Shown: positions 1 to 64,000 of the stretch, one piece after another
Numbering within the stretch: the first letter of the stretch is position 1
Layout: each line of letters starts with the position of its first letter
Origin: Cryomorphaceae bacterium
Lineage (GTDB): Bacteria; Bacteroidota; Bacteroidia; Flavobacteriales; ECT2AJA-044
NCBI GenBank assembly: GCA_017798125.1
Contig: CP059070.1
Coordinates: 2,294,001 to 2,358,000 of the forward strand
Reading direction: 5' to 3'
Length of the DNA stretch: 64,000 bases
Program-made: the position numbers and the translations under genes
Notes under the pieces: generated by a model
Told to the model about the DNA's origin: nothing
Seen by the model: only the letters and a program-made list of their open reading frames with translations
Databases searched by the model: none

Positions 1-2
1 AT

Positions 3-170
3 CAGGTAACAGAGGCTACCCTGATCGACCTAAGTGGAAAGGCTATTCGCCAGTGGATGCTTCATCCAAATGATTTGATACCGATTCAAGGACTTGAGGC
101 TGGCCGATATCAGATTCGATTGAAATACCGCAACGGTGAATTGGCGATGGGCACATTCATCAAGCCGTAG
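3..170 (+). CDS. C-terminal fragment of a T9SS-sorted protein (5' end outside window)
   Basis: Only the last 55 codons are present and the frame is open to the left edge. The translated tail has the pattern of a type IX secretion C-terminal sorting domain: a beta strand (VTEATLIDLSGKAI), then IQGLEAGRYQIRLKYRNGE and a final short strand ending FIKP. Such tails route proteins through the outer membrane in gliding Bacteroidota and are then cleaved. The stop codon TAG lies inside a copy of the dispersed hairpin repeat, so the last residues (IKP) and the stop are written by the repeat. Nothing can be said about the catalytic or binding part. Confidence 0.6.
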   Translation, partial: QVTEATLIDLSGKAIRQWMLHPNDLIPIQGLEAGRYQIRLKYRNGELAMGTFIKP

Positions 171-174
171 GCTT
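158..174 (-). repeat. GATG hairpin repeat, copy 1
   Basis: CATC then AAGCC-GTA-GGCTT, perfect five-base arms. It supplies the TAG stop of the preceding T9SS protein. Confidence 0.55.
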
Positions 175-209
175 TTCATAAATTCGCAGCAAACACCAAA
201 CCTTCGATC

Positions 210-812
210 ATGGCACAACTCGTCATCGTACGTCACGGACAATCACAATGGAATCTTGAAAACCGCTTTACTGGATGGGTCGACGTGGACCTAGCACCAA
301 AGGGAATCGAGGAAGCGCATGCCGCTGGTCAGAAGCTCAAGGATTTCAAATTTGACATGGCCTACACTTCGGCTTTGAAAAGAGCGCAAAGAACCTTGGA
401 CATCATCTTGGGCGAAATGGGCGTTGAATTGCCGATTACGCGTGATGAAGCGCTGAATGAGCGCATGTACGGAGATTTGCAGGGGATGAATAAGGACGAA
501 GCCCGCAAGGAATTTGGCGAAGAGCAAGTGCATATTTGGCGTCGCAGTTATGACGTACCACCTCCAGGTGGTGAGTCTTTGGAGCTTACCGCTAAACGCG
601 TACTCCCCTACTTCGAAGCGGAAATTGTCCCAAAACTCAAAGCTGGAAAGAACATCATCATCGCAGCACACGGAAACTCCTTACGCGCATTGGTGATGGC
701 TTTGGAGAAGCTCACGCCAGAACAAATTCTGAAGACCGAAATTCCAACGGGAGCTCCTCGCTTGTATGAGTTGGACGAGAATCTCGAAGTTCAAAATGCC
801 GAATACCTGTAA
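210..812 (+). CDS. gpmA: 2,3-bisphosphoglycerate-dependent phosphoglycerate mutase
   Basis: Interconverts 3- and 2-phosphoglycerate in glycolysis and gluconeogenesis through a phosphohistidine. The active-site RHG triad is at residues 8-10 ([12 protein letters not shown]), followed by the family segments FTGWVDVDL and RAQRT. The second catalytic histidine is in [10 protein letters not shown] near residue 152. At 200 residues it is shorter than the roughly 250-residue E. coli enzyme, as is common for the Bacteroidota form. The stop overlaps the start of the next gene as TAATG, so the two are probably translated together. A related histidine phosphatase is possible, but the FTGW and GGES segments favour the mutase. 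Confidence 0.93.
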
Positions 813-1222
813 TGGTCATTGCTGTAGATTTTGACGGAACCATTGTCGATGACCGCTATCCGGAAATTGGCAAACCCAAGCTATTTGCGTTTGAGACCCT
901 TAAGGAACTTCAGAAGCGAAGACATCAGCTAGTCCTGTGGACCTACCGCAGCGGGCGTAGGCTGGATGAGGCCGTTGAATTCTGTAAGAAGAATGGAATT
1001 GAATTCTACGCCATAGGGATGAGTTATCCGGAAGAGCAATGGGATTCGAGGCAAAGCCGCAAGATCAATGCAGATCTCTTCATCGATGACCGAAATGTCG
1101 GAGGATTCCCCGGTTGGGGCGAAGTGCTTCAAATGATTGTCGGTGAAGAAATGAATCCCGAGTTCCAGAAGGCGATGAAGGGTAAAAAGGGCGGTTTACT
1201 CGGTGGCCTCTTTAAGCGCTAA
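812..1222 (+). CDS. Small HAD-superfamily hydrolase-like protein
   Basis: A 136-residue protein with the HAD signature DFDGTIVDD at residues 6-14, a threonine-rich segment (LWTYRSGR) matching motif II, and DLFIDDRNVGG near residue 90 matching the motif IV acidic pair. It lacks a cap domain, so the substrate may be a small phosphoester or a macromolecule. It resembles the short uncharacterised HAD proteins common in Bacteroidota. The C-terminus is lysine- and glycine-rich (KGKKGGLLGGLFKR). It overlaps gpmA by one base and ends close to a convergent response-regulator gene. Confidence 0.75.
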   Translation: MVIAVDFDGTIVDDRYPEIGKPKLFAFETLKELQKRRHQLVLWTYRSGRRLDEAVEFCKKNGIEFYAIGMSYPEEQWDSRQSRKINADLFIDDRNVGGFPGWGEVLQMIVGEEMNPEFQKAMKGKKGGLLGGLFKR

Positions 1223-1244
1223 TCGCTCTGTACCTTATTGAATC

Positions 1245-1937
1245 TTAACCCGCTTCTACCAAGCGAAAACCCTCCCCGTGCACATTGATGATCTCCAGTT
1301 TGGGATCAGACTTCAAGTACTTGCGCAATTTGGCGATGTATACATCCATGGATCGCGATGTGAAGTAATTATCATCGTGCCAGATGGTTTTAAGGGCCTC
1401 TGAGCGACTCAATACCTCGTTCTTGCGCTGGGCTAGCATTTCAAGCAGACGAGCCTCCTTAGGCGATAATCGGGCCGATTCACCACCGCGCACCAAGTGA
1501 CGCAATTCGGCATTAAAGGTAAAGCCGCCCAGGTCGTACTCTGTTTGACGCTCAACAGGTGCTGAGTTACGTCGACTCAGGATTGCTTGGATCTTCAGCA
1601 GCAATACCTCTGAATCAAAAGGCTTTGTCAAGTAATCATCAGCCCCTAGCTTAAATCCTCGGACCATATCTTCCTTCATGTTCTTAGCCGTGAGAAAGAT
1701 GAAGGGAGTCTTGTTCTCGTTTAGCTCTTGAATCTCGCGAGCGAGCGAAAAGCCGTCTTTAACAGGCATCATGACGTCAAAGATGCAGAGGTCAAAGGAC
1801 TCGCTCCGGAATTTTGCCAGGCCAACATTTCCGTCCTCGGCATGGACCACCTCATAATCGTTGAGTCGCAGATAGTCACTCAACACCGACCCAAAATTCG
1901 GGTCATCTTCCACCAACAGTATTCTCGTATTACTCAT
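1245..1937 (-). CDS. OmpR-family two-component response regulator
   Basis: DNA-binding response regulator of 230 residues. The receiver domain covers about residues 4-118: acidic pocket EDD, phospho-acceptor Asp in CIFDVMMP, conserved Thr in FLTAKN and Lys in LTKPFD. A winged-helix effector domain follows (LSPKEARLLEMLAQRKNEVLSR, then RSMDVYIAKLRKYL and GEGFRL). The first codons overlap the end of the upstream histidine kinase by 8 nt, so they form a cognate pair. The target genes are unknown; the divergently transcribed T9SS protein next to the kinase is a plausible one. Confidence 0.93.
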   Translation of the reverse strand: MSNTRILLVEDDPNFGSVLSDYLRLNDYEVVHAEDGNVGLAKFRSESFDLCIFDVMMPVKDGFSLAREIQELNENKTPFIFLTAKNMKEDMVRGFKLGADDYLTKPFDSEVLLLKIQAILSRRNSAPVERQTEYDLGGFTFNAELRHLVRGGESARLSPKEARLLEMLAQRKNEVLSRSEALKTIWHDDNYFTSRSMDVYIAKLRKYLKSDPKLEIINVHGEGFRLVEAG

Positions 1938-3483
1938 GTTCTAATGGTAGTTCAACGATAAAGGTACTTCCCTTGTCCAATTCGCTTCGAACGTCTACTT
2001 CGCCCCCATGGGCTTCCACAATCTCCCGAACGTAGGCGAGTCCTAGCCCATGGCCTTTCACGTCGTGGATATTGCCATTGGTCACGCGATAAAACTTATC
2101 GAAGACCTGTTTTTGCTGTTCTTTGGTCATTCCCTGACCATGGTCCTCCACCTCAATGACTAGGCGGTTTCCTCGATTGGAGGTTCGAATCGTCACTTCC
2201 GGAATTCCAGGGCTGTACTTGTTTGCATTATCCAAGAGGTTGAGCCAGACATGTGCCATCAGTTCTTCATCGACCCGAATGCGGCTGAACTCGGCCGCCC
2301 ACTCTTGTTTGATTTGGCCCTCACGGGCCGAAAATTGAAGCTGCATTTGCTGACACGCTTTGTCCAAAAGCTCATGTCCATCAACGCTTTCAAGACCAAG
2401 CTCCATCTCCCGTCGCTCCATTTGCGACACCTGAAGTACGCTTTCCACTTGACGATGCATGCGGGCATTTTCCTCTCTAATGATGCGTGTAAAGTGTCGG
2501 ACTTTTTCGGGGTCGGATATAATGCTCGAAGTGTTAATGCTATCCAGCGCCAAGCCAATCGTTGCAATAGGAGTTTTGAACTCGTGCGTCATGTTGTTGA
2601 TGAAGTCCGTTTTGATCTGGCTCAGTCTTTTTTGATTGAGAATGGTTCGTATGGTTCGCTCAAAAACAAAGACGATTACGCCGGTGAATAACAGGCTCAG
2701 TAAAACTACGCCCCAGAGGCTTCTGATGTAGTAGTTGGTCTTGTCGGGAAAAATCACCAAAAGATCCGATCTTGGATTAAATAAGTCGTTGATAAACAAT
2801 CCTGTACGATATACCTCTTGATCCTTTGGTTCAAATTGATTTGAGTGGAGTGGCGAGGGAAATCCACCTTCAATGACCGCGAACTGAAAAGGTAGATTTA
2901 AACCGTCTGAGGCGAGACGCTCGTGAAGGCGATCTTCAAAATCGAGCGGACTGAATTGAGCACTCAAACTCCGAGGCCCCGCCGTTATTTCGAAGAAGAA
3001 TTCCTGCATGACCTGATCTACTTCCTGGTAGCTGGCTTCAATCTCTTCCGCCGTTATGGTCATGGTATCTTGATTCTCACTTCCGACAGAAATCACGAAT
3101 CGATCTTCCTCCCCTGTCTCTGTATTGCTGTAGACCATGGTCGAGGTCTTCTTGCCATCTGCTTTGATGATGGTGTCCACCTTGACCACAATTCGATTGT
3201 TGGAATCACTGACGGCATGCTCAATGATGACGGCACTGTCCGTGGTGAGGATGGTCCGTCGCTCACCGCGCATGGTGGGCTTCATGGCCTTGGCCACCCG
3301 CCAATTGCGCTGCTCATTTTCGAGCTCCATGGAGAAGTCTTGAAGGACGGCACTCACGCGATTGCGGAATTGCGCTTCCTTGACTTGGACAGCGTTCTTC
3401 ACCCAATAGATTTGAACACCGATGATTCCGACGAGTGCTATACTCATCAGTGCAATGATTCCCTGAAGTCTTTTCTTGTTCAT
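1930..3483 (-). CDS. Sensor histidine kinase
   Basis: Inner-membrane sensor kinase of 517 residues. The N-terminus MNKKRLQGIIAL opens a first membrane helix. A periplasmic sensor region of about 230 residues follows, then a second helix (WGVVLLSLLFTGVIVFVFE). The HisKA box has its phospho-histidine in NNMTHEFKTPIA. The ATPase domain shows the N box (WLNLLDNANKYS) and G boxes (VEDHGQGM, GHGLGLAYV). I chose the internal Met start because the upstream 13 codons read back into the promoter region and the hydrophobic helix follows directly. The sensor region matches no domain I recognise. It forms an operon with the response regulator. Confidence 0.92.
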   Translation of the reverse strand: MNKKRLQGIIALMSIALVGIIGVQIYWVKNAVQVKEAQFRNRVSAVLQDFSMELENEQRNWRVAKAMKPTMRGERRTILTTDSAVIIEHAVSDSNNRIVVKVDTIIKADGKKTSTMVYSNTETGEEDRFVISVGSENQDTMTITAEEIEASYQEVDQVMQEFFFEITAGPRSLSAQFSPLDFEDRLHERLASDGLNLPFQFAVIEGGFPSPLHSNQFEPKDQEVYRTGLFINDLFNPRSDLLVIFPDKTNYYIRSLWGVVLLSLLFTGVIVFVFERTIRTILNQKRLSQIKTDFINNMTHEFKTPIATIGLALDSINTSSIISDPEKVRHFTRIIREENARMHRQVESVLQVSQMERREMELGLESVDGHELLDKACQQMQLQFSAREGQIKQEWAAEFSRIRVDEELMAHVWLNLLDNANKYSPGIPEVTIRTSNRGNRLVIEVEDHGQGMTKEQQKQVFDKFYRVTNGNIHDVKGHGLGLAYVREIVEAHGGEVDVRSELDKGSTFIVELPLEHE

Positions 3484-3627
3484 ATCCGAATACTCAACGG
3501 CAAAAGTAGGTGCCGAGCTCACTCAAAACCAGCCTTTTGGCAAAACTTTAACAGATTTTGTGAGTCCTTTAACGTAGCTTCGAAGAGCAAGCACCTAGGT
3601 TTGCACAGAACCACTAAACATACCAAC

Positions 3628-4509
3628 ATGAAAAACGTGAACTCCCTAAAACTATTGGCGATTGCGGTCGGACTGGCCGGAAGCTCGCATCTGGCCGTAG
3701 GCCAAGAAAAAGAAAAAAAGGTGGAACTCCACCTCGTTAAAGAAATCAATGGCGAAACGATCACGCTGGACACAACCTTTGTACTCGAAGAGGGTCAAAG
3801 CATGTCGGACGTTGAGCTCCCATCCCCGTGGAATGACATTGCTGTCGATAATGATGTTCACGTCGTGAAAGGGCACGGTGACACCGAATTTCACTCGATC
3901 CGCGTAGAGCAGGATGGCGACGGAGAAGTCAAAGAAATCAAGGTTTGGGTCGATGACGAGGGTTCTACCCATCACCTGCAAGGTGGGCAGACCTTCTTCA
4001 TTGAAACGGATATGGATCAAGATGGTGAGCACAACTCAAAGAAGCATGTGATCATCATCGGCGAAGACAATGTTGAAATTCGCGGAGCGGATGATATGAT
4101 CTTCGAAAAAGAAGGAAACACCCTCATCGAGGTTAAAAATGGCGACGAAAACGTATTTGTCGTAAGGGTTCGCCACGAAAAGATGGATGAAGACGAGCTA
4201 GAAGACCTGCGCAAGGCCATCGATGGAAGCTACGAGGTGGCCGAGGATGGACTTGAAGTAAGTGATTTCATGGTCTTCCCCAATCCATCAGACGGCGACA
4301 TCAAAGTAGCCTTTGAGACCAGTCGTGAGACCAATATGAATTTGTACGTCTTTGATCAAGCCGGCAAGCGCGTTTACTCCGAGCGCTTGAAAAAGGTAGA
4401 AGGCGCACAAACCATTGAGGTAGATTTGACCAACCAACCGGCAGGCATCTACTACGTCAATTTGACCGATGGCAGCACAAGCTCTACACGTAAAATTGTC
4501 ATCGACTGA
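3628..4509 (+). CDS. Secreted acidic protein with T9SS sorting domain
   Basis: A 293-residue exported protein. A signal peptide (MKNVNSLKLLAIAVGLAGSS) precedes a Lys/Glu-rich and very acidic middle region of unknown fold that carries many Asp/Glu/His residues. The last 80 residues form a T9SS type A sorting domain (FMVFPNPSDGDIKVAF, LYVFDQAGKRVY, QPAGIYYVNLTDG). A long extension of the frame upstream is rejected because it reads antisense through the kinase gene. A hairpin repeat copy writes the signal-peptide cleavage region (HLAVGQ). The gene is divergent from the two-component pair and is followed by a strong terminator. Confidence 0.82.
   Translation: MKNVNSLKLLAIAVGLAGSSHLAVGQEKEKKVELHLVKEINGETITLDTTFVLEEGQSMSDVELPSPWNDIAVDNDVHVVKGHGDTEFHSIRVEQDGDGEVKEIKVWVDDEGSTHHLQGGQTFFIETDMDQDGEHNSKKHVIIIGEDNVEIRGADDMIFEKEGNTLIEVKNGDENVFVVRVRHEKMDEDELEDLRKAIDGSYEVAEDGLEVSDFMVFPNPSDGDIKVAFETSRETNMNLYVFDQAGKRVYSERLKKVEGAQTIEVDLTNQPAGIYYVNLTDGSTSSTRKIVID
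3688..3704 (-). repeat. GATG hairpin repeat, copy 2
   Basis: CATC then TGGCC-GTA-GGCCA, perfect arms. It lies in the signal-peptide cleavage region of the acidic T9SS protein, encoding HLAVGQ. Confidence 0.55.
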
Positions 4510-4520
4510 GACAGAAACAC

Positions 4521-5561
4521 TTAGTAACTGTAGCGAAGAACCCGTTCCCTTACCGGAGCGGGTTTTTTCGTGGGTTCGGTTGTCCATATGCGCAAGCGTT
4601 CTAGAAGCTCCTGATCGGAATCGTATAAATAGCTTGCGTCCGGCACATGCTCAGGAAAGGCGAGTCGGTTGGGCAAGAGCGGTACCACATTGCAGTACAT
4701 CGCTTCCACAGCGCTGATGCCAAAGAAATCCTGTTTACTGGTCACGGGAAGAATATCCGCAGCGTGTAACCAAGAAGCATAGTCCCGAAACCGATCCACT
4801 GGTCCCCATTGCACTATATGGTCGGCAAGACGTTCCTTGGCTTCGTCAAAGATTACCGGCCAGCGCACCATTCTGGCACCGAGTACCGCTAACTGGAACG
4901 GAATCCCCTCTTCGGAAAGTTGAAAAAGTGCCTTAAAGAAGGCTCGAGGGTTTTTATCGTATTCCCAGCGATGATTCCAAAGGATAAGAGGCTCCTCTCC
5001 TTTCTGCATGGGATCGAATTCGTCGAGCCGAGACAAATTTAGTCTTAAAGAGACCGTCCGGCTTTTCTGGGCCAAGGACTCAATACGCCGCATTCCCCGA
5101 CGATCCGGATAGGCCTTTAAAAAGGGGCGTAGCGCTTCTAAAAAGCTTGTACGGTGAAAATCGCTGTTGAACCAGACTTCGTCAGCAACCAAGGCACTGA
5201 CGTAGTTGATCCAAGCATAATGCCTGTTCCCTCCCCTGTCCCGGTCGCGATCCTGCGCGCTCCATGGATAAGTCAACTGGTTCTCATGAAAATAAATCAC
5301 GAAGGAGGTCTGTCCCTGCGGGCCGATGAAGGATTTGAAGGTGCTCAAATCCAGCATATCCGAAACAATGATCTGATCGTAGCTTTTCCCCGAGGCCTGG
5401 AATTCTTCGGCCAGCGAAAGGGCTGCCTCATGCATACGCCATTTCCAATGCCGTCCCGGCGCCGTGTACAGATCTACTTGATGTCCAGAAAAATCTCGGT
5501 AGTCTTCTGCCCAACGGCGATGACTTCCGGTAAAGAAGGGTTCAATGAGGGCAACCCTCAA
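4521..5561 (-). CDS. DUF3524 glycosyltransferase, candidate tRNA-queuosine mannosyltransferase
   Basis: GT-B type glycosyltransferase of 346 residues. The N-terminal DUF3524 signature is visible as IEPFFTGSHRRWAEDY near residues 6-21, followed by PGRHWKWRMHEAA. The sugar-nucleotide half contains WNHRWEYDKNP and the late segment DFFGISAVEAMYCNVVPLLP. This family includes animal GTDC1/QTMAN, which mannosylates queuosine in tRNA-Asp, so the bacterial protein is a candidate tRNA-Q glycosyltransferase; that function is inferred. The start is TTG, overlapping the TGA stop of the VOC gene (TTGA), which indicates coupling. Its 3' end contains the terminator of the convergent gene, and a hairpin repeat copy encodes FIGPQG. 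Confidence 0.8.
   Translation of the reverse strand: MRVALIEPFFTGSHRRWAEDYRDFSGHQVDLYTAPGRHWKWRMHEAALSLAEEFQASGKSYDQIIVSDMLDLSTFKSFIGPQGQTSFVIYFHENQLTYPWSAQDRDRDRGGNRHYAWINYVSALVADEVWFNSDFHRTSFLEALRPFLKAYPDRRGMRRIESLAQKSRTVSLRLNLSRLDEFDPMQKGEEPLILWNHRWEYDKNPRAFFKALFQLSEEGIPFQLAVLGARMVRWPVIFDEAKERLADHIVQWGPVDRFRDYASWLHAADILPVTSKQDFFGISAVEAMYCNVVPLLPNRLAFPEHVPDASYLYDSDQELLERLRIWTTEPTKKPAPVRERVLRYSY
4539..4568 (+). terminator. Rho-independent terminator of the acidic T9SS gene
   Basis: AACCCG and CGGGTT arms with extra CC/GG pairing around a short loop, followed by six T residues. It lies inside the last codons of the convergent glycosyltransferase. Confidence 0.8.
5312..5328 (+). repeat. GATG hairpin repeat, copy 3
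   Basis: GTCCC-TGC-GGGCC then GATG, one mismatched pair. In the glycosyltransferase it reads FIGPQG, with loop TGC avoiding a TAG stop in this frame. Confidence 0.45.
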
Positions 5562-6607
5562 TCCTTGACCCGATTAAGAGCGAAGGCTTTCAAAAGCCAA
5601 TTGGGCAGTGGCTTGTCGGCAGGTCGTTTCTTCAGGTTCAGGTACCATCCCACTTTCTTCATGATGGGCACTTTGTGGGTCTCCACAAACTCAATCAAGG
5701 TTCCGTCCGGATCCTCGATGTAGGTGAAATGTCCTGCGGCCTCTCCCATGTCAAAGCTTTCTGCGCTGTCCACGGTAAAGGGGTATCCAGCCGCCTCACA
5801 CTTGGCCTTTAGTTCCGCCATCCCGTTGATATCGAAACACAGGTGAATGAATCCCAAGTCTCCCCAGAAACGATCTTTAAAGATGCGCTGTCCCTCGTAG
5901 TCCTTTGCTTGAACCAACTCCAATTCCCCAGGCCCCAACAAGGTACTGAAGGCTCCTTTTCGCTGTGTGGCTTTGAGCAACACTCGGCGGTAATTCTCAT
6001 CTGATCCCGGAAGGCCTTTCCAATCGTTAAAGGTGCCTTCTTGATTGGCGATCATCTCGTCAAACTGAAGCACATCCTGATAAAGCGGCAATACACGGTC
6101 GATATCACTGGTGCCCACAACAGCTCCAAATACTCCACCGGTCAATTTCTTTTCGTCTTTAAACCATCCATACCCTTCGACCAATTCAAAGATGTTCCCG
6201 TAAGGATCAGCGACGTAGAAGTGTGGACGACCTGCCGGATCTTGAGCGACATCGGACCGTAAGTCCAAGCCCTCATTTTGATACCAAGAATAGGTGGCGG
6301 CAATGTCCTTACACTTGATCTTACAGATATACAGACCCAAATCACCTAGGCGAATCTCGAATTTGGCTGCTTCCGGTGTCCGACTGGTGTATTGCCAGAT
6401 TTCGAACCCTCCACCACTCTGCAAATTGAGCGCTAGCGCGGCATGTCTGGAGCGCGGCTCACCTCCAGTATAGGGCAGCATAAGGCCCGCTTCCGCGGCT
6501 TCCTCAAAGACTTTAATGTCCATGCCGAAGTACTTCCGATACCAGCGCCACGCCTCGTGTACGTTGCTGACGCCAATTCCCATTTGCTGAATACCGCTAA
6601 TGACCAT
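5558..6607 (-). CDS. Two-domain VOC (glyoxalase/bleomycin-resistance fold) protein
   Basis: A 349-residue protein with two vicinal-oxygen-chelate modules. The first begins at GIGVSNVHEAWRWYRKYFG and ends at YGNIFELVEGYGWF. The second begins at VVGTSDIDRVLPLYQDVL and ends at HFTYIEDPDGTLIEFVETHK. Such proteins act as dioxygenases, lyases or isomerases on small molecules. The layout resembles extradiol or hydroxyphenylpyruvate dioxygenases, but I could not assign a complete metal triad. The internal Met start (MVISGIQQMG) is chosen because it begins the first module and lies about 18 nt after a good promoter. It is co-transcribed with the DUF3524 glycosyltransferase. Confidence 0.8.
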   Translation of the reverse strand: MVISGIQQMGIGVSNVHEAWRWYRKYFGMDIKVFEEAAEAGLMLPYTGGEPRSRHAALALNLQSGGGFEIWQYTSRTPEAAKFEIRLGDLGLYICKIKCKDIAATYSWYQNEGLDLRSDVAQDPAGRPHFYVADPYGNIFELVEGYGWFKDEKKLTGGVFGAVVGTSDIDRVLPLYQDVLQFDEMIANQEGTFNDWKGLPGSDENYRRVLLKATQRKGAFSTLLGPGELELVQAKDYEGQRIFKDRFWGDLGFIHLCFDINGMAELKAKCEAAGYPFTVDSAESFDMGEAAGHFTYIEDPDGTLIEFVETHKVPIMKKVGWYLNLKKRPADKPLPNWLLKAFALNRVKD

Positions 6608-6630
6608 GATTTTGGATTTGGTTGTGAGAG

Positions 6631-6638
6631 CAAACTTA
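6631..6638 (-). promoter_or_regulatory. -7 promoter box for the VOC gene
   Basis: TAAGTTTG on the minus strand matches the Bacteroidota TAnnTTTG box, about 24 nt ahead of the VOC start codon. It is arranged divergently with the next promoter. Confidence 0.55.
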
Positions 6639-6649
6639 CCCAATTTTCG

Positions 6650-6657
6650 TATCTTTG
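6650..6657 (+). promoter_or_regulatory. -7 promoter box for the alpha-oxoamine synthase gene
   Basis: TATCTTTG matches TAnnTTTG exactly. It implies an untranslated leader of about 85 nt before the synthase start codon. A clear TTTG -33 element at the ideal spacing was not seen. Confidence 0.55.
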
Positions 6658-6747
6658 CGCCTTTGAAGGAAGACCCCCTGTGCCGCCTCTGAACAACTTC
6701 CAATTTAGGGTTGTCTTCTTTCTTTTTCGACGAACCAAATCAAGGTT

Positions 6748-7998
6748 ATGAAGGACATCTTTGAGAAGATTTCGAACAACCGAGGTCCCCTCGGGCAGTA
6801 TTCAGAAGACGCACACGGCTATTTTACCTTCCCAAAACTCGAAGGTCAGCTGGCGCCGCGCATGAACTTCAACGGTAAAGAGAAGCTCGTATGGAGCTTG
6901 AACAACTACCTCGGATTGGGGAACCACCCAGAGGTACGTAAAGCTGATCTCGAGGCAACCGAGCGCTGGGGGTTGGCTTATCCGATGGGAGCGCGAATCA
7001 TGTCGGGAAATACAGCTCAGCACGAGCGCTTGGAGCGCGAATTGAGCGATTTCGTCATGAAAGAGGACACCATCCTCTTGAACTACGGTTACCAAGGGAT
7101 CATGTCCGCAATTGACGCTGTAGTGGACCGTAACGATGTGATCGTTTACGACAGCGAATCACACGCTTGTATCATTGACGGGCTTCGCATGCACATGGGA
7201 CGCCGCTTTGTATACCCACACAACGATATTGAGAACTTGGAGAAGCAGCTTGAGCGTGCGACCAAGCTCGTGGAGAATACCGACGGAGGAATCCTCGTCA
7301 TTACGGAAGGAGTATTCGGTATGGCCGGAGACCAAGGTAAGTTGAAGGAAATTGTTGAGCTCAAGAAGAAGTTTAGCTTCCGCTTGATGGTGGACGATGC
7401 TCACGGAATCGGCGTTATGGGTGAAACCGGTGCGGGTACTGGTGAAGAGCAAGGAGTTCAAGACGATATCGACATCTACTTCGGAACCTTCGCTAAATCC
7501 TTTGCTTTGATCGGTGCCTTTATTAGCGCCGACAAGCAAGTCATCGACTTCTTGCGCTACAACACGCGTTCACAGGTCTTCGCGAAAAGCTTGCCCATGC
7601 CACTCGTTGAGACGGCGTTGAAGCGTTTGGACATGATGCGAACTGATCCTAGCCACCGTGAAAACTTGTGGAAGATCGCTCGCGCACTTCAAAACGGGTT
7701 AGTTGAGGCTGGATTCAATATTGGAGCGACGAACTCACCGGTAACTCCTGTTTTCTTGAACGGAGCAGTTGCAGAGGCCACCAACCTAACCTTGGACCTC
7801 CGTGAGAATTTCGACCTGTTCTGTTCCATCGTAATCTACCCAGTAGTACCCAAAGGAGTCATCATGCTTCGCTTGATTCCTACTGCGGTTCACTCTTTGG
7901 AAGATGTGAAGTACACCATCGAGTGCTTCAGCAAAATCAAATCAAAGCTCGACGCAGGGGAATACTTCGGCGAGCGCATTGTGACGACTCAAGGGTAA
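6748..7998 (+). CDS. Alpha-oxoamine synthase (serine/cysteate acyltransferase type)
   Basis: PLP-dependent class II enzyme of 416 residues that joins an acyl-CoA or acyl-ACP to an amino acid with loss of CO2. Visible landmarks are the stacking His in YDSESHACIIDG (residue 140), MVDDAHGIGVMG (Asp217, His219) and the PLP lysine in GTFAKSFALIGAF (Lys250). The family contains 8-amino-7-oxononanoate synthase, Kbl and serine palmitoyltransferase. No bio or threonine-degradation genes are adjacent, and in flavobacteria this form is usually linked to sphingolipid or sulfonolipid (capnine) synthesis. Which amino acid it uses cannot be read from the sequence. The gene stands alone between its promoter and terminator. 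Confidence 0.85.
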   Translation: MKDIFEKISNNRGPLGQYSEDAHGYFTFPKLEGQLAPRMNFNGKEKLVWSLNNYLGLGNHPEVRKADLEATERWGLAYPMGARIMSGNTAQHERLERELSDFVMKEDTILLNYGYQGIMSAIDAVVDRNDVIVYDSESHACIIDGLRMHMGRRFVYPHNDIENLEKQLERATKLVENTDGGILVITEGVFGMAGDQGKLKEIVELKKKFSFRLMVDDAHGIGVMGETGAGTGEEQGVQDDIDIYFGTFAKSFALIGAFISADKQVIDFLRYNTRSQVFAKSLPMPLVETALKRLDMMRTDPSHRENLWKIARALQNGLVEAGFNIGATNSPVTPVFLNGAVAEATNLTLDLRENFDLFCSIVIYPVVPKGVIMLRLIPTAVHSLEDVKYTIECFSKIKSKLDAGEYFGERIVTTQG

Positions 7999-8020
7999 GC
8001 TACCCTTTGCATATAAAAGA

Positions 8021-8050
8021 AAAGCCGGCTCTTACGAGTCGGCTTTTTTT
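8021..8050. terminator. Bidirectional terminator between the synthase and gcvT
   Basis: AAAGCCG-CTC / GAG-CGGCTTT stem with a four-base loop and T run, serving two convergent genes. Confidence 0.85.
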
Positions 8051-8070
8051 ATGGAGTTTTCTCAACTTCT

Positions 8071-9147
8071 TTAGAGAAACGGAATCTTCACCACCTCGGC
8101 CTTGATTTCCTTATTGCGGATTTGGATGTAGATCTCCGACCCAGGTGCCTTATGCGATACGGGCACGTAGCCCAGGCCAATGGCTTCACCCAAAGTCGGC
8201 GACTGTGTTCCAGAAGTCACGCGTCCAATCACGTTGCCGGATCCATCGGTAATGGGGTAATCGTGACGTGGAATCCCGCGCTCTTGCATTTTGAATCCAA
8301 CGAGGCGATTCACCAATCCCGCTTCTTTTTGAGCAGCCAGGGCCTCGCTGTTCACGAAGTCCTTGGTAAACTTGGTGACCCACCCTAATCCAGCTTCCAA
8401 AGGCGATGTAGTATCGTCGATGTCGTTTCCGTACAGGCAAAACCCTTTCTCCAAACGAAGCGTATCCCTTGCGCCCAAACCAATGGGTTGAATATCCAGG
8501 TCAGCTCCTGCTTTAAAAACGGCCTCCCAAATGGCTTCAGCCTTGTCGTTATCGAAGTAGATTTCGAATCCTCCAGCACCTGTGTACCCGGTGGCGCTGA
8601 CCAATACGCGATCAAATCCGGCAAACTCCCCTTTTTCAAAGGTGTAATAGGTCATATCCGCCAGATTCATTTCCGTTAGCGATTTCAGCGCTTCAGTTGC
8701 TTTGGGACCTTGAACTGCCAACAAACTGGTCTTGTCCGAAATGTTGATCATCTCTGCACCAAAAGTGTTGTGCTTCGAAATCCAATCCCAATCCTTTTCG
8801 ATGTTCGAGGCATTCACCACAAGCATGTATTCTTCTTCACCCATGCGGTAGACCAACAGGTCATCCACAATACCGCCCGTATCATTGGGCATACAGGCAT
8901 ACTGTACCTTTCCGTCGAAAAGCTTGCTGGCGTCGTTGGAACACACTTTTTGAATGAGGGCCAAGGCTCCTTCCCCACGGATAATGAACTCACCCATGTG
9001 GCTGACGTCAAAAACCCCTACGCCTTCGCGGACGCATTGATGCTCTACTTTCAAGCCTTCATAACTGACCGGCATTTCGTAGCCAGCAAATTCCACCATC
9101 TTAGCCCCTAGGGCCTTGTGTACAGCGGTTAAAGCAGTCGTTTTCAA
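8071..9147 (-). CDS. gcvT: Aminomethyltransferase, glycine cleavage T protein
   Basis: Transfers the methylene group of glycine from lipoyl H protein to tetrahydrofolate. At 358 residues it has family length. The N-terminal folate-binding motifs are clear ([27 protein letters not shown] with the conserved Asp), as are [15 protein letters not shown] and [20 protein letters not shown], and the C-terminal barrel ends with [21 protein letters not shown]. The start codon is TTG (TTGAAAACG); no better upstream start exists in frame. It lies downstream of miaE on the same strand, separated by 57 nt that hold a hairpin repeat. gcvH and gcvP are not in the window. Confidence 0.95.
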
Positions 9148-9182
9148 TGTAATCTTCTTTTTGTGTGTAGTACTTATGCTTT

Positions 9183-9199
9183 GCGCCTACGGCGCGATG
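9183..9199 (+). repeat. GATG hairpin repeat, copy 4
   Basis: GCGCC-TAC-GGCGC then GATG, perfect arms, preceded by TTT. It is intergenic between miaE and gcvT and is identical in the 17-nt core to the copy in RNase P RNA. Confidence 0.65.
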
Positions 9200-9204
9200 T
9201 CTCT

Positions 9205-9786
9205 TTATCCGTGGATCAGCTCCTTTGTTCCAAAGCCTTTCATCACCTCTGCCTCATACTCCAATAGGGCATTCCATTTCGGATCCACTTCGTCCTTTCC
9301 GCCAAATTCGCGAGCAAATTTCAAGAACATGGTGTAGTGATTGGCCTCACTGACCATGAGCTTGCGGTAGAACTGGGCCAGTTCTTGATCGACGATGTTT
9401 TCGCTCAAGACCTTAAAGCGTTCGCAGCTCCGCGCTTCAATCAAGGCCGCAATTAAAAGTCGGTGAATCAATCGCAGTTCGCGGTCACCAGTCTTCGGAA
9501 AGAATTCCATGAGCCGGTGGACATACTCATCCTTCCGCTCGCGCCCTAGTACGAGTCCCCGATCCACAATGTGCTTATGGACCATTTTGAAGTGGCTCAT
9601 TTCCTCTTGCGCCAAGGCGCTCATCGCTTCAACGAGTTCACTTTTCTCCGGATAGCTGATGATCAGCGAAATAGCGGTACTCGCTGCCTTTTGCTCACAG
9701 TACGCGTGATCCGTTAGAATCTCTTCGATGTTCTTTTCGGCGATGTTGACCCAGCGCGGGTCCGTAGGTAATTTAAGTCCTAGCAT
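9205..9786 (-). CDS. miaE: tRNA-(ms2io6A) hydroxylase
   Basis: Di-iron monooxygenase acting on the modified adenosine at position 37 of tRNA. The ferritin-like four-helix bundle shows the carboxylate/His ligand pattern: EQKAASTAISLI, QEEMSHFKMVHKH, ALIEARSCERF and VSEANHYTMF. The length of 193 residues matches the family. It is upstream of gcvT in the same direction, with a terminator-like hairpin and another repeat copy just ahead of it. Reading the iron ligands by eye is supportive but not proof of the exact substrate; the modification requires MiaA and MiaB, which lie elsewhere. Confidence 0.9.
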   Translation of the reverse strand: MLGLKLPTDPRWVNIAEKNIEEILTDHAYCEQKAASTAISLIISYPEKSELVEAMSALAQEEMSHFKMVHKHIVDRGLVLGRERKDEYVHRLMEFFPKTGDRELRLIHRLLIAALIEARSCERFKVLSENIVDQELAQFYRKLMVSEANHYTMFLKFAREFGGKDEVDPKWNALLEYEAEVMKGFGTKELIHG

Positions 9787-9816
9787 GTCGGCTGAAATTG
9801 AGGCTCAAAAGTAAAT

Positions 9817-9843
9817 AAAAAAGCCCTGCGGAACAGGGCTTTT
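9817..9843 (-). terminator. Terminator of the outer-membrane protein gene
   Basis: AAAAGCCCTG / CAGGGCTTTT stem with a five-base loop and T run on the minus strand, just after the stop of the downstream-facing beta-barrel gene. Confidence 0.8.
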
Positions 9844-9844
9844 G

Positions 9845-9861
9845 CATCGCGCCGTAGGCGC
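9845..9861 (-). repeat. GATG hairpin repeat, copy 5
   Basis: CATC then GCGCC-GTA-GGCGC, perfect. It sits between the stop of the beta-barrel gene and its terminator, in opposite orientation to copy 4. Confidence 0.65.
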
Positions 9862-9872
9862 AGATAACAGTG

Positions 9873-10661
9873 TTATAGGACGAAGGTGGCCCCGAGCAAG
9901 GGGCCAATGACATTCACCTTGGTGTCTACCCCGTCATCGACGCGCTTGTATTGAAAGTTGCGGAAGCCAGCGGTGATCAAAAGCCAGTCGTTCATTTTGA
10001 AGGTATTGAGGTAATTCAGATTCCAACTGTACTTGGCAGAGTTTCCAATACCAAAGCCACCGTAATCGAAGCCTATGTTCATCTTAACGGCGGGGCTGAA
10101 TACAAAGGAGGACTGCAGGCCCAGCATTAAATCGAACCATTCCTGTTTTTCCTGGAATCCATCGGTGATGGGATCACCAATGCCGATATCTAAAGTGTAG
10201 TCCAGGTTGACATCGTTCAGCCAGTACTTCGCCCCAACAGTCGCACTTAGGGTCCAAACATCCACAACCCTATTCTCATCGGTCAGTCGCTGTCCGGCAA
10301 ATACGTATCCTACCTTGTTGTCCACAATCCACTGTCGGATACTGAAATCTACTTCGAGGAAATCGCCTTGATCTCCGCTACCCAACAGTGCGTACGTTCC
10401 GTCCACTGTCACAAACCACCTTTCGTATTGCGCCGTTGCAATGGCCTGAAATCCAAAATTGGTCAGACTGCTCAAATCTTTAAAGTTTTGCCGAATGGCT
10501 TCTCCTTCAACATCCGTGGATTGCGCCGCCAAGAAGGCGTAAGGGGAAATCGAAAAAGTCCATCCTTCGCGTTCCTGATAAGTCTCGAAGAAGGCTTCGG
10601 CATTCTGGGCATATCCTGCGCTTGCTGTGCACAGGAGTAAGAGAGTAAGGAGTTTCTTCAT
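9873..10661 (-). CDS. Outer-membrane beta-barrel protein, unknown function
   Basis: A 262-residue exported protein. The signal peptide MKKLLTLLLLCTASAGYAQ is followed by alternating polar/aromatic strands typical of a small outer-membrane barrel (FSISPYAFLAAQSTDVEG, YERWFVTVDGTYALLGSGD, VGYVFAGQRL, GAKYWLNDVNLDYTLDIGIGD) and a C-terminal strand ending LGATFVL. The pattern resembles uncharacterised porin-like proteins of Bacteroidota. No transported substrate can be assigned. It is a single gene with its own terminator. Confidence 0.7.
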   Translation of the reverse strand: MKKLLTLLLLCTASAGYAQNAEAFFETYQEREGWTFSISPYAFLAAQSTDVEGEAIRQNFKDLSSLTNFGFQAIATAQYERWFVTVDGTYALLGSGDQGDFLEVDFSIRQWIVDNKVGYVFAGQRLTDENRVVDVWTLSATVGAKYWLNDVNLDYTLDIGIGDPITDGFQEKQEWFDLMLGLQSSFVFSPAVKMNIGFDYGGFGIGNSAKYSWNLNYLNTFKMNDWLLITAGFRNFQYKRVDDGVDTKVNVIGPLLGATFVL

Positions 10662-10681
10662 GTCCCTAAAATTAGAAAATG

Positions 10682-10829
10682 GAGAGGATTAGCAAGACGT
10701 CGAGAGGATTAGCTAGTGCTGATCCTTGAGGGAGAGGATGCAAGAGAATGAAAAAAGCAATGCTGTCGCATTGGATTCTTTTGAAGCCACTTCATTAAAG
10801 CATGCTTCAATCAGTGGCTTCAAAAAGAA
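10682..10829. repeat. Structured non-coding stretch: direct repeat and two hairpins
   Basis: This part of the 208-nt gap between the barrel gene and tRNA-Pro holds GAGAGGATTAGC twice in direct repeat, then CAATGC-TGTC-GCATTG (10758-10773), then a long inverted repeat at 10776-10829 whose arms read CTTTTGAAGCCACT and its complement around a 21-nt loop that itself contains AAGCATGCTT. No open frame with codon bias is present. It may be mRNA leader structure, transcript ends or a degraded element. The function is unknown. Confidence 0.5.
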
Positions 10830-10858
10830 AAACCCGCAATCCTCATTGCGGGCTTTTT
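10827..10858 (-). terminator. Terminator downstream of tRNA-Pro
   Basis: CCCGCAAT-CCTC-ATTGCGGG stem flanked by A and T runs on both sides. It lies 12 nt beyond the tRNA 3' end on the minus strand and may work in both directions. Confidence 0.8.
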
Positions 10859-10869
10859 CCATTCTCTTG

Positions 10870-10944
10870 TCGGGGTGAGAGGATTTGAACCTCCGATCTC
10901 ACGCCCCCCAGACGTGCGCTTTAACCGGACTAAGCTACACCCCG
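10870..10944 (-). tRNA. tRNA-Pro(GGG)
   Basis: A cloverleaf can be drawn by hand: acceptor CGGGGTG/CACCCCG, D arm GCTT/AAGC, anticodon stem CACGT/GCGTG with loop CTGGGGG giving anticodon GGG, and T arm GGAGG-TTCAAAT-CCTCT. CCA is not encoded. The discriminator is A. Confidence 0.93.
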
Positions 10945-11030
10945 ATACTCAACAAGCATTGTGATATTTACGTTATCAAAATACCCGATCTTGAGGGGCC
11001 CCAAAATTAGGATTACTTTCGCAAAATCCA

Positions 11031-13385
11031 ATGAAAAAGATAAGCTTCATCATAGCACTTCTCTGGTCCGCAGCCTTGTGGTCACAGGAGTCCTATACAG
11101 TGAGTGGGTACCTCACTGATGAGGCTTCTGGCGAGTCTTTAATTGGAGCGAACGTCTTTGAGCCGGCACAAGGATTGGGTACTTCCACGAATGCCTATGG
11201 ATTTTACTCCCTGACCTTGAAAGAAGGCTTCGTGAACATTCGTGTTTCCTATCTGGGCTATAAAGAGGAGAGCTTTACCTTCAAGCTGGATGCTGACACG
11301 GTACTCTCCCTCCCACTGAGGGCCTCATCACTAATCACCGATGAAGTCATTGTCACTGCTGATTCTCCGGACAAGAACGTTCAAAGCGCGGATATGGGTC
11401 GGGTTGATTTGAAACTCGATATCATCCGGCAAATTCCCGTAGTTGGTGGAGAGGTCGATGTCTTGAAGTCCATTCAGCTGCTCCCGGGAGTTCAGAGTGC
11501 AGCAGAAGGCTCTAGCGGGTTCTTTGTCCGCGGTGGTGGAGCAGACCAAAACCTTATCCTTTTGGATGAAGCCGTCGTTTACAATGCCTCTCACCTACTT
11601 GGTTTTTTCAGCATCTTCAACGCGGATGCTTTAAAGAACGTGGAGCTCATCAAGGGCGGAATGCCGGCCAACTACGGTGGTCGCCTATCCTCTGTACTGG
11701 AAATAAGCCAAAGGGACGGGAACTATAAAAGACATCAACAGCAAGGCGGCATTGGCTTGATTGCCTCCCGAATAACCGCTGAAGGGCCTATCGTGGAAAA
11801 CCGATCCAGCTATCTATTCTCGGCTCGTAGAACCTATGTGGATCTCTTTCTAGACCCCTTCATCAACGGGACTGAATTTGAAGGGAACAGTTACTTTTTC
11901 TATGACCTCAACTTGAAACTCAACCACCGGATCACCGATAAGGACCGGATTTTCTTTTCTGGCTATTTCGGACGTGACGATTTCGTTTTCCAAGATCCAA
12001 AAAGCGAGTTTGAAACGGCTATCCCTTGGGGCAATGCGACGGCGAGCTTACGTTGGAATCACCTTTTCTCCGATAAGCTCTTTGTCAATACAACGGCCGT
12101 ATTTAGCGATTACTACTTCCAGTACGAAGCATCCAATTCGAGCTTCGACTACGAACTCTTCAGTGGTGTTCAGGACTGGACCTTGAAAACAGACTTCAGC
12201 TTCCATCCGAATCCTAAGAACCGCGTAAAATTTGGGGCAAATTACATACGGCACATCATAACGCCCAGCAATGTTGGAGGTCGACAACAGAACACCTCTT
12301 TTGGGGCTGAGGGTGTCAATCGACAACACGCTCATGAGGCGGCTGTGTACGCTCTAAATGACTTTGATGTGACCAACCGTTTGAGAATCAACGTGGGTAT
12401 GCGCGTTTCATTTTTTAGCCAAGTAGGTCCGTTTGATCGGTACTTGAAAGACCCATCGGGCTCCATTGAAGACACGGTTAGCTACCGCACGGGAGAGACG
12501 GTTCAAAGCTACCTTGGATGGGAGCCGCGATTCAGTATGCGGTACCGGCTTCAAGAGAACAGCTCCATCAAGGTGGGAGCCGTTCGCAATTATCAGTACA
12601 TCCACCTTGTGACCTTCTCAGCCCTTGGCTTGCCTTCAGACCTCTGGCTGCCTTCTTCGGACATCATTAAGCCTCAAATTGGTCATCAATACAGTATTGG
12701 TTACTTCCAGAACTTCCGAAACAACACCTTTGAATTCAGTGTGGAAGCTTACTATAAGGAGTTGGAGAATCTCGTTGCCTACAAGGAAGGTGTAACGCCT
12801 AATGAAAATGTAGCCGACAACCCAGACAACAACCTGACTTTTGGAACAGGTGAAGCCTATGGCGTCGAATTCTTCTTAAAAAAGAATACCGGAAAATTAA
12901 CGGGCTGGATCGGGTACACCTGGAGCAGAAGTATTCGGTACTTCCCAGAGCTCAACGAGGGCAATACCTTCTTGGCCATTTACGACCGCCCCAACGATAT
13001 TTCCGTGGCCTTGAACTATCGACTGAATGATCGATGGAGCTTTGGGAGCGTCTTTGTCTATGGAACCGGGGCCAATTACACTCCTCCGAAATCTCGATAT
13101 ATGATCGATGGACGGCTGTACACCGAATGGGGACCGCGAAACAGCAAGCGACTGCCAGCCTACCATCGGTTGGATCTCAGCGCCACGTGGATCGCCAAGA
13201 AAACAGAGCGGTTTGAAAGCTCCTTTGTCTTCAGCGTATACAACGCTTACAATCGACAGAACCCCTTCTTCATCTTCTTTGATGATCAAGGCTCTATACT
13301 AGAAGGCACCTACAGCCTTTCCGCACAGCAAGTCACCCTCTTCCCTATTCTCCCGAGCATCACCTGGAATTTCAAGTTTCTATGA
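11031..13385 (+). CDS. TonB-dependent outer-membrane receptor
   Basis: A 784-residue receptor. The signal peptide MKKISFIIALLWSAALWSQ is followed by a carboxypeptidase-regulatory-like domain (VSGYLTDEASGESLIGANVF), a plug domain (LKSIQLLPGVQSAAEGSSGFFVRGGGADQ-type region with LDEAVVYN and GGMPANYGGRLSSVLEI) and a 22-strand type barrel ending in SITWNFKFL. It imports a ligand using TonB energy. No SusD partner follows; instead a DUF4249 lipoprotein overlaps its stop by 4 nt, a pairing seen repeatedly in Bacteroidota. The substrate is unknown. The start lies about 14 nt after a weak TACTTTCG -7-like box. Confidence 0.92.
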   Translation: MKKISFIIALLWSAALWSQESYTVSGYLTDEASGESLIGANVFEPAQGLGTSTNAYGFYSLTLKEGFVNIRVSYLGYKEESFTFKLDADTVLSLPLRASSLITDEVIVTADSPDKNVQSADMGRVDLKLDIIRQIPVVGGEVDVLKSIQLLPGVQSAAEGSSGFFVRGGGADQNLILLDEAVVYNASHLLGFFSIFNADALKNVELIKGGMPANYGGRLSSVLEISQRDGNYKRHQQQGGIGLIASRITAEGPIVENRSSYLFSARRTYVDLFLDPFINGTEFEGNSYFFYDLNLKLNHRITDKDRIFFSGYFGRDDFVFQDPKSEFETAIPWGNATASLRWNHLFSDKLFVNTTAVFSDYYFQYEASNSSFDYELFSGVQDWTLKTDFSFHPNPKNRVKFGANYIRHIITPSNVGGRQQNTSFGAEGVNRQHAHEAAVYALNDFDVTNRLRINVGMRVSFFSQVGPFDRYLKDPSGSIEDTVSYRTGETVQSYLGWEPRFSMRYRLQENSSIKVGAVRNYQYIHLVTFSALGLPSDLWLPSSDIIKPQIGHQYSIGYFQNFRNNTFEFSVEAYYKELENLVAYKEGVTPNENVADNPDNNLTFGTGEAYGVEFFLKKNTGKLTGWIGYTWSRSIRYFPELNEGNTFLAIYDRPNDISVALNYRLNDRWSFGSVFVYGTGANYTPPKSRYMIDGRLYTEWGPRNSKRLPAYHRLDLSATWIAKKTERFESSFVFSVYNAYNRQNPFFIFFDDQGSILEGTYSLSAQQVTLFPILPSITWNFKFL

Positions 13386-14272
13386 AAAAGTTCATGCATC
13401 ATATCTTAATGATTCTGGCTTTCGCCCTCACGGGCGGATGCGAGAGCGAGATCGATCTGGATATCGATGCTTTTGAGGATCGTATCGTTGTGGAAGGATA
13501 CATTACTTCCGGACAATACGCTCGCGTTTCCCTGACCCGAAACGTCGGCTTTTTCGATCCTATTGACCTAACCAATGTTGAAGATTTCATCATTGAGGAT
13601 GCCATTGTCGTCATAACAGACGGAACCATTCGGGACACCTGTATCTTTGATCTCAACGAAGGGTACTTACCGCCTGTCGCCTACTTTGGACAAGAAATCA
13701 TTGGACAAGAAAATCGGCGTTACGATCTTGAGGTGTACGTCGATGGAAAGGTACTCACGGCGACCACCCTTATTCCGAGGGTTCAGCCCTTGGACTCTCT
13801 TTGGTGGTTCCCGGATGCGGTTCACCTGGAAACTGGAGATAGTATCGGTCCCATCTATTATCAATTCTCCGATCCGGACACCTTAGGCAATAACCATCGA
13901 CTCGCCTATCAACGTATTGGGATAGATGATATCCCATACGCCACCTCTGGGGCCACTCGAACCGATCGCTTGGTCAATGGCCTTACCTATGAATCCACGG
14001 TGTATCGATCTCGAACCTATGCCGAGCGCTATGACTCATCCGTGAGTGAGGAAATTCCCGATCAATTCCGTTTTGTGCCGGGACAGACCGTAGCACTGTA
14101 TTGGAACGCCATTGATCCAGTGACCTATGAATTTTGGCAAAGTACCCGAAACAACGAGGCGAGTGATGCCTTCAGCCCCTCTCAAAACTTGGCTTCTAAT
14201 ATTCAAGGAGAAGGCGGTATTGGAATCTGGGGTGGATATGCCGAGTCCATCGACACTGTTTATATTCCATAA
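13382..14272 (+). CDS. DUF4249 lipoprotein partner of the TonB receptor
   Basis: A 296-residue lipoprotein with signal MKKFMHHILMILAFALTGGC, where the lipobox is LTGGC. The mature part shows the DUF4249 pattern: VVEGYITSGQYARVSLTRNV, VEDFIIEDAIVVITDG, and a later RFVPGQTVALYWNAIDPVTYEFWQS, ending near NIQGEGGIGIWGGYAESIDTVYIP. By family context it is a surface or periplasmic partner that assists ligand capture by the preceding TonB receptor; the mechanism is not established. ATGA overlap with the receptor implies coupled translation. The lipobox codons show a degenerate hairpin resembling the repeat family. Confidence 0.85.
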   Translation: MKKFMHHILMILAFALTGGCESEIDLDIDAFEDRIVVEGYITSGQYARVSLTRNVGFFDPIDLTNVEDFIIEDAIVVITDGTIRDTCIFDLNEGYLPPVAYFGQEIIGQENRRYDLEVYVDGKVLTATTLIPRVQPLDSLWWFPDAVHLETGDSIGPIYYQFSDPDTLGNNHRLAYQRIGIDDIPYATSGATRTDRLVNGLTYESTVYRSRTYAERYDSSVSEEIPDQFRFVPGQTVALYWNAIDPVTYEFWQSTRNNEASDAFSPSQNLASNIQGEGGIGIWGGYAESIDTVYIP

Positions 14273-14315
14273 TAACTTTGTAACCCCTCTGACATTCTGG
14301 CCTTGCCAATCTTTG

Positions 14316-14323
14316 TAATTTTG
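14316..14323 (+). promoter_or_regulatory. -7 promoter box for trxB
   Basis: TAATTTTG matches TAnnTTTG about 20 nt ahead of the trxB start; a T-rich stretch precedes it, but no clear -33 box at ideal spacing. Confidence 0.5.
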
Positions 14324-14342
14324 TCTTGTAAATGATTAAGCT

Positions 14343-15317
14343 ATGAGCAACACAATCGAAAAACTGGACACCGTCATCATTGGATCGGGTCCAGCAGGAT
14401 ATACCGCAGCCATCTATGCGGCCCGCGCAGACTTGAAGCCGGTGATGATTCAAGGAATGGAGCCTGGAGGTCAATTGACCACCACCACGGACGTGGAGAA
14501 CTTCCCTGGATATCCAAAGGGAATTACTGGTCCTGCCATGATGGAGGAACTCAAAGAACAAGCCGAGCGCTTTGGAACTGAGGTACGTTGGGGTATGGTG
14601 ACCAAAGTGGAGTTCAGCGATGAGCCGGGAGCTTACCACAAGCTTTGGGTCGACGGAAAAACAGAAATCCACGCGCGCACGGTGATCATTTCTACTGGTG
14701 CTACTGCTAAGTACCTAGGATTGGAGTCAGAGAAGACCTACGCCGGTTCTGGGGTAAGTGCTTGTGCTGTATGTGATGGATTCTTCTATAAAGGCATGGA
14801 CGTAGCCATCGTTGGTGGTGGAGATACCGCTGCTGAAGAAGCAACTTACCTATCGAAGTTGGCCAAGCACGTTCACATGTTGGTGCGTCGTGATGAGTTG
14901 CGCGCATCTAAAGCGATGCAGCACCGCGTATTCAATACGCCAAACATTACCGTTCACTGGAACACGGAAGCCGAAGAAATCTTCGGAAGCAATGTGGTAG
15001 AAGGAGTTCGCGTGGTGAACAACCAAAGCGGTGAGAAAACTGAATTGGCCATCCAAGGATTCTTTGTGGCCATTGGACACAAACCAAATACGGACATCTT
15101 CGAAGGTCAATTGGATATGGATGATGTCGGTTACCTCAATGTACAGGCAGGTAGTACGCGCACGCGGAAACCTGGAGTATTTGCTTCAGGAGATGTGATG
15201 GACAGCGTCTACCGTCAAGCGGTGACTGCTGCCGGAACAGGTTGTATGGCTGCCTTGGACGCCGAACGCTACTTGGCAGAATTTGAGAATGTCGAAGAAG
15301 AAGTGGCTGCTGGATAA
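14343..15317 (+). CDS. trxB: Thioredoxin-disulfide reductase
   Basis: NADPH-dependent flavoprotein that reduces thioredoxin in the cytoplasm. The FAD site is GSGPAGYTAA at residues 14-23. The redox pair is CAVC at residues 141-144. The NADPH site is VGGGDTAAEEA near residue 157 with MLVRRDELRAS, and FAD closure is GVFASGDVMDSVYRQAVTAAGTGCMAA. The length of 324 residues is normal. It has its own promoter and terminator, so it is monocistronic. With BshA elsewhere in the window, it suggests a thioredoxin plus bacillithiol thiol system. Confidence 0.97.
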   Translation: MSNTIEKLDTVIIGSGPAGYTAAIYAARADLKPVMIQGMEPGGQLTTTTDVENFPGYPKGITGPAMMEELKEQAERFGTEVRWGMVTKVEFSDEPGAYHKLWVDGKTEIHARTVIISTGATAKYLGLESEKTYAGSGVSACAVCDGFFYKGMDVAIVGGGDTAAEEATYLSKLAKHVHMLVRRDELRASKAMQHRVFNTPNITVHWNTEAEEIFGSNVVEGVRVVNNQSGEKTELAIQGFFVAIGHKPNTDIFEGQLDMDDVGYLNVQAGSTRTRKPGVFASGDVMDSVYRQAVTAAGTGCMAALDAERYLAEFENVEEEVAAG

Positions 15318-15339
15318 GCGCCACACTCTATAAAATGGC

Positions 15340-15376
15340 AAAGCCGCCCTCCTTTTAGGAAGGCGGCTTTGTTTTT
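15340..15376. terminator. Terminator shared by trxB and rnpB
   Basis: AAAGCCGCC-TCC / GGA-GGCGGCTTT stem with a T run on the plus strand and an A run on the other side. It lies between two convergent transcripts. Confidence 0.85.
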
Positions 15377-15384
15377 GTCGGATA

Positions 15385-15755
15385 AAGGCGAACCTATAAG
15401 CCGGATTCTGTCCATCGCGCCGTAGGCGCAAAGTCTGTCATTTATCTAGCCGCACGCTCACGCGTACGATCGGCATCGACCTACCCCCCGGTTCGAGCGA
15501 GCAGCCCTCAATCCCGGTATACACGGTCTTTCAACCCATAGAGTTTACCCAGCTGCACCGGTTACCCGATGCACTGGTGGGCTCTTACCCCACCTTTTCA
15601 CCCTTACCCCGCAAGCGAGGCGGTTCTTTTCTGCGGCACTGGTCGTACCCCCGTATCCGATCGGAGGCCCTTCCCGTTAGGAAGTATGGTGCTCTGAGTT
15701 GTCCGGACTTTCCTCCCCCAGGCTAAGCCTGGCAGCGACAGAACGGTTCGCAAAA
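15385..15755 (-). ncRNA. rnpB: RNase P RNA, bacterial type A
   Basis: Catalytic RNA that matures tRNA 5' ends. On the minus strand the P4 5' element GAGGAAAGTCCGGAC and its 3' partner ACAGAATCCGGCTTAT are present, with conserved core segments GGGTAAGGGTGAAAAGGT and AAACTCTATGGGTTGAAAGACC. The ends are set by P1 pairing GCGAACC with GGTTCGC, and P2 by TCTGTC with GACAGA. Between the P2 and P4 3' strands, at the usual place of helix P19, sits a perfect copy of the dispersed hairpin repeat. It follows the Smr gene directly, so its promoter must lie in that gene. The ends are accurate to a few nucleotides. Confidence 0.93.
15413..15429 (-). repeat. GATG hairpin repeat, copy 6, inside RNase P RNA
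   Basis: CATC then GCGCC-GTA-GGCGC, perfect arms. In RNA sense it reads TTTGCGCC-TAC-GGCGCGATGG, filling the P19 position of rnpB. The 17-nt core is identical to copies 4, 5 and 9. Confidence 0.7.
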
Positions 15756-15759
15756 TCGT

Positions 15760-16311
15760 TTATAAAAGAACTTCTGTGGCTCCGAAGCCATATTTCTGGA
15801 AGGCCGCATCAAAGTGCTCCAGATGATAGACTTCATCCAACAGTCGACAAATTTCGTGTTTTAATACACCCGCTCCAACTCCGTGGATGAAAACCACCCG
15901 GTGTAAGTTGTTCTCCAAGGCATGTCGCATCTTGCGTTCAAAGTGCTCCATTTGAATGCGAAGCTTGTCGTGGGAGTTGAGTCCTCGCTCGGTATCAACC
16001 AGCTGGTGTATGTGCAAATCGACCTCCATATCCACCTTTCGGGTGCGTCGACTGTGCTTTTTGGAGCCTCTTTGGCCTTTAGGGCTTGGGCTTCCTTCCT
16101 TTTCCCTGATGAGCTTGGGTAACTCTTCTGCATCGGTTGCACGCGTGATGTCGTAGGTTTCACCGGCATCAATGACAAGCTCATGACTCCAGGCCTCTTC
16201 TTGAAAACCATCATCGGTAATAAAGGTGATTAGATTGCCACGGACCTCGCTCACCGTGCCTTCCAACACGTCGTCGACCATAACGACCCGCATACCGGTT
16301 TTAATTTCCAT
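15760..16311 (-). CDS. Smr-domain protein with DUF2027-type N-terminus
   Basis: A 183-residue protein. The N-terminal half has a small beta domain (GMRVVMVDDVLEGTVSEVRGNLITF) and a basic linker (KGQRGSKKHSRRTRK). The C-terminal Smr domain shows VDLHIHQLV at its start and the nuclease loop VVFIHGVGAGVLKHEI (HGxGxGxL). Smr domains nick DNA or RNA; in MutS2 and SMR proteins they act in recombination control or cleavage of mRNA on stalled ribosomes. The internal start MEIKTGMRVV is preferred because it begins the conserved domain. RNase P RNA is immediately downstream. Confidence 0.85.
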   Translation of the reverse strand: MEIKTGMRVVMVDDVLEGTVSEVRGNLITFITDDGFQEEAWSHELVIDAGETYDITRATDAEELPKLIREKEGSPSPKGQRGSKKHSRRTRKVDMEVDLHIHQLVDTERGLNSHDKLRIQMEHFERKMRHALENNLHRVVFIHGVGAGVLKHEICRLLDEVYHLEHFDAAFQKYGFGATEVLL

Positions 16312-16342
16312 AGTGCAAAAATACAACCTACTTTTACGCCAA

Positions 16343-17431
16343 ATGAAACGCTTGATGCGCCGAATCGTTCTATTTTCCCTCTTCGCATTTTTGGCCGGGT
16401 GTTCTTCTGAGCCCAGTCAGAAAGGTTCTACCCAGCCTCAAAAAGAGAAGCTGCCCACGGCTTTTCGTTTGAGTACCGAGACTACCGTTCCCTTGCTGCA
16501 GCAAGGCGATACGCTCGTTATTGACGTTGAGCGAGTCGATGAGAGCATTCTTTTTGACCAGTGGCAGTGGACGGTAAATGGACGGCCTACGGCCGGATCA
16601 GAAAGCGGACTACTCTGGTTCAGCACAGGAATGCGCTTAGGAGAGTATGCCTTCACCTTGACCGGGACTACATCAGATGGGCGCACTCAGAGCAAGACCA
16701 TTATAAAGGAATTGGCGGCTTCCACAGAACCTGCTCAATACACCTATGAGCTCATTAAAGAGTACCCCCATGACCCAGATGCCTATACGCAGGGGTTCTT
16801 CTACCATGAAGGTGTCATGTATGAGGGAACAGGGCTCAAAGGTCAATCCAGCTTGAGAGAAGTTGACATTGAGACGGGGAAAATTTCGCGAAGCCACAAT
16901 ATTCCAGCGCGATTCTTCGGTGAGGGCATCACTATTTATGAAGATCGCCTATACCAGTTGACGTGGAAAGGACAAACCGGTTTTATATACGACCTTGAGA
17001 CCTTCACCCCGGTTGAAGAGTTCTACTACAACACGGAGGGCTGGGGACTGACGCACAACGACACTGCTCTGTTCATGACCGATGGAAGTCATCGAATCTA
17101 CGTGCTGGACCCGAAGACCATGACGCAAATCGACGTGATTCAGGTGTACAATGAACGAGCCCGGATGATCAACCTCAACGAATTGGAGTGGATCAACGGG
17201 GAACTCTGGGCCAACATCTATGGAACGCGGTATATCGCCCGTATCGATCCCAATTCAGGAGCAGTGACCGGCGTTATTGACTTCAACTCCATTTTTGATC
17301 GTCGGAGCTATCCACGCAGAACCGATGTCTTCAACGGCATAGCCTACAACGCCGAAACTGGGCACGTGTATGTGACGGGGAAACTTTGGCCAAGCGTGTA
17401 TGAAGTGCGCATCGTGCCGCAGGCACCCTAA
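16343..17431 (+). CDS. Glutaminyl-peptide cyclotransferase-like lipoprotein
   Basis: A 362-residue lipoprotein with signal [20 protein letters not shown] (lipobox LAGC). An N-terminal beta domain of about 110 residues is followed by a five-bladed propeller of the plant-type glutamine cyclotransferase family: [69 protein letters not shown] and [24 protein letters not shown]. The family converts N-terminal Gln to pyroglutamate. In Bacteroidota this may cap exported proteins whose signal-peptidase site leaves Gln at position 1, a frequent pattern here (SAQ, AQ). The last residues VPQAP are encoded by a hairpin repeat. Confidence 0.85.
16583..16599 (+). repeat. GATG hairpin repeat, copy 7
   Basis: CGGCC-TAC-GGCCG then GATC, perfect arms with last flank base changed. 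It encodes RPTAGS in the cyclotransferase N-terminal domain. Confidence 0.5.
17410..17426 (-). repeat. GATG hairpin repeat, copy 8
   Basis: CATC then GTGCC-GCA-GGCAC, perfect arms, at the very end of the cyclotransferase where it reads IVPQAP before the stop. Confidence 0.6.
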
Positions 17432-17493
17432 TCAAATCCATGGCGCTTTCACGCGCAAAACGTACCTTTGGTAAGGACTTAAAGGAAAAGATT

Positions 17494-18780
17494 ATGGATC
17501 ACGTAGCCGTTGACAGTAAAGCCAATCAATATATAGAGCTCGAGAATGAGCATGGAGCACACAATTACCATCCCTTACCGGTGGTTTTGAGTCGCGGTGA
17601 AGGGGTTCACGTTTGGGATGTGGACGGCAAGAAGTATTATGACTTTTTGAGCAGTTATTCCGCTGTAAATCAGGGTCATTGCCATCCTCACATCATCAAT
17701 GCCTTGAAGGATCAAGCGGATAGTCTTACCTTGACTTCTAGAGCCTTTTACAATGATGTACTCGGTGAGTACGAAAAGTATGCGACCGAGTACTTCGGGT
17801 TCGACAAATTGCTTCCTATGAATACGGGAGCTGAGGCTGTTGAAACGGCGATTAAGATAGCGCGGAAATGGGCTTATGAGAAAAAAGGCATTGAGCCCAA
17901 TCAAGCCAAGATCATCGTGGCCGAGAACAACTTTCACGGACGCACCACAACCATCATCAGCTTCAGCAGTGATCCTGAAGCTCGAGGAAACTTCGGCCCC
18001 TATACCGGTGGATTCATCCGCATTCCCTACAACGACTTAGACGCACTCCGTGAAGCCTTGCAAGATGAGCATGTCGCAGGTTTCCTAGTAGAGCCCATTC
18101 AAGGCGAGGCGGGAGTTTTTGTTCCGACGCCTGGATATATGGCTACAGCAGCCAAGATGTGTCAAGACGCGAACGTGCTGTTGATCGACGATGAAATTCA
18201 AACGGGTATTGCCCGAACCGGAGCACTATTGGCCGTTTGCGGTGAATGTACGTGCGGTGCGCGTTGTGAGCAACAGTACGAGTACAAGCCAGACATCCTT
18301 ATCCTCGGTAAAGCCATCAGCGGTGGGGTTTATCCGGTTTCTGCAGTATTGGCCGACAACGATGTGATGGAAGTGATTACTCCTGGAACCCACGGCTCTA
18401 CCTTTGGAGGAAATCCTCTTGGAGCTAAAGTGGCGATCGCCGCCTTGGAAGTAGTGGAGAATGAAGAACTCAGTGGCAATGCACGACGCCTGGGCAAACT
18501 CTTCCGCGAAGAGATGAACAAGTTTATCGAAACGACTTCTCTGGTTCGTTTGGTGCGCGGTCGAGGTTTGTTAAACGCCATTGTCATCAACGACCACCAA
18601 GATTCTAGTACCGCCTGGGATATCTGCTTGAAACTGCGCGATAACGGTCTTTTGGCTAAGCCTACCCACGGTAACATCATCCGCTTTGCTCCTCCTCTAG
18701 TCATGAATGAAGAGCAGTTGATGGATTGCGTGGAAATCATCACTCGGACGATTCGGGAATACGAAGCGGAACACGCTTGA
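17494..18780 (+). CDS. rocD: Ornithine--oxo-acid aminotransferase with cysteine insert
   Basis: PLP enzyme of 428 residues converting ornithine to glutamate semialdehyde. Motifs include [51 protein letters not shown] and the PLP lysine in [10 protein letters not shown] (Lys273). The start MDHVAV is chosen because the family begins there and the 18 codons upstream do not resemble it; an ATG at 17440 is the alternative. After GALLAV there is an insertion with four cysteines, C-x2-C-x-C-x3-C at residues 249-258, before the conserved YKPDILILG. The gene is followed by an overlapping AcpH-like gene. Confidence 0.94.
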
Positions 18781-19355
18781 ACTATCTAGCCCACCTTTAT
18801 TTAAGCGGGGATGATGAGTTACTCGCAGTGGGCAATTTTTGCGGCGATGCGATTCGTCGCTCTCAACTTGATCAGTACCCTGAAGAAATGCAGCGCGGCG
18901 TGGAGCTGCACTGGCATATTGACGAGTTTACGGATCATCACCCCGTTGTTGAACGTTCCAAGGAGCGCATCAGGCCTGTATACCACAAGTATGCCTCGGT
19001 GCTGATGGATATCTATTACGACCACTTCTTGGCCTTACACTGGTCCAAGTACTCCTCCATCGACTTGCCCGTATACGCTCAATCAATGTACGATCTTATG
19101 TATGCGCACAAACCTATATTGCCGGAGCGCATACAGTTTATGCTACCCTATATGAAGCGTTACGATTGGTTGACAAACTATGCCAATTTTGAAGGAATCA
19201 ACAGCGTGCTTCAAGGCATGGGCCGACGGGCCCGTTTCGAAAGCAGAATGGAAGAGGGTGTTCGAGAACTCAAGGCCTATCACGCCGAGCTAGAAGCCGA
19301 TTTCTTTGAGTTTTTTCCGGACTTGGAAGCTGCTTGTCGCGACTTTTTATCCTAG
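18777..19355 (+). CDS. acpH: Acyl-carrier-protein phosphodiesterase-like protein
   Basis: A 192-residue protein of the AcpH (DUF479) family, which removes 4'-phosphopantetheine from ACP. The N-terminal signature is [26 protein letters not shown], followed by [23 protein letters not shown] with its metal-ligand His/Asp residues and [13 protein letters not shown]. The start is TTG within TTGA, overlapping the TGA stop of rocD; upstream ATG codons fall before the conserved N-terminus. The physiological role outside enterobacteria is not settled, so the enzyme name is by family. It ends in a 4-nt convergent overlap with the lactamase-fold gene. Confidence 0.82.
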
Positions 19356-20473
19356 TTGGCGTCATCAACTCCAACCCACCATGGCTCTTGAGGAAGATCT
19401 ACGCCAAGTTGGAATCGTTCTCCGATAAACGGATGAATCATGGTTACTTCTGCTGTGTCTGCCGCTGCCTTGAATCGAACAATAGGGTCTGTCCATTCAT
19501 GAACGGCTAGCGTAAACGCACCCCAATGAATCGGCATGAGTAGGCTTGCTCCTACCTCCTGACCGGCTTGCACGCTTTCCTCAGGCATCATGTGGATGGC
19601 ATGCCATGCCTCATTGTATTGACCACATTCCATCATGGCCAGATCGAAAGGTCCCTCTTTCTCACCAATCTCTTTAAAGTGAGGACCATACCCACCGTCT
19701 CCACTGAAGTAGAGGTTTTGATGAGTTCCGCGGATCACCCAGCTGGCCCATTGTGTTTTATTTTGATCTCCAATTCCTCGCCCAGAGAAATGACGGGCTG
19801 GAGTTGCTTTAAAGCTCAAATCGCCCTGAGTAGCCGACTGCCACCAATCGAGCTCGGTGATCTTTTCTTCAGGCACTCCCCAAAGTTTCAGATGTGATCC
19901 CACCCCTAATGCAGTATAGAAATGCCCGACCCGATCCTTCAAGAGCTTGATGCTCGCATAATCCAAGTGGTCATAATGATCATGTGAGAGGATGACGGCA
20001 TCAATCTGTGTGATGGACTCTAAGGGAATGGGTTGTTGATAGGGCCACCTTTTGGATCCAAAAGATACCGGTGCAGCTACTTTTCCGAGCATGGGGTCAA
20101 TGAGAATACGCTGACCATCCATCTCGATCAAGAAAGCAGAATGCCCGTACCATGTGATGTAACATGCAGTGTCACTCTCTGGAGCCTCAGCAGTATCGAA
20201 TTTCGTTGGGAGCGGGTTCTTAGGCGCCTTGTTCTTTCCAAAGATGAATTCGGGCATGGTTCCCATCATTTCTCCGAATGATCCCATTTTGGTTTCGATA
20301 AGATTGATGAACTGGCCGTCTCCGTAATTGGGAGATTCAGAAATACGTTCCAGATCAGCTCCTTTGGGCGATTGGCCGAATTGAGGAGCGGTTTTAATAA
20401 AGATGGCGATCCCTACCACCAAGAGGACGACGATGATCAACAGGATCCATCCCATTTTCTTCAAAATTTTCAT
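19352..20473 (-). CDS. Membrane-anchored metallo-beta-lactamase-fold hydrolase
   Basis: A 373-residue protein with an N-terminal membrane anchor (WILLIIVVLLVVGIAIFI) and an UlaG/NAPE-PLD-like MBL domain. The zinc motif HDHYDHLDYASI lies at about residue 175. WYGHSAFLIEMDGQRILIDPML precedes it; downstream metal ligands are in ATPARHFSGRG, YFSGDGGYGPHF and MPIHWGAF. N-acyl-phosphatidylethanolamine phospholipase D relatives share this layout, so a lipid phosphodiester substrate at the membrane is possible, but this is inference. It is monocistronic, convergent with acpH and divergent from rlmD. Confidence 0.85.
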   Translation of the reverse strand: MKILKKMGWILLIIVVLLVVGIAIFIKTAPQFGQSPKGADLERISESPNYGDGQFINLIETKMGSFGEMMGTMPEFIFGKNKAPKNPLPTKFDTAEAPESDTACYITWYGHSAFLIEMDGQRILIDPMLGKVAAPVSFGSKRWPYQQPIPLESITQIDAVILSHDHYDHLDYASIKLLKDRVGHFYTALGVGSHLKLWGVPEEKITELDWWQSATQGDLSFKATPARHFSGRGIGDQNKTQWASWVIRGTHQNLYFSGDGGYGPHFKEIGEKEGPFDLAMMECGQYNEAWHAIHMMPEESVQAGQEVGASLLMPIHWGAFTLAVHEWTDPIVRFKAAADTAEVTMIHPFIGERFQLGVDLPQEPWWVGVDDAN

Positions 20474-20563
20474 GAATGTCTACGTTGCTGGTGCAAAGAA
20501 CGTCAAAAGAAGGAAGACGATATATCCGTTTCTCCGAAGCGGACTTTTCCCGACCTTTGTCCT

Positions 20564-22009
20564 ATGCCGAGAAGAAAACGTCCCAATCCCTTTTTTGAAT
20601 CCGTCGAGGTACTTCGTGCAGGAGCACGTGGAAAGAGTATAGCTCAAGCCCCGGATGGAAAGACCATTATGCTTTCAGGCGCTGTACCTGGTGATGTCGT
20701 AGATGTGCAGGTCATCAAGAAAAAGCGCAGCTACTACGAGGGGCGAACCGCTGCCGTACATCAATATTCAGAAGCTCGCGTAGACGCGCCTTGTAAACAC
20801 TTTGGTGTTTGCGGCGGGTGCAAATGGCAGAATGTAGATTACGCGAAGCAGATTGAATGGAAGGAGCGCGAGGTGCTCGATCATTTGACCCGTATAGGCC
20901 ATTTGGATCTTCCGGAGAATCAAACCCATCCGATCCTGGGTTCCGGAGAGCAATTCTACTACCGAAATAAACTCGAATTTGGCTTTAGTTCGCAACGCTG
21001 GCTCAGTCCAGAGGAAATGGCCAGTGATGAAGTTTTTGAAGATCGCCGTGCCGTCGGTTTCCACATCCCCGGGATGTGGGATAAGATCCTGGACATCGAT
21101 CATTGCCATTTGCAGCCTGAACCCAGCAATGAACTGCGTAACGCAATACGCGAATACGCCTTAAAGAACGATTTGAGTTTCTTCAATCCATATGAGCAAG
21201 TCGGACTTCTGAGAACCATGATGGTGCGCACCACTACGACCGGTGAAGTCATGCTGGCCATTCAGTTTGGAGATGATGACCAAAAACGTAGTGAAGCGCT
21301 GTTGGAGTACCTCAAAAGCACATTTCCGCAACTGACCAGTCTCATGTGGACCGTCAACACCAAAGGAAACGACGCTTGGTATGATTTAGACGTTCAGTGT
21401 TATTCTGGATCGCCCTACATCATGGAAGAAATGCCTCGATTCGAGGGAGACAGCGATCCACTGCGCTTCAAAATCGGTCCCAAGACTTTTTACCAGACCA
21501 ACCCAAAGCAGGCTTATTTACTATATGAACGTGCCCGTCAAATGGCCGATCTAAAGGGAGATGAGCTGGTCTATGACTTATACACCGGAACGGGAACTAT
21601 TGCCCAATTCGTAGCGCATAAAGCGAGACACGTTGTGGGGGTAGAAGCCGTGGAAGAAGCAATTCTGGCGGCACGGGAAAATGCAGAACGAAATGGACTG
21701 AGTAATGTCGAGTTTCACGTGGGTGATATGCGGAATGTTCTGACCTCTGAGTTTGTTGACACTCATGGCGTACCTGACGTGGTGATCACCGATCCTCCAC
21801 GCGATGGTATGCATGCCAAAGTTGTAGAAACCCTACTTGCCGCACGCCCTGATCGTATCGTCTATGTCAGCTGTAATTCTGCAACACAGGCACGCGACCT
21901 GGCTTTGTTGAAAGAAGCATACGATATTGTAGAAGTACAGCCGGTCGATATGTTCCCGCACACCCATCACGTTGAAAACATTGTGTCCCTCAAAGCGAAG
22001 CCTCTATGA
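20564..22009 (+). CDS. rlmD: 23S rRNA (uracil-C5)-methyltransferase, RlmD/RumA type
   Basis: A 481-residue enzyme that methylates a uracil of 23S rRNA. A TRAM RNA-binding domain is N-terminal (VLRAGARGKSIAQAPDGKTIMLSGAVPGDVVDVQ). The iron-sulfur cysteines are in CKHFGVCGGCKWQ. The SAM site is LVYDLYTGTGTIAQF, and the catalytic part is DPPRDGMH with the nucleophile Cys in VYVSCNSATQARDL. The start MPRRKRP is chosen because translation upstream is unlike the family and overlaps the divergent gene. It could also be RlmCD or TrmA-like in specificity. The stop overlaps the next gene (ATGA). Confidence 0.92.
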   Translation: MPRRKRPNPFFESVEVLRAGARGKSIAQAPDGKTIMLSGAVPGDVVDVQVIKKKRSYYEGRTAAVHQYSEARVDAPCKHFGVCGGCKWQNVDYAKQIEWKEREVLDHLTRIGHLDLPENQTHPILGSGEQFYYRNKLEFGFSSQRWLSPEEMASDEVFEDRRAVGFHIPGMWDKILDIDHCHLQPEPSNELRNAIREYALKNDLSFFNPYEQVGLLRTMMVRTTTTGEVMLAIQFGDDDQKRSEALLEYLKSTFPQLTSLMWTVNTKGNDAWYDLDVQCYSGSPYIMEEMPRFEGDSDPLRFKIGPKTFYQTNPKQAYLLYERARQMADLKGDELVYDLYTGTGTIAQFVAHKARHVVGVEAVEEAILAARENAERNGLSNVEFHVGDMRNVLTSEFVDTHGVPDVVITDPPRDGMHAKVVETLLAARPDRIVYVSCNSATQARDLALLKEAYDIVEVQPVDMFPHTHHVENIVSLKAKPL

Positions 22010-22596
22010 AAGCGGAAGACCTAAATGCGGAGTTCTGGAACGAACGCTACATCCACAATCAAATGGGATGGGATTTGGGCGGCCCAAGCCGTCCACTGGT
22101 TGAATTTCTAGACCGCTATCCTAAGAAGAATGCTAAGGTGCTGATCCCAGGAGCGGGAAACGCGTACGAGGCTGAGTATGCCTGGGAAAATGGGTACGAG
22201 CATATCCACGTATTGGATGTCAGCGAACAAGCACTGCGCGGGTTTCACAAACGCGTACCTGATTTTCCGACCGGGCACCTGATTGAGCAGGACTTTTTCA
22301 TGCATCGCGATCAATACGACTTAATTATCGAACAGACCTTTTTTTGCGCCCTGCATCCAGAATTACGGGTCGATTACGTCAAACAAATGGCGAAGCTCTT
22401 GCCCAGTGGCGGGCACTTGGCGGGTGTTCTATTCAATATTCCACTCAACGAGGACCGCCCTCCCTTCGGTGGGCACGAAGCTGATTACAGGCCTCTTTTT
22501 GAAGAAGATTTCGAGTTCCTGGTCTGGGAGCCCTGTGGGAACAGTATACCGCCCAGAGCCGGTAGCGAATGGTTCATGCACCTTCGCAGGAAGTAA
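22006..22596 (+). CDS. TPMT-family SAM methyltransferase
   Basis: A 196-residue methyltransferase. The opening FWNERYIHNQMGWDLGGPSRPL is typical of the thiopurine S-methyltransferase family, and the SAM motif is AKVLIPGAGNAYEAEYAWENG. IIEQTFFCALHPELR gives the family acidic/aromatic segment. Substrates of bacterial members include tellurite, selenite, thiols or halides, and none can be chosen here. It overlaps rlmD by 4 nt and is closely followed by a phosphoribosyltransferase, so the four genes to 23.6 kb probably form one transcript. Confidence 0.88.
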   Translation: MKAEDLNAEFWNERYIHNQMGWDLGGPSRPLVEFLDRYPKKNAKVLIPGAGNAYEAEYAWENGYEHIHVLDVSEQALRGFHKRVPDFPTGHLIEQDFFMHRDQYDLIIEQTFFCALHPELRVDYVKQMAKLLPSGGHLAGVLFNIPLNEDRPPFGGHEADYRPLFEEDFEFLVWEPCGNSIPPRAGSEWFMHLRRK

Positions 22597-22622
22597 GTAT
22601 CTTAGCTAGGAAATTAAGCACT

Positions 22623-23129
22623 ATGTCCGCACAAGAACGCACCTTGATTCTCGACCACCTGCAAATTGAGCAGCGGATTATCCGCATGGCTTGGCAGATC
22701 TATGAAAATCATCACGGTGAATCGGAAATCATCATTGCGGGAATCGCCAAGCGCGGATACATGGTCGCCAAACGCGTGAGCGTATTATTGGCCAAGATCA
22801 CGGACCTCAAGATTACCCTTGCCGAGCTCCATTTGGACAAGGACAACCCCATCGACAATCCCATCCAGCTCAGCTTGGACGTAGAAGACTATTCGGGCAA
22901 AACGGTCGTATTGGTAGACGACGTTCTGAATTCGGGGAAAACCTTGATTTATGGTGCAAAACACTTTTTGACCACCCCCTTGAAGGCCTTGGATATTTTG
23001 GTGCTTGTGGACAGAGGACACAACCGCTTCCCTATTCAAGCAACGTATGTAGGTCTCAAACTGAGCACGACACTTCAGGAACACGTCAGCGTGGAATTTG
23101 GAGAAACCGACGCCGTATATCTTGAATAG
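22623..23129 (+). CDS. Phosphoribosyltransferase, PyrR-like
   Basis: A 168-residue type I phosphoribosyltransferase. The PRPP-binding loop is VVLVDDVLNSGKTLIYGA near residue 98, preceded by IIAGIAKRGYMVAKRV and followed by LDILVLVDRGHNRFPIQATYVG, where the VDRGHR-like segment is typical of PyrR. PyrR binds uracil or pyr mRNA; in Bacteroidota such proteins are often annotated only as phosphoribosyltransferase. No pyr genes are adjacent, so a regulatory role is unsupported. The start MSAQERTLILDHLQI is the first Met with family similarity. Confidence 0.85.
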   Translation: MSAQERTLILDHLQIEQRIIRMAWQIYENHHGESEIIIAGIAKRGYMVAKRVSVLLAKITDLKITLAELHLDKDNPIDNPIQLSLDVEDYSGKTVVLVDDVLNSGKTLIYGAKHFLTTPLKALDILVLVDRGHNRFPIQATYVGLKLSTTLQEHVSVEFGETDAVYLE

Positions 23130-23628
23130 CCACCGATTCGTTCACGGGAAAAACTTCCCACCAGCAGGTGTATTTGCGGGTTATCTCCTTCTCGCGATGA
23201 GCGTGGTGAGCGTCTTTTTCAATCCCCTTGTGGCTCTTCTTCCCTTGGCCGGAGGAATTTTCCTAAGCTTTACTACCCTAGGTACCGAACTGGATCTCGA
23301 AAACGGAAGAATTCGAGAGTACACGCGGGTGTTCTGGATGGATCAAGGCACCTGGGAACCGTTGGAACATTTCCCGGATATGGCTGTGCTTCGAAAAACG
23401 CTCAGCCATACGATGTATTCGTACTACAGCAATCAGCGCATTGAGAATTCAGAGCGCGTTTTTGATGTATGTCTCTTGACGCCCAATCATCGGGAACGCC
23501 TGACCTTGTGCCGTTACCCGGATGTGGAACAGGCGCGTGAAGCCGCGGCTCATTGGGCCGAGGTCATCGGGAGTAACCTCACGTCGTTTAATCCTGAGGT
23601 CAGTGCTGCATCGCGCCGTAGGCGCTAA
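23122..23628 (+). CDS. Hypothetical membrane-associated protein ending in a repeat-encoded tail
   Basis: About 168 residues if it starts at TTG within TTGAATAG, overlapping the preceding stop; no ATG fits the N-terminus (NSHRFVHGKNFPPAGVFAGYLLLA). Two hydrophobic segments follow (VFAGYLLLAMSVVSVFF, PLVALLPLAGGIFLSF), then a soluble domain with LDLENGRIREYTRVF. I do not recognise the family. The last codons (A-S-R-R-R-R-stop) are written by a perfect copy of the hairpin repeat, so the basic tail is probably not ancestral. It is the last gene of the rlmD cluster. Confidence 0.65.
   Translation: MNSHRFVHGKNFPPAGVFAGYLLLAMSVVSVFFNPLVALLPLAGGIFLSFTTLGTELDLENGRIREYTRVFWMDQGTWEPLEHFPDMAVLRKTLSHTMYSYYSNQRIENSERVFDVCLLTPNHRERLTLCRYPDVEQAREAAAHWAEVIGSNLTSFNPEVSAASRRRR
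23609..23625 (-). repeat. GATG hairpin repeat, copy 9
   Basis: CATC then GCGCC-GTA-GGCGC, perfect arms, ending exactly one codon before the stop of the hypothetical protein and encoding SRRRR. Confidence 0.65.
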
Positions 23629-23632
23629 CGGG

Positions 23633-24427
23633 CTAAAGCATGATGGCCCAACCGAATTGCAGGTCGGTTTTGTAGATGTTGTAGGCCTCGGGACTTCGAT
23701 CGAAGAGCATGCTGTAATCCACTCCTATGAAGAGTCCAAGTGAAGACATGAGTCGTGCCGAGAGCAAGGCGCAATGCGGTTTCTCGTGATCGGGGTTTTC
23801 TACTCCATAGGTGAGCGGAACGGGATTGGCAAAATTGAAGGTGTAGTCGACTTGCGTTTCGAGCAGTAGCCAAGACGTCAGCAGAAGATCACAGGTTAAT
23901 GTGGGTCCCGCGCCGATGTACCAGCCGTGTGGTGTCGGCGTGACTTCTTCCGGTACTCCATTTTCATTTTCCACGATATAGGTGCTCCCTACAGCAAAAT
24001 CAGTCAGGTTAAAACCGGCACTTAGAGCGAGCCTATCTGTGGCAAACACGTACCAAGACGGAGCAAACGAGCCCATCAGGAAATTCGTGAAGACGCTCTC
24101 CTCTTCTCGGTAAATATTGACTCCGCCTTCCTCATCCGAGAGAAAGGAGAAAATCTCTCCAAGCACTTTATTGCGAAACATGATCTTCACTTTACCCGCT
24201 TGGGGACTCTCCGTACGATAGAGATAGAAGTCACCCGTCCAAAAGGAGCTCTCGTGGTTTTCTGGCCGTGGCGCTGTAGGATTTTTTGTGGTGGAAGATC
24301 GTACCGAAAGGCCCAGGTACAGTTCGCGATCAAAATACGACTCGCCTAGGTATTTGAAATCAGCGAGCTGACCTTGGGCCATTACGGGCGCTATGTACAT
24401 TAGGAGTAAGAAGGCTACTCGTTTCAT
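23633..24427 (-). CDS. Outer-membrane protein, unknown function
   Basis: A 264-residue exported protein with signal MKRVAFLLLMYIAPVMAQ. Strand-like segments with aromatic girdles (YFDRELYLGLSVRSSTT, FWTGDFYLYRTES, LFIGVDYSMLF, TDLQFGWAIML at the C-terminus) suggest a small beta-barrel. The family is not recognised. It starts within TAATG of the preceding gene's stop, so the two barrel-like proteins are co-translated. Neither has a recognised domain, but the pair may act together at the outer membrane. Confidence 0.65.
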   Translation of the reverse strand: MKRVAFLLLMYIAPVMAQGQLADFKYLGESYFDRELYLGLSVRSSTTKNPTAPRPENHESSFWTGDFYLYRTESPQAGKVKIMFRNKVLGEIFSFLSDEEGGVNIYREEESVFTNFLMGSFAPSWYVFATDRLALSAGFNLTDFAVGSTYIVENENGVPEEVTPTPHGWYIGAGPTLTCDLLLTSWLLLETQVDYTFNFANPVPLTYGVENPDHEKPHCALLSARLMSSLGLFIGVDYSMLFDRSPEAYNIYKTDLQFGWAIML

Positions 24428-25362
24428 TACTTCGTCATCTTGACCAAGGTCATACCAATACCACCGCCGACGAAATAGCCCATATAAGGACGGTATCCGA
24501 ATTCAAAGTTGTAGGAAAGGCCGAACTTCTTGTCTGTGCGGTCCTTCTTTTCGATTTGGTATCCGCTCAAGCCGATTCGAAAGCCCACCGGCAAGGCATC
24601 GCGGGTGTCCTTTACTTGGTCGGTTACATCGGGCTCTCCGTCAACTTGAGGATCCGTAAATGTAGCGTCGATCAGGAGTACATCCGCATAAAAATTACTG
24701 GCAATCGAATTAAACTGGTAGCCCCATCCATCCACACGGGTAAAGACGTTGGTGATGTTGCGCAGGTTAATCCCCGCGTACAGTCCATTGTAGTTGGCGC
24801 GACCCACATCCTCACTAAAAGCAGCAATGGTGTTTTCGTCTCCACCGTAAGCCAATAATCCTTCGGCGTCCATAGCAGAGCTAAAATGATAGTACCCTCC
24901 GCGAACCATGAATTCCGTGCGGCGCTGAGCGGGAATGACGATGTAGGTTGAAGTCGTCGTTCGCGTATTCCCATCATAGCTGTCTTGTTCATCTATATCC
25001 AGTACAATCTTGGTGTTCTTGGTCTTCACCTTGGAACTCAAAGTCAAGTAGCCCCCCACTTGAATATCGTTGAGTGTGGGGTTTCCATCGTAATTGAAGG
25101 ATGCAAAAGACAGAATGCTTCGACGCAGTTTGTAGTCGATACCAATGCGATTTACCGGTTCCACAACACCCCAAAGACCAACGTTAAAGGTCAGTCCACT
25201 TAAGTTATCGGACATGACTTCCAAGTCGAGGAATTGTAGGTTGAGGATCCAGAACGGGTCGATGTCCGGATTGTCGTATTCGACGTTGTAGTTGAGTTGT
25301 TGCGCCCTGAGCGACGTTGAAGCGACGAAAAGGGCGAGTAAAAGAACAATTGTACGCTTCAT
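24427..25362 (-). CDS. Outer-membrane protein, unknown function
   Basis: A 311-residue exported protein with signal MKRTIVLLLALFVASTSLRAQ. The mature part contains regular strands such as LSGLTFNVGLWGVVEPVNRI, TEFMVRGGYYHFSSAM and FGLSYNFEFGYRPYMGYFVGGGIG, ending LVKMTK. It looks like a porin-type beta-barrel, but I cannot name the family. It is the first gene of a two-gene operon with the next barrel-like protein and is divergent from the exported pirin. Confidence 0.65.
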   Translation of the reverse strand: MKRTIVLLLALFVASTSLRAQQLNYNVEYDNPDIDPFWILNLQFLDLEVMSDNLSGLTFNVGLWGVVEPVNRIGIDYKLRRSILSFASFNYDGNPTLNDIQVGGYLTLSSKVKTKNTKIVLDIDEQDSYDGNTRTTTSTYIVIPAQRRTEFMVRGGYYHFSSAMDAEGLLAYGGDENTIAAFSEDVGRANYNGLYAGINLRNITNVFTRVDGWGYQFNSIASNFYADVLLIDATFTDPQVDGEPDVTDQVKDTRDALPVGFRIGLSGYQIEKKDRTDKKFGLSYNFEFGYRPYMGYFVGGGIGMTLVKMTK

Positions 25363-25434
25363 AACTTATGTATTTGATTACAAAGGTGTTGTCAATGCCC
25401 TACTCCGACCATACGTCATTTGCCGTATTTTTTG

Positions 25435-25442
25435 TAATTTTG
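25435..25442 (+). promoter_or_regulatory. -7 promoter box for the pirin gene
   Basis: TAATTTTG matches TAnnTTTG, 23 nt before the pirin start. A TTTG 12-16 nt upstream is closer than the usual 19-nt spacing. Confidence 0.5.
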
Positions 25443-25465
25443 ATGTAGATACATCTATTTTGGTT

Positions 25466-26602
25466 ATGAGCGACGAAAAAAGCCGCAGAAGCTTTCTGCA
25501 AAAACTCGCTGCCTTAACGGCAGGAGGTGTCGTGGCCAGCCAGGGAGGCTTTGCCATGAACGCTAAAAAAGAAGAAGATATGCCACCAGTTGTAAAGAGT
25601 GTACGCGCCTTGGGATTCCAATGGCAGACACAAGATCCGTTCTTGTTTTGCGTGCATCACGAGGACTTTTTTCCTGAAGGTAATTCTGAAATGGGCCCGG
25701 AGAAAAGCCTGTTGCAGGGACGAAATATTGGATCGGATTTCTTGGTGAAAGACGGTTTCCGCATGTACCACGGCACTAGTGTTCCTGGATTCCCGGGACA
25801 TCCCCATCGAGGATTTGAAACGGTTACTGTGGTCCGTGAGGGCTATGTAGATCACAGCGATTCCCAAGGAGCCGCTGGACGCTATGGAAATGGCGACGTT
25901 CAGTGGATGACCGCCGGCAGTGGACTCCAGCACGCCGAGATGTTTCCATTGATTCATCCGGACAAGAAAAACACCATGGAGCTCTTCCAAATCTGGCTGA
26001 ACTTGCCACGCAAGGACAAGATGGTGGATCCGCACTTTAAGATGTTGTGGGCGGAGCAAATCCCAGACATTGACCACGTGGACAGTGCAGGCAAGAAAAC
26101 GCGAATCGAAGTATTGGCAGGAGCCATAGGTCCCAATACAGCTCCTTCCCCACCCCCGAATAGCTGGGCTGCACAGCCGGAGCATGAAGTGGGCATCTGG
26201 AATATTCGCATGGAGCCCGGAGCGGAGTATTTGCTGCCTGCGGCAGGATCAGGCGTGAACCGCACCTTATACTTCTACAAAGGAGATGAACTATTGGTGC
26301 ACGACACCACTGTTCCGCACTATCATGCCGTAGACGTTCAAGGAGACATGGCACTATCGCTTAAAGCAGGCGAAGGAAAAGAGACACGAATCTTAGTCTT
26401 GCAAGGACGGCCAATCAGCGAGCCTGTGGTGCAACACGGACCCTTCGTAATGAATACCCGTCAAGAAGTACAGCAGGCCTACAATGACTTCCAACGCACC
26501 CGTTTTGGCGGATGGCCATGGAATCGAATTGACCCGGTTCACGATCGCAACTTGGGACGATTCGCCAGACATGCGGACGGAAGAGAAGAATATCCGGGTT
26601 AA
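25466..26602 (+). CDS. Pirin-family cupin with twin-arginine leader
   Basis: A 378-residue pirin. The N-terminus SDEKSRRSFLQKLAALTAGG is a twin-arginine signal (RRSFLQK at residues 7-13), so the protein should be exported folded; most pirins are cytosolic. The N-terminal cupin has the metal histidines in GFPGHPHRGFETVTVV, with DHSDSQGAAGRYGNGDVQWMTAGSGLQHAEMF behind. The C-terminal cupin is shorter (YFYKGDELLVHDTTVPHYHAVDV). Pirins can act as quercetin dioxygenases or redox-sensing iron proteins. The stop overlaps the convergent nitroreductase gene by 4 nt. A hairpin repeat copy encodes LPAAGS. Confidence 0.88.
   Translation: MSDEKSRRSFLQKLAALTAGGVVASQGGFAMNAKKEEDMPPVVKSVRALGFQWQTQDPFLFCVHHEDFFPEGNSEMGPEKSLLQGRNIGSDFLVKDGFRMYHGTSVPGFPGHPHRGFETVTVVREGYVDHSDSQGAAGRYGNGDVQWMTAGSGLQHAEMFPLIHPDKKNTMELFQIWLNLPRKDKMVDPHFKMLWAEQIPDIDHVDSAGKKTRIEVLAGAIGPNTAPSPPPNSWAAQPEHEVGIWNIRMEPGAEYLLPAAGSGVNRTLYFYKGDELLVHDTTVPHYHAVDVQGDMALSLKAGEGKETRILVLQGRPISEPVVQHGPFVMNTRQEVQQAYNDFQRTRFGGWPWNRIDPVHDRNLGRFARHADGREEYPG
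26234..26250 (+). repeat. GATG hairpin repeat, copy 10
   Basis: CTGCC-TGC-GGCAG then GATC, perfect arms. It encodes LPAAGS in the pirin, the same frame as copy 7. Confidence 0.5.
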
Positions 26603-27192
26603 TAGACCCGTGTTGATTTAGATGCAATAGAGCTCTGGCGCCTTCCCGTGGGCCAGGGCTCTTTTGTGTTTCCGAGGTAGAAGAACCCGAGAAGACGGTC
26701 ATCGGGCCGTAGGCCAAAATCCTCTTTCATCTGATCTTCCAGCTTCAAGCCACCCGAATTCCAGTACCCTGCCACTCCAAAGGCGTTGGCGGCAAGCCAC
26801 AAGTTCTGCACGGCGCAGGCGGTGGCCATCACTTCCTCCTCTGCCGGAATCTTGGGGTTGTCTCCGCGCTGCATCGCAATGGCAATAAGATGGCTGGTTC
26901 GAGCAAGCCGCTCACGGAGCTTTTGGGCCGATGGCTCGGGAACTTCCGCCCCGCTTTTTTCAGCCATCGCTTCGAGGATACGATCGCCAAACTCACGCAA
27001 ACCTTCGCCCTTGAAGACGAAGAATCGCCAAGGCTCGGTATAGCCATGTGTCGGTGCCCAGTTGGCCGCTTCGAGGATTTGATCAATAATTTCTTCAGGG
27101 ATGGTGGTGCCGTCAAACTGTTCCGGCTTAATGGTGCGTCGGTGGGCGATCAATTCAAGCGCCTGTAATCCGAGCTGTTCATTGTAAGACAT
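26599..27192 (-). CDS. Nitroreductase-family protein
   Basis: FMN-binding oxidoreductase of 197 residues. The FMN phosphate site is HRRTIKPEQFD, with ILEAANWAPTHGYTEPWRFFVF as the second signature and AVQNLWLAANAFGVAGYWNSG at the dimer/flavin interface. YdjA-like nitroreductases have this length. The substrate is unknown; such enzymes reduce nitro compounds, quinones or aldehydes. A hairpin repeat copy encodes GLRPD in FGLRPDDRLLGFFYLG, a variable loop before the last strand. It overlaps aroK by 14 nt, so the two are coupled. Confidence 0.9.
   Translation of the reverse strand: MSYNEQLGLQALELIAHRRTIKPEQFDGTTIPEEIIDQILEAANWAPTHGYTEPWRFFVFKGEGLREFGDRILEAMAEKSGAEVPEPSAQKLRERLARTSHLIAIAMQRGDNPKIPAEEEVMATACAVQNLWLAANAFGVAGYWNSGGLKLEDQMKEDFGLRPDDRLLGFFYLGNTKEPWPTGRRQSSIASKSTRVY
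26700..26716 (-). repeat. GATG hairpin repeat, copy 11
   Basis: CATC then GGGCC-GTA-GGCCA, outermost pair mismatched. It encodes GLRPD in the nitroreductase. Confidence 0.5.
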
Positions 27193-27697
27193 GTTCTAAT
27201 ATGTGTTCTGCGGTTTCTTCACGCGTGGCCGAACCCGTTTCCAGGGTCCAGTCCGCTTGGGTGTAGTAACGCTCTCTTTCGCGCAAAAGATCACGAAAGC
27301 GAGATTCCCAGTCATCCCCTTTGGCAATCAAGGGTCTGGAAGCCCTTTGCTGCATCAATCGATCGATCAATACTTCGGGTTCCGCCTTTAAATAAATCGT
27401 GAAGAAATGCTCTTTGAGTATGGCCCACCGTTCTGGTGCGCAAGGTGCTCCACCTCCGAGAGACAGAATCAGTGGGCTTTGCTCGGTCCACAGCCGAATG
27501 TGTTCTTCTTCCAGGTGTCGGAAGTAGGCCTCACCTTTTTCGGCAAAGATCTCGCGAATACTCATGCCTTCGTGCTTTTCAATCCACAAGTCCAAATCCA
27601 CCCAAGGCCAGCCGAGGCGTTCCGCCATCAAGTGACCGATGGTGCTCTTTCCGCAGCCCATAGGGCCAATCAAAGCAATTGGTTTGCGCTCTTCCAT
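27179..27697 (-). CDS. aroK: Shikimate kinase
   Basis: Phosphorylates shikimate in the chorismate pathway; aroC, encoding the last step, lies 7 kb away. The P-loop is GPMGCGKS at residues 11-18. The shikimate site shows DLDLWIEKHEGMSIREIF, and LSLGGGAP holds the GGG motif. The lid arginine is in RPLIAKGDDWESRF. The length of 172 residues is normal. The gene's 3' end overlaps the nitroreductase start, and its 5' end faces the YHYH operon divergently. Confidence 0.95.
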   Translation of the reverse strand: MEERKPIALIGPMGCGKSTIGHLMAERLGWPWVDLDLWIEKHEGMSIREIFAEKGEAYFRHLEEEHIRLWTEQSPLILSLGGGAPCAPERWAILKEHFFTIYLKAEPEVLIDRLMQQRASRPLIAKGDDWESRFRDLLRERERYYTQADWTLETGSATREETAEHILEHVLQ

Positions 27698-27772
27698 TCT
27701 TTAAAGTTAGTTTTTTTCCATGCCCATTAAACCATTGAACGCGAGGTGTATCTGAATAAAAAACCTGTAGTC

Positions 27773-28531
27773 ATGAAAACGAAATCTTTTAAACTCCTTG
27801 TCTCCTCCTTTGCCCTACTCGCTTTTATAGCTTGTGATAAAGATGACGACAACACAGACAATACCGGCGACAACATGGAACTCCATGCCGCCTTCGCTGA
27901 ATTTGACAGCGAGAACTTCAACATCTACATCAACGACGATGAAGTGGTACTGGAAACCACCGGATTACCCAACCACACTTCTCCATACTGGTCGGCCGGT
28001 CACCCTTTAGACATTGAACCTACGGTGACCTCCTACGCTCAGATGGCCCCAGGAGACATTGATCAATTCAACGGCTCCTACACCTTGCGGGTTCCCATCA
28101 CCCCAGCATTGGCCAATAGTTCTTCGGCAACGGGACTGGGTGCCATTGGCTTTGCCGTCAGCGGTAGCGTGATCTACAACGACCAAGAAGGACCTAATGT
28201 TCCTTTGGACAATGCCGCACCATCTTTGGATTATACCGGAGCGCACACGGGACCTCAAAGCTATCACTACCACCTGGAGCCTAAGGCTTGGTCGGATGAT
28301 GATGACGCGCTCATTGGAATCATTTCAGACGGTTTTTTCCTCTACGGAAGAAAATGTGCTTCTACCGGAGATTACCCTACCGATCTGGATGTTTCTGGAG
28401 GTCATATGGCGACCACGCAGCATACGGATGATGCGGAATACCACTACCACATCATGAATGAGCTGTACCTCAATCAGTACTACATTCTCTTCCCAGAGGA
28501 TTACCAAGGAAGCCCTAATGCCATTCAGTAA
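27773..28531 (+). CDS. YHYH-domain lipoprotein
   Basis: A 252-residue lipoprotein (MKTKSFKLLVSSFALLAFIAC, lipobox FIAC) with an acidic Asp/Asn-rich linker. The YHYH domain is named for two histidine motifs, both present: QSYHYHLEPKAW and EYHYHIMNEL. Between them is DDALIGIISDGFFLYGRKCAS. The family function is unknown, but repeated His and the two following genes (YwqK-like, SCO copper chaperone) point to copper handling, which is inference. The start at the internal ATG fits a signal peptide better than an upstream GTG. It overlaps the next gene by 14 nt. Confidence 0.85.
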   Translation: MKTKSFKLLVSSFALLAFIACDKDDDNTDNTGDNMELHAAFAEFDSENFNIYINDDEVVLETTGLPNHTSPYWSAGHPLDIEPTVTSYAQMAPGDIDQFNGSYTLRVPITPALANSSSATGLGAIGFAVSGSVIYNDQEGPNVPLDNAAPSLDYTGAHTGPQSYHYHLEPKAWSDDDDALIGIISDGFFLYGRKCASTGDYPTDLDVSGGHMATTQHTDDAEYHYHIMNELYLNQYYILFPEDYQGSPNAIQ

Positions 28532-29117
28532 ACTCATAGTAGTCCTAATTTGTCTTTCGCTTTGGGCCTGCGGCCCGATGGAAGATCCATCCAGCTCCAA
28601 AAAGCAAGCAAGCGACATTCGACTACCCAAACATTCCATCTCTCTGATACCCGAACAAGGCCTGGTCTTCTTCGGGGATCAGATTTTCACGGGTACTGCC
28701 TATGAACGCTATCCCGATGGAATTCGGGCCGAAGAAGAGCAGTACGTTCACGGCGTTCGTCACGGGACCTGGAAGAAGTGGTTTCCTGACGGCACCTTGA
28801 GTTACGAGGCGCACTATGTTGACGGAAAGCTTCACGGAGAAGTCAAGTCCTGGTGGGCCAATGGAAATTTGCGTTCCCAAAGCCACTATAAAGACGGTAT
28901 CCCCCATGGCACGCAGCTTCAATGGTACACCAGCGGAGCGCTCTTAAAGCGACGCACACTGAATGAAGGGCTTGAAGAAGGCCTTCAGCAGTCTTGGAGA
29001 GAAAATGGAAAGATCTACAACAACTACGAAGCAAAAAACGGAAGAATCTTTGGCCTGAAACGGGCCAATCTATGTTACGAACTCAAAGATGAGAAAGTCC
29101 AATTTGCATCTGAATAA
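28518..29117 (+). CDS. MORN/YwqK-like repeat lipoprotein
   Basis: A 199-residue lipoprotein (MPFSKLIVVLICLSLWAC). The lipobox cysteine codon is the loop of a hairpin repeat copy. The mature part consists of tandem repeats of about 23 residues of the form YPDGxxxxxxxYxxGxxHGxW (YEAHYVDGKLHGEVKSWW, SHYKDGIPHGTQLQWY), as in the toxin-antitoxin YwqK family. Despite that name, a secreted structural or binding role is more likely. It overlaps the YHYH gene by 14 nt and the SCO gene by 29 nt. Confidence 0.82.
   Translation: MPFSKLIVVLICLSLWACGPMEDPSSSKKQASDIRLPKHSISLIPEQGLVFFGDQIFTGTAYERYPDGIRAEEEQYVHGVRHGTWKKWFPDGTLSYEAHYVDGKLHGEVKSWWANGNLRSQSHYKDGIPHGTQLQWYTSGALLKRRTLNEGLEEGLQQSWRENGKIYNNYEAKNGRIFGLKRANLCYELKDEKVQFASE
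28564..28580 (+). repeat. GATG hairpin repeat, copy 12
   Basis: GGGCC-TGC-GGCCC then GATG, perfect arms, preceded by TTT. The TGC loop is the lipobox cysteine codon of the YwqK-like lipoprotein (WACGPM). Confidence 0.6.
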
Positions 29118-29766
29118 GTCTTATTTACTAGGCCTAGGCTTCCTTTGGATCCTGAGCGCATGTGCGCCCTCTGGAGAAAAGACAAGTCGTGTGGATCAAT
29201 TGCCCTTCTACAATGAAGCTACCTTCACCCCACACTGGTTGAGCCCTTCAAGCGCAGCCTTGGATACCTTTCATAAGATTGCTCCTTTTTCCTTTACGGA
29301 TCAAAATGGTCTTGTGGTGAACGAAGAAACTGTCGAGGGAAAAATCTATGTAACCGATTTCTTCTTCACGACATGTCCGGGGATATGTCCAAAAATGACG
29401 GCCAACATGACCCTGGTTCAAGAGGCCTTCCTCGATGATCCCAACGTGCTTATCCTATCTCATTCGGTCACTCCGAATAAAGACAGCACTGAAGTCCTCG
29501 CCGCCTACGCGTCTGAACATGGCGTACAATCCAACAAGTGGCTCTTGTTGACCGGAGACCGTCAAGAGATTTACACCATGGGGCGCGAACAGTACTTCGT
29601 AGAAGAAGATTTAGGCCTCGAGCGCAGTCCAAACGAATTTCTTCACACGGAAAATTTTGTCCTTATCGATCAGAACAGACATATCCGAGGAATTTACAAT
29701 GGCCTGAATAAAGGCTCTGTGCAACAGTTGATCGCTGACATCCGCACACTAAAGGCAAATGGTTGA
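29089..29766 (+). CDS. SCO1/SenC family copper chaperone lipoprotein
   Basis: A 225-residue thioredoxin-fold lipoprotein (lipobox LSAC, Cys25). The copper-binding CxxxC is TTCPGICPKM with Cys96 and Cys100, and the distal His is in FLHTENFVLID near residue 187. SCO proteins deliver copper to the CuA site of cytochrome oxidase or to nitrous-oxide reductase. No oxidase genes are in the window. It is the third gene of the YHYH operon and overlaps the previous gene by 29 nt, so it is translationally coupled. Confidence 0.92.
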   Translation: MRKSNLHLNKSYLLGLGFLWILSACAPSGEKTSRVDQLPFYNEATFTPHWLSPSSAALDTFHKIAPFSFTDQNGLVVNEETVEGKIYVTDFFFTTCPGICPKMTANMTLVQEAFLDDPNVLILSHSVTPNKDSTEVLAAYASEHGVQSNKWLLLTGDRQEIYTMGREQYFVEEDLGLERSPNEFLHTENFVLIDQNRHIRGIYNGLNKGSVQQLIADIRTLKANG

Positions 29767-29816
29767 GTCAAAAATCAGTCGTTTGATTCTTGCGAACAAA
29801 AAACTCAAAGCGCTCG

Positions 29817-29847
29817 TTTGTCACAAAGAATATTCGTTTTATATTTG
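29817..29847 (+). promoter_or_regulatory. Consensus promoter for the tRNA-Lys/tRNA-Leu region
   Basis: TTTG, 19-nt spacer, then TATATTTG: an exact match to the Bacteroidota -33/-7 promoter. It lies 18 nt upstream of tRNA-Lys and is the best promoter in the window. Confidence 0.85.
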
Positions 29848-29865
29848 CACTCCCAAATCGGGAAT

Positions 29866-29938
29866 GACTCGGTAGCTCAGCTGGTAGAGCAACGCCCTTT
29901 TAAGGCGTGGGTCCTGGGTTCGAGCCCCAGCCGGGTCA
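29866..29938 (+). tRNA. tRNA-Lys(TTT)
   Basis: Acceptor GACTCGG/CCGGGTC, D arm GCTC/GAGC, anticodon stem ACGCC/GGCGT with loop CTTTTAA (anticodon TTT), T arm CTGGG-TTCGAGC-CCCAG. Discriminator A; CCA not encoded. Confidence 0.96.
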
Positions 29939-29941
29939 CAA

Positions 29942-29969
29942 AGAGGGTTGTCGTAGGCAGCCCTTTTTT
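29942..29969 (+). terminator. Terminator-like hairpin between the two tRNAs
   Basis: GGGTTG / CAGCCC stem around a seven-base loop, followed by six T residues. Confidence 0.7.
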
Positions 29970-29999
29970 GTTGAAGGTTTAATTACCTTTGAATTGCCA

Positions 30000-30082
30000 G
30001 CCCACGTGGTGGAATTGGTAGACACGCCATCTTGAGGGGGTGGTGTCCCTAGGACGTGCTGGTTCGAATCCAGTCGTGGGCA
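30000..30082 (+). tRNA. tRNA-Leu(GAG)
   Basis: Class II tRNA with a long variable arm (TGTCCCTAGGACG). Acceptor GCCCACG/CGTGGGC, anticodon stem CCATC/GGTGG with loop TTGAGGG (anticodon GAG), T arm GCTGG-TTCGAAT-CCAGT. Discriminator A. Confidence 0.93.
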
Positions 30083-30084
30083 CA

Positions 30085-30117
30085 AGAAGCTCTGAGCGCC
30101 GCTCGGGGCTTTTTTTT
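30085..30117 (+). terminator. Terminator after tRNA-Leu
   Basis: GCTCTGAGC / GCTCGGGGC nine-pair stem with three-base loop and eight T residues. Confidence 0.75.
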
Positions 30118-30130
30118 AGCTTAGTACTCT

Positions 30131-30820
30131 ATGCGCATCGACATCATCACTGTATTGCCCGAGCTCTTGCACAGCCCTTTTGCGGCGAGCATCCTCAAGC
30201 GCGCTCAAGACAAAGGCCTGGTCGAAGTACACCTCCACGACCTCCGTCAATTCGGGCACGGCAAGCATCAACAAGTCGATGACTACCAGTACGGAGGAGG
30301 CGCTGGGATGGTACTGATGATCGAGCCCATTGCCGCTTGTATTGAGGCCCTACGGGCCGATCGTTCCTACGACGAGATCATTTACATGACTCCAGACGGC
30401 TCCACGCTCAATCAAGGAATCGCCAATGAGATCTCCCTTAAAAAGAACATCATTATCCTTTGCGGTCATTACAAAGGCGTGGATCAACGCGTCCGCGATC
30501 TCTTTGTGACGCGTGAAGTTTCCATTGGCGACTATGTACTTTCCGGCGGAGAATTGGCTGCTGCCGTCTTGGCTGACAGCATAATTCGCCTACTTCCAGG
30601 AGTGCTCAACGATGAAACCAGCGCGTTGAGCGACACTTTTCAAGACGACATGCTAGCCCCGCCTGTCTACACCAGACCCCCTGAATATCAAGGAAGTAAA
30701 GTGCCGGACATCCTCTTGAGCGGGGACCATAAAGGAGTGGATCGCTGGCGACAAGAGCAAGCCGAAGAGCGCACACAAAACCTCCGGCCGGATTTGTGGA
30801 AAAAAGGGCATAGCGAATAG
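30131..30820 (+). CDS. trmD: tRNA (guanine-N1)-methyltransferase
   Basis: SPOUT enzyme that methylates G37 of tRNAs reading CNN codons, including tRNA-Pro and tRNA-Leu. Landmarks are [27 protein letters not shown], the SAM knot [13 protein letters not shown], and [17 protein letters not shown] at the C-terminus. The length of 229 residues is typical. The loop [12 protein letters not shown] is written by a hairpin repeat copy, at a site that varies between species. It directly precedes rplS, a conserved pairing. Confidence 0.97.
30346..30362 (+). repeat. GATG hairpin repeat, copy 13
   Basis: GGCCC-TAC-GGGCC then GATC, perfect arms. It encodes ALRAD in a variable loop of TrmD. Confidence 0.5.
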
Positions 30821-30884
30821 CTCAATTCCTAAATATTTCGTAATATTGCGCCCTGTTTCAGGACACCATAAAAGAGTGACAGAC

Positions 30885-31232
30885 ATGGATTTAGTGCAGT
30901 ACGTCAACGACGAATTAGTAGCCAAAAACGATATCCCTGATTTCGGTGCAGGAGATACCATTACCGTATATTACACCATCCGCGAGGGTAACAAAACACG
31001 TACACAGTTTTTCCGTGGTACTGTGATCCAGCGTCGTGGTGAGAAAGCAACCGAAACATTCACTATCCGCAAAATGAGCGGAAACGTGGGAGTTGAGCGT
31101 GTTATCCCAATCAATTCACCAGCGATTGAGAAAATCGAGGTAAACAAGCGTGGAGTTGTGCGTCGTGCGCGAATCTTCTACTTGCGTGAATTGACTGGTA
31201 AGAAAGCTCGTATCAAAGAGCGTCGTCGTTAA
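30885..31232 (+). CDS. rplS: Ribosomal protein L19
   Basis: A 115-residue large-subunit protein. The sequence begins MDLVQYVNDELV, with family core GDTITVYYTIREGNKTRTQFFRG, TFTIRKMSGNVGVERV and the C-terminal RRARIFYLRELTGKKARIKE. The start is set by family alignment; an earlier ATG reads through the leader. A TAATATTG box 40-50 nt upstream may be its own promoter, so it could be transcribed apart from trmD. A strong terminator follows. Confidence 0.97.
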   Translation: MDLVQYVNDELVAKNDIPDFGAGDTITVYYTIREGNKTRTQFFRGTVIQRRGEKATETFTIRKMSGNVGVERVIPINSPAIEKIEVNKRGVVRRARIFYLRELTGKKARIKERRR

Positions 31233-31255
31233 GCGACCGACCAAAAGGTTTGAAG

Positions 31256-31286
31256 AAGCCATCCGGAAACGGGTGGCTTTTTTTTG
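31256..31286. terminator. Terminator after rplS, shared with the OmpA gene
   Basis: AAGCCATCCG-GAAA-CGGGTGGCTT ten-pair stem with GNRA loop and T run, between two convergent genes. Confidence 0.85.
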
Positions 31287-31289
31287 CGC

Positions 31290-33218
31290 TCAGAAATTCA
31301 GAATCCGGAATACCGTCCGACGATTCTGAGCCCGGCCATTCTCCGAATTATTGTCGGCAACGGGCCGCGTAGATCCAAAGCCTTTGTAGTCCAAGCGAAC
31401 AGCGGGGATGCCTTGCTCGATGAGCTCTAAATAGACCGCCTCTGCCCTATTCTTGGACAAGACCATGTTGTCGGAGCTGTTTCCCACATTGTCCGTGTGT
31501 CCTTCAATACTGACGTGTACCGTTGGGTTTTCCTTGAGGAACTCGGCGAACTCATCGACTATGAGTCGACTGCGGTGGCCTAATTCGAAGCTACTGGTGG
31601 CAAAGGTGATGTCCTTGATCTCGTAGGTCCCGCCCACTTCAATCGGCTTGATGTCCATGTTGACTTCCTCAATCTCTTCGAGCTTTTCGTCGGAGGCGAG
31701 TAGCTCGCTTTGGAAGGCATAACCTTCCTTTTTCACGGTCATGATCAGATCTTCGTCTGCTGGTCTACGAACCACAGCGGCATAGCGCCCATCGGCATCG
31801 GTTTTGAACGTTTGGATTTCCTTCGTCTCAAGGTTCTTAATTTCAATTCGGGCCTCCCGTACGGGTTCGCTGAACTCATCACTGAGGTTTCCGCGGAGTA
31901 GAACGACTTTGTCCGGACGAGCTTCCCGAGGCATGTCAAAGCTGTAGATGTCCCAACCGCCCATGCTTTTAAGCTCGTTCGAGGCAAAATAGGCTGTTCC
32001 GCCATCCAGACTGACGAAAAGACCAACTTCGTCTCCTTCCGTATTAATGGGGTAGCCGATGTTTTTGGGTCTTCCCCAGCCCTCGGTCATTTCCTGACTG
32101 TAGAAAATGTCAAATCCACCAAATCCCAAATGACCTTCGGAAGCAAAGTAGAGGGTTCGGCTATCACTATGGATGAAAGGGGACTTTTCATCTCCAGGAG
32201 TATTGACATCAGAACCTACATTGACGGGTGACCCCCATGTTCCGTCTTCTTGCCGATTAGAGCGCCACAGGTCAAGTCCGCCTAGTCCTCCCCCGCGGCT
32301 ACTGGTGAAATAAAGCACATCTCCGTTGGCGGAAACGCTCGGTTGAGAATCCCAGGCATCGGGTAGGTTGAGGTTCTCTACAGGTCTGATTTCGGTCCAG
32401 AAGCCATCGTCCCGTAGGGAATAATAAATATCACAATTGATTTGCCCTCGGCTGTTCGGCGCACATACAGTGAAGTACAATTCATTGTTGTTGGCCGTCA
32501 CGGAAGGTCCGCCCTCATTGTCCCCTTGATTGAACGGGTAAGGCAGGGTTTCTCCCGGTTGCCAGCGGCCTCCATCATTGATAGCCCGCGTAAACTCCTC
32601 CACAAAGGTGGCCGTGAGCATGGTCTTTTCCTTCTTTTGATAGCGACGGGTATAGTAGGCCTGACTCCCATCCGGACTGATGATGGCCAAGTACTCGTCT
32701 CCGGTGGTACTCAATCCAGGTACGGATTGCGGGTTATAGGGAACCGGATTATTCATCAAGTGGGCCAAGGTCTTGGTGCTGCCAAGGAGCTCGACGGTTT
32801 CGTCGCGATCCGCTTTGTACTCGAAGTCGAGCTTGAGGGCCTTTTCAAAGTAGCGCTCCGCCAGCGGGTAGTCGTAATTCTGCAGGGCAAAGAGTCCTAA
32901 GTGATGGTAGGCCTCTCCTGCGATATCCGGGCAGTCTTCAATGGCCAGCTCAAGGTGTTGGCGGGAAATGTTGTATTTCTTTTGCCTCCAACTGATCTCG
33001 CCCAAGTAAAATCGCGCTTGCGGATAGAACTCTTCCTTTTGAAGGGCTTCCAAGAATAGTGTTTGCGCCGCCATAGGATGTCCTCCGATCAATTCGGCCA
33101 GTCCTTCTTCGAAGAGCTTCTCTGCCTTTTTGCTGACTTCGTAGTCACAATCCAGCTCTGGTTGCGCCCAAAGCGCGGCTGGAATCAAGAGCAACAGGAT
33201 GGAAATTCGTTTCAACAC
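31290..33218 (-). CDS. OmpA-family protein with TPR and PD40 propeller domains
   Basis: A 642-residue exported protein (MLKRISILLLLIPAALWAQ; GTG start). TPR-like repeats follow in about residues 30-150 (AQTLFLEALQKEEFYPQARFYLGE, YFEKALKLDFEYKAD), then WD40-like PD40 blades (SQPSVSANGDVLYFTSSRGGG, KSPFIHSDSRTLYFASEGHLG), a carboxypeptidase-regulatory-like domain, and a C-terminal OmpA peptidoglycan-binding domain (VSIEGHTDNVGNSSDN, LSKNRAEAV, GFGSTRP). This architecture is shared with gliding/T9SS-associated PorE-like proteins. A hairpin repeat encodes SLRDD in one propeller blade. It stands alone on its strand. Confidence 0.9.
   Translation of the reverse strand: MLKRISILLLLIPAALWAQPELDCDYEVSKKAEKLFEEGLAELIGGHPMAAQTLFLEALQKEEFYPQARFYLGEISWRQKKYNISRQHLELAIEDCPDIAGEAYHHLGLFALQNYDYPLAERYFEKALKLDFEYKADRDETVELLGSTKTLAHLMNNPVPYNPQSVPGLSTTGDEYLAIISPDGSQAYYTRRYQKKEKTMLTATFVEEFTRAINDGGRWQPGETLPYPFNQGDNEGGPSVTANNNELYFTVCAPNSRGQINCDIYYSLRDDGFWTEIRPVENLNLPDAWDSQPSVSANGDVLYFTSSRGGGLGGLDLWRSNRQEDGTWGSPVNVGSDVNTPGDEKSPFIHSDSRTLYFASEGHLGFGGFDIFYSQEMTEGWGRPKNIGYPINTEGDEVGLFVSLDGGTAYFASNELKSMGGWDIYSFDMPREARPDKVVLLRGNLSDEFSEPVREARIEIKNLETKEIQTFKTDADGRYAAVVRRPADEDLIMTVKKEGYAFQSELLASDEKLEEIEEVNMDIKPIEVGGTYEIKDITFATSSFELGHRSRLIVDEFAEFLKENPTVHVSIEGHTDNVGNSSDNMVLSKNRAEAVYLELIEQGIPAVRLDYKGFGSTRPVADNNSENGRAQNRRTVFRILNF
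32405..32421 (-). repeat. GATG hairpin repeat, copy 14
   Basis: CATC then GTCCC-GTA-GGGAA, outermost pair mismatched. It encodes SLRDD in the OmpA/PD40 protein. Confidence 0.4.
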
Positions 33219-33253
33219 GATAAATAAACGTTGTAGAATGGAAATTCTTCTGC

Positions 33254-34654
33254 TTAGGACAACTCGCCTTCCGTAGAAGCAATGATGGTGCTGACGGTAG
33301 CGTCACCGGTTACATTCACCACCGTTCGGCACATATCGAGGATACGGTCGACCGGGAAGATGATGGCAATCCAAGCTGGGTTCAGTCCTACGGACTCCAG
33401 CACAATGATGAGCATGACTAATCCGGCAGACGGTACAGCGGCAGATCCGATGGAAGCCAAGGTCGCCGTGAGCACAATGGTGAGCTGTTGGGCCACTGAG
33501 AGGTCCACCATGTGGAACTGAGCCAAGAAAATGACCGCAACGGCTTGATACAAGGAAGTACCGTCCATATTGACCGTAGCACCGATGGGCAATACAAAGC
33601 TGGTAATGCGCTCATTGACCCCTAAGTTATCCTGTACGCACTCCATGGTTACAGGAAGTGTTGCCGCACTCGAACTTGTGGAGAAGGCCAGCATTTGAGC
33701 AGCGCCTATGGCATTAAAGAATTCGCGGTAGCTCTTGCGCTTAACGATGACCACCATGATAAAGGGATAGACCACGAAGATCATAAGGGCCAAGCCCAGC
33801 ACAACGGTCAGGCTGTACCAGCCCAAGCCTTTGAAGATTTCAATGACGCTACCAAGGTCGTCACCTGCCATTTCGCTCAAAGTCCCGGCGAGCAGAGCGA
33901 AGACGAAAAAGGGTGCTCCCTTCATGACGATGTCCACCATTTTCAGGAATACTTCATTGGTTCCATTGATGAAATCGATGACGGGTTTGGCCTGATGCGG
34001 TGGCACGTAAAGTAAGGTGACGCCAAAGAAAATGGCAAAAAAGATGACTTGGAGCATGAGTCCGTTGTCGTTCAGGGAAAAGAAAATGTTGTTGGGCACC
34101 ATGTCGACAACGAACTGGAGAGGTCCGGCATCCTTGGTCTGTTTGGCACTTTCCATCTTACTTTGGACGGTGGCGTTATTGGCTAGGGCGAGCTCTTCGG
34201 CCCGTAGGGCCTCTTTCTCTTCCTCTCCGAGGTTAGCCAAAAGGTTGACGTCGTCCAGCTTTTCTACCCCGGGCGTTTCGGCGACCCAGAGCTCATAGCG
34301 AACGCGGTTACTGCGACGCTGGCTTTCATCGACCAGTGTACCGGGCTTGAAGGTATTGACCAAGGTGAGGCCAATGGAAATCGCAAAAACGGTTGTGATC
34401 AAATAGGCAACAAGGGTTTTGAAGCCCATTCGCCCTAAAGAGGAAGTATCGCTGAGTCCGCTGATCCCGCTGATGATGCTGAAAAGCACGAGGGGAACGG
34501 CTATTAATTTGAGCAGGTTGATGAAGATGACGCCAAAGGGGTCGATCCAGTTGAGGGTAAATTCACTCCACCCCAAGGTACTGGACAAAATGGCCCAGAG
34601 GATACCGGCCACCAGACCGATAATGATTTGCCAATGCAAGGCTAACTTGCTCAT
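33254..34654 (-). CDS. Dicarboxylate/amino acid:cation symporter
   Basis: A 466-residue inner-membrane DAACS transporter (GltP/DctA type). Membrane helices are visible throughout. The substrate hairpin is [18 protein letters not shown], with [20 protein letters not shown] carrying the NMDGT sodium/substrate motif. A hydrophilic insertion of about 70 residues (about residues 105-185) lies between early helices, longer than in E. coli GltP. A hairpin repeat copy sits in that insertion, encoding EALRAEE. It overlaps aroC by 4 nt. The exact substrate (glutamate, aspartate, C4-dicarboxylate) is not determinable. Confidence 0.92.
34195..34211 (-). repeat. GATG hairpin repeat, copy 15
   Basis: CTTC then GGCCC-GTA-GGGCC, perfect arms; the flank differs by one base from CATC. 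It encodes ALRAE in the symporter insertion. Confidence 0.45.
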
Positions 34655-35715
34655 ATTCTGCTGCTTCTATTCAATAAAAAATGATCGGCCACGGTCAACG
34701 CGGCCATAGCTTCAACGATGGGGACTGCACGAGGAACCACGCAGGCATCGTGCCGTCCTTTGCCTTTAACCGTCACCTCCTCTCCTTCGCTATTGATACT
34801 CGATTGATCGCGCATCAAAGTAGCCACTGGTTTAAAAGCCACACGGAAATAGATGTCCATTCCATTGCTGATGCCTCCCTGTACTCCTCCGGAGAAGTTG
34901 GTTTCCGTGGATCCGTCGGGATTAAAACGATCGTTGTGGGCACTTCCACGCATTTTGGCCGAAGCAAATCCGCTTCCGAATTCGAATCCCTTGACCGCAT
35001 TGATGCTCATCATGGCTTTGGCCAAGTCCGCGTGAAGCTTGTCAAAGACAGGAGCTCCAAGGCCCACAGGTAGTCCGCGAATGACCCCAGTTACAATGCC
35101 ACCAATGGTATCCCCTTCCTTGCGAACGGCCTTAATGTGCTGAGCCATTTGATCCGCCACAGCTTCATCTGGACAACGGACATCGTTGTCGAAGCGACGG
35201 TTTAGGTCGAGGTTTTCATACCCTGCTTCCAAGGAGATCTCGCCTGCCGCACTCACGTAGGCGGCAATTTCTACATCGGGGAGAATTTGAGCGGCCAATG
35301 CCCCTCCCACCACACGGCATGCTGTTTCTCGGGCCGAGGATCGTCCTCCTCCGCGATGATCGCGATGCCCATACTTCTCTTGGTAGGTAAAGTCTGCATG
35401 GGATGGGCGATATACTTCTTTGAGGTGGCTGTAGTCCTTGGACTTTGCATCTTCGTTGCGAATGATGAATCCTATGGGAGTCCCTGTAGAACGTCCATCG
35501 TAGATTCCGGACAAAAACTCTACAGTATCGCTTTCCTTGCGCTGAGTGGTCAGTGCCGATTGCCCGGGTCTGCGTCGATCTAGTGCCAATTGAACGGCGT
35601 CTAGATCCAATTCGACGCCTGCAGGGAAGTTGTCGATCACCCCGCCGATGGCTACGCCATGGCTTTCGCCAAATGTGGATAAACGCAGGTGATGTCCGTA
35701 GGAATTTCCAGCCAT
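34651..35715 (-). CDS. aroC: Chorismate synthase
   Basis: The last step of the shikimate pathway, using reduced FMN. It has 354 residues beginning [20 protein letters not shown], with the signature [16 protein letters not shown]-type region, [17 protein letters not shown] and the C-terminal [18 protein letters not shown]. The second Met is chosen as start because the family begins there. The -7 box TATCTTTG ends only about 7 nt before the start codon, so the transcript may be nearly leaderless. It is divergent from hutI. Confidence 0.97.
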
Positions 35716-35721
35716 AGAGGG

Positions 35722-35739
35722 CAAAGATAACTATCTTCG
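35722..35739. promoter_or_regulatory. Palindromic divergent promoter between aroC and hutI
   Basis: CAAAGATA-AC-TATCTTCG. On the minus strand TATCTTTG is a perfect -7 box for aroC; on the plus strand TATCTTCG is a near-perfect one for hutI. The two boxes form one near-palindrome, so polymerase can occupy only one at a time. Confidence 0.55.
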
Positions 35740-35757
35740 CTGCAAACCTATTGATAC

Positions 35758-37005
35758 ATGAAAACCCTCTTCACCAACATCCAATCCCTCTTGTTGACGG
35801 AAGAAGAACCAACTCGCTGGGTCGCGGGCCCAGACATGGCTACCCTACCCCATTTGAACGACGCCTGGCTGCTGATTGAAGACGATAAGATTGTGAGCTT
35901 CGGCGGTATGGACACCACGCCGGAGGGCGCAGATGAAACGGTGGATTGCACGGGTAAGATTGTGATGCCCGCTTGGTGCGACAGCCATACTCACCTGGTC
36001 TATGCCGGCAGTCGCGAGGGCGAGTTCGTGGACAAAATCAATGGACTGAGCTACGAGGAGATTGCTCGGCGTGGTGGTGGAATCCTCAATTCCGCTGCGC
36101 GTTTGCGCGACACCTCTGAAGACGAACTTTACGAACAAAGTGCTCGGCGCATGCGCGAACTCATCACCTTAGGAACTGGCGCGGTGGAAATCAAAAGCGG
36201 TTACGGGTTGAGTACCGAAAGCGAACTGAAGATGCTCCGCGTGGCCCGTCGTCTTCAGGCAGACTTCCCGATGGCCGTAAAAACGACCTTTTTGGGAGCC
36301 CATGCTTTCCCTGCAGAGTATCGAGACAACCACGAAGGGTACGTAGACCTCGTGATCAATGAAATGATTCCGGCGGTCGCCGAAGAAGGACTGGCTGACT
36401 ACATTGACGTATTCTGCGATCGAGGATTCTTTACTCCAAATCAAACCGAGCGCATCCTTGCTGCCGGAGCTGAAGTGGGACTAGCCCCGAAAATTCACGC
36501 CAACGAATTGGACTTTAGTGGAGGAATTCAAGCTGGGGTCAAGCACGCGGCGCGCTCCGTGGACCATTTGGAATGTACGGGTGATGCAGAGATCGACGCC
36601 CTACTGAGCAGCGACACCATGGGGACCCTTCTTCCCGGAACGGCATTCTTTCTAGGCATCGAATATCCCCCGGCCCGAAAAATGATCAGTGCCGGTCTTC
36701 CGGTAGCCTTGGCCAGCGATTACAATCCAGGGTCTAGCCCCTCCGGCCGTATGGCCTTCATCCTGTCCTTGGCCTGCATCAAAATGAAGATGTTGCCCGA
36801 AGAGGCCATCCAAGCCGCAACCCTCAACGGGGCTTACGCCATGGGGCTTGAGGCGACGCACGGGAGCATCTGTCCGGGCAAGCAAGCCAACCTAATTGTC
36901 ACGAAAACCGTGAGTAGTTATAGTTTCCTGCCGTATGCCTTCGGCACGAATTGGATCGAAGCCACCTACATCAACGGGGAACGCAATTACCATGACCTGG
37001 ACTGA
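35758..37005 (+). CDS. hutI: Imidazolonepropionase
   Basis: Third enzyme of histidine degradation, opening imidazolonepropionate to formiminoglutamate. It has 415 residues of amidohydrolase fold. Metal ligands are in PAWCDSHTHLVYAGSREGEF, TFLGAHAFPAEYR, KIHANELDFSGG and ALASDYNPGSSPSGRM, where Asp of SDYNPG is the fourth ligand. A short leader of about 12 nt follows the divergent promoter. It overlaps hutG by 14 nt. hutH and hutU are not in the window. Confidence 0.96.
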   Translation: MKTLFTNIQSLLLTEEEPTRWVAGPDMATLPHLNDAWLLIEDDKIVSFGGMDTTPEGADETVDCTGKIVMPAWCDSHTHLVYAGSREGEFVDKINGLSYEEIARRGGGILNSAARLRDTSEDELYEQSARRMRELITLGTGAVEIKSGYGLSTESELKMLRVARRLQADFPMAVKTTFLGAHAFPAEYRDNHEGYVDLVINEMIPAVAEEGLADYIDVFCDRGFFTPNQTERILAAGAEVGLAPKIHANELDFSGGIQAGVKHAARSVDHLECTGDAEIDALLSSDTMGTLLPGTAFFLGIEYPPARKMISAGLPVALASDYNPGSSPSGRMAFILSLACIKMKMLPEEAIQAATLNGAYAMGLEATHGSICPGKQANLIVTKTVSSYSFLPYAFGTNWIEATYINGERNYHDLD

Positions 37006-38008
37006 CCACTGGAGACCGTTTACATCTGAAGACTGCGCCCGTTTGACCCATACCCGTGAAGGGGAAGTCAAGCTGGGACAACGGGTGTCTTGTGCCGATC
37101 AGGGACTTTTGGAGTCCTTAGAGGCCAGCGATGCACGTTATGTGCTCATCGGCCTCCCGGAAGACGTGGGTGTCCGTGCGAACGGAGGACGACCCGGTGC
37201 GGCGAGCGCTTGGGAGGTAAGTCTCCCCCATTTTCTAAACGTACAGAGCAACGAGTACCTGGATGGTGCTCAGGTGCTTGTCCTTGGGGCCCTGCGGGCC
37301 GATGATTGGCAAGCCGAAGCCCAGTCTGCTTCCCTCCCGCGATTGCGAGAAATGACCGCTGAGATTGACGAGGCCCTATGGCCACTGATCGAACGCATTG
37401 CCGCATTGGGAAAAACGGCCTTGGTCATTGGCGGTGGACACAACAACAGCTACGGCTGCTTGCGTGGGGTTTCACAGGCCATCGGACGGCCCGTACACTG
37501 CGTCAATATCGATCCGCACGCGGATTACCGCAGCTTGGAAGGAAGACACAGTGGAAATGGCTTTCGGTATGCCCGCGAAGAGGGATACTTGGACCGATAC
37601 GCCGTATTTGGTCTACATGAGGGGTACAATTCAGCAGAAATGCTGTCGTTGATGAAAGAACCTAGTCATACGTGGTACAAGTCTTTTGAGCATTTGTCCT
37701 TTGGACATTTGCCCTACATCGATCATTGGGATGAGATCTGGACGCGCTTTGGTCGCGAAAAGGTCGGATTGGAGATCGATATGGACGGGGTTACCAATTT
37801 CCCATCCAGCGCGGATACCCCGAGCGGATGGAGCTTGAATGAAGTGCGTCAAATGATCGTGGCCCTGGGTCATCTCAAGGCGCATGTACCGTACCTGCAT
37901 ATAGCCGAAGCGGCGCCTTCATTGGTGCCTGGTTCGGACCGAACAGTGGGCCGCGCTTTAGCGCTTCTGCTCTGCGATTTCATTAAAAGCGGCGCTGGCC
38001 GGCATTAA
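36992..38008 (+). CDS. hutG: Formimidoylglutamase-like arginase-family hydrolase
   Basis: A 338-residue ureohydrolase. Manganese ligands are visible as GGGHNNSYGCLRG (first His), NIDPHADYRSLEGRHSG (Asp-x-His-x-Asp) and LEIDMDGVTNFPSSADTP (the last Asp pair). Position after hutI with a 14-nt overlap supports formimidoylglutamase, which releases formamide from formiminoglutamate; arginase or agmatinase is less likely in this context. A hairpin repeat copy encodes ALRAD in LGALRADDWQAE. The start ATG was chosen for family length. Confidence 0.9.
   Translation: MTWTDHWRPFTSEDCARLTHTREGEVKLGQRVSCADQGLLESLEASDARYVLIGLPEDVGVRANGGRPGAASAWEVSLPHFLNVQSNEYLDGAQVLVLGALRADDWQAEAQSASLPRLREMTAEIDEALWPLIERIAALGKTALVIGGGHNNSYGCLRGVSQAIGRPVHCVNIDPHADYRSLEGRHSGNGFRYAREEGYLDRYAVFGLHEGYNSAEMLSLMKEPSHTWYKSFEHLSFGHLPYIDHWDEIWTRFGREKVGLEIDMDGVTNFPSSADTPSGWSLNEVRQMIVALGHLKAHVPYLHIAEAAPSLVPGSDRTVGRALALLLCDFIKSGAGRH
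37288..37304 (+). repeat. GATG hairpin repeat, copy 16
   Basis: GGCCC-TGC-GGGCC then GATG, perfect arms. It encodes ALRADD in HutG. Confidence 0.55.
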
Positions 38009-38019
38009 GACGAATAGAT

Positions 38020-38027
38020 TATCTTTG
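38020..38027 (+). promoter_or_regulatory. -7 promoter box for the gliding-motility C-terminal protein gene
   Basis: TATCTTTG, exact TAnnTTTG match, 21 nt ahead of the start codon. No TTTG at the ideal -33 position. Confidence 0.5.
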
Positions 38028-38047
38028 CGAATCACGAAAAAGTGGAT

Positions 38048-40009
38048 ATGATCACCGAAAAGAATTTACGCAACCTACTCTCCTCCCTTTTCCTATTGTT
38101 TTCCGCGGCGTCACTCATCGTGCCGCAGGCACAAAACTTTGATTTTCGCGGTGCACAGTTCACCTTCACTTGGAACGGAGGTAATGCAAGCCCGGTCTGT
38201 GGAGACAACGCTTTGACCTTTGATTACACGGGTTCCGTAGTGGTTGATTCACTTTTCTGGGACTTCGATGATGCTTTGGCAGGAACGGCCAGCAACGGAT
38301 CAGGAACACCCATCAGCTATCAGTTTTTGAATGCGGGTACCTACGACGTTTCGGTGACTGGATTTGACGTAGCTGGGGTTGCTGTGGGCAATACCTCTAA
38401 CTCCATTGACGTCGCACTAACGCCACCCACTGCAGTTTCAGCCCCGACGATCTGTACCAACGGAACTTTAGTTCTCGACGCCACTCAGCCTTTCAGCACC
38501 TATTCTTGGACGCCTGGAGGAAGTGTAGCCCCGACTTATACCGCTACAGCGGCGGATACGGTGGTCACTTGTGTGGTCACCAATATTTGCGGTTCGGGCA
38601 CCTTGACCTTCAACCTACAGCACATCGATTCAGTCTTCGTTGACATATTGGACTTTGTCATCTGCCCTGGGGACATCATTCCTATTTTGGACGCTATTCA
38701 GCCGGCCAGCGCACAGCCTGTGAGTTACTTGTGGAGTAGTGGTTCTACTGCCGCAACAGACACCATCATTACTCAGGGAACCTACTGGGTGAGCATGACC
38801 AACCCGTGTGGTAGCTACGTCGATACCTTTATCGCGACCACGCCTCCGCCGTTGACGGTGGACGTGGGACCGGACACCTTGATTTGCCAGGGACAATCCT
38901 ACACCATTACGGCAACAACCAATCAGCCCAACGTTCAGTTCCAATGGATGGGGAACCCGAACAACGGAGGAACCACCTTTACTGTGAATTCGGGAGGAAC
39001 GTACTGGGTAGCCGCAACCAACGACTGCGAGTTCGTATACGACACCATTGTCATTTCTCAACCACAGTCCTTCATTCTTGATCTCGGGAACGATACCATC
39101 ATCTGTAATGGCGATCAAATCGTACTCGATCCAGGACTTGGTGGTGCTCCCTACATCTACGATTGGGACGACGGTTCGAACGATAGTATCCGCGTGGTGA
39201 CCACTGCAGGAACCTATTTTGTGGAAGTTATGGACAGCTGCTCTACGCAGTACGATACCATTGTGATTTCCACTCCACCAGCATTCACTTTTGATTTAGG
39301 GAACGACACTACATTCTGTGCAGCAGACAACATAGTTTTGGATCCCGGTTTGGTTGGACCTCAGTACAACTACGTATGGCAAGACGGTTCCACAACGGCT
39401 ACCTACACAGTAACAGATGTCGGAACGTACTCCGTAACCGTTACGGATGAATGTGTCAGTGTCTCCGATGCCATAACCTTTACACCGTTTACGGGCTTTG
39501 AAGTCACCCTTGGAAACGACACCACTATTTGTGACGGACAGAGCTTCCAGCTTCAAGTGAGCTTCCCGAATTCGACCTACCTCTGGCAAGATGGAACAAC
39601 AACACCGACGTATACCGTAACTGATCCGGGTGACTATTATGTCACCATCTTCAACGTGTGTGATACCGTGATGTCGGATACTTTGACTACGGAAGTAGAT
39701 CCGTGCTCGTGCAATATGTACGTTCCCAATGCCTTTACTCCAAACGTAGATGGCAAGAACGAAATCTTCAGACCCGTAACAGACTTTACCAGTTGTGTGG
39801 TTCTGGAGTTCGAAATGCGCATCTTCAACCGTTGGGGACAGGAACTCTTCGTTTCGACCAGCATTGCAGATGGTTGGGATGGAACGTTTAACGGCGAGTA
39901 CCTCATGGACAATGTCTATTTCTATGAGATCATCTACAGCGTCCGAAATCAAGGGGATACCCGCGTCAAGCAAGACCGACTGACCGGAAACCTCTTCATG
40001 ATCCGATAG
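38048..40009 (+). CDS. Secreted protein with gliding-motility (type B) C-terminal domain
   Basis: A 653-residue exported protein. The signal peptide (NLLSSLFLLFSAASLIVPQAQ) ends in residues written by a hairpin repeat. A PKD-like domain comes first (DYTGSVVVDSLFWDFDDALAG), then about five Ig-like repeats of some 75 residues sharing the phrases LGNDTTIC and TVTDxGTYxVTVTDxC. The C-terminus is the type B gliding-motility sorting domain: YVPNAFTPNVDGKNEIF, EFEMRIFNRWGQELF, GWDGTFNGEYL, VYFYEIIY. The role is probably a surface adhesin or matrix protein. GTG six nt upstream is an alternative start. Confidence 0.9.
   Translation: MITEKNLRNLLSSLFLLFSAASLIVPQAQNFDFRGAQFTFTWNGGNASPVCGDNALTFDYTGSVVVDSLFWDFDDALAGTASNGSGTPISYQFLNAGTYDVSVTGFDVAGVAVGNTSNSIDVALTPPTAVSAPTICTNGTLVLDATQPFSTYSWTPGGSVAPTYTATAADTVVTCVVTNICGSGTLTFNLQHIDSVFVDILDFVICPGDIIPILDAIQPASAQPVSYLWSSGSTAATDTIITQGTYWVSMTNPCGSYVDTFIATTPPPLTVDVGPDTLICQGQSYTITATTNQPNVQFQWMGNPNNGGTTFTVNSGGTYWVAATNDCEFVYDTIVISQPQSFILDLGNDTIICNGDQIVLDPGLGGAPYIYDWDDGSNDSIRVVTTAGTYFVEVMDSCSTQYDTIVISTPPAFTFDLGNDTTFCAADNIVLDPGLVGPQYNYVWQDGSTTATYTVTDVGTYSVTVTDECVSVSDAITFTPFTGFEVTLGNDTTICDGQSFQLQVSFPNSTYLWQDGTTTPTYTVTDPGDYYVTIFNVCDTVMSDTLTTEVDPCSCNMYVPNAFTPNVDGKNEIFRPVTDFTSCVVLEFEMRIFNRWGQELFVSTSIADGWDGTFNGEYLMDNVYFYEIIYSVRNQGDTRVKQDRLTGNLFMIR
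38116..38132 (-). repeat. GATG hairpin repeat, copy 17
   Basis: CATC then GTGCC-GCA-GGCAC, perfect arms, identical to copy 8. It encodes IVPQAQ at the signal-peptide cleavage site. Confidence 0.6.
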
Positions 40010-40011
40010 GC

Positions 40012-41574
40012 ATGCCTTCGCCTCTGCAGCTGCGCGTTCGCCCCGAAGTGGCGGGCACCCCTGAATTGCTGGATGAGGCAGTTTCCGAAGCTTTGGGCCT
40101 ACGGCCCGATGCCCCTCTTCCCCCATACCGCATCGATCGCAGATCCATCGACGCTCGTGGTCGATCCGTTTGGATCAACCTGCGCCTGGACGTATTTGAG
40201 CCTTCCGAAGAAATTCCGCGTCGATACCACGAGCCTGTTGCTCGCGATGTCCAATACGCTCCAGAAGTCATCATCATCGGTGCTGGCCCTGCGGGACTTT
40301 TCGCGGCCCTCGAACTTATAGAACTGGGTTTAAGGCCAATCATCCTGGAGCGCGGAAAGAACGTTCGCGCCCGTCGCCGCGATCTCGCTGCCCTGAATAA
40401 GGAACACATCGTTGATCCCGACTCCAACTACTGTTTCGGAGAAGGTGGTGCTGGAACCTACAGCGATGGTAAGCTGTACACACGTTCCAAGAAACGCGGG
40501 CACATCTCCAAGGTCTTAGAACTCTTGGTAGCCTTTGGAGCCCCTGAGGACATCCTAGTCGATGCCCACCCTCATATTGGGACCAATAAGCTTCCGCAAG
40601 TAATCACGGCCATTCGCGAGTTCATCGAATCATGCGGTGGCGAAGTGCGTTTCGAAACCCGGGTCACAGAATTCCTGGTCAAGAACGGTGCGTGCACCGG
40701 TGTTCGCGATCAATCGGGCACATCACACACCGGGATCGCATCCATTCTCGCTACAGGCCACAGCGCTCGCGATATATTCAAGCAACTGCACCATCAAGGC
40801 ATTCTGGTCGAATTAAAACCCTTTGCTCTTGGCGTACGGGTCGAGCACCCACAAGCACAAATCGACTCCATTCAATACCACTGCAAAACCCGCTCACCTT
40901 ATCTTCCCCCATCTTCCTACGGACTGGTTCATCAAGTTCGCGAAAGAGGTGTTTACAGCTTCTGCATGTGCCCAGGAGGCATTATTGCGCCCTGCGCTAC
41001 CGCGCCGGGAGAAGTAGTCACGAACGGTTGGTCCCCTTCCAAACGAAACAATCCCTATGCCAACAGCGGTATTGTCGTAGAGCTTCAAGCGTCGGATTTT
41101 GCCGCCTACGAATCTGAGGGTCCCCTCGCCGCCTTGGCTTTTCAGGCCTCTGTAGAGCAAAAATGCTGGGAAGCGGCCGGTCAAACCCAAGCTGTTCCAG
41201 CACAGCGACTCACCGACTTTGTTAACAAAAGGCGGTCTACGACCGTGGCGCCTTCCTCCTACCAACCGGGCGTTACACCGACAGAAATCAATGAATTATT
41301 GCCACCCGATGTCGCGGCCCGATTAAGGGGCGGATTCACGGCCTTTGGAAAAAAGATGCGCGGATACCTTACCGCCGATGCAGTCGTACACGCAACGGAG
41401 TCCCGCACCAGTTCCCCAGTCCGCATTCCGCGTGATCGTGAAACCTTGGAACACCCTCAGATTTCAGGGCTTTATCCTTGCGGTGAAGGAGGTGGATACG
41501 CTGGAGGAATTGTCTCAGCCGCCATGGACGGTCAAAAAGTGGCCACAGCCATCGCCGCCGCGGTAGTGAAATGA
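40012..41574 (+). CDS. COG2509-type FAD-dependent dehydrogenase
   Basis: A 520-residue flavoprotein. A small N-terminal domain of about 90 residues precedes the FAD-binding Rossmann motif VIIIGAGPAGLFAALELIELG, then YCFGEGGAGTYSDGKLYTRSKKRG, a family signature, and the late closure SGLYPCGEGGGYAGGIVSAAMDG. The family is widespread and uncharacterised; members have been placed near electron-transfer or anaerobic functions, but no substrate is established. The start codon follows the previous stop by two nt. A hairpin repeat encodes GLRPD in the N-terminal domain (SEALGLRPDAPLPP). Confidence 0.9.
   Translation: MPSPLQLRVRPEVAGTPELLDEAVSEALGLRPDAPLPPYRIDRRSIDARGRSVWINLRLDVFEPSEEIPRRYHEPVARDVQYAPEVIIIGAGPAGLFAALELIELGLRPIILERGKNVRARRRDLAALNKEHIVDPDSNYCFGEGGAGTYSDGKLYTRSKKRGHISKVLELLVAFGAPEDILVDAHPHIGTNKLPQVITAIREFIESCGGEVRFETRVTEFLVKNGACTGVRDQSGTSHTGIASILATGHSARDIFKQLHHQGILVELKPFALGVRVEHPQAQIDSIQYHCKTRSPYLPPSSYGLVHQVRERGVYSFCMCPGGIIAPCATAPGEVVTNGWSPSKRNNPYANSGIVVELQASDFAAYESEGPLAALAFQASVEQKCWEAAGQTQAVPAQRLTDFVNKRRSTTVAPSSYQPGVTPTEINELLPPDVAARLRGGFTAFGKKMRGYLTADAVVHATESRTSSPVRIPRDRETLEHPQISGLYPCGEGGGYAGGIVSAAMDGQKVATAIAAAVVK
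40095..40111 (+). repeat. GATG hairpin repeat, copy 18
   Basis: GGGCC-TAC-GGCCC then GATG, perfect arms, preceded by TTT. It encodes GLRPDA in the COG2509 flavoprotein. Confidence 0.6.
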
Positions 41575-41580
41575 TTATCT

Positions 41581-41599
41581 TGGAGTAAAATCTACTCCA
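41581..41599 (+). promoter_or_regulatory. Small palindrome directly before the NTF2-like gene
   Basis: TGGAGTA-AAATC-TACTCCA, seven-base arms, ending at the base before the start codon. It could be an operator overlapping the transcription start or an RNA hairpin covering the ribosome site. Confidence 0.4.
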
Positions 41600-42055
41600 A
41601 TGAAGAAACTACTGCTCCTAGCACTCCTGCTCCCCATCTCCTTGTGGGCGCAAAAAGAAGAACACAAAGCCATTAAAGCCGTCATTGAGTCCGCATACCT
41701 CGAGGGTATCACTAACGAAGGGAATGCCGAGAAAATTGATGCGGGATTCCATCCTGGGTTCAATATTCTTGGTTACAACACGGATAATGGACGCATTTGG
41801 GAATATCCCATCTACTACTGGAAGCAATCGGCCCTTACGCGTGCCAATGATCCTGAACAGGCCGATCGTGAGCCCGTGCGCTTCGAATACCCCTACATCG
41901 ATGTCACGGGACATGTAGGCATGGCCAAGATTGACTACTTCCGCGGAGACAAGCTCCTCTACACCGATTACCTAAGCCTTTACAAAGTAGAAGGCGAATG
42001 GAAAATTGTATCCAAAGTATTCTACCCTCACCCTGACGAAGACAGCGAAGAATGA
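41600..42055 (+). CDS. Exported NTF2-like (lumazine-binding type) protein
   Basis: A 151-residue protein with signal MKKLLLLALLLPISLWAQ. The mature domain has the NTF2-like/putative lumazine-binding pattern: KAIKAVIESAYLEGITNEGNAEKIDAGFHPGFNIL, then VTGHVGMAKIDYF and TDYLSLYKVEGEWKIVSKVFYPHP. Such small cone-shaped domains bind diverse ligands or act as enzymes; no active site is assigned. It overlaps the next gene by 4 nt (ATGA), and a palindrome abuts its start codon. Confidence 0.82.
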   Translation: MKKLLLLALLLPISLWAQKEEHKAIKAVIESAYLEGITNEGNAEKIDAGFHPGFNILGYNTDNGRIWEYPIYYWKQSALTRANDPEQADREPVRFEYPYIDVTGHVGMAKIDYFRGDKLLYTDYLSLYKVEGEWKIVSKVFYPHPDEDSEE

Positions 42056-42552
42056 CACCAGAAGAAGGAAAAAACATCATCTCCAAAGGGATTGAGGGCC
42101 TAAGGTCCATTGACCCCAATACACCTCCCGCCTTCGGCGTCATGACTTCTGTGGACATGATCCGACACCTTATGGGGAGTCTGGCCCTCACCTTTTACGA
42201 AAAGCCCGTAGAACTTGAGATCCCGAAGGATAAGGTCGGCAAGGCTCAAGCCTTCTTGGCCGGACCCCACATGATTCGGCCCGGAGCCACCAAACCGGTG
42301 TTCTACGAAGAGTTAAGCCCATCCGTCGATGAAGGAGAATTCTCGGAATGGGTGGATCGATTAGAGGCCCAGTATGCTAGAACTCTGGACTACGTCTCGA
42401 GTGCTCCAGAGGATTGGCAACATGCCCATCCTAAGTTTGGCACCCTGGATAAAGACCAATGGTGGCTGTTTCAAGGCAAACATTTCTACCACCATTTAAG
42501 TCAGTTCGGTGTTTTTCCGCGTTTAACTATCTGGGAAGGTTTACCCGATTGA
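42052..42552 (+). CDS. DUF1569 / DinB-like protein
   Basis: A 166-residue protein. The C-terminal segment HPKFGTLDKDQWWLFQGKHFYHHLSQFG is characteristic of DUF1569, a DinB-like four-helix family whose conserved histidines probably bind a metal. The N-terminal half contains FGVMTSVDMIRHLMGSLAL, with another conserved His. Related DinB/YfiT proteins are thiol-dependent transferases, including bacillithiol transferases; with BshA in the window this is a possible role but remains inference. It is co-translated with the NTF2-like gene. Confidence 0.78.
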   Translation: MTPEEGKNIISKGIEGLRSIDPNTPPAFGVMTSVDMIRHLMGSLALTFYEKPVELEIPKDKVGKAQAFLAGPHMIRPGATKPVFYEELSPSVDEGEFSEWVDRLEAQYARTLDYVSSAPEDWQHAHPKFGTLDKDQWWLFQGKHFYHHLSQFGVFPRLTIWEGLPD

Positions 42553-42553
42553 T

Positions 42554-44755
42554 ATGACGCAAAAGCCCCGCATACGGATTCAGTGGGGTCGTTTTTTTCC
42601 GATCCAGCTGCTGGCACTTCATTTCAAGAGAAGCCTTATTCTTCTCTTGTTCTGGATATTGCTGTTCGGTTTTGTCACAAAACTTTTCGCCCAGTCGTAC
42701 GGCATTCCACTCCTGTTCCTTGCTCCAGAGTATATGGGAACAGTGGGCTGGTTGTCCTTTTTTCTGCTCGGCGTCTTTACGGGCCTGTTCTTTATGGCTT
42801 TCCATGTGAGCACGTATATCTACTACAGCCATAAATTCACTTTCCTAGCTACCCTTCAACAACCGCTGTACCGATTCAGCATCAACAATTCCCTGCTGCC
42901 CTTCTCCTTCTCTCTTGTGTATCTATACTTCAGCTACCAGTATCAGACAGGCGAGGAACAAATCGCGCCGTTGAAGGCGCTGCTCCATCTATTTGCTTGG
43001 ATTTTCGGATCTGTGGTGAGTATTTCCATTACGTTCACCTACTTCTTCAACGCGAACCGAAACGTATTCCGCGGGCTTGAGCAGTCCTTGAACCGTCCGT
43101 TGAACCTTCTGGTCAAACGCGACCGAGATACCTCCAGTCTCTCCGAACACACCAAGACACAGTACTACCTCCGTAATTTCTTTACCCTGAGGATTGTGCG
43201 TTCCACAGACCACTACCCAAAGGGCACCCTCATACGGATCCTAGACAAGCATCACCGGAACGCCGCCTTGTTCATCTTGGTCATCTTTCTGGTCATTCTT
43301 GGCTTCGGCATCCTTCGTGAACAAGAATGGGCGAATATCCCAGCGGCGGGCAGCATTTTCCTACTTTTTACGATGTACCTCATGCTCACGGCAGTCTTAC
43401 ATTCCTGGTTTAGGAGCTGGTACGCCTTTGGTGTGGCCGTTGTGCTAATTTGTATACAGTGGTTATCACATTACCCGCTTTTCGAAAAAGTCAATCACGC
43501 TTTTGGCTTGGACTATAAAGCTGCCCCGGCTCCTTACCGATTCGAAGACTTAGTTCCCCTCACTACCGACAGTATCTACACCTATGATCGGAATCTAGAA
43601 CTCCAAGCTCTTCAAGGCTGGCACGCTCAAACCAGGAAAACAAAGCCCAAACTCATCATTGTCAACACCTCAGGAGGAGGGCTTCGCTCAGCACTCTTCA
43701 CCTTTGAGATGATGCATGTCCTAGACAGCGTAACGGAGGGTGCCTTTTTCAAACAAACAAGGCTTATTACCGGAGCATCGGGAGGAATGATGGGGGCTGC
43801 CTATTACCGGGGGCTCAAACACGAAGACTCCTTGGATTCCGTTTCCATAGATCTCCTTCAAGACTGCTTGAGCACGGACATGCTCAATCCAATTGTCTTT
43901 GGATTAGTCACCAACGACTTATTCTTCAATACGCTTCATTGGCGCACTGGCAATCAGCGCTACAACAAGGACCGCGGATATTCCTTCGAACAAGCCCTGC
44001 ATCGCAATACCCTGGGCATTCTCGACGTGCCACTAAGCTATTACCGAAATCCGGAGCTAAGCGGTTCTATCCCTAAAATGGTCTTTTCACCCATTATCGT
44101 CAATGATGGTCGTCGCCTGAACATTTCGAGCAGCCCCACCTCCTATCTTTCTTTGGTGGGTCCGAACAACGAACGTCCTGAATACCATGACGGAATTGAG
44201 TTTAGCCGTTTCTTTGAGGCCCTACGGGCCGATAGCCTTCGCTTCTCAACAGCTATCCGCATGAGTGCTTCCTTTCCGTACATCACACCGCTCATCAACC
44301 TGCCAAGCAAGCCCGCTATGGAACTGATTGATGCAGGTGCTCGAGACAACAACGGATTTGAGCTTAGTATGCGGTACGCTTACCACTTCAACGAATGGCT
44401 CAATCGATTTACTTCAGGAATTGTCTTTGTGCGCCTACGGAGCGATGGCTTGAATGATGCCCGAATCCGGGATGAACATAAACGCGGTGTTTTCGAAAAC
44501 CTCTTCAACCCTGTAAGCGGTGTGGTCAAAAGCTTCGACAACATGCAGGATTTCAATCAAAGTCAATTGTTGCTTCTTGCCGACGAATGGTGCAATGTCC
44601 CCATTGACGTCATTGAGTTCAATCTATTTGAGGAAGAAGAAGCGGTGAGCTTGAGTTGGCATCTTTCAACAAGTGAAAAAGCCCAAGTCCGATCCTCCAT
44701 CTTCTCGGAAGCCAATTCAGCCAAAACGAAAGAGCTCATTCAACTATTGGATTGA
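42554..44755 (+). CDS. Patatin-like phospholipase with multi-helix membrane domain
   Basis: A 733-residue protein. The first about 320 residues hold several membrane helices (LILLLFWILLFGFVTKLF, GWLSFFLLGVFTGLFFMAF, FILVIFLVILGFGIL, SIFLLFTMYLMLTAVL). The C-terminal patatin domain has the oxyanion loop NTSGGGLRSAL, the nucleophile elbow ITGASGGMMG (Ser409) and the catalytic aspartate in LIDAGARDNNG (Asp593). It should hydrolyse acyl esters of phospholipids at the inner membrane. Two hairpin repeat copies encode ALRAD and RLRSD. It is the last gene of the cluster from the NTF2-like gene. Confidence 0.88.
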   Translation: MTQKPRIRIQWGRFFPIQLLALHFKRSLILLLFWILLFGFVTKLFAQSYGIPLLFLAPEYMGTVGWLSFFLLGVFTGLFFMAFHVSTYIYYSHKFTFLATLQQPLYRFSINNSLLPFSFSLVYLYFSYQYQTGEEQIAPLKALLHLFAWIFGSVVSISITFTYFFNANRNVFRGLEQSLNRPLNLLVKRDRDTSSLSEHTKTQYYLRNFFTLRIVRSTDHYPKGTLIRILDKHHRNAALFILVIFLVILGFGILREQEWANIPAAGSIFLLFTMYLMLTAVLHSWFRSWYAFGVAVVLICIQWLSHYPLFEKVNHAFGLDYKAAPAPYRFEDLVPLTTDSIYTYDRNLELQALQGWHAQTRKTKPKLIIVNTSGGGLRSALFTFEMMHVLDSVTEGAFFKQTRLITGASGGMMGAAYYRGLKHEDSLDSVSIDLLQDCLSTDMLNPIVFGLVTNDLFFNTLHWRTGNQRYNKDRGYSFEQALHRNTLGILDVPLSYYRNPELSGSIPKMVFSPIIVNDGRRLNISSSPTSYLSLVGPNNERPEYHDGIEFSRFFEALRADSLRFSTAIRMSASFPYITPLINLPSKPAMELIDAGARDNNGFELSMRYAYHFNEWLNRFTSGIVFVRLRSDGLNDARIRDEHKRGVFENLFNPVSGVVKSFDNMQDFNQSQLLLLADEWCNVPIDVIEFNLFEEEEAVSLSWHLSTSEKAQVRSSIFSEANSAKTKELIQLLD
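44218..44234 (+). repeat. GATG hairpin repeat, copy 19
   Basis: GGCCC-TAC-GGGCC then GATA, perfect arms. It encodes ALRAD in the patatin protein. Confidence 0.45.
44431..44447 (+). repeat. GATG hairpin repeat, copy 20
   Basis: GCGCC-TAC-GGAGC then GATG, one mismatched pair. It encodes RLRSDG in the patatin protein. Confidence 0.5.
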
Positions 44756-44877
44756 ACTGATACTCTATTTCTCAATTCGACAACAGGCTCAATAACGTAA
44801 TGGACCTTTTTAAAAAGATCCAAACCTGACCAAGGGGAAAGCCCACCATTATAATCAATTCACCCATTCCCCCATGT

Positions 44878-44913
44878 TCAAAAAAAAAGCCGCTCCCTTT
44901 CGAGAGCGGCTTT
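44878..44913 (-). terminator. Terminator of the giant T9SS gene
   Basis: AAAGCCGCTC / GAGCGGCTTT stem with an eight-base loop and a run of T on the minus strand, 20 nt beyond the stop. It may also end the convergent patatin transcript. Confidence 0.85.
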
Positions 44914-44933
44914 CTTCATCTATTTCTAATCGA

Positions 44934-47900
44934 TTACTTCTCGATCACAATTCGCTTAACGCTGCTGTGTCCTTCCGCAGTTACACGGATGAAGTAAACG
45001 CCGTTTTCAACATTCTCCAAGTTGTAGTTGCGCTCGAAGATTGCACCGTTCGTGTGCTCAACTTCTTCTTCCATGATCAATCGACCACGAGCATCGGTAA
45101 TCGCCACCTCTACGTTGTCAGCACTCAACTGAGCAATGCTCAATTCGAAGCTTCCGCGGTTCGGGTTAGGATATACCTCAATGGTTTCGTTGGTCAACTC
45201 ATCCTCCAAGCTCACGTAGCTCGCTACGAACTGCGCACTTGTAGAAGTACAACCTGTAACTGGATCTTCTACTTCAACGAAGTATACATTGAATCCAACA
45301 CATGGAGTTGTAATGGTCGAACCAGATCCAACCACGTTTCCTTGATCATCCAACCAAGTGTAGACTGGGTTAGTCACACTAGACTGTACAATCAAATCAC
45401 AACCGTTTTGCAAGATGATCGGAGCCGCTGGATCCGCATTCACATTTTGCTGTTGGCTAGCTGAGTTAGTACAACCTGTTGCTGGGTCTGTGTACGTATA
45501 CGTGATGGTGTACGTTCCAGGAGCAACAATGGTAGGATCGAATGTATCTCCATTGACAATACCAGGTCCACTGAAGGTACCACCTGCAGGGCTACCGGTC
45601 ATCGCCACTGGCGCTGCACTAGCACATACATCTCCAATACCGCTGAAGCTTACATTAGGCAAGGCGTCAACTGTAATGGTCGTCGTTGCCGTTCCAACAC
45701 AACCTTCTGGATTCGTGTAGGTGTAGGTAATGGTATGTGTACCTGAACCCGCAGCAACTGGATCAAAGGTGTTACCCGATACTCCAGGACCACTGTAAAC
45801 ACCACCTCCAGGAGATGCTCCAGAAATCAAAACTGGACTTGCATCAGCACAAACATTTCCTTGAGCAGCCAAGCTCACCACAGGAGCTGGAGTAACTACG
45901 ATGGTCGAAGTACTTGATGCAGGACATCCGTCCGCACTTGTATAGGTATAGGTCAATACATGCGTACCTGCACCGGCCGCGGCGGGATCAAAGTTTCCAC
46001 CGCTAACTCCAGGACCGCTCCAGTTTCCACCTGCTGGTGTAGCACCAGAAAGAGCGAATGAAGCAGCACTAGCACAAGTGTTGGCCAAGGTCGGAGTACT
46101 TACAGATGGAACCGCATTAACTGTAATAGTCGCTTGGAATGCAATAGGACATCCAGAGACACTCAAGGTCTCGTAGTCAAGCGTATATGTTCCAGGTCCC
46201 ACTTGAGCAGGATAGAACACTCCACCATTAACACCAGGACCGGTATACGTACCTCCCGGAGGAATTGCACCAGTCAATGTCACTGCACCTGCATCGGTAC
46301 ATACATCTGGAATTGGCAAGTGGAATCCAATCGACGCTTGATTTACGATGATCTGCGTACTTGCAGAGCTCGTACATCCATTCGCATCCGTATAGGTATA
46401 CAAGATGTTGTGTGGTCCTTGACCAGCAGCAGCTGGATCAAAGATTCCATTAGATACCCCGTTACCACTATAGGTACCTCCTACTGGAGCACCAACAGTC
46501 AAAGCAAACGGTGCATCTGCAGCACATACATCTGCCAAAGCTCCCATCGTTACCGTAGGTATATCGGATACAATTAGGTCCGTAGTAGCTGAAGCCTCAC
46601 AACCATTTGCATTTACGTAAGTATATGTCAAGGTGTGCGTTCCAACTCCAGCAGCAGCTGGGTCAAACATTGCTCCAGTTACACCAGCTCCAGAATAAGT
46701 TCCACCAGCTGGTGAACCTTGCGTAAGCATAACAGCTCCTCCATCCACACATTGGTTAGGTACAACACCGAATTGAACGTTTGGTAAATCATTCACATAT
46801 ACAGTGATATACTCTACTTTCTGAGAGAAGGTATCATCTACATAGAAAGAATAAGTAGTCGTCACGATAGGTGATGAGCTCGTATTCAACGTATTGATAT
46901 CTGTTACATACGAACTTGGAGTCCACAAGAAACTATACGTCGTATCAGAACCTCCGGTTACAGAAGCTGACAATTGTACAGTCTCACCAACACAAATGGT
47001 GTCTTTATCAACAGACAAAAGGATCTCAATTGGTCCACCGAAGATGGTAACATTGACGGTATCGTATCCACGACATCCCGTTACATTGTCAATTGCTTCA
47101 ACTACGAACTGCTGGTCAACGGTCAATGGTCCAGTAGTCACTTGATTACCAATTCCGGCACCTAAGATGCTATCTGCTGGAGACCAAGAATACGTGTAGT
47201 TTCCACTACCGCCAGTTGCGACCGCACTTAGTTGGGTACCCGTACCAAAGACAACGGTTACATCCGGAGAAGCAGTCACCGAAGGAATCTCGTTCACTGT
47301 CATCACCAATTGATCAAACGTTGCACAACTTCCAGACGTCACAGTATATCGCAAAGTGTGATTTCCAACACCAGCAATTGAAGGATCAAAAGTTCCATTC
47401 ACTACACCCGGACCGCTGAATACTCCTCCTGCTGGAGAACCATTTAGGGCTACGATTGAGTCATTAACACCGCAGAATGAGGTTTGAGGTGCGTTCAATG
47501 TAACGTTAGGCGTTGGAATCAAATTCACTGAAGCTGAATCCATAGCGGTACATCCCGTGGCCGGATCGGTATACGTGTAGTACAAGGTATAGGTACCAGG
47601 TACTCCGATCTGCGCAGGAACAAAGTCAGTTCCTACAATTCCAGGACCAGTGAATACACCACCAGTAGGACTCGCTGTGGTAATGGTGAAACCATTCTGT
47701 CCATCACAGTATGATCCAAGGTCACCAAATACAACATTTGGGAATGGATTGACAGTGATGTCCACTGTACCTGGGCAAGATGTTCCGAAGGCATTAGTAA
47801 CAGTATAGTTCAAGGTATAAGTACCTGGCTGTACAGATGTTGGGTCAAAAACGTTTCCAGTAAGACCAGGGCCAGAGAATACACCACCAGCTGGCATTCC

Positions 47901-50900
47901 TGTCAACGTAATGAGACTTCCATCAGGACAAGACATTGTCTCCGTTGCAGTCACAGAAGGACAATCAGTCGTAAAGGCAGCAGGCCCTGCGTTTTGAGAC
48001 AATCCATCCCCAGTTCCATTACAGTCGTTCTGAACATAGAATTCGTAGTCTGCTCCTACTTCAAGTCCGGAAATACTGAGAGGGCTTCCTCCTGCAATAA
48101 CTGAAGTTCCTGTTCCTGGTGCAAAACCAGCAGGACCGTATTCTACAATGAACGTATCTCCTGGGCCGTTCCAGCTCAAATCAGCTGAGGTTTGACCCGT
48201 GGCCACAGCACTTAACAAGAATGGCGTCGGACAATCTGCCTCTTTTACTTCAAAGTCATCGATGTACAAAGCAAACTGATCCGCATCAGAATAACCGTGC
48301 AATCCGATAAAGATGTTCTCGGCCGCAATAGTGGTGTAAGAAACCGTTACTGTCTTATAGAAGCTGTTCTGAAGGTTTGGAACATCGAACAGTTTCAAGT
48401 TCATACCAGCTGGATCCTGAGAATTACCAACGAATACTTCGAGTTTCTCAACATACTGGTTGGTACGAACACGATAGCTAAATGTGATATCCAAAGACGT
48501 GTTCGCCGGAACGATAAACTCTGGAGAGAAGATCCAGTCATCCATGTCCGTAGAGGTATTTCGCTCTATCTCCAATGCATTCGGGTTTGATTGAGAAAGG
48601 GATGAACGATCCTGACCTTCCCAAACAATTGCATCAACATTGGCATCGTCTACCAACCATCCACAAGGAATTCTAGGAGCTCCAAGTGCATCGAAGTTTT
48701 CATTGTATGGCAAAGCGCTAAATGGAATCGCCACTGGAGGTGGGCAATAACTCGTCGCTTGAGTAGCACTTGCACCTGCGCTTACACCAAACCCACAATC
48801 TTGATAGACGTAGATATCGTAAGAAGTTTCAGGAGTCAAACCTGATGCAGTGTAAGAGGTTCCGGAAACCGCAGTTCCTGATCCAGTTGGGGCAGTTCCT
48901 GAGGTAACAATTTCAACTTGATAGTTGCTTCCGGATCCTGTCCATGAAACATCAAATGAAGTATCGAATACATTGGATACAGAGACATTTGAAGGAGCTG
49001 GACATACATTATCCACTTTTACTTCGTCAATCGCCATATCACCAGTACAACATCCTCCTACAGTATGAATTCCAACAAATTGAATCTCGATATCTCCTGA
49101 ATATCCACTCAGTGAAGCCGAAGCTGGGGCCCAAGCATCTGCCGAACTCGTCTGTTGTTGGCCGCTTAACGACCATATTGTATTCCAAGTTGCGGAACCT
49201 GCATTTCTTACTTGTACTTCAAGTGTACCAGTATTCGCTCCGAACATATGGTAGAAAAACTCAATACCTGGGTTCGACAACGCACTAATGTTAATTACAG
49301 GTAAAATCAGGTAAGTCTCATCACCAGCCGTTCCACCAGAGGTTTCGACATACGCATACTGCCCGGGGCCGCTAACATCATTATTCGGCCCGGTAGGAGA
49401 AGAACCCGTTGGTCCATCTTCAATTTGCCAATTCGGGTCGAATAAATCAGGAAGCACCTGCCAACAAGGGTCAAAGGTCGTTAGTGCACCCCAAGTTGGT
49501 CCATCAAAGTTCTCTGCAAATGGAGCAGTGAAACCTGCACACGGAGTAGAGAATGTTGGCCCTTGAACACGTCCAGTTCCATTTCCTGAACAATTTGAGG
49601 TGACATAGACATCGTAAGTCGTTTGAGCAGATAATCCTGAAACGGTTGCAGTAGTCCCTGAAACTCCCGTAAGTGTAGCAACAGCAGGATCCACATCAGG
49701 ATCATCCCCTGAAGCCCAAACCCCTACGTCATAAGTAAGAGCCGCTGGAGAAGCTGTCCAGCTTAGGGAAACACTTGAAGACGTGGAGGCGTCAACTGTA
49801 ACACCAGATGGAGCTGTACAAGGAGCTTCGCCAAAAGTAATTTCATCAAGAGCCATATCCGATCTAAAACTAGATCCAGTTGTTCCAATGAATCGAGCTC
49901 GAACATTATCCCCTGCGTATGCACTGAGGTCCACTGCAGCTTGGAACCAACTGTTTCCTTGATCCCCGGATAATGTCCAAACTTGGGTCCAGTTTGAAGA
50001 GGCTGAGGAAATTTCTAGTGACAAGGAACCCATGTTGCTTCCATACATATGGTAATAGAAACTTATCGATGGAGCCACAAGTCCGGATAAATCAACACAT
50101 TCCGATACAAGAATTGCGGTGTTAAACGAGCAACTCGAGGATTCTAAGAAAATATAATTCCCCGTGCCGTCAAGGTCCCCCGGAGGACCGGTAAGGCTAG
50201 ATCCTGTAGATGATGATCTTGCCGTCCATTCAATGTCATCATTGGATATGTTTGAAAACAATCCTGAGGAAATATTATCGGTCGTTATACAAGAGAAAAT
50301 GCCCGCATTATTCGGTGTAAGAAGATCAAAATCCTCTGTCACCGGAGCCACAACGGGTGAGGCACATAAGAATACATCTGGAGTCGTAAAAGACGCTGAT
50401 GATCCAAATGGCTGCATTGCTCCCGGTCCGGTGCAAAATTCCGCGACGTAAACGTCGTAGTTCGTATTCGAACTTAAGGTCAATCCTGTAAAGACGTAGC
50501 TCGTAGAAGTAACCCCATTAGCAGAAGCTACGGGGATAGTTGAATTTGGATCAGCTCCAGCGTCAACAATTACTAAGTCCCATGGCCCATTAGCATTTCC
50601 TCCAGGAGTCCATTGAACATCTACAGAAGCAGCTGATGCTGAGTTCACAGTCATCCCTGTCGCGTTGATACAATCACAAAAATCAGATTGGAAGTTTTCT
50701 GATGTCTCCAATTCGAAGTTGTTACCACCACCGGTTCCATTATTGGGAGTGGCTCCACCATTATTTGCCAAGATACTACCAGACGATTCACAAGTGACAG
50801 AGTATGTTCCTCCATTCCACCCGTCACCCCAAGAATCGTAGGCATTAAAGGTGTAAACCTCGCCATCCATGAGGCAGGCTTCCGCTGCGTAGTTTGTATT

Positions 50901-52931
50901 ATTCACAGCGTATGGACCACCAGAGGCAACTACAGCACCTGCCGATGATCGTATATCCCAAGTGACTTCATTTGCAAAACTTCCCGAATTAATTGCAATT
51001 AAGACCTTACGAGTCCCAGGAGGACAAACTGGATTGGTTGTGAAGGAATAAGGACCATCCCAGTCCGAAGTACCATTAGCGCCGCAATCGTCACGTACAT
51101 ACCATTCGTAATTGGTACCTGGCATTAGGTTTCCAAGTGTGTATGGATTTGACGTCACACCAGATGTTACCGTTCCTTGACCTAAGATAAAGCCAGCGGG
51201 TCCGGACTGAATATCCCATGTTGAGCTACCTCCACTAATCCAACTTAAATCAGCGGAATTAGTTGTAACACCACTTGTTGACCCGTTGAACGGATCGGGA
51301 CAAGCAATTGGAGTAGTGAAATTGAAAACTTGTGTAGTCGCTGTACCACCTGTGCTGCTACAGTAAGCTGTAATGGTCAATTCATAGCTAGTCTGCTCAT
51401 CAAGACCAAAAATGGTAAAGCTTGAGCTAGTTAATCCACTAATGGTATCCCAAGTTGTTGCACCAGCCTCTCTGTAAGCCAATGCTACACTATCTGCGTT
51501 TAAGGTTGTCCAAGATACGTCAGCGAATAGTCCTTGTGGGTTAACAATAACATCGAAGGGAGTAACACAAAACTCGTCCTCTACAGAAAAATTGTCTACC
51601 GCCATATCCGAAGTGGTGGTTCCTCCTGGAACACCGTAAAAACGGAAGGCAACTGTCTGACCTGCAAAAGGAGTAAGAGGTACGATTGCCTCTCTCCATT
51701 GATTGTTTTGGTTTCCAATCTCGGACCAAACCAATGTCCAGTTTCCTGAACCAGCTGGGGATTCTACTTCCAAATCGAGTGAACCCATCTGAAATCCGTA
51801 CATGTGATAATTGAAACGAACCGTTGGATTTGCTACCGATGACAAGTCAATGTCTGGACTTACAAAAATTCCTATTTCGCCGGAATTTCCAGAGGATTCT
51901 GTGTATGCGAATTGATTTCCATCGAATGCCGAAGATGGTCCAGTCGAACTACTTGGCGTAGTGGCTCCAAATGACCAGTCAAAATCATCTGATCCATCCT
52001 GCGTCCAACAAGGGTCTCCATCCCCCGGGTTTTCAAAACTCGTAAAGTAAGGAGCGGAGAAAGAAGTCGGACAAAGAGTAAATGCATTTGCCACGTCCGC
52101 GTAAAACGAATAATCACTACCTGATCCGCAATATTCTCGCACATAGGCTGCGTAACCCGTTCCAGGATTTAGGCCATTAATGGTAACCGGATTTGATCCT
52201 GTCGAAATAGTCTGACAAGCTCCTGATCCCAGCTCTTCAATAACAATCTCCCAAGATGTCGCACCTGGAGTTCCTTCCGTCCATGCCAAATCAAAGGAAG
52301 TCGCTGTTTCATTAGAAACGGTTACAGCACTCGGAATGGCACAAGGGGTTGGCTCACCGAAGAAAATATCATCAATGGATATATCATTGTAATAAGTGAA
52401 GCTTGTCATACCCGTAAAATCTACGGTAAATCGTACCTGGTGGCTATTTCCTGTCCAAGTAATACCTGCCAAACTGGGTGTAGCATTCTGCCAAGCTGCA
52501 TTATCACCAGAAAGTGTAGCGACATTCACCCAAGTGCTACCATTGTAAACGTCTACAATTAAGAGTGCATTATCGCCAGGGACATTGGTATTGTTACTGT
52601 GCCACCAAAAATCCAATATTGGATTAGCCAATGTACTAGCATCTATAGCAGGTGAAATAAGAATACCTGTGGTTGAAGTTCCTGAGCCGTCAACCCAGGC
52701 AGCATTTCCGCCATTACCAGTATTCTCATCTGCCGTTCCAGCTCCCCATCCTTGGCCAGTGCTAAAGATCCAGTTTTCAGCACCGGTACTTTGATCCCAA
52801 CCAGAGGGTAAAGATGAACCATCAAAAGATTCTTCGATAGCTCCTCCCCCGGACACACACTGTGCCGACACATTAGTCGTCCAAAGGAGAATTGTTAATA
52901 AGGACAAGATCCCAGAGTAGATCTTCTTCAT
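44934..52931 (-). CDS. Giant T9SS-secreted adhesin-like protein (2665 residues)
   Basis: Signal peptide MKKIYSGILSLLTILLWTTNVSA. The first 1600 residues alternate MAM-like/choice-of-anchor modules (recurring phrases FNYHMYGFQMGSL, FYYHMYGSNMGSL, FFYHMFGANTGTL) with fibronectin III modules (SWTxG...GLxPxTxYxxYV). From about residue 1680 to 2480 there are nine repeats of 75-80 residues with the core GGxxSGPGV..FDPxxAGxGTHTLTYTYT and a paired Cys; two PKD/Ig-like modules interrupt them. The end is a T9SS type A sorting domain (VYPNPNRGSFELSI, NVENGVYFIRVTAEGHSSVKRIVIE). It is probably a cell-surface adhesin or a gliding-related filament. It is a single gene with its own terminator. Confidence 0.9.
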   Translation of the reverse strand: MKKIYSGILSLLTILLWTTNVSAQCVSGGGAIEESFDGSSLPSGWDQSTGAENWIFSTGQGWGAGTADENTGNGGNAAWVDGSGTSTTGILISPAIDASTLANPILDFWWHSNNTNVPGDNALLIVDVYNGSTWVNVATLSGDNAAWQNATPSLAGITWTGNSHQVRFTVDFTGMTSFTYYNDISIDDIFFGEPTPCAIPSAVTVSNETATSFDLAWTEGTPGATSWEIVIEELGSGACQTISTGSNPVTINGLNPGTGYAAYVREYCGSGSDYSFYADVANAFTLCPTSFSAPYFTSFENPGDGDPCWTQDGSDDFDWSFGATTPSSSTGPSSAFDGNQFAYTESSGNSGEIGIFVSPDIDLSSVANPTVRFNYHMYGFQMGSLDLEVESPAGSGNWTLVWSEIGNQNNQWREAIVPLTPFAGQTVAFRFYGVPGGTTTSDMAVDNFSVEDEFCVTPFDVIVNPQGLFADVSWTTLNADSVALAYREAGATTWDTISGLTSSSFTIFGLDEQTSYELTITAYCSSTGGTATTQVFNFTTPIACPDPFNGSTSGVTTNSADLSWISGGSSTWDIQSGPAGFILGQGTVTSGVTSNPYTLGNLMPGTNYEWYVRDDCGANGTSDWDGPYSFTTNPVCPPGTRKVLIAINSGSFANEVTWDIRSSAGAVVASGGPYAVNNTNYAAEACLMDGEVYTFNAYDSWGDGWNGGTYSVTCESSGSILANNGGATPNNGTGGGNNFELETSENFQSDFCDCINATGMTVNSASAASVDVQWTPGGNANGPWDLVIVDAGADPNSTIPVASANGVTSTSYVFTGLTLSSNTNYDVYVAEFCTGPGAMQPFGSSASFTTPDVFLCASPVVAPVTEDFDLLTPNNAGIFSCITTDNISSGLFSNISNDDIEWTARSSSTGSSLTGPPGDLDGTGNYIFLESSSCSFNTAILVSECVDLSGLVAPSISFYYHMYGSNMGSLSLEISSASSNWTQVWTLSGDQGNSWFQAAVDLSAYAGDNVRARFIGTTGSSFRSDMALDEITFGEAPCTAPSGVTVDASTSSSVSLSWTASPAALTYDVGVWASGDDPDVDPAVATLTGVSGTTATVSGLSAQTTYDVYVTSNCSGNGTGRVQGPTFSTPCAGFTAPFAENFDGPTWGALTTFDPCWQVLPDLFDPNWQIEDGPTGSSPTGPNNDVSGPGQYAYVETSGGTAGDETYLILPVINISALSNPGIEFFYHMFGANTGTLEVQVRNAGSATWNTIWSLSGQQQTSSADAWAPASASLSGYSGDIEIQFVGIHTVGGCCTGDMAIDEVKVDNVCPAPSNVSVSNVFDTSFDVSWTGSGSNYQVEIVTSGTAPTGSGTAVSGTSYTASGLTPETSYDIYVYQDCGFGVSAGASATQATSYCPPPVAIPFSALPYNENFDALGAPRIPCGWLVDDANVDAIVWEGQDRSSLSQSNPNALEIERNTSTDMDDWIFSPEFIVPANTSLDITFSYRVRTNQYVEKLEVFVGNSQDPAGMNLKLFDVPNLQNSFYKTVTVSYTTIAAENIFIGLHGYSDADQFALYIDDFEVKEADCPTPFLLSAVATGQTSADLSWNGPGDTFIVEYGPAGFAPGTGTSVIAGGSPLSISGLEVGADYEFYVQNDCNGTGDGLSQNAGPAAFTTDCPSVTATETMSCPDGSLITLTGMPAGGVFSGPGLTGNVFDPTSVQPGTYTLNYTVTNAFGTSCPGTVDITVNPFPNVVFGDLGSYCDGQNGFTITTASPTGGVFTGPGIVGTDFVPAQIGVPGTYTLYYTYTDPATGCTAMDSASVNLIPTPNVTLNAPQTSFCGVNDSIVALNGSPAGGVFSGPGVVNGTFDPSIAGVGNHTLRYTVTSGSCATFDQLVMTVNEIPSVTASPDVTVVFGTGTQLSAVATGGSGNYTYSWSPADSILGAGIGNQVTTGPLTVDQQFVVEAIDNVTGCRGYDTVNVTIFGGPIEILLSVDKDTICVGETVQLSASVTGGSDTTYSFLWTPSSYVTDINTLNTSSSPIVTTTYSFYVDDTFSQKVEYITVYVNDLPNVQFGVVPNQCVDGGAVMLTQGSPAGGTYSGAGVTGAMFDPAAAGVGTHTLTYTYVNANGCEASATTDLIVSDIPTVTMGALADVCAADAPFALTVGAPVGGTYSGNGVSNGIFDPAAAGQGPHNILYTYTDANGCTSSASTQIIVNQASIGFHLPIPDVCTDAGAVTLTGAIPPGGTYTGPGVNGGVFYPAQVGPGTYTLDYETLSVSGCPIAFQATITVNAVPSVSTPTLANTCASAASFALSGATPAGGNWSGPGVSGGNFDPAAAGAGTHVLTYTYTSADGCPASSTSTIVVTPAPVVSLAAQGNVCADASPVLISGASPGGGVYSGPGVSGNTFDPVAAGSGTHTITYTYTNPEGCVGTATTTITVDALPNVSFSGIGDVCASAAPVAMTGSPAGGTFSGPGIVNGDTFDPTIVAPGTYTITYTYTDPATGCTNSASQQQNVNADPAAPIILQNGCDLIVQSSVTNPVYTWLDDQGNVVGSGSTITTPCVGFNVYFVEVEDPVTGCTSTSAQFVASYVSLEDELTNETIEVYPNPNRGSFELSIAQLSADNVEVAITDARGRLIMEEEVEHTNGAIFERNYNLENVENGVYFIRVTAEGHSSVKRIVIEK

Positions 52932-53086
52932 AGTAGATTTAGTTTAGGTTACTCTCATTTCATTGACCGCAGCGACCTACCGCCACGCACAAAAAGTCCC
53001 CATTACGGGAACAACCGTAAAAATGCGACGCTTCCAGCGCCCCTACAATTACGGGAGGCGTAAGTTATGAACAAAAAATGAAACGC

Positions 53087-53107
53087 TGTGAATAAAATTG
53101 TGGATAA
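53087..53107 (+). other. Pair of DnaA-box-like 9-mers
   Basis: TGTGAATAA and TGTGGATAA, 12 nt apart, both fit TGTGNATAA (complement of TTATNCACA). They sit in the 194-nt gap between the giant gene and the E1 gene, which otherwise holds only a weak TTACGG/CCGTAA hairpin (53003-53020). This may be a DnaA-binding regulatory site. It is not shown to be an origin. Confidence 0.35.
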
Positions 53108-61501: not shown

Positions 61502-64000
61502 GCCTCTGCATAAATCCAGTGCATGAGCTTTCTCTTGAGCAGCTCGGGATCAAAAGGCTTGGTAATATAGTCGTTCATTCCAGCAGCCAGAACTTGATCT
61601 TCCACGCTTTGATTAGCGTTCGCGGTCAAAGCGATAATTGGAATTTCTCGCCACTCTTCTTGGGAAGCTCGAATCTGAAGCGCAGCCTCTAGCCCATCCA
61701 TAACGGGCATCTGGAGGTCCATAAGCACTAAATCAAAAGAATGGTCCTGCATGTTTTGCAGGGCCATTTTTCCGTTTTCGGCAATGGTAACCACCATGCC
61801 GTGATTCATCAAGAATCGCTCGGCAACTTTCTGATTGAGAATATTGTCTTCTACCAAGAGGATCTTCTTTCCTTCTAAATCTCCTTCAGCAAATTCGGCC
61901 ACCTCCGTAATTAACGGCTCCGCAGTTTCACTACCTCGAGCAAAGGTTAACTCAAAGTAGAATACGGATCCAGCGTCTTTATTACTCTCTAGGTGAATGT
62001 CACTGCCCATATGGAGCAAGAGGGTGCGGACAATGGCTAAACCTAAGCCCGTTCCCCCGTAATTCCGGGTAGTGCTTGAATCTTCCTGTACAAATCGTTC
62101 AAAAATCTCCGAATGCTTATCCGGGTGAATACCAATACCCGTATCTCTGACTTCAAACCGGATGGATACAGTCTTGTCCGTTTCCTCGAGATGTTTAGCT
62201 TCTACAACCACTTCTCCCTCATTGGTAAACTTAAATGCGTTTGAAATAAGATTTCCCAACACTTGAAGCAACCTGGTCGTATCTCCCATCAAAAATTCCG
62301 GAATACGCTCGTCACAGATAACCTCGTAATTCAAGCGCTTTTCTGTGGCTTTAGGTAAAAAGGCATTACGCAGGCTTGTGCCAAGTTCTTTCAAGGAGAA
62401 ATTGCGAATCTCCAACTCTACTTTTCCAGATTCGATTTTGCTGAAATCCAGAATGTCATTGATCAGGTTCAATAAGTTGTCTGAACTGAACTTCACGACG
62501 TCCACCATTTCTTCCTGCTTACCGTCCAGCTCGGTTTTTTCCAGGAGGTGGGTCATCCCAATGATGGCATTCAGCGGCGTGCGAATCTCATGACTCATGG
62601 TAGACAAGAAGTTCTCCTTTGCGGTGCTTGCCTCAATCGCTTTCTCTCTGGATTCAATGAGCTTGATCTCCGATTCTTTCCTCAATAGTGCACTCGAAAT
62701 CAAGCGAGAAGTAAACATGAAAAATTCAATCTCCTTCTGAGTGAATTGCTTCATGTCGTGCACTGCGTCGAATCCTACAAACCCGTACACGTGCCCCTGC
62801 TCCAGTAACGGAATATTGGCAAAACTCTTAGTCTTTAAGGCATATGTGATCTTTTGAACGAGCTCCGGATAGGTTTTTACGCGCTCTGGATCTATGGTCC
62901 GAATAACGTTCTCTCCCCGCTCCATTTTTTCACGGAACGAAACAAAAGGGCCGGCGACTGCTCGGGGAAGCACTTCACCCAAAGGACGAACGCCTGCTCG
63001 CGTCCATTCATAGGTCAAGTCAACATGTTCACCACTATCATCAAGCTGATAGACGTAGGTCCGATCAACACCTGTGAATTCGGCGACCGCCTCCAACACC
63101 TCGTTGATGTTCTCGTCAATTCGATCAATGGACACGCCAATGAGTTTCGAAGAAATCTCATTGATGCGCTCCACAAAATTCAACCGATTCTGAATCAAGC
63201 GTTCTTTGATGCGTGAATCAGTCACCTCGTTGATCACGACTATAATTTCGTCTACGGCACTACGAACTAAAGTAACTTCAAAGCTCCGAGGTTGCCCTTC
63301 AATGTTAAAATCAAACTCGGCAAACTCCTGATCACCCGTTTCTAATGCGCGTTTGAATTTGGTCTGGAATTCTTCAAGATACTTTGGAGGAAGCATCTCC
63401 ATCACGTTCATTTTATGAAGATGCTCCTGACCAATTCTGGTCTTTGTTTTTGGGTTGTAGATGTCCAATTCCGTCTGACCGACCTTGAAATCAATCACCT
63501 TTCCTGTGGCAGAAATCCTAAATATGTGACTCGGAACTGATTCAATAAGTGCCCGGTTTCTCGCCTCAGTTTCAAAAATTCGACTCTCGCTTTCCTTTTG
63601 TTCTGTAATGTTCTCAAAGGAGTTTAATACCTGGGTAGGGATGCCCAATTCATCTCGATAGAAAACCGAACTTATTTTTCGAATCCACTTCCAGGTTCCC
63701 TCCTTGTCACGTACCCGGTAGATCAACTCCTTCTTTTCACCATCCGGCAGGTCAAGAATTTCTTCATAGTAGGTGTCAATAGCCAACAAATAATCGTCGT
63801 GGAAGAATTGGCTTCGGCCACCTCCTTTGCGCAAGGCCGCCTCAATGTCCTCATTGGTATAGCCCAAGGAGGCGAAGAGTGAACGACTCTGATAGGTGTT
63901 TCTCTTGAGGCGTAAATCATAAACCGTCAAGATAATGGGAGAACTTCGCGCAATATCGTTGAGCAACTGTGTGGTCCGATACGTTCTCGATTGACGGCGG
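61498..64000 (-). CDS. Hybrid PAS/GAF histidine kinase-response regulator (5' end outside window)
   Basis: The frame stays open to the right edge, so the N-terminus is missing; at least 830 residues are present. Two PAS domains come first (SRSLFASLGYTNEDIEAAL, IFRISATGKVIDFKVG). A GAF-like domain follows (DENINEVLEAVAEFTGVDRTYVYQL). The kinase core has the phospho-His in FLSTMSHEIRTPLNAIIGM and ATPase boxes NLISNAFKFTNEGEV, DTGIGIHPD and TGLGLAIV. A receiver domain ends the protein (ILLVEDNILNQKVAERF, LVLMDLQMPVMDGL, ITKPFDPE). No output domain follows, so it probably signals through a phosphorelay. A TTG at 63966 is not the true start. Confidence 0.92.
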   Translation of the reverse strand, partial: RRQSRTYRTTQLLNDIARSSPIILTVYDLRLKRNTYQSRSLFASLGYTNEDIEAALRKGGGRSQFFHDDYLLAIDTYYEEILDLPDGEKKELIYRVRDKEGTWKWIRKISSVFYRDELGIPTQVLNSFENITEQKESESRIFETEARNRALIESVPSHIFRISATGKVIDFKVGQTELDIYNPKTKTRIGQEHLHKMNVMEMLPPKYLEEFQTKFKRALETGDQEFAEFDFNIEGQPRSFEVTLVRSAVDEIIVVINEVTDSRIKERLIQNRLNFVERINEISSKLIGVSIDRIDENINEVLEAVAEFTGVDRTYVYQLDDSGEHVDLTYEWTRAGVRPLGEVLPRAVAGPFVSFREKMERGENVIRTIDPERVKTYPELVQKITYALKTKSFANIPLLEQGHVYGFVGFDAVHDMKQFTQKEIEFFMFTSRLISSALLRKESEIKLIESREKAIEASTAKENFLSTMSHEIRTPLNAIIGMTHLLEKTELDGKQEEMVDVVKFSSDNLLNLINDILDFSKIESGKVELEIRNFSLKELGTSLRNAFLPKATEKRLNYEVICDERIPEFLMGDTTRLLQVLGNLISNAFKFTNEGEVVVEAKHLEETDKTVSIRFEVRDTGIGIHPDKHSEIFERFVQEDSSTTRNYGGTGLGLAIVRTLLLHMGSDIHLESNKDAGSVFYFELTFARGSETAEPLITEVAEFAEGDLEGKKILLVEDNILNQKVAERFLMNHGMVVTIAENGKMALQNMQDHSFDLVLMDLQMPVMDGLEAALQIRASQEEWREIPIIALTANANQSVEDQVLAAGMNDYITKPFDPELLKRKLMHWIYAEA

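Follow-up and report, generated by a model that had tools for sequence, protein, structure and literature searches.

We analysed a 64,000-nucleotide stretch of contig CP059070.1 from a Cryomorphaceae bacterium (positions 2,294,001 to 2,358,000; hereafter the window), which carries on its minus strand rnpB, the gene for class A RNase P RNA. An Rfam profile search matched window positions 15754-15381 to RF00010 with a score of 243 bits, covering model positions 1-367 of 367, and the following elements were placed within the gene:

15381..15754, minus strand: rnpB, class A RNase P RNA (RF00010, 243 bits, full model)
15434..15439, minus strand: 3' strand of P2, GACAGA, paired with TCTGTC at 15742-15737 in the Rfam structure line
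15430..15433, minus strand: lead CTTT (C then TTT) before the P19 motif copy, read from the sequence
15413..15429, minus strand: P19, a motif copy GCGCC-TAC-GGCGC-GATG, exact family consensus, with a fold of -10.6 kcal/mol
15400..15411, minus strand: 3' side of P4, ACAGAATCCGGC, from the Rfam alignment

On the RNA strand, the segment between the 3' strands of P2 and P4 reads C-TTT-GCGCC-TAC-GGCGC-GATG-G, followed by ACAGAATCCGGC. Both the Rfam alignment and the fold of this segment on its own (z -2.9) identify the hairpin between the two strands as the P19 helix of a class A RNase P RNA, confirming the sequence-only reading, which had placed a hairpin repeat at this position. The same reading had noted a core shared with intergenic repeats, and the 13-mer GCGCC-TAC-GGCGC indeed recurs exactly at 9183 (plus), 9849 (minus) and 23613 (minus), each time with GATG after it; the TTT lead is likewise common to the P19 copy and the copy at 9183. 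The P19 copy has the same sequence as the commonest variant of the family. Between rnpB and the neighbouring trxB-like gene lies a strong hairpin, AAAGCCGCCCTCCTTTTAGGAAGGCGGCTTT (window 15340-15373), apparently a bidirectional terminator shared by the two genes, and a similar one is present in the congener G001. Elsewhere in the order, one genome carries a second RF00010 match of 67.6 bits, below the cut-off, beside a normal rnpB (G079:C1:3786745-3786947), possibly an rnpB fragment or a decayed copy.

The family to which the P19 hairpin belongs follows the motif TTT-GNNCC-T(N)RC-GGN'N'C-GAT(G), about 17 nt long, with a T-rich lead, a 5-bp stem, a loop T(N)RC and a tail GAT(G). We estimate about 680 copies in the source genome, from stretches not picked for copies, and about 560 in G001, a figure that derives partly from copy-picked stretches and may be high. 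Across roughly 525 further genomes from the order and class, the motif occurs only at chance level. The exact 13-mer is found 80 times in the source genome, 32 times in G001 and 0-1 times in 146 order genomes, its reversed control being absent from the genus, and within the window seven matches with at most two mismatches were found where 0.74 are expected by chance. A further sequence, GCCTRCGGCNNGATG, occurs 237 times in the source genome and 170 times in G001, is absent from the 146 order genomes and is no more frequent than chance in about 380 genomes of the class. Searches of viral contigs returned no matches, and no similar kind of signal was detected in five other order genomes, sampled at 80 kb each.

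Motif analysis was performed on sampled stretches, 474 kb of the source genome and 274 kb of G001, where retrieval through CCTRCGG-NNN-GAT, which put no constraint on the three outer pairs, gave 110 and 39 copies, respectively. Of the 110, 105 have a Watson-Crick pair 2, where shuffling gives 30 on average and 47 at most; the count is likewise 105 for pair 3 (shuffles 62) and 95 for pair 1 (shuffles 74). Tails other than GAT yield 0-3 copies, none of them with a perfect stem. Loops are TAC or TGC, with a four-base form that is TCAC in the source genome and TCGC in G001 (p 2e-7). The two species also differ in the bottom pair (p 7e-5) and in the flank: beyond the T-rich lead on the 5' side, the element is extended on the 3' side by a consensus that is GATGNGCAAC in G001 and a C-rich stretch in the source genome (G000), so that each species has its own dialect. 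Copies occur at a density of roughly one per 4 kb and are spaced more regularly than random (CV 0.77, p 0.005; some of the stretches were picked for containing copies); the exact copies listed favour neither strand in any obvious way along the chromosome. One pair is arranged tail to tail, 6 nt apart, as GGCCC.TGC.GGGCC.GATG-GCCCAG-CATC.GCGCC.GTA.GGCGC (G000:C1:510189-510228; L069 189-228), in a BIME-like fashion.

Copies in the window, besides that in rnpB, lie both between and inside genes:

158..174, minus strand: copy AAGCC.TAC.GGCTT.GATG
9183..9199, plus strand: intergenic copy GCGCC.TAC.GGCGC.GATG with TTT lead
9845..9861, minus strand: intergenic copy GCGCC.TAC.GGCGC.GATG
17410..17426, minus strand: copy at a gene 3' end; the G001 ortholog has a 4-nt loop, with stem and GATG kept
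23609..23625, minus strand: copy where two convergent genes meet at their 3' ends; the orthologous G001 site also has one
28564..28580, plus strand: intergenic copy GGGCC.TGC.GGCCC.GATG
30346..30362, plus strand: sense copy in a tRNA (m1G) methyltransferase gene; ortholog CGCCC.TGC.GGGCG
37288..37304, plus strand: sense copy in an arginase-family gene; missing at the G001 ortholog with net length unchanged
38116..38132, minus strand: antisense copy within a gene, with compensation in the ortholog (GTGCC/GGCAC vs CTGCC/GGCAG)
40095..40111, plus strand: sense copy in an FAD-dependent oxidoreductase gene; conserved in G001
44218..44234, plus strand: sense copy in a patatin-like gene; missing in G001, gapless
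44431..44447, plus strand: further copy in this patatin-like gene; partial match in G001
54093..54110, plus strand: copy with a 4-nt loop in a dehydrogenase E1/transketolase gene, antisense; G001 retains it
58091..58107, minus strand: sense copy in a GH3/beta-lactamase-domain gene; G001 retains it

The earlier picture of an intergenic repeat holds as to the repeat itself; beyond it, many copies sit within genes, and stem changes on one side are matched on the other. The window further contains a single open frame of 2665 codons (44934-52931, minus strand), encoding a very large protein.

Gene interiors hold 70 of 116 copies in the source genome (38 sense, 32 antisense) and 39 of 51 in G001 (18 sense, 21 antisense), according to gene calls that are approximate, coming from a home-made scorer, and Pfam-confirmed for eight host genes only; these include a tRNA (m1G) methyltransferase, an arginase-family protein, a GH3 enzyme and a dicarboxylate symporter. 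In the source genome, copies are enriched about 2.6-fold in DNA that is intergenic or at gene edges. Coding sequences contain 57 sense and 42 antisense copies; when synonymous codons are shuffled with proteins and codon usage held, 0.7 and 0.45 are left, respectively, which rejects chance or codon usage as the cause of the intragenic copies and shows that protein sequence does not account for the signal. Those intragenic copies that were checked in Pfam-confirmed genes are all in one common frame, with x-L-R-x-D or x-L-R-x-E encoded by those in sense; among the sense copies checked in window genes, this is the imprint of the signal on the proteome.

Syntenic alignments of the source genome with G001, covering about 209 kb, revealed same-site copies whose stems had been compensated (GTGCC/GGCAC vs CTGCC/GGCAG; GGCCC/GGGCC vs CGCCC/GGGCG). 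Of 70 ungapped orthologous sites, 30 retain a perfect stem, against 15 of the 151 hairpins used as a control (p 6e-8). At sites that preserve the core, 13 outer pairs have changed, 9 of them on both sides with pairing retained; the p of 2e-6 against the control rate is indicative, the control hairpins not having been selected for a kept core. When all sites are taken together, the share of compensated pairs does not differ from that of the control (p 0.87), because gains and losses make up most of the changed sites, and the difference is confined to the core-kept sites. Among sites gained or lost in coding sequence, 27 of 33 are gapless and 30 of 33 show no net length change, and the motif is often half-formed in the other species, a pattern that points to stepwise substitution in place. 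Three of ten intergenic gain/loss sites are longer by 12-25 nt, so that insertion is compatible with intergenic sites.

We then consider how rnpB came to carry a copy. A P19 hairpin is present in nearly all rnpB loci fetched from the order, and none has the GCGCC-TAC-GGCGC sequence; one locus (L021) has only a very short hairpin, and for one of ten P19 segments folded alone (L033, GACGTGGATTGTTTCGGCAATAACAGAA) an alternative pairing is predicted. In G001 the order thioredoxin reductase, rnpB, next gene is preserved at about 73-78% DNA identity, and its P19 reads AG-CCTGC-UUCG-GCAGG-AU, 18 nt as against 22 nt in the source genome. This comparison with relatives shows that no single P19 is common to the Flavobacteriales, as both G001 and the other order genomes examined differ from the source. 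From the hairpins in nearly all relatives and the kept synteny, the P19 helix is judged ancestral, its sequence here being either peculiar to the source lineage or lost in G001, and with a genus sample of two genomes, G000 and G001, gain here and loss there are both compatible. Several relatives have GG-AUG or GG-AU adjoining ACAGAA in P19, and in three rnpB loci of family f15 (L022, L027, L034) the helix ends GG-AUG-ACAGAA; part of the motif tail may thus be ancestral in P19, and an earlier hairpin with a similar tail was probably already in place.

The sequence-only reading had proposed that the repeat either replaced P19 or arose from it. This is partly supported: a genuine family member does occupy the P19 position, but insertion of the repeat there is doubtful and its origin in P19 is not supported. 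That P19 was the origin from which the repeat spread might be suggested by the identity of the P19 copy with the commonest variant; this is most improbable and we rejected P19 as the source, since G001, with its roughly 560 copies, has CCTGC-UUCG-GCAGG at P19 and rnpB outside the genus is without the motif. Insertion into P19 sits poorly with coding gain/loss sites that mostly show no length change, and with a P19 only 4 nt longer than that of G001. Such insertion would be expected of a mobile hairpin, that is, a palindromic element moved by a trans-acting transposase that entered P19 and replaced the old helix. The motif resembles REP sequences and Rickettsia palindromic elements, which also occur in RNA genes, in being a short hairpin with a fixed flanking tetranucleotide, present in hundreds of copies and enriched in intergenic DNA, and the longer intergenic sites and the BIME-like pair would fit. 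We nevertheless consider this unlikely: the Y1/RAYT transposase (PF01797) was found in five controls and in neither G000 nor G001, the copies are not mostly extragenic as REP sequences are, the coding sites are gapless with half-formed intermediates rather than inserted into genes in the Rickettsia manner, and copies at orthologous sites are old, their stems being compensated and their dialects distinct. No reverse transcriptase that might drive the repeat was found either.

Bacterial stem-loop families offer a broader comparison, as they are likewise repeated families with a common hairpin, but two thirds of them share structure and are intergenic (PMC2267715), whereas the present motif lies largely in genes and is defined more by structure than by sequence. 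A highly iterated palindrome of the HIP1 type, maintained by a bias linked to methylases or repair, would account for a palindrome found throughout both genic and intergenic DNA, with gain and loss in place and lineage-specific alternates, as described for HIPs (PMC4390886); those, however, are fixed 8-mers tied to methylases, whereas this stem varies freely as long as it pairs, which a double-strand methylase would not need, and has an asymmetric tail and a lead, making this explanation very unlikely. Another DNA-level signal of replication or repair (Chi-like, primosome assembly or a chromosome-organising hairpin) would suit a copy every 4 kb or so at even spacing, although Chi and KOPS are fixed sequences without covariation and the listed exact copies lack an obvious chromosomal strand bias; we regard it as rather unlikely. 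If the hairpin instead acted in transcripts, as a binding, processing or pausing site of which rnpB carries one, its specific loop and tail and the sense orientation of the rnpB copy, which forms in RNA, would be explained. The balance of orientations inside genes argues against a messenger-RNA role, and we find an RNA-level element quite unlikely.

What remains in favour is a DNA-level recognition signal with P19 as one of its host sites, to which we assign a probability of about one half. Its descriptive part very probably holds: P19 is one copy of a genus-specific, covarying signal of about 17 nt, present at the DNA level in some 680 copies, changing in place and divided into dialects. As the stem bases covary, and covariation needs intrastrand pairing, the signal is read as a nucleic-acid structure; as copies lie in both orientations inside genes, it acts in DNA. 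Taken together, the covariation, the balanced orientation, the in-place change, dialects and spacing, and the lack of a transposase or reverse transcriptase favour this reading.

Among known systems, uptake sequences come closest. Such sequences are evenly spaced and arise in place, and our motif is also evenly spaced and changes in place. The DUS of Neisseriaceae (PMC3630211) and the USS of Pasteurellaceae (PMC2346458) occur hundreds to thousands of times, both within genes and between them, with a frame preference and species dialects; the motif matches in its hundreds of copies, in its occurrence within genes on either strand at levels that protein composition does not explain (57/42 vs 0.7/0.45), in its frame preference and in its dialects (loop TCAC vs TCGC, p 2e-7, and flank consensus), but differs in being a covarying hairpin (105 of 110 vs 30) where theirs is a fixed sequence. 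The likeliest process would be one that exposes single-stranded DNA of either strand, such as natural transformation, in which a putative trans-acting factor would favour DNA bearing the signal; the motif would then mark DNA for uptake or self-recognition by means of a hairpin, and biased recombination would have spread it. This mechanism we put forward only tentatively. ComEC is present, although to our knowledge it is nearly universal and its presence says little about an uptake signal; the uptake sequences known to us are read as double-stranded DNA, and we know of none that requires a hairpin.

P19 would be a permissive site for such a signal, its existing RNA hairpin doubling as a copy of the DNA signal. 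As a peripheral helix that tolerates sequence change and has only to form a hairpin, it could take up the motif, and the RNA role and the DNA signal would be compatible. The STRR repeats of cyanobacteria are reportedly tandem repeats of heptamer type, as opposed to the single covarying hairpin at P19 here. According to the passage of PMC2858038 that cites Vioque (1997), they too place a genomic repeat family inside an RNase P RNA gene.

These results describe how one bacterial genus carries, within hundreds of its genes, a DNA signal that is structured and covarying, differs in dialect between species and has a putative reader. That the genus reads the hairpin, through its structure, loop and tail, as a self-recognition or uptake signal, the first to be defined by intrastrand pairing rather than by a fixed sequence and with one copy serving in RNase P as P19, is a possibility we hold with slightly more reserve than the mechanism itself. 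If it is true as an uptake signal, the phenomenon would extend to the Bacteroidota and to hairpin recognition, and a catalytic RNA would be shown to host a genome signal within a tolerant helix.
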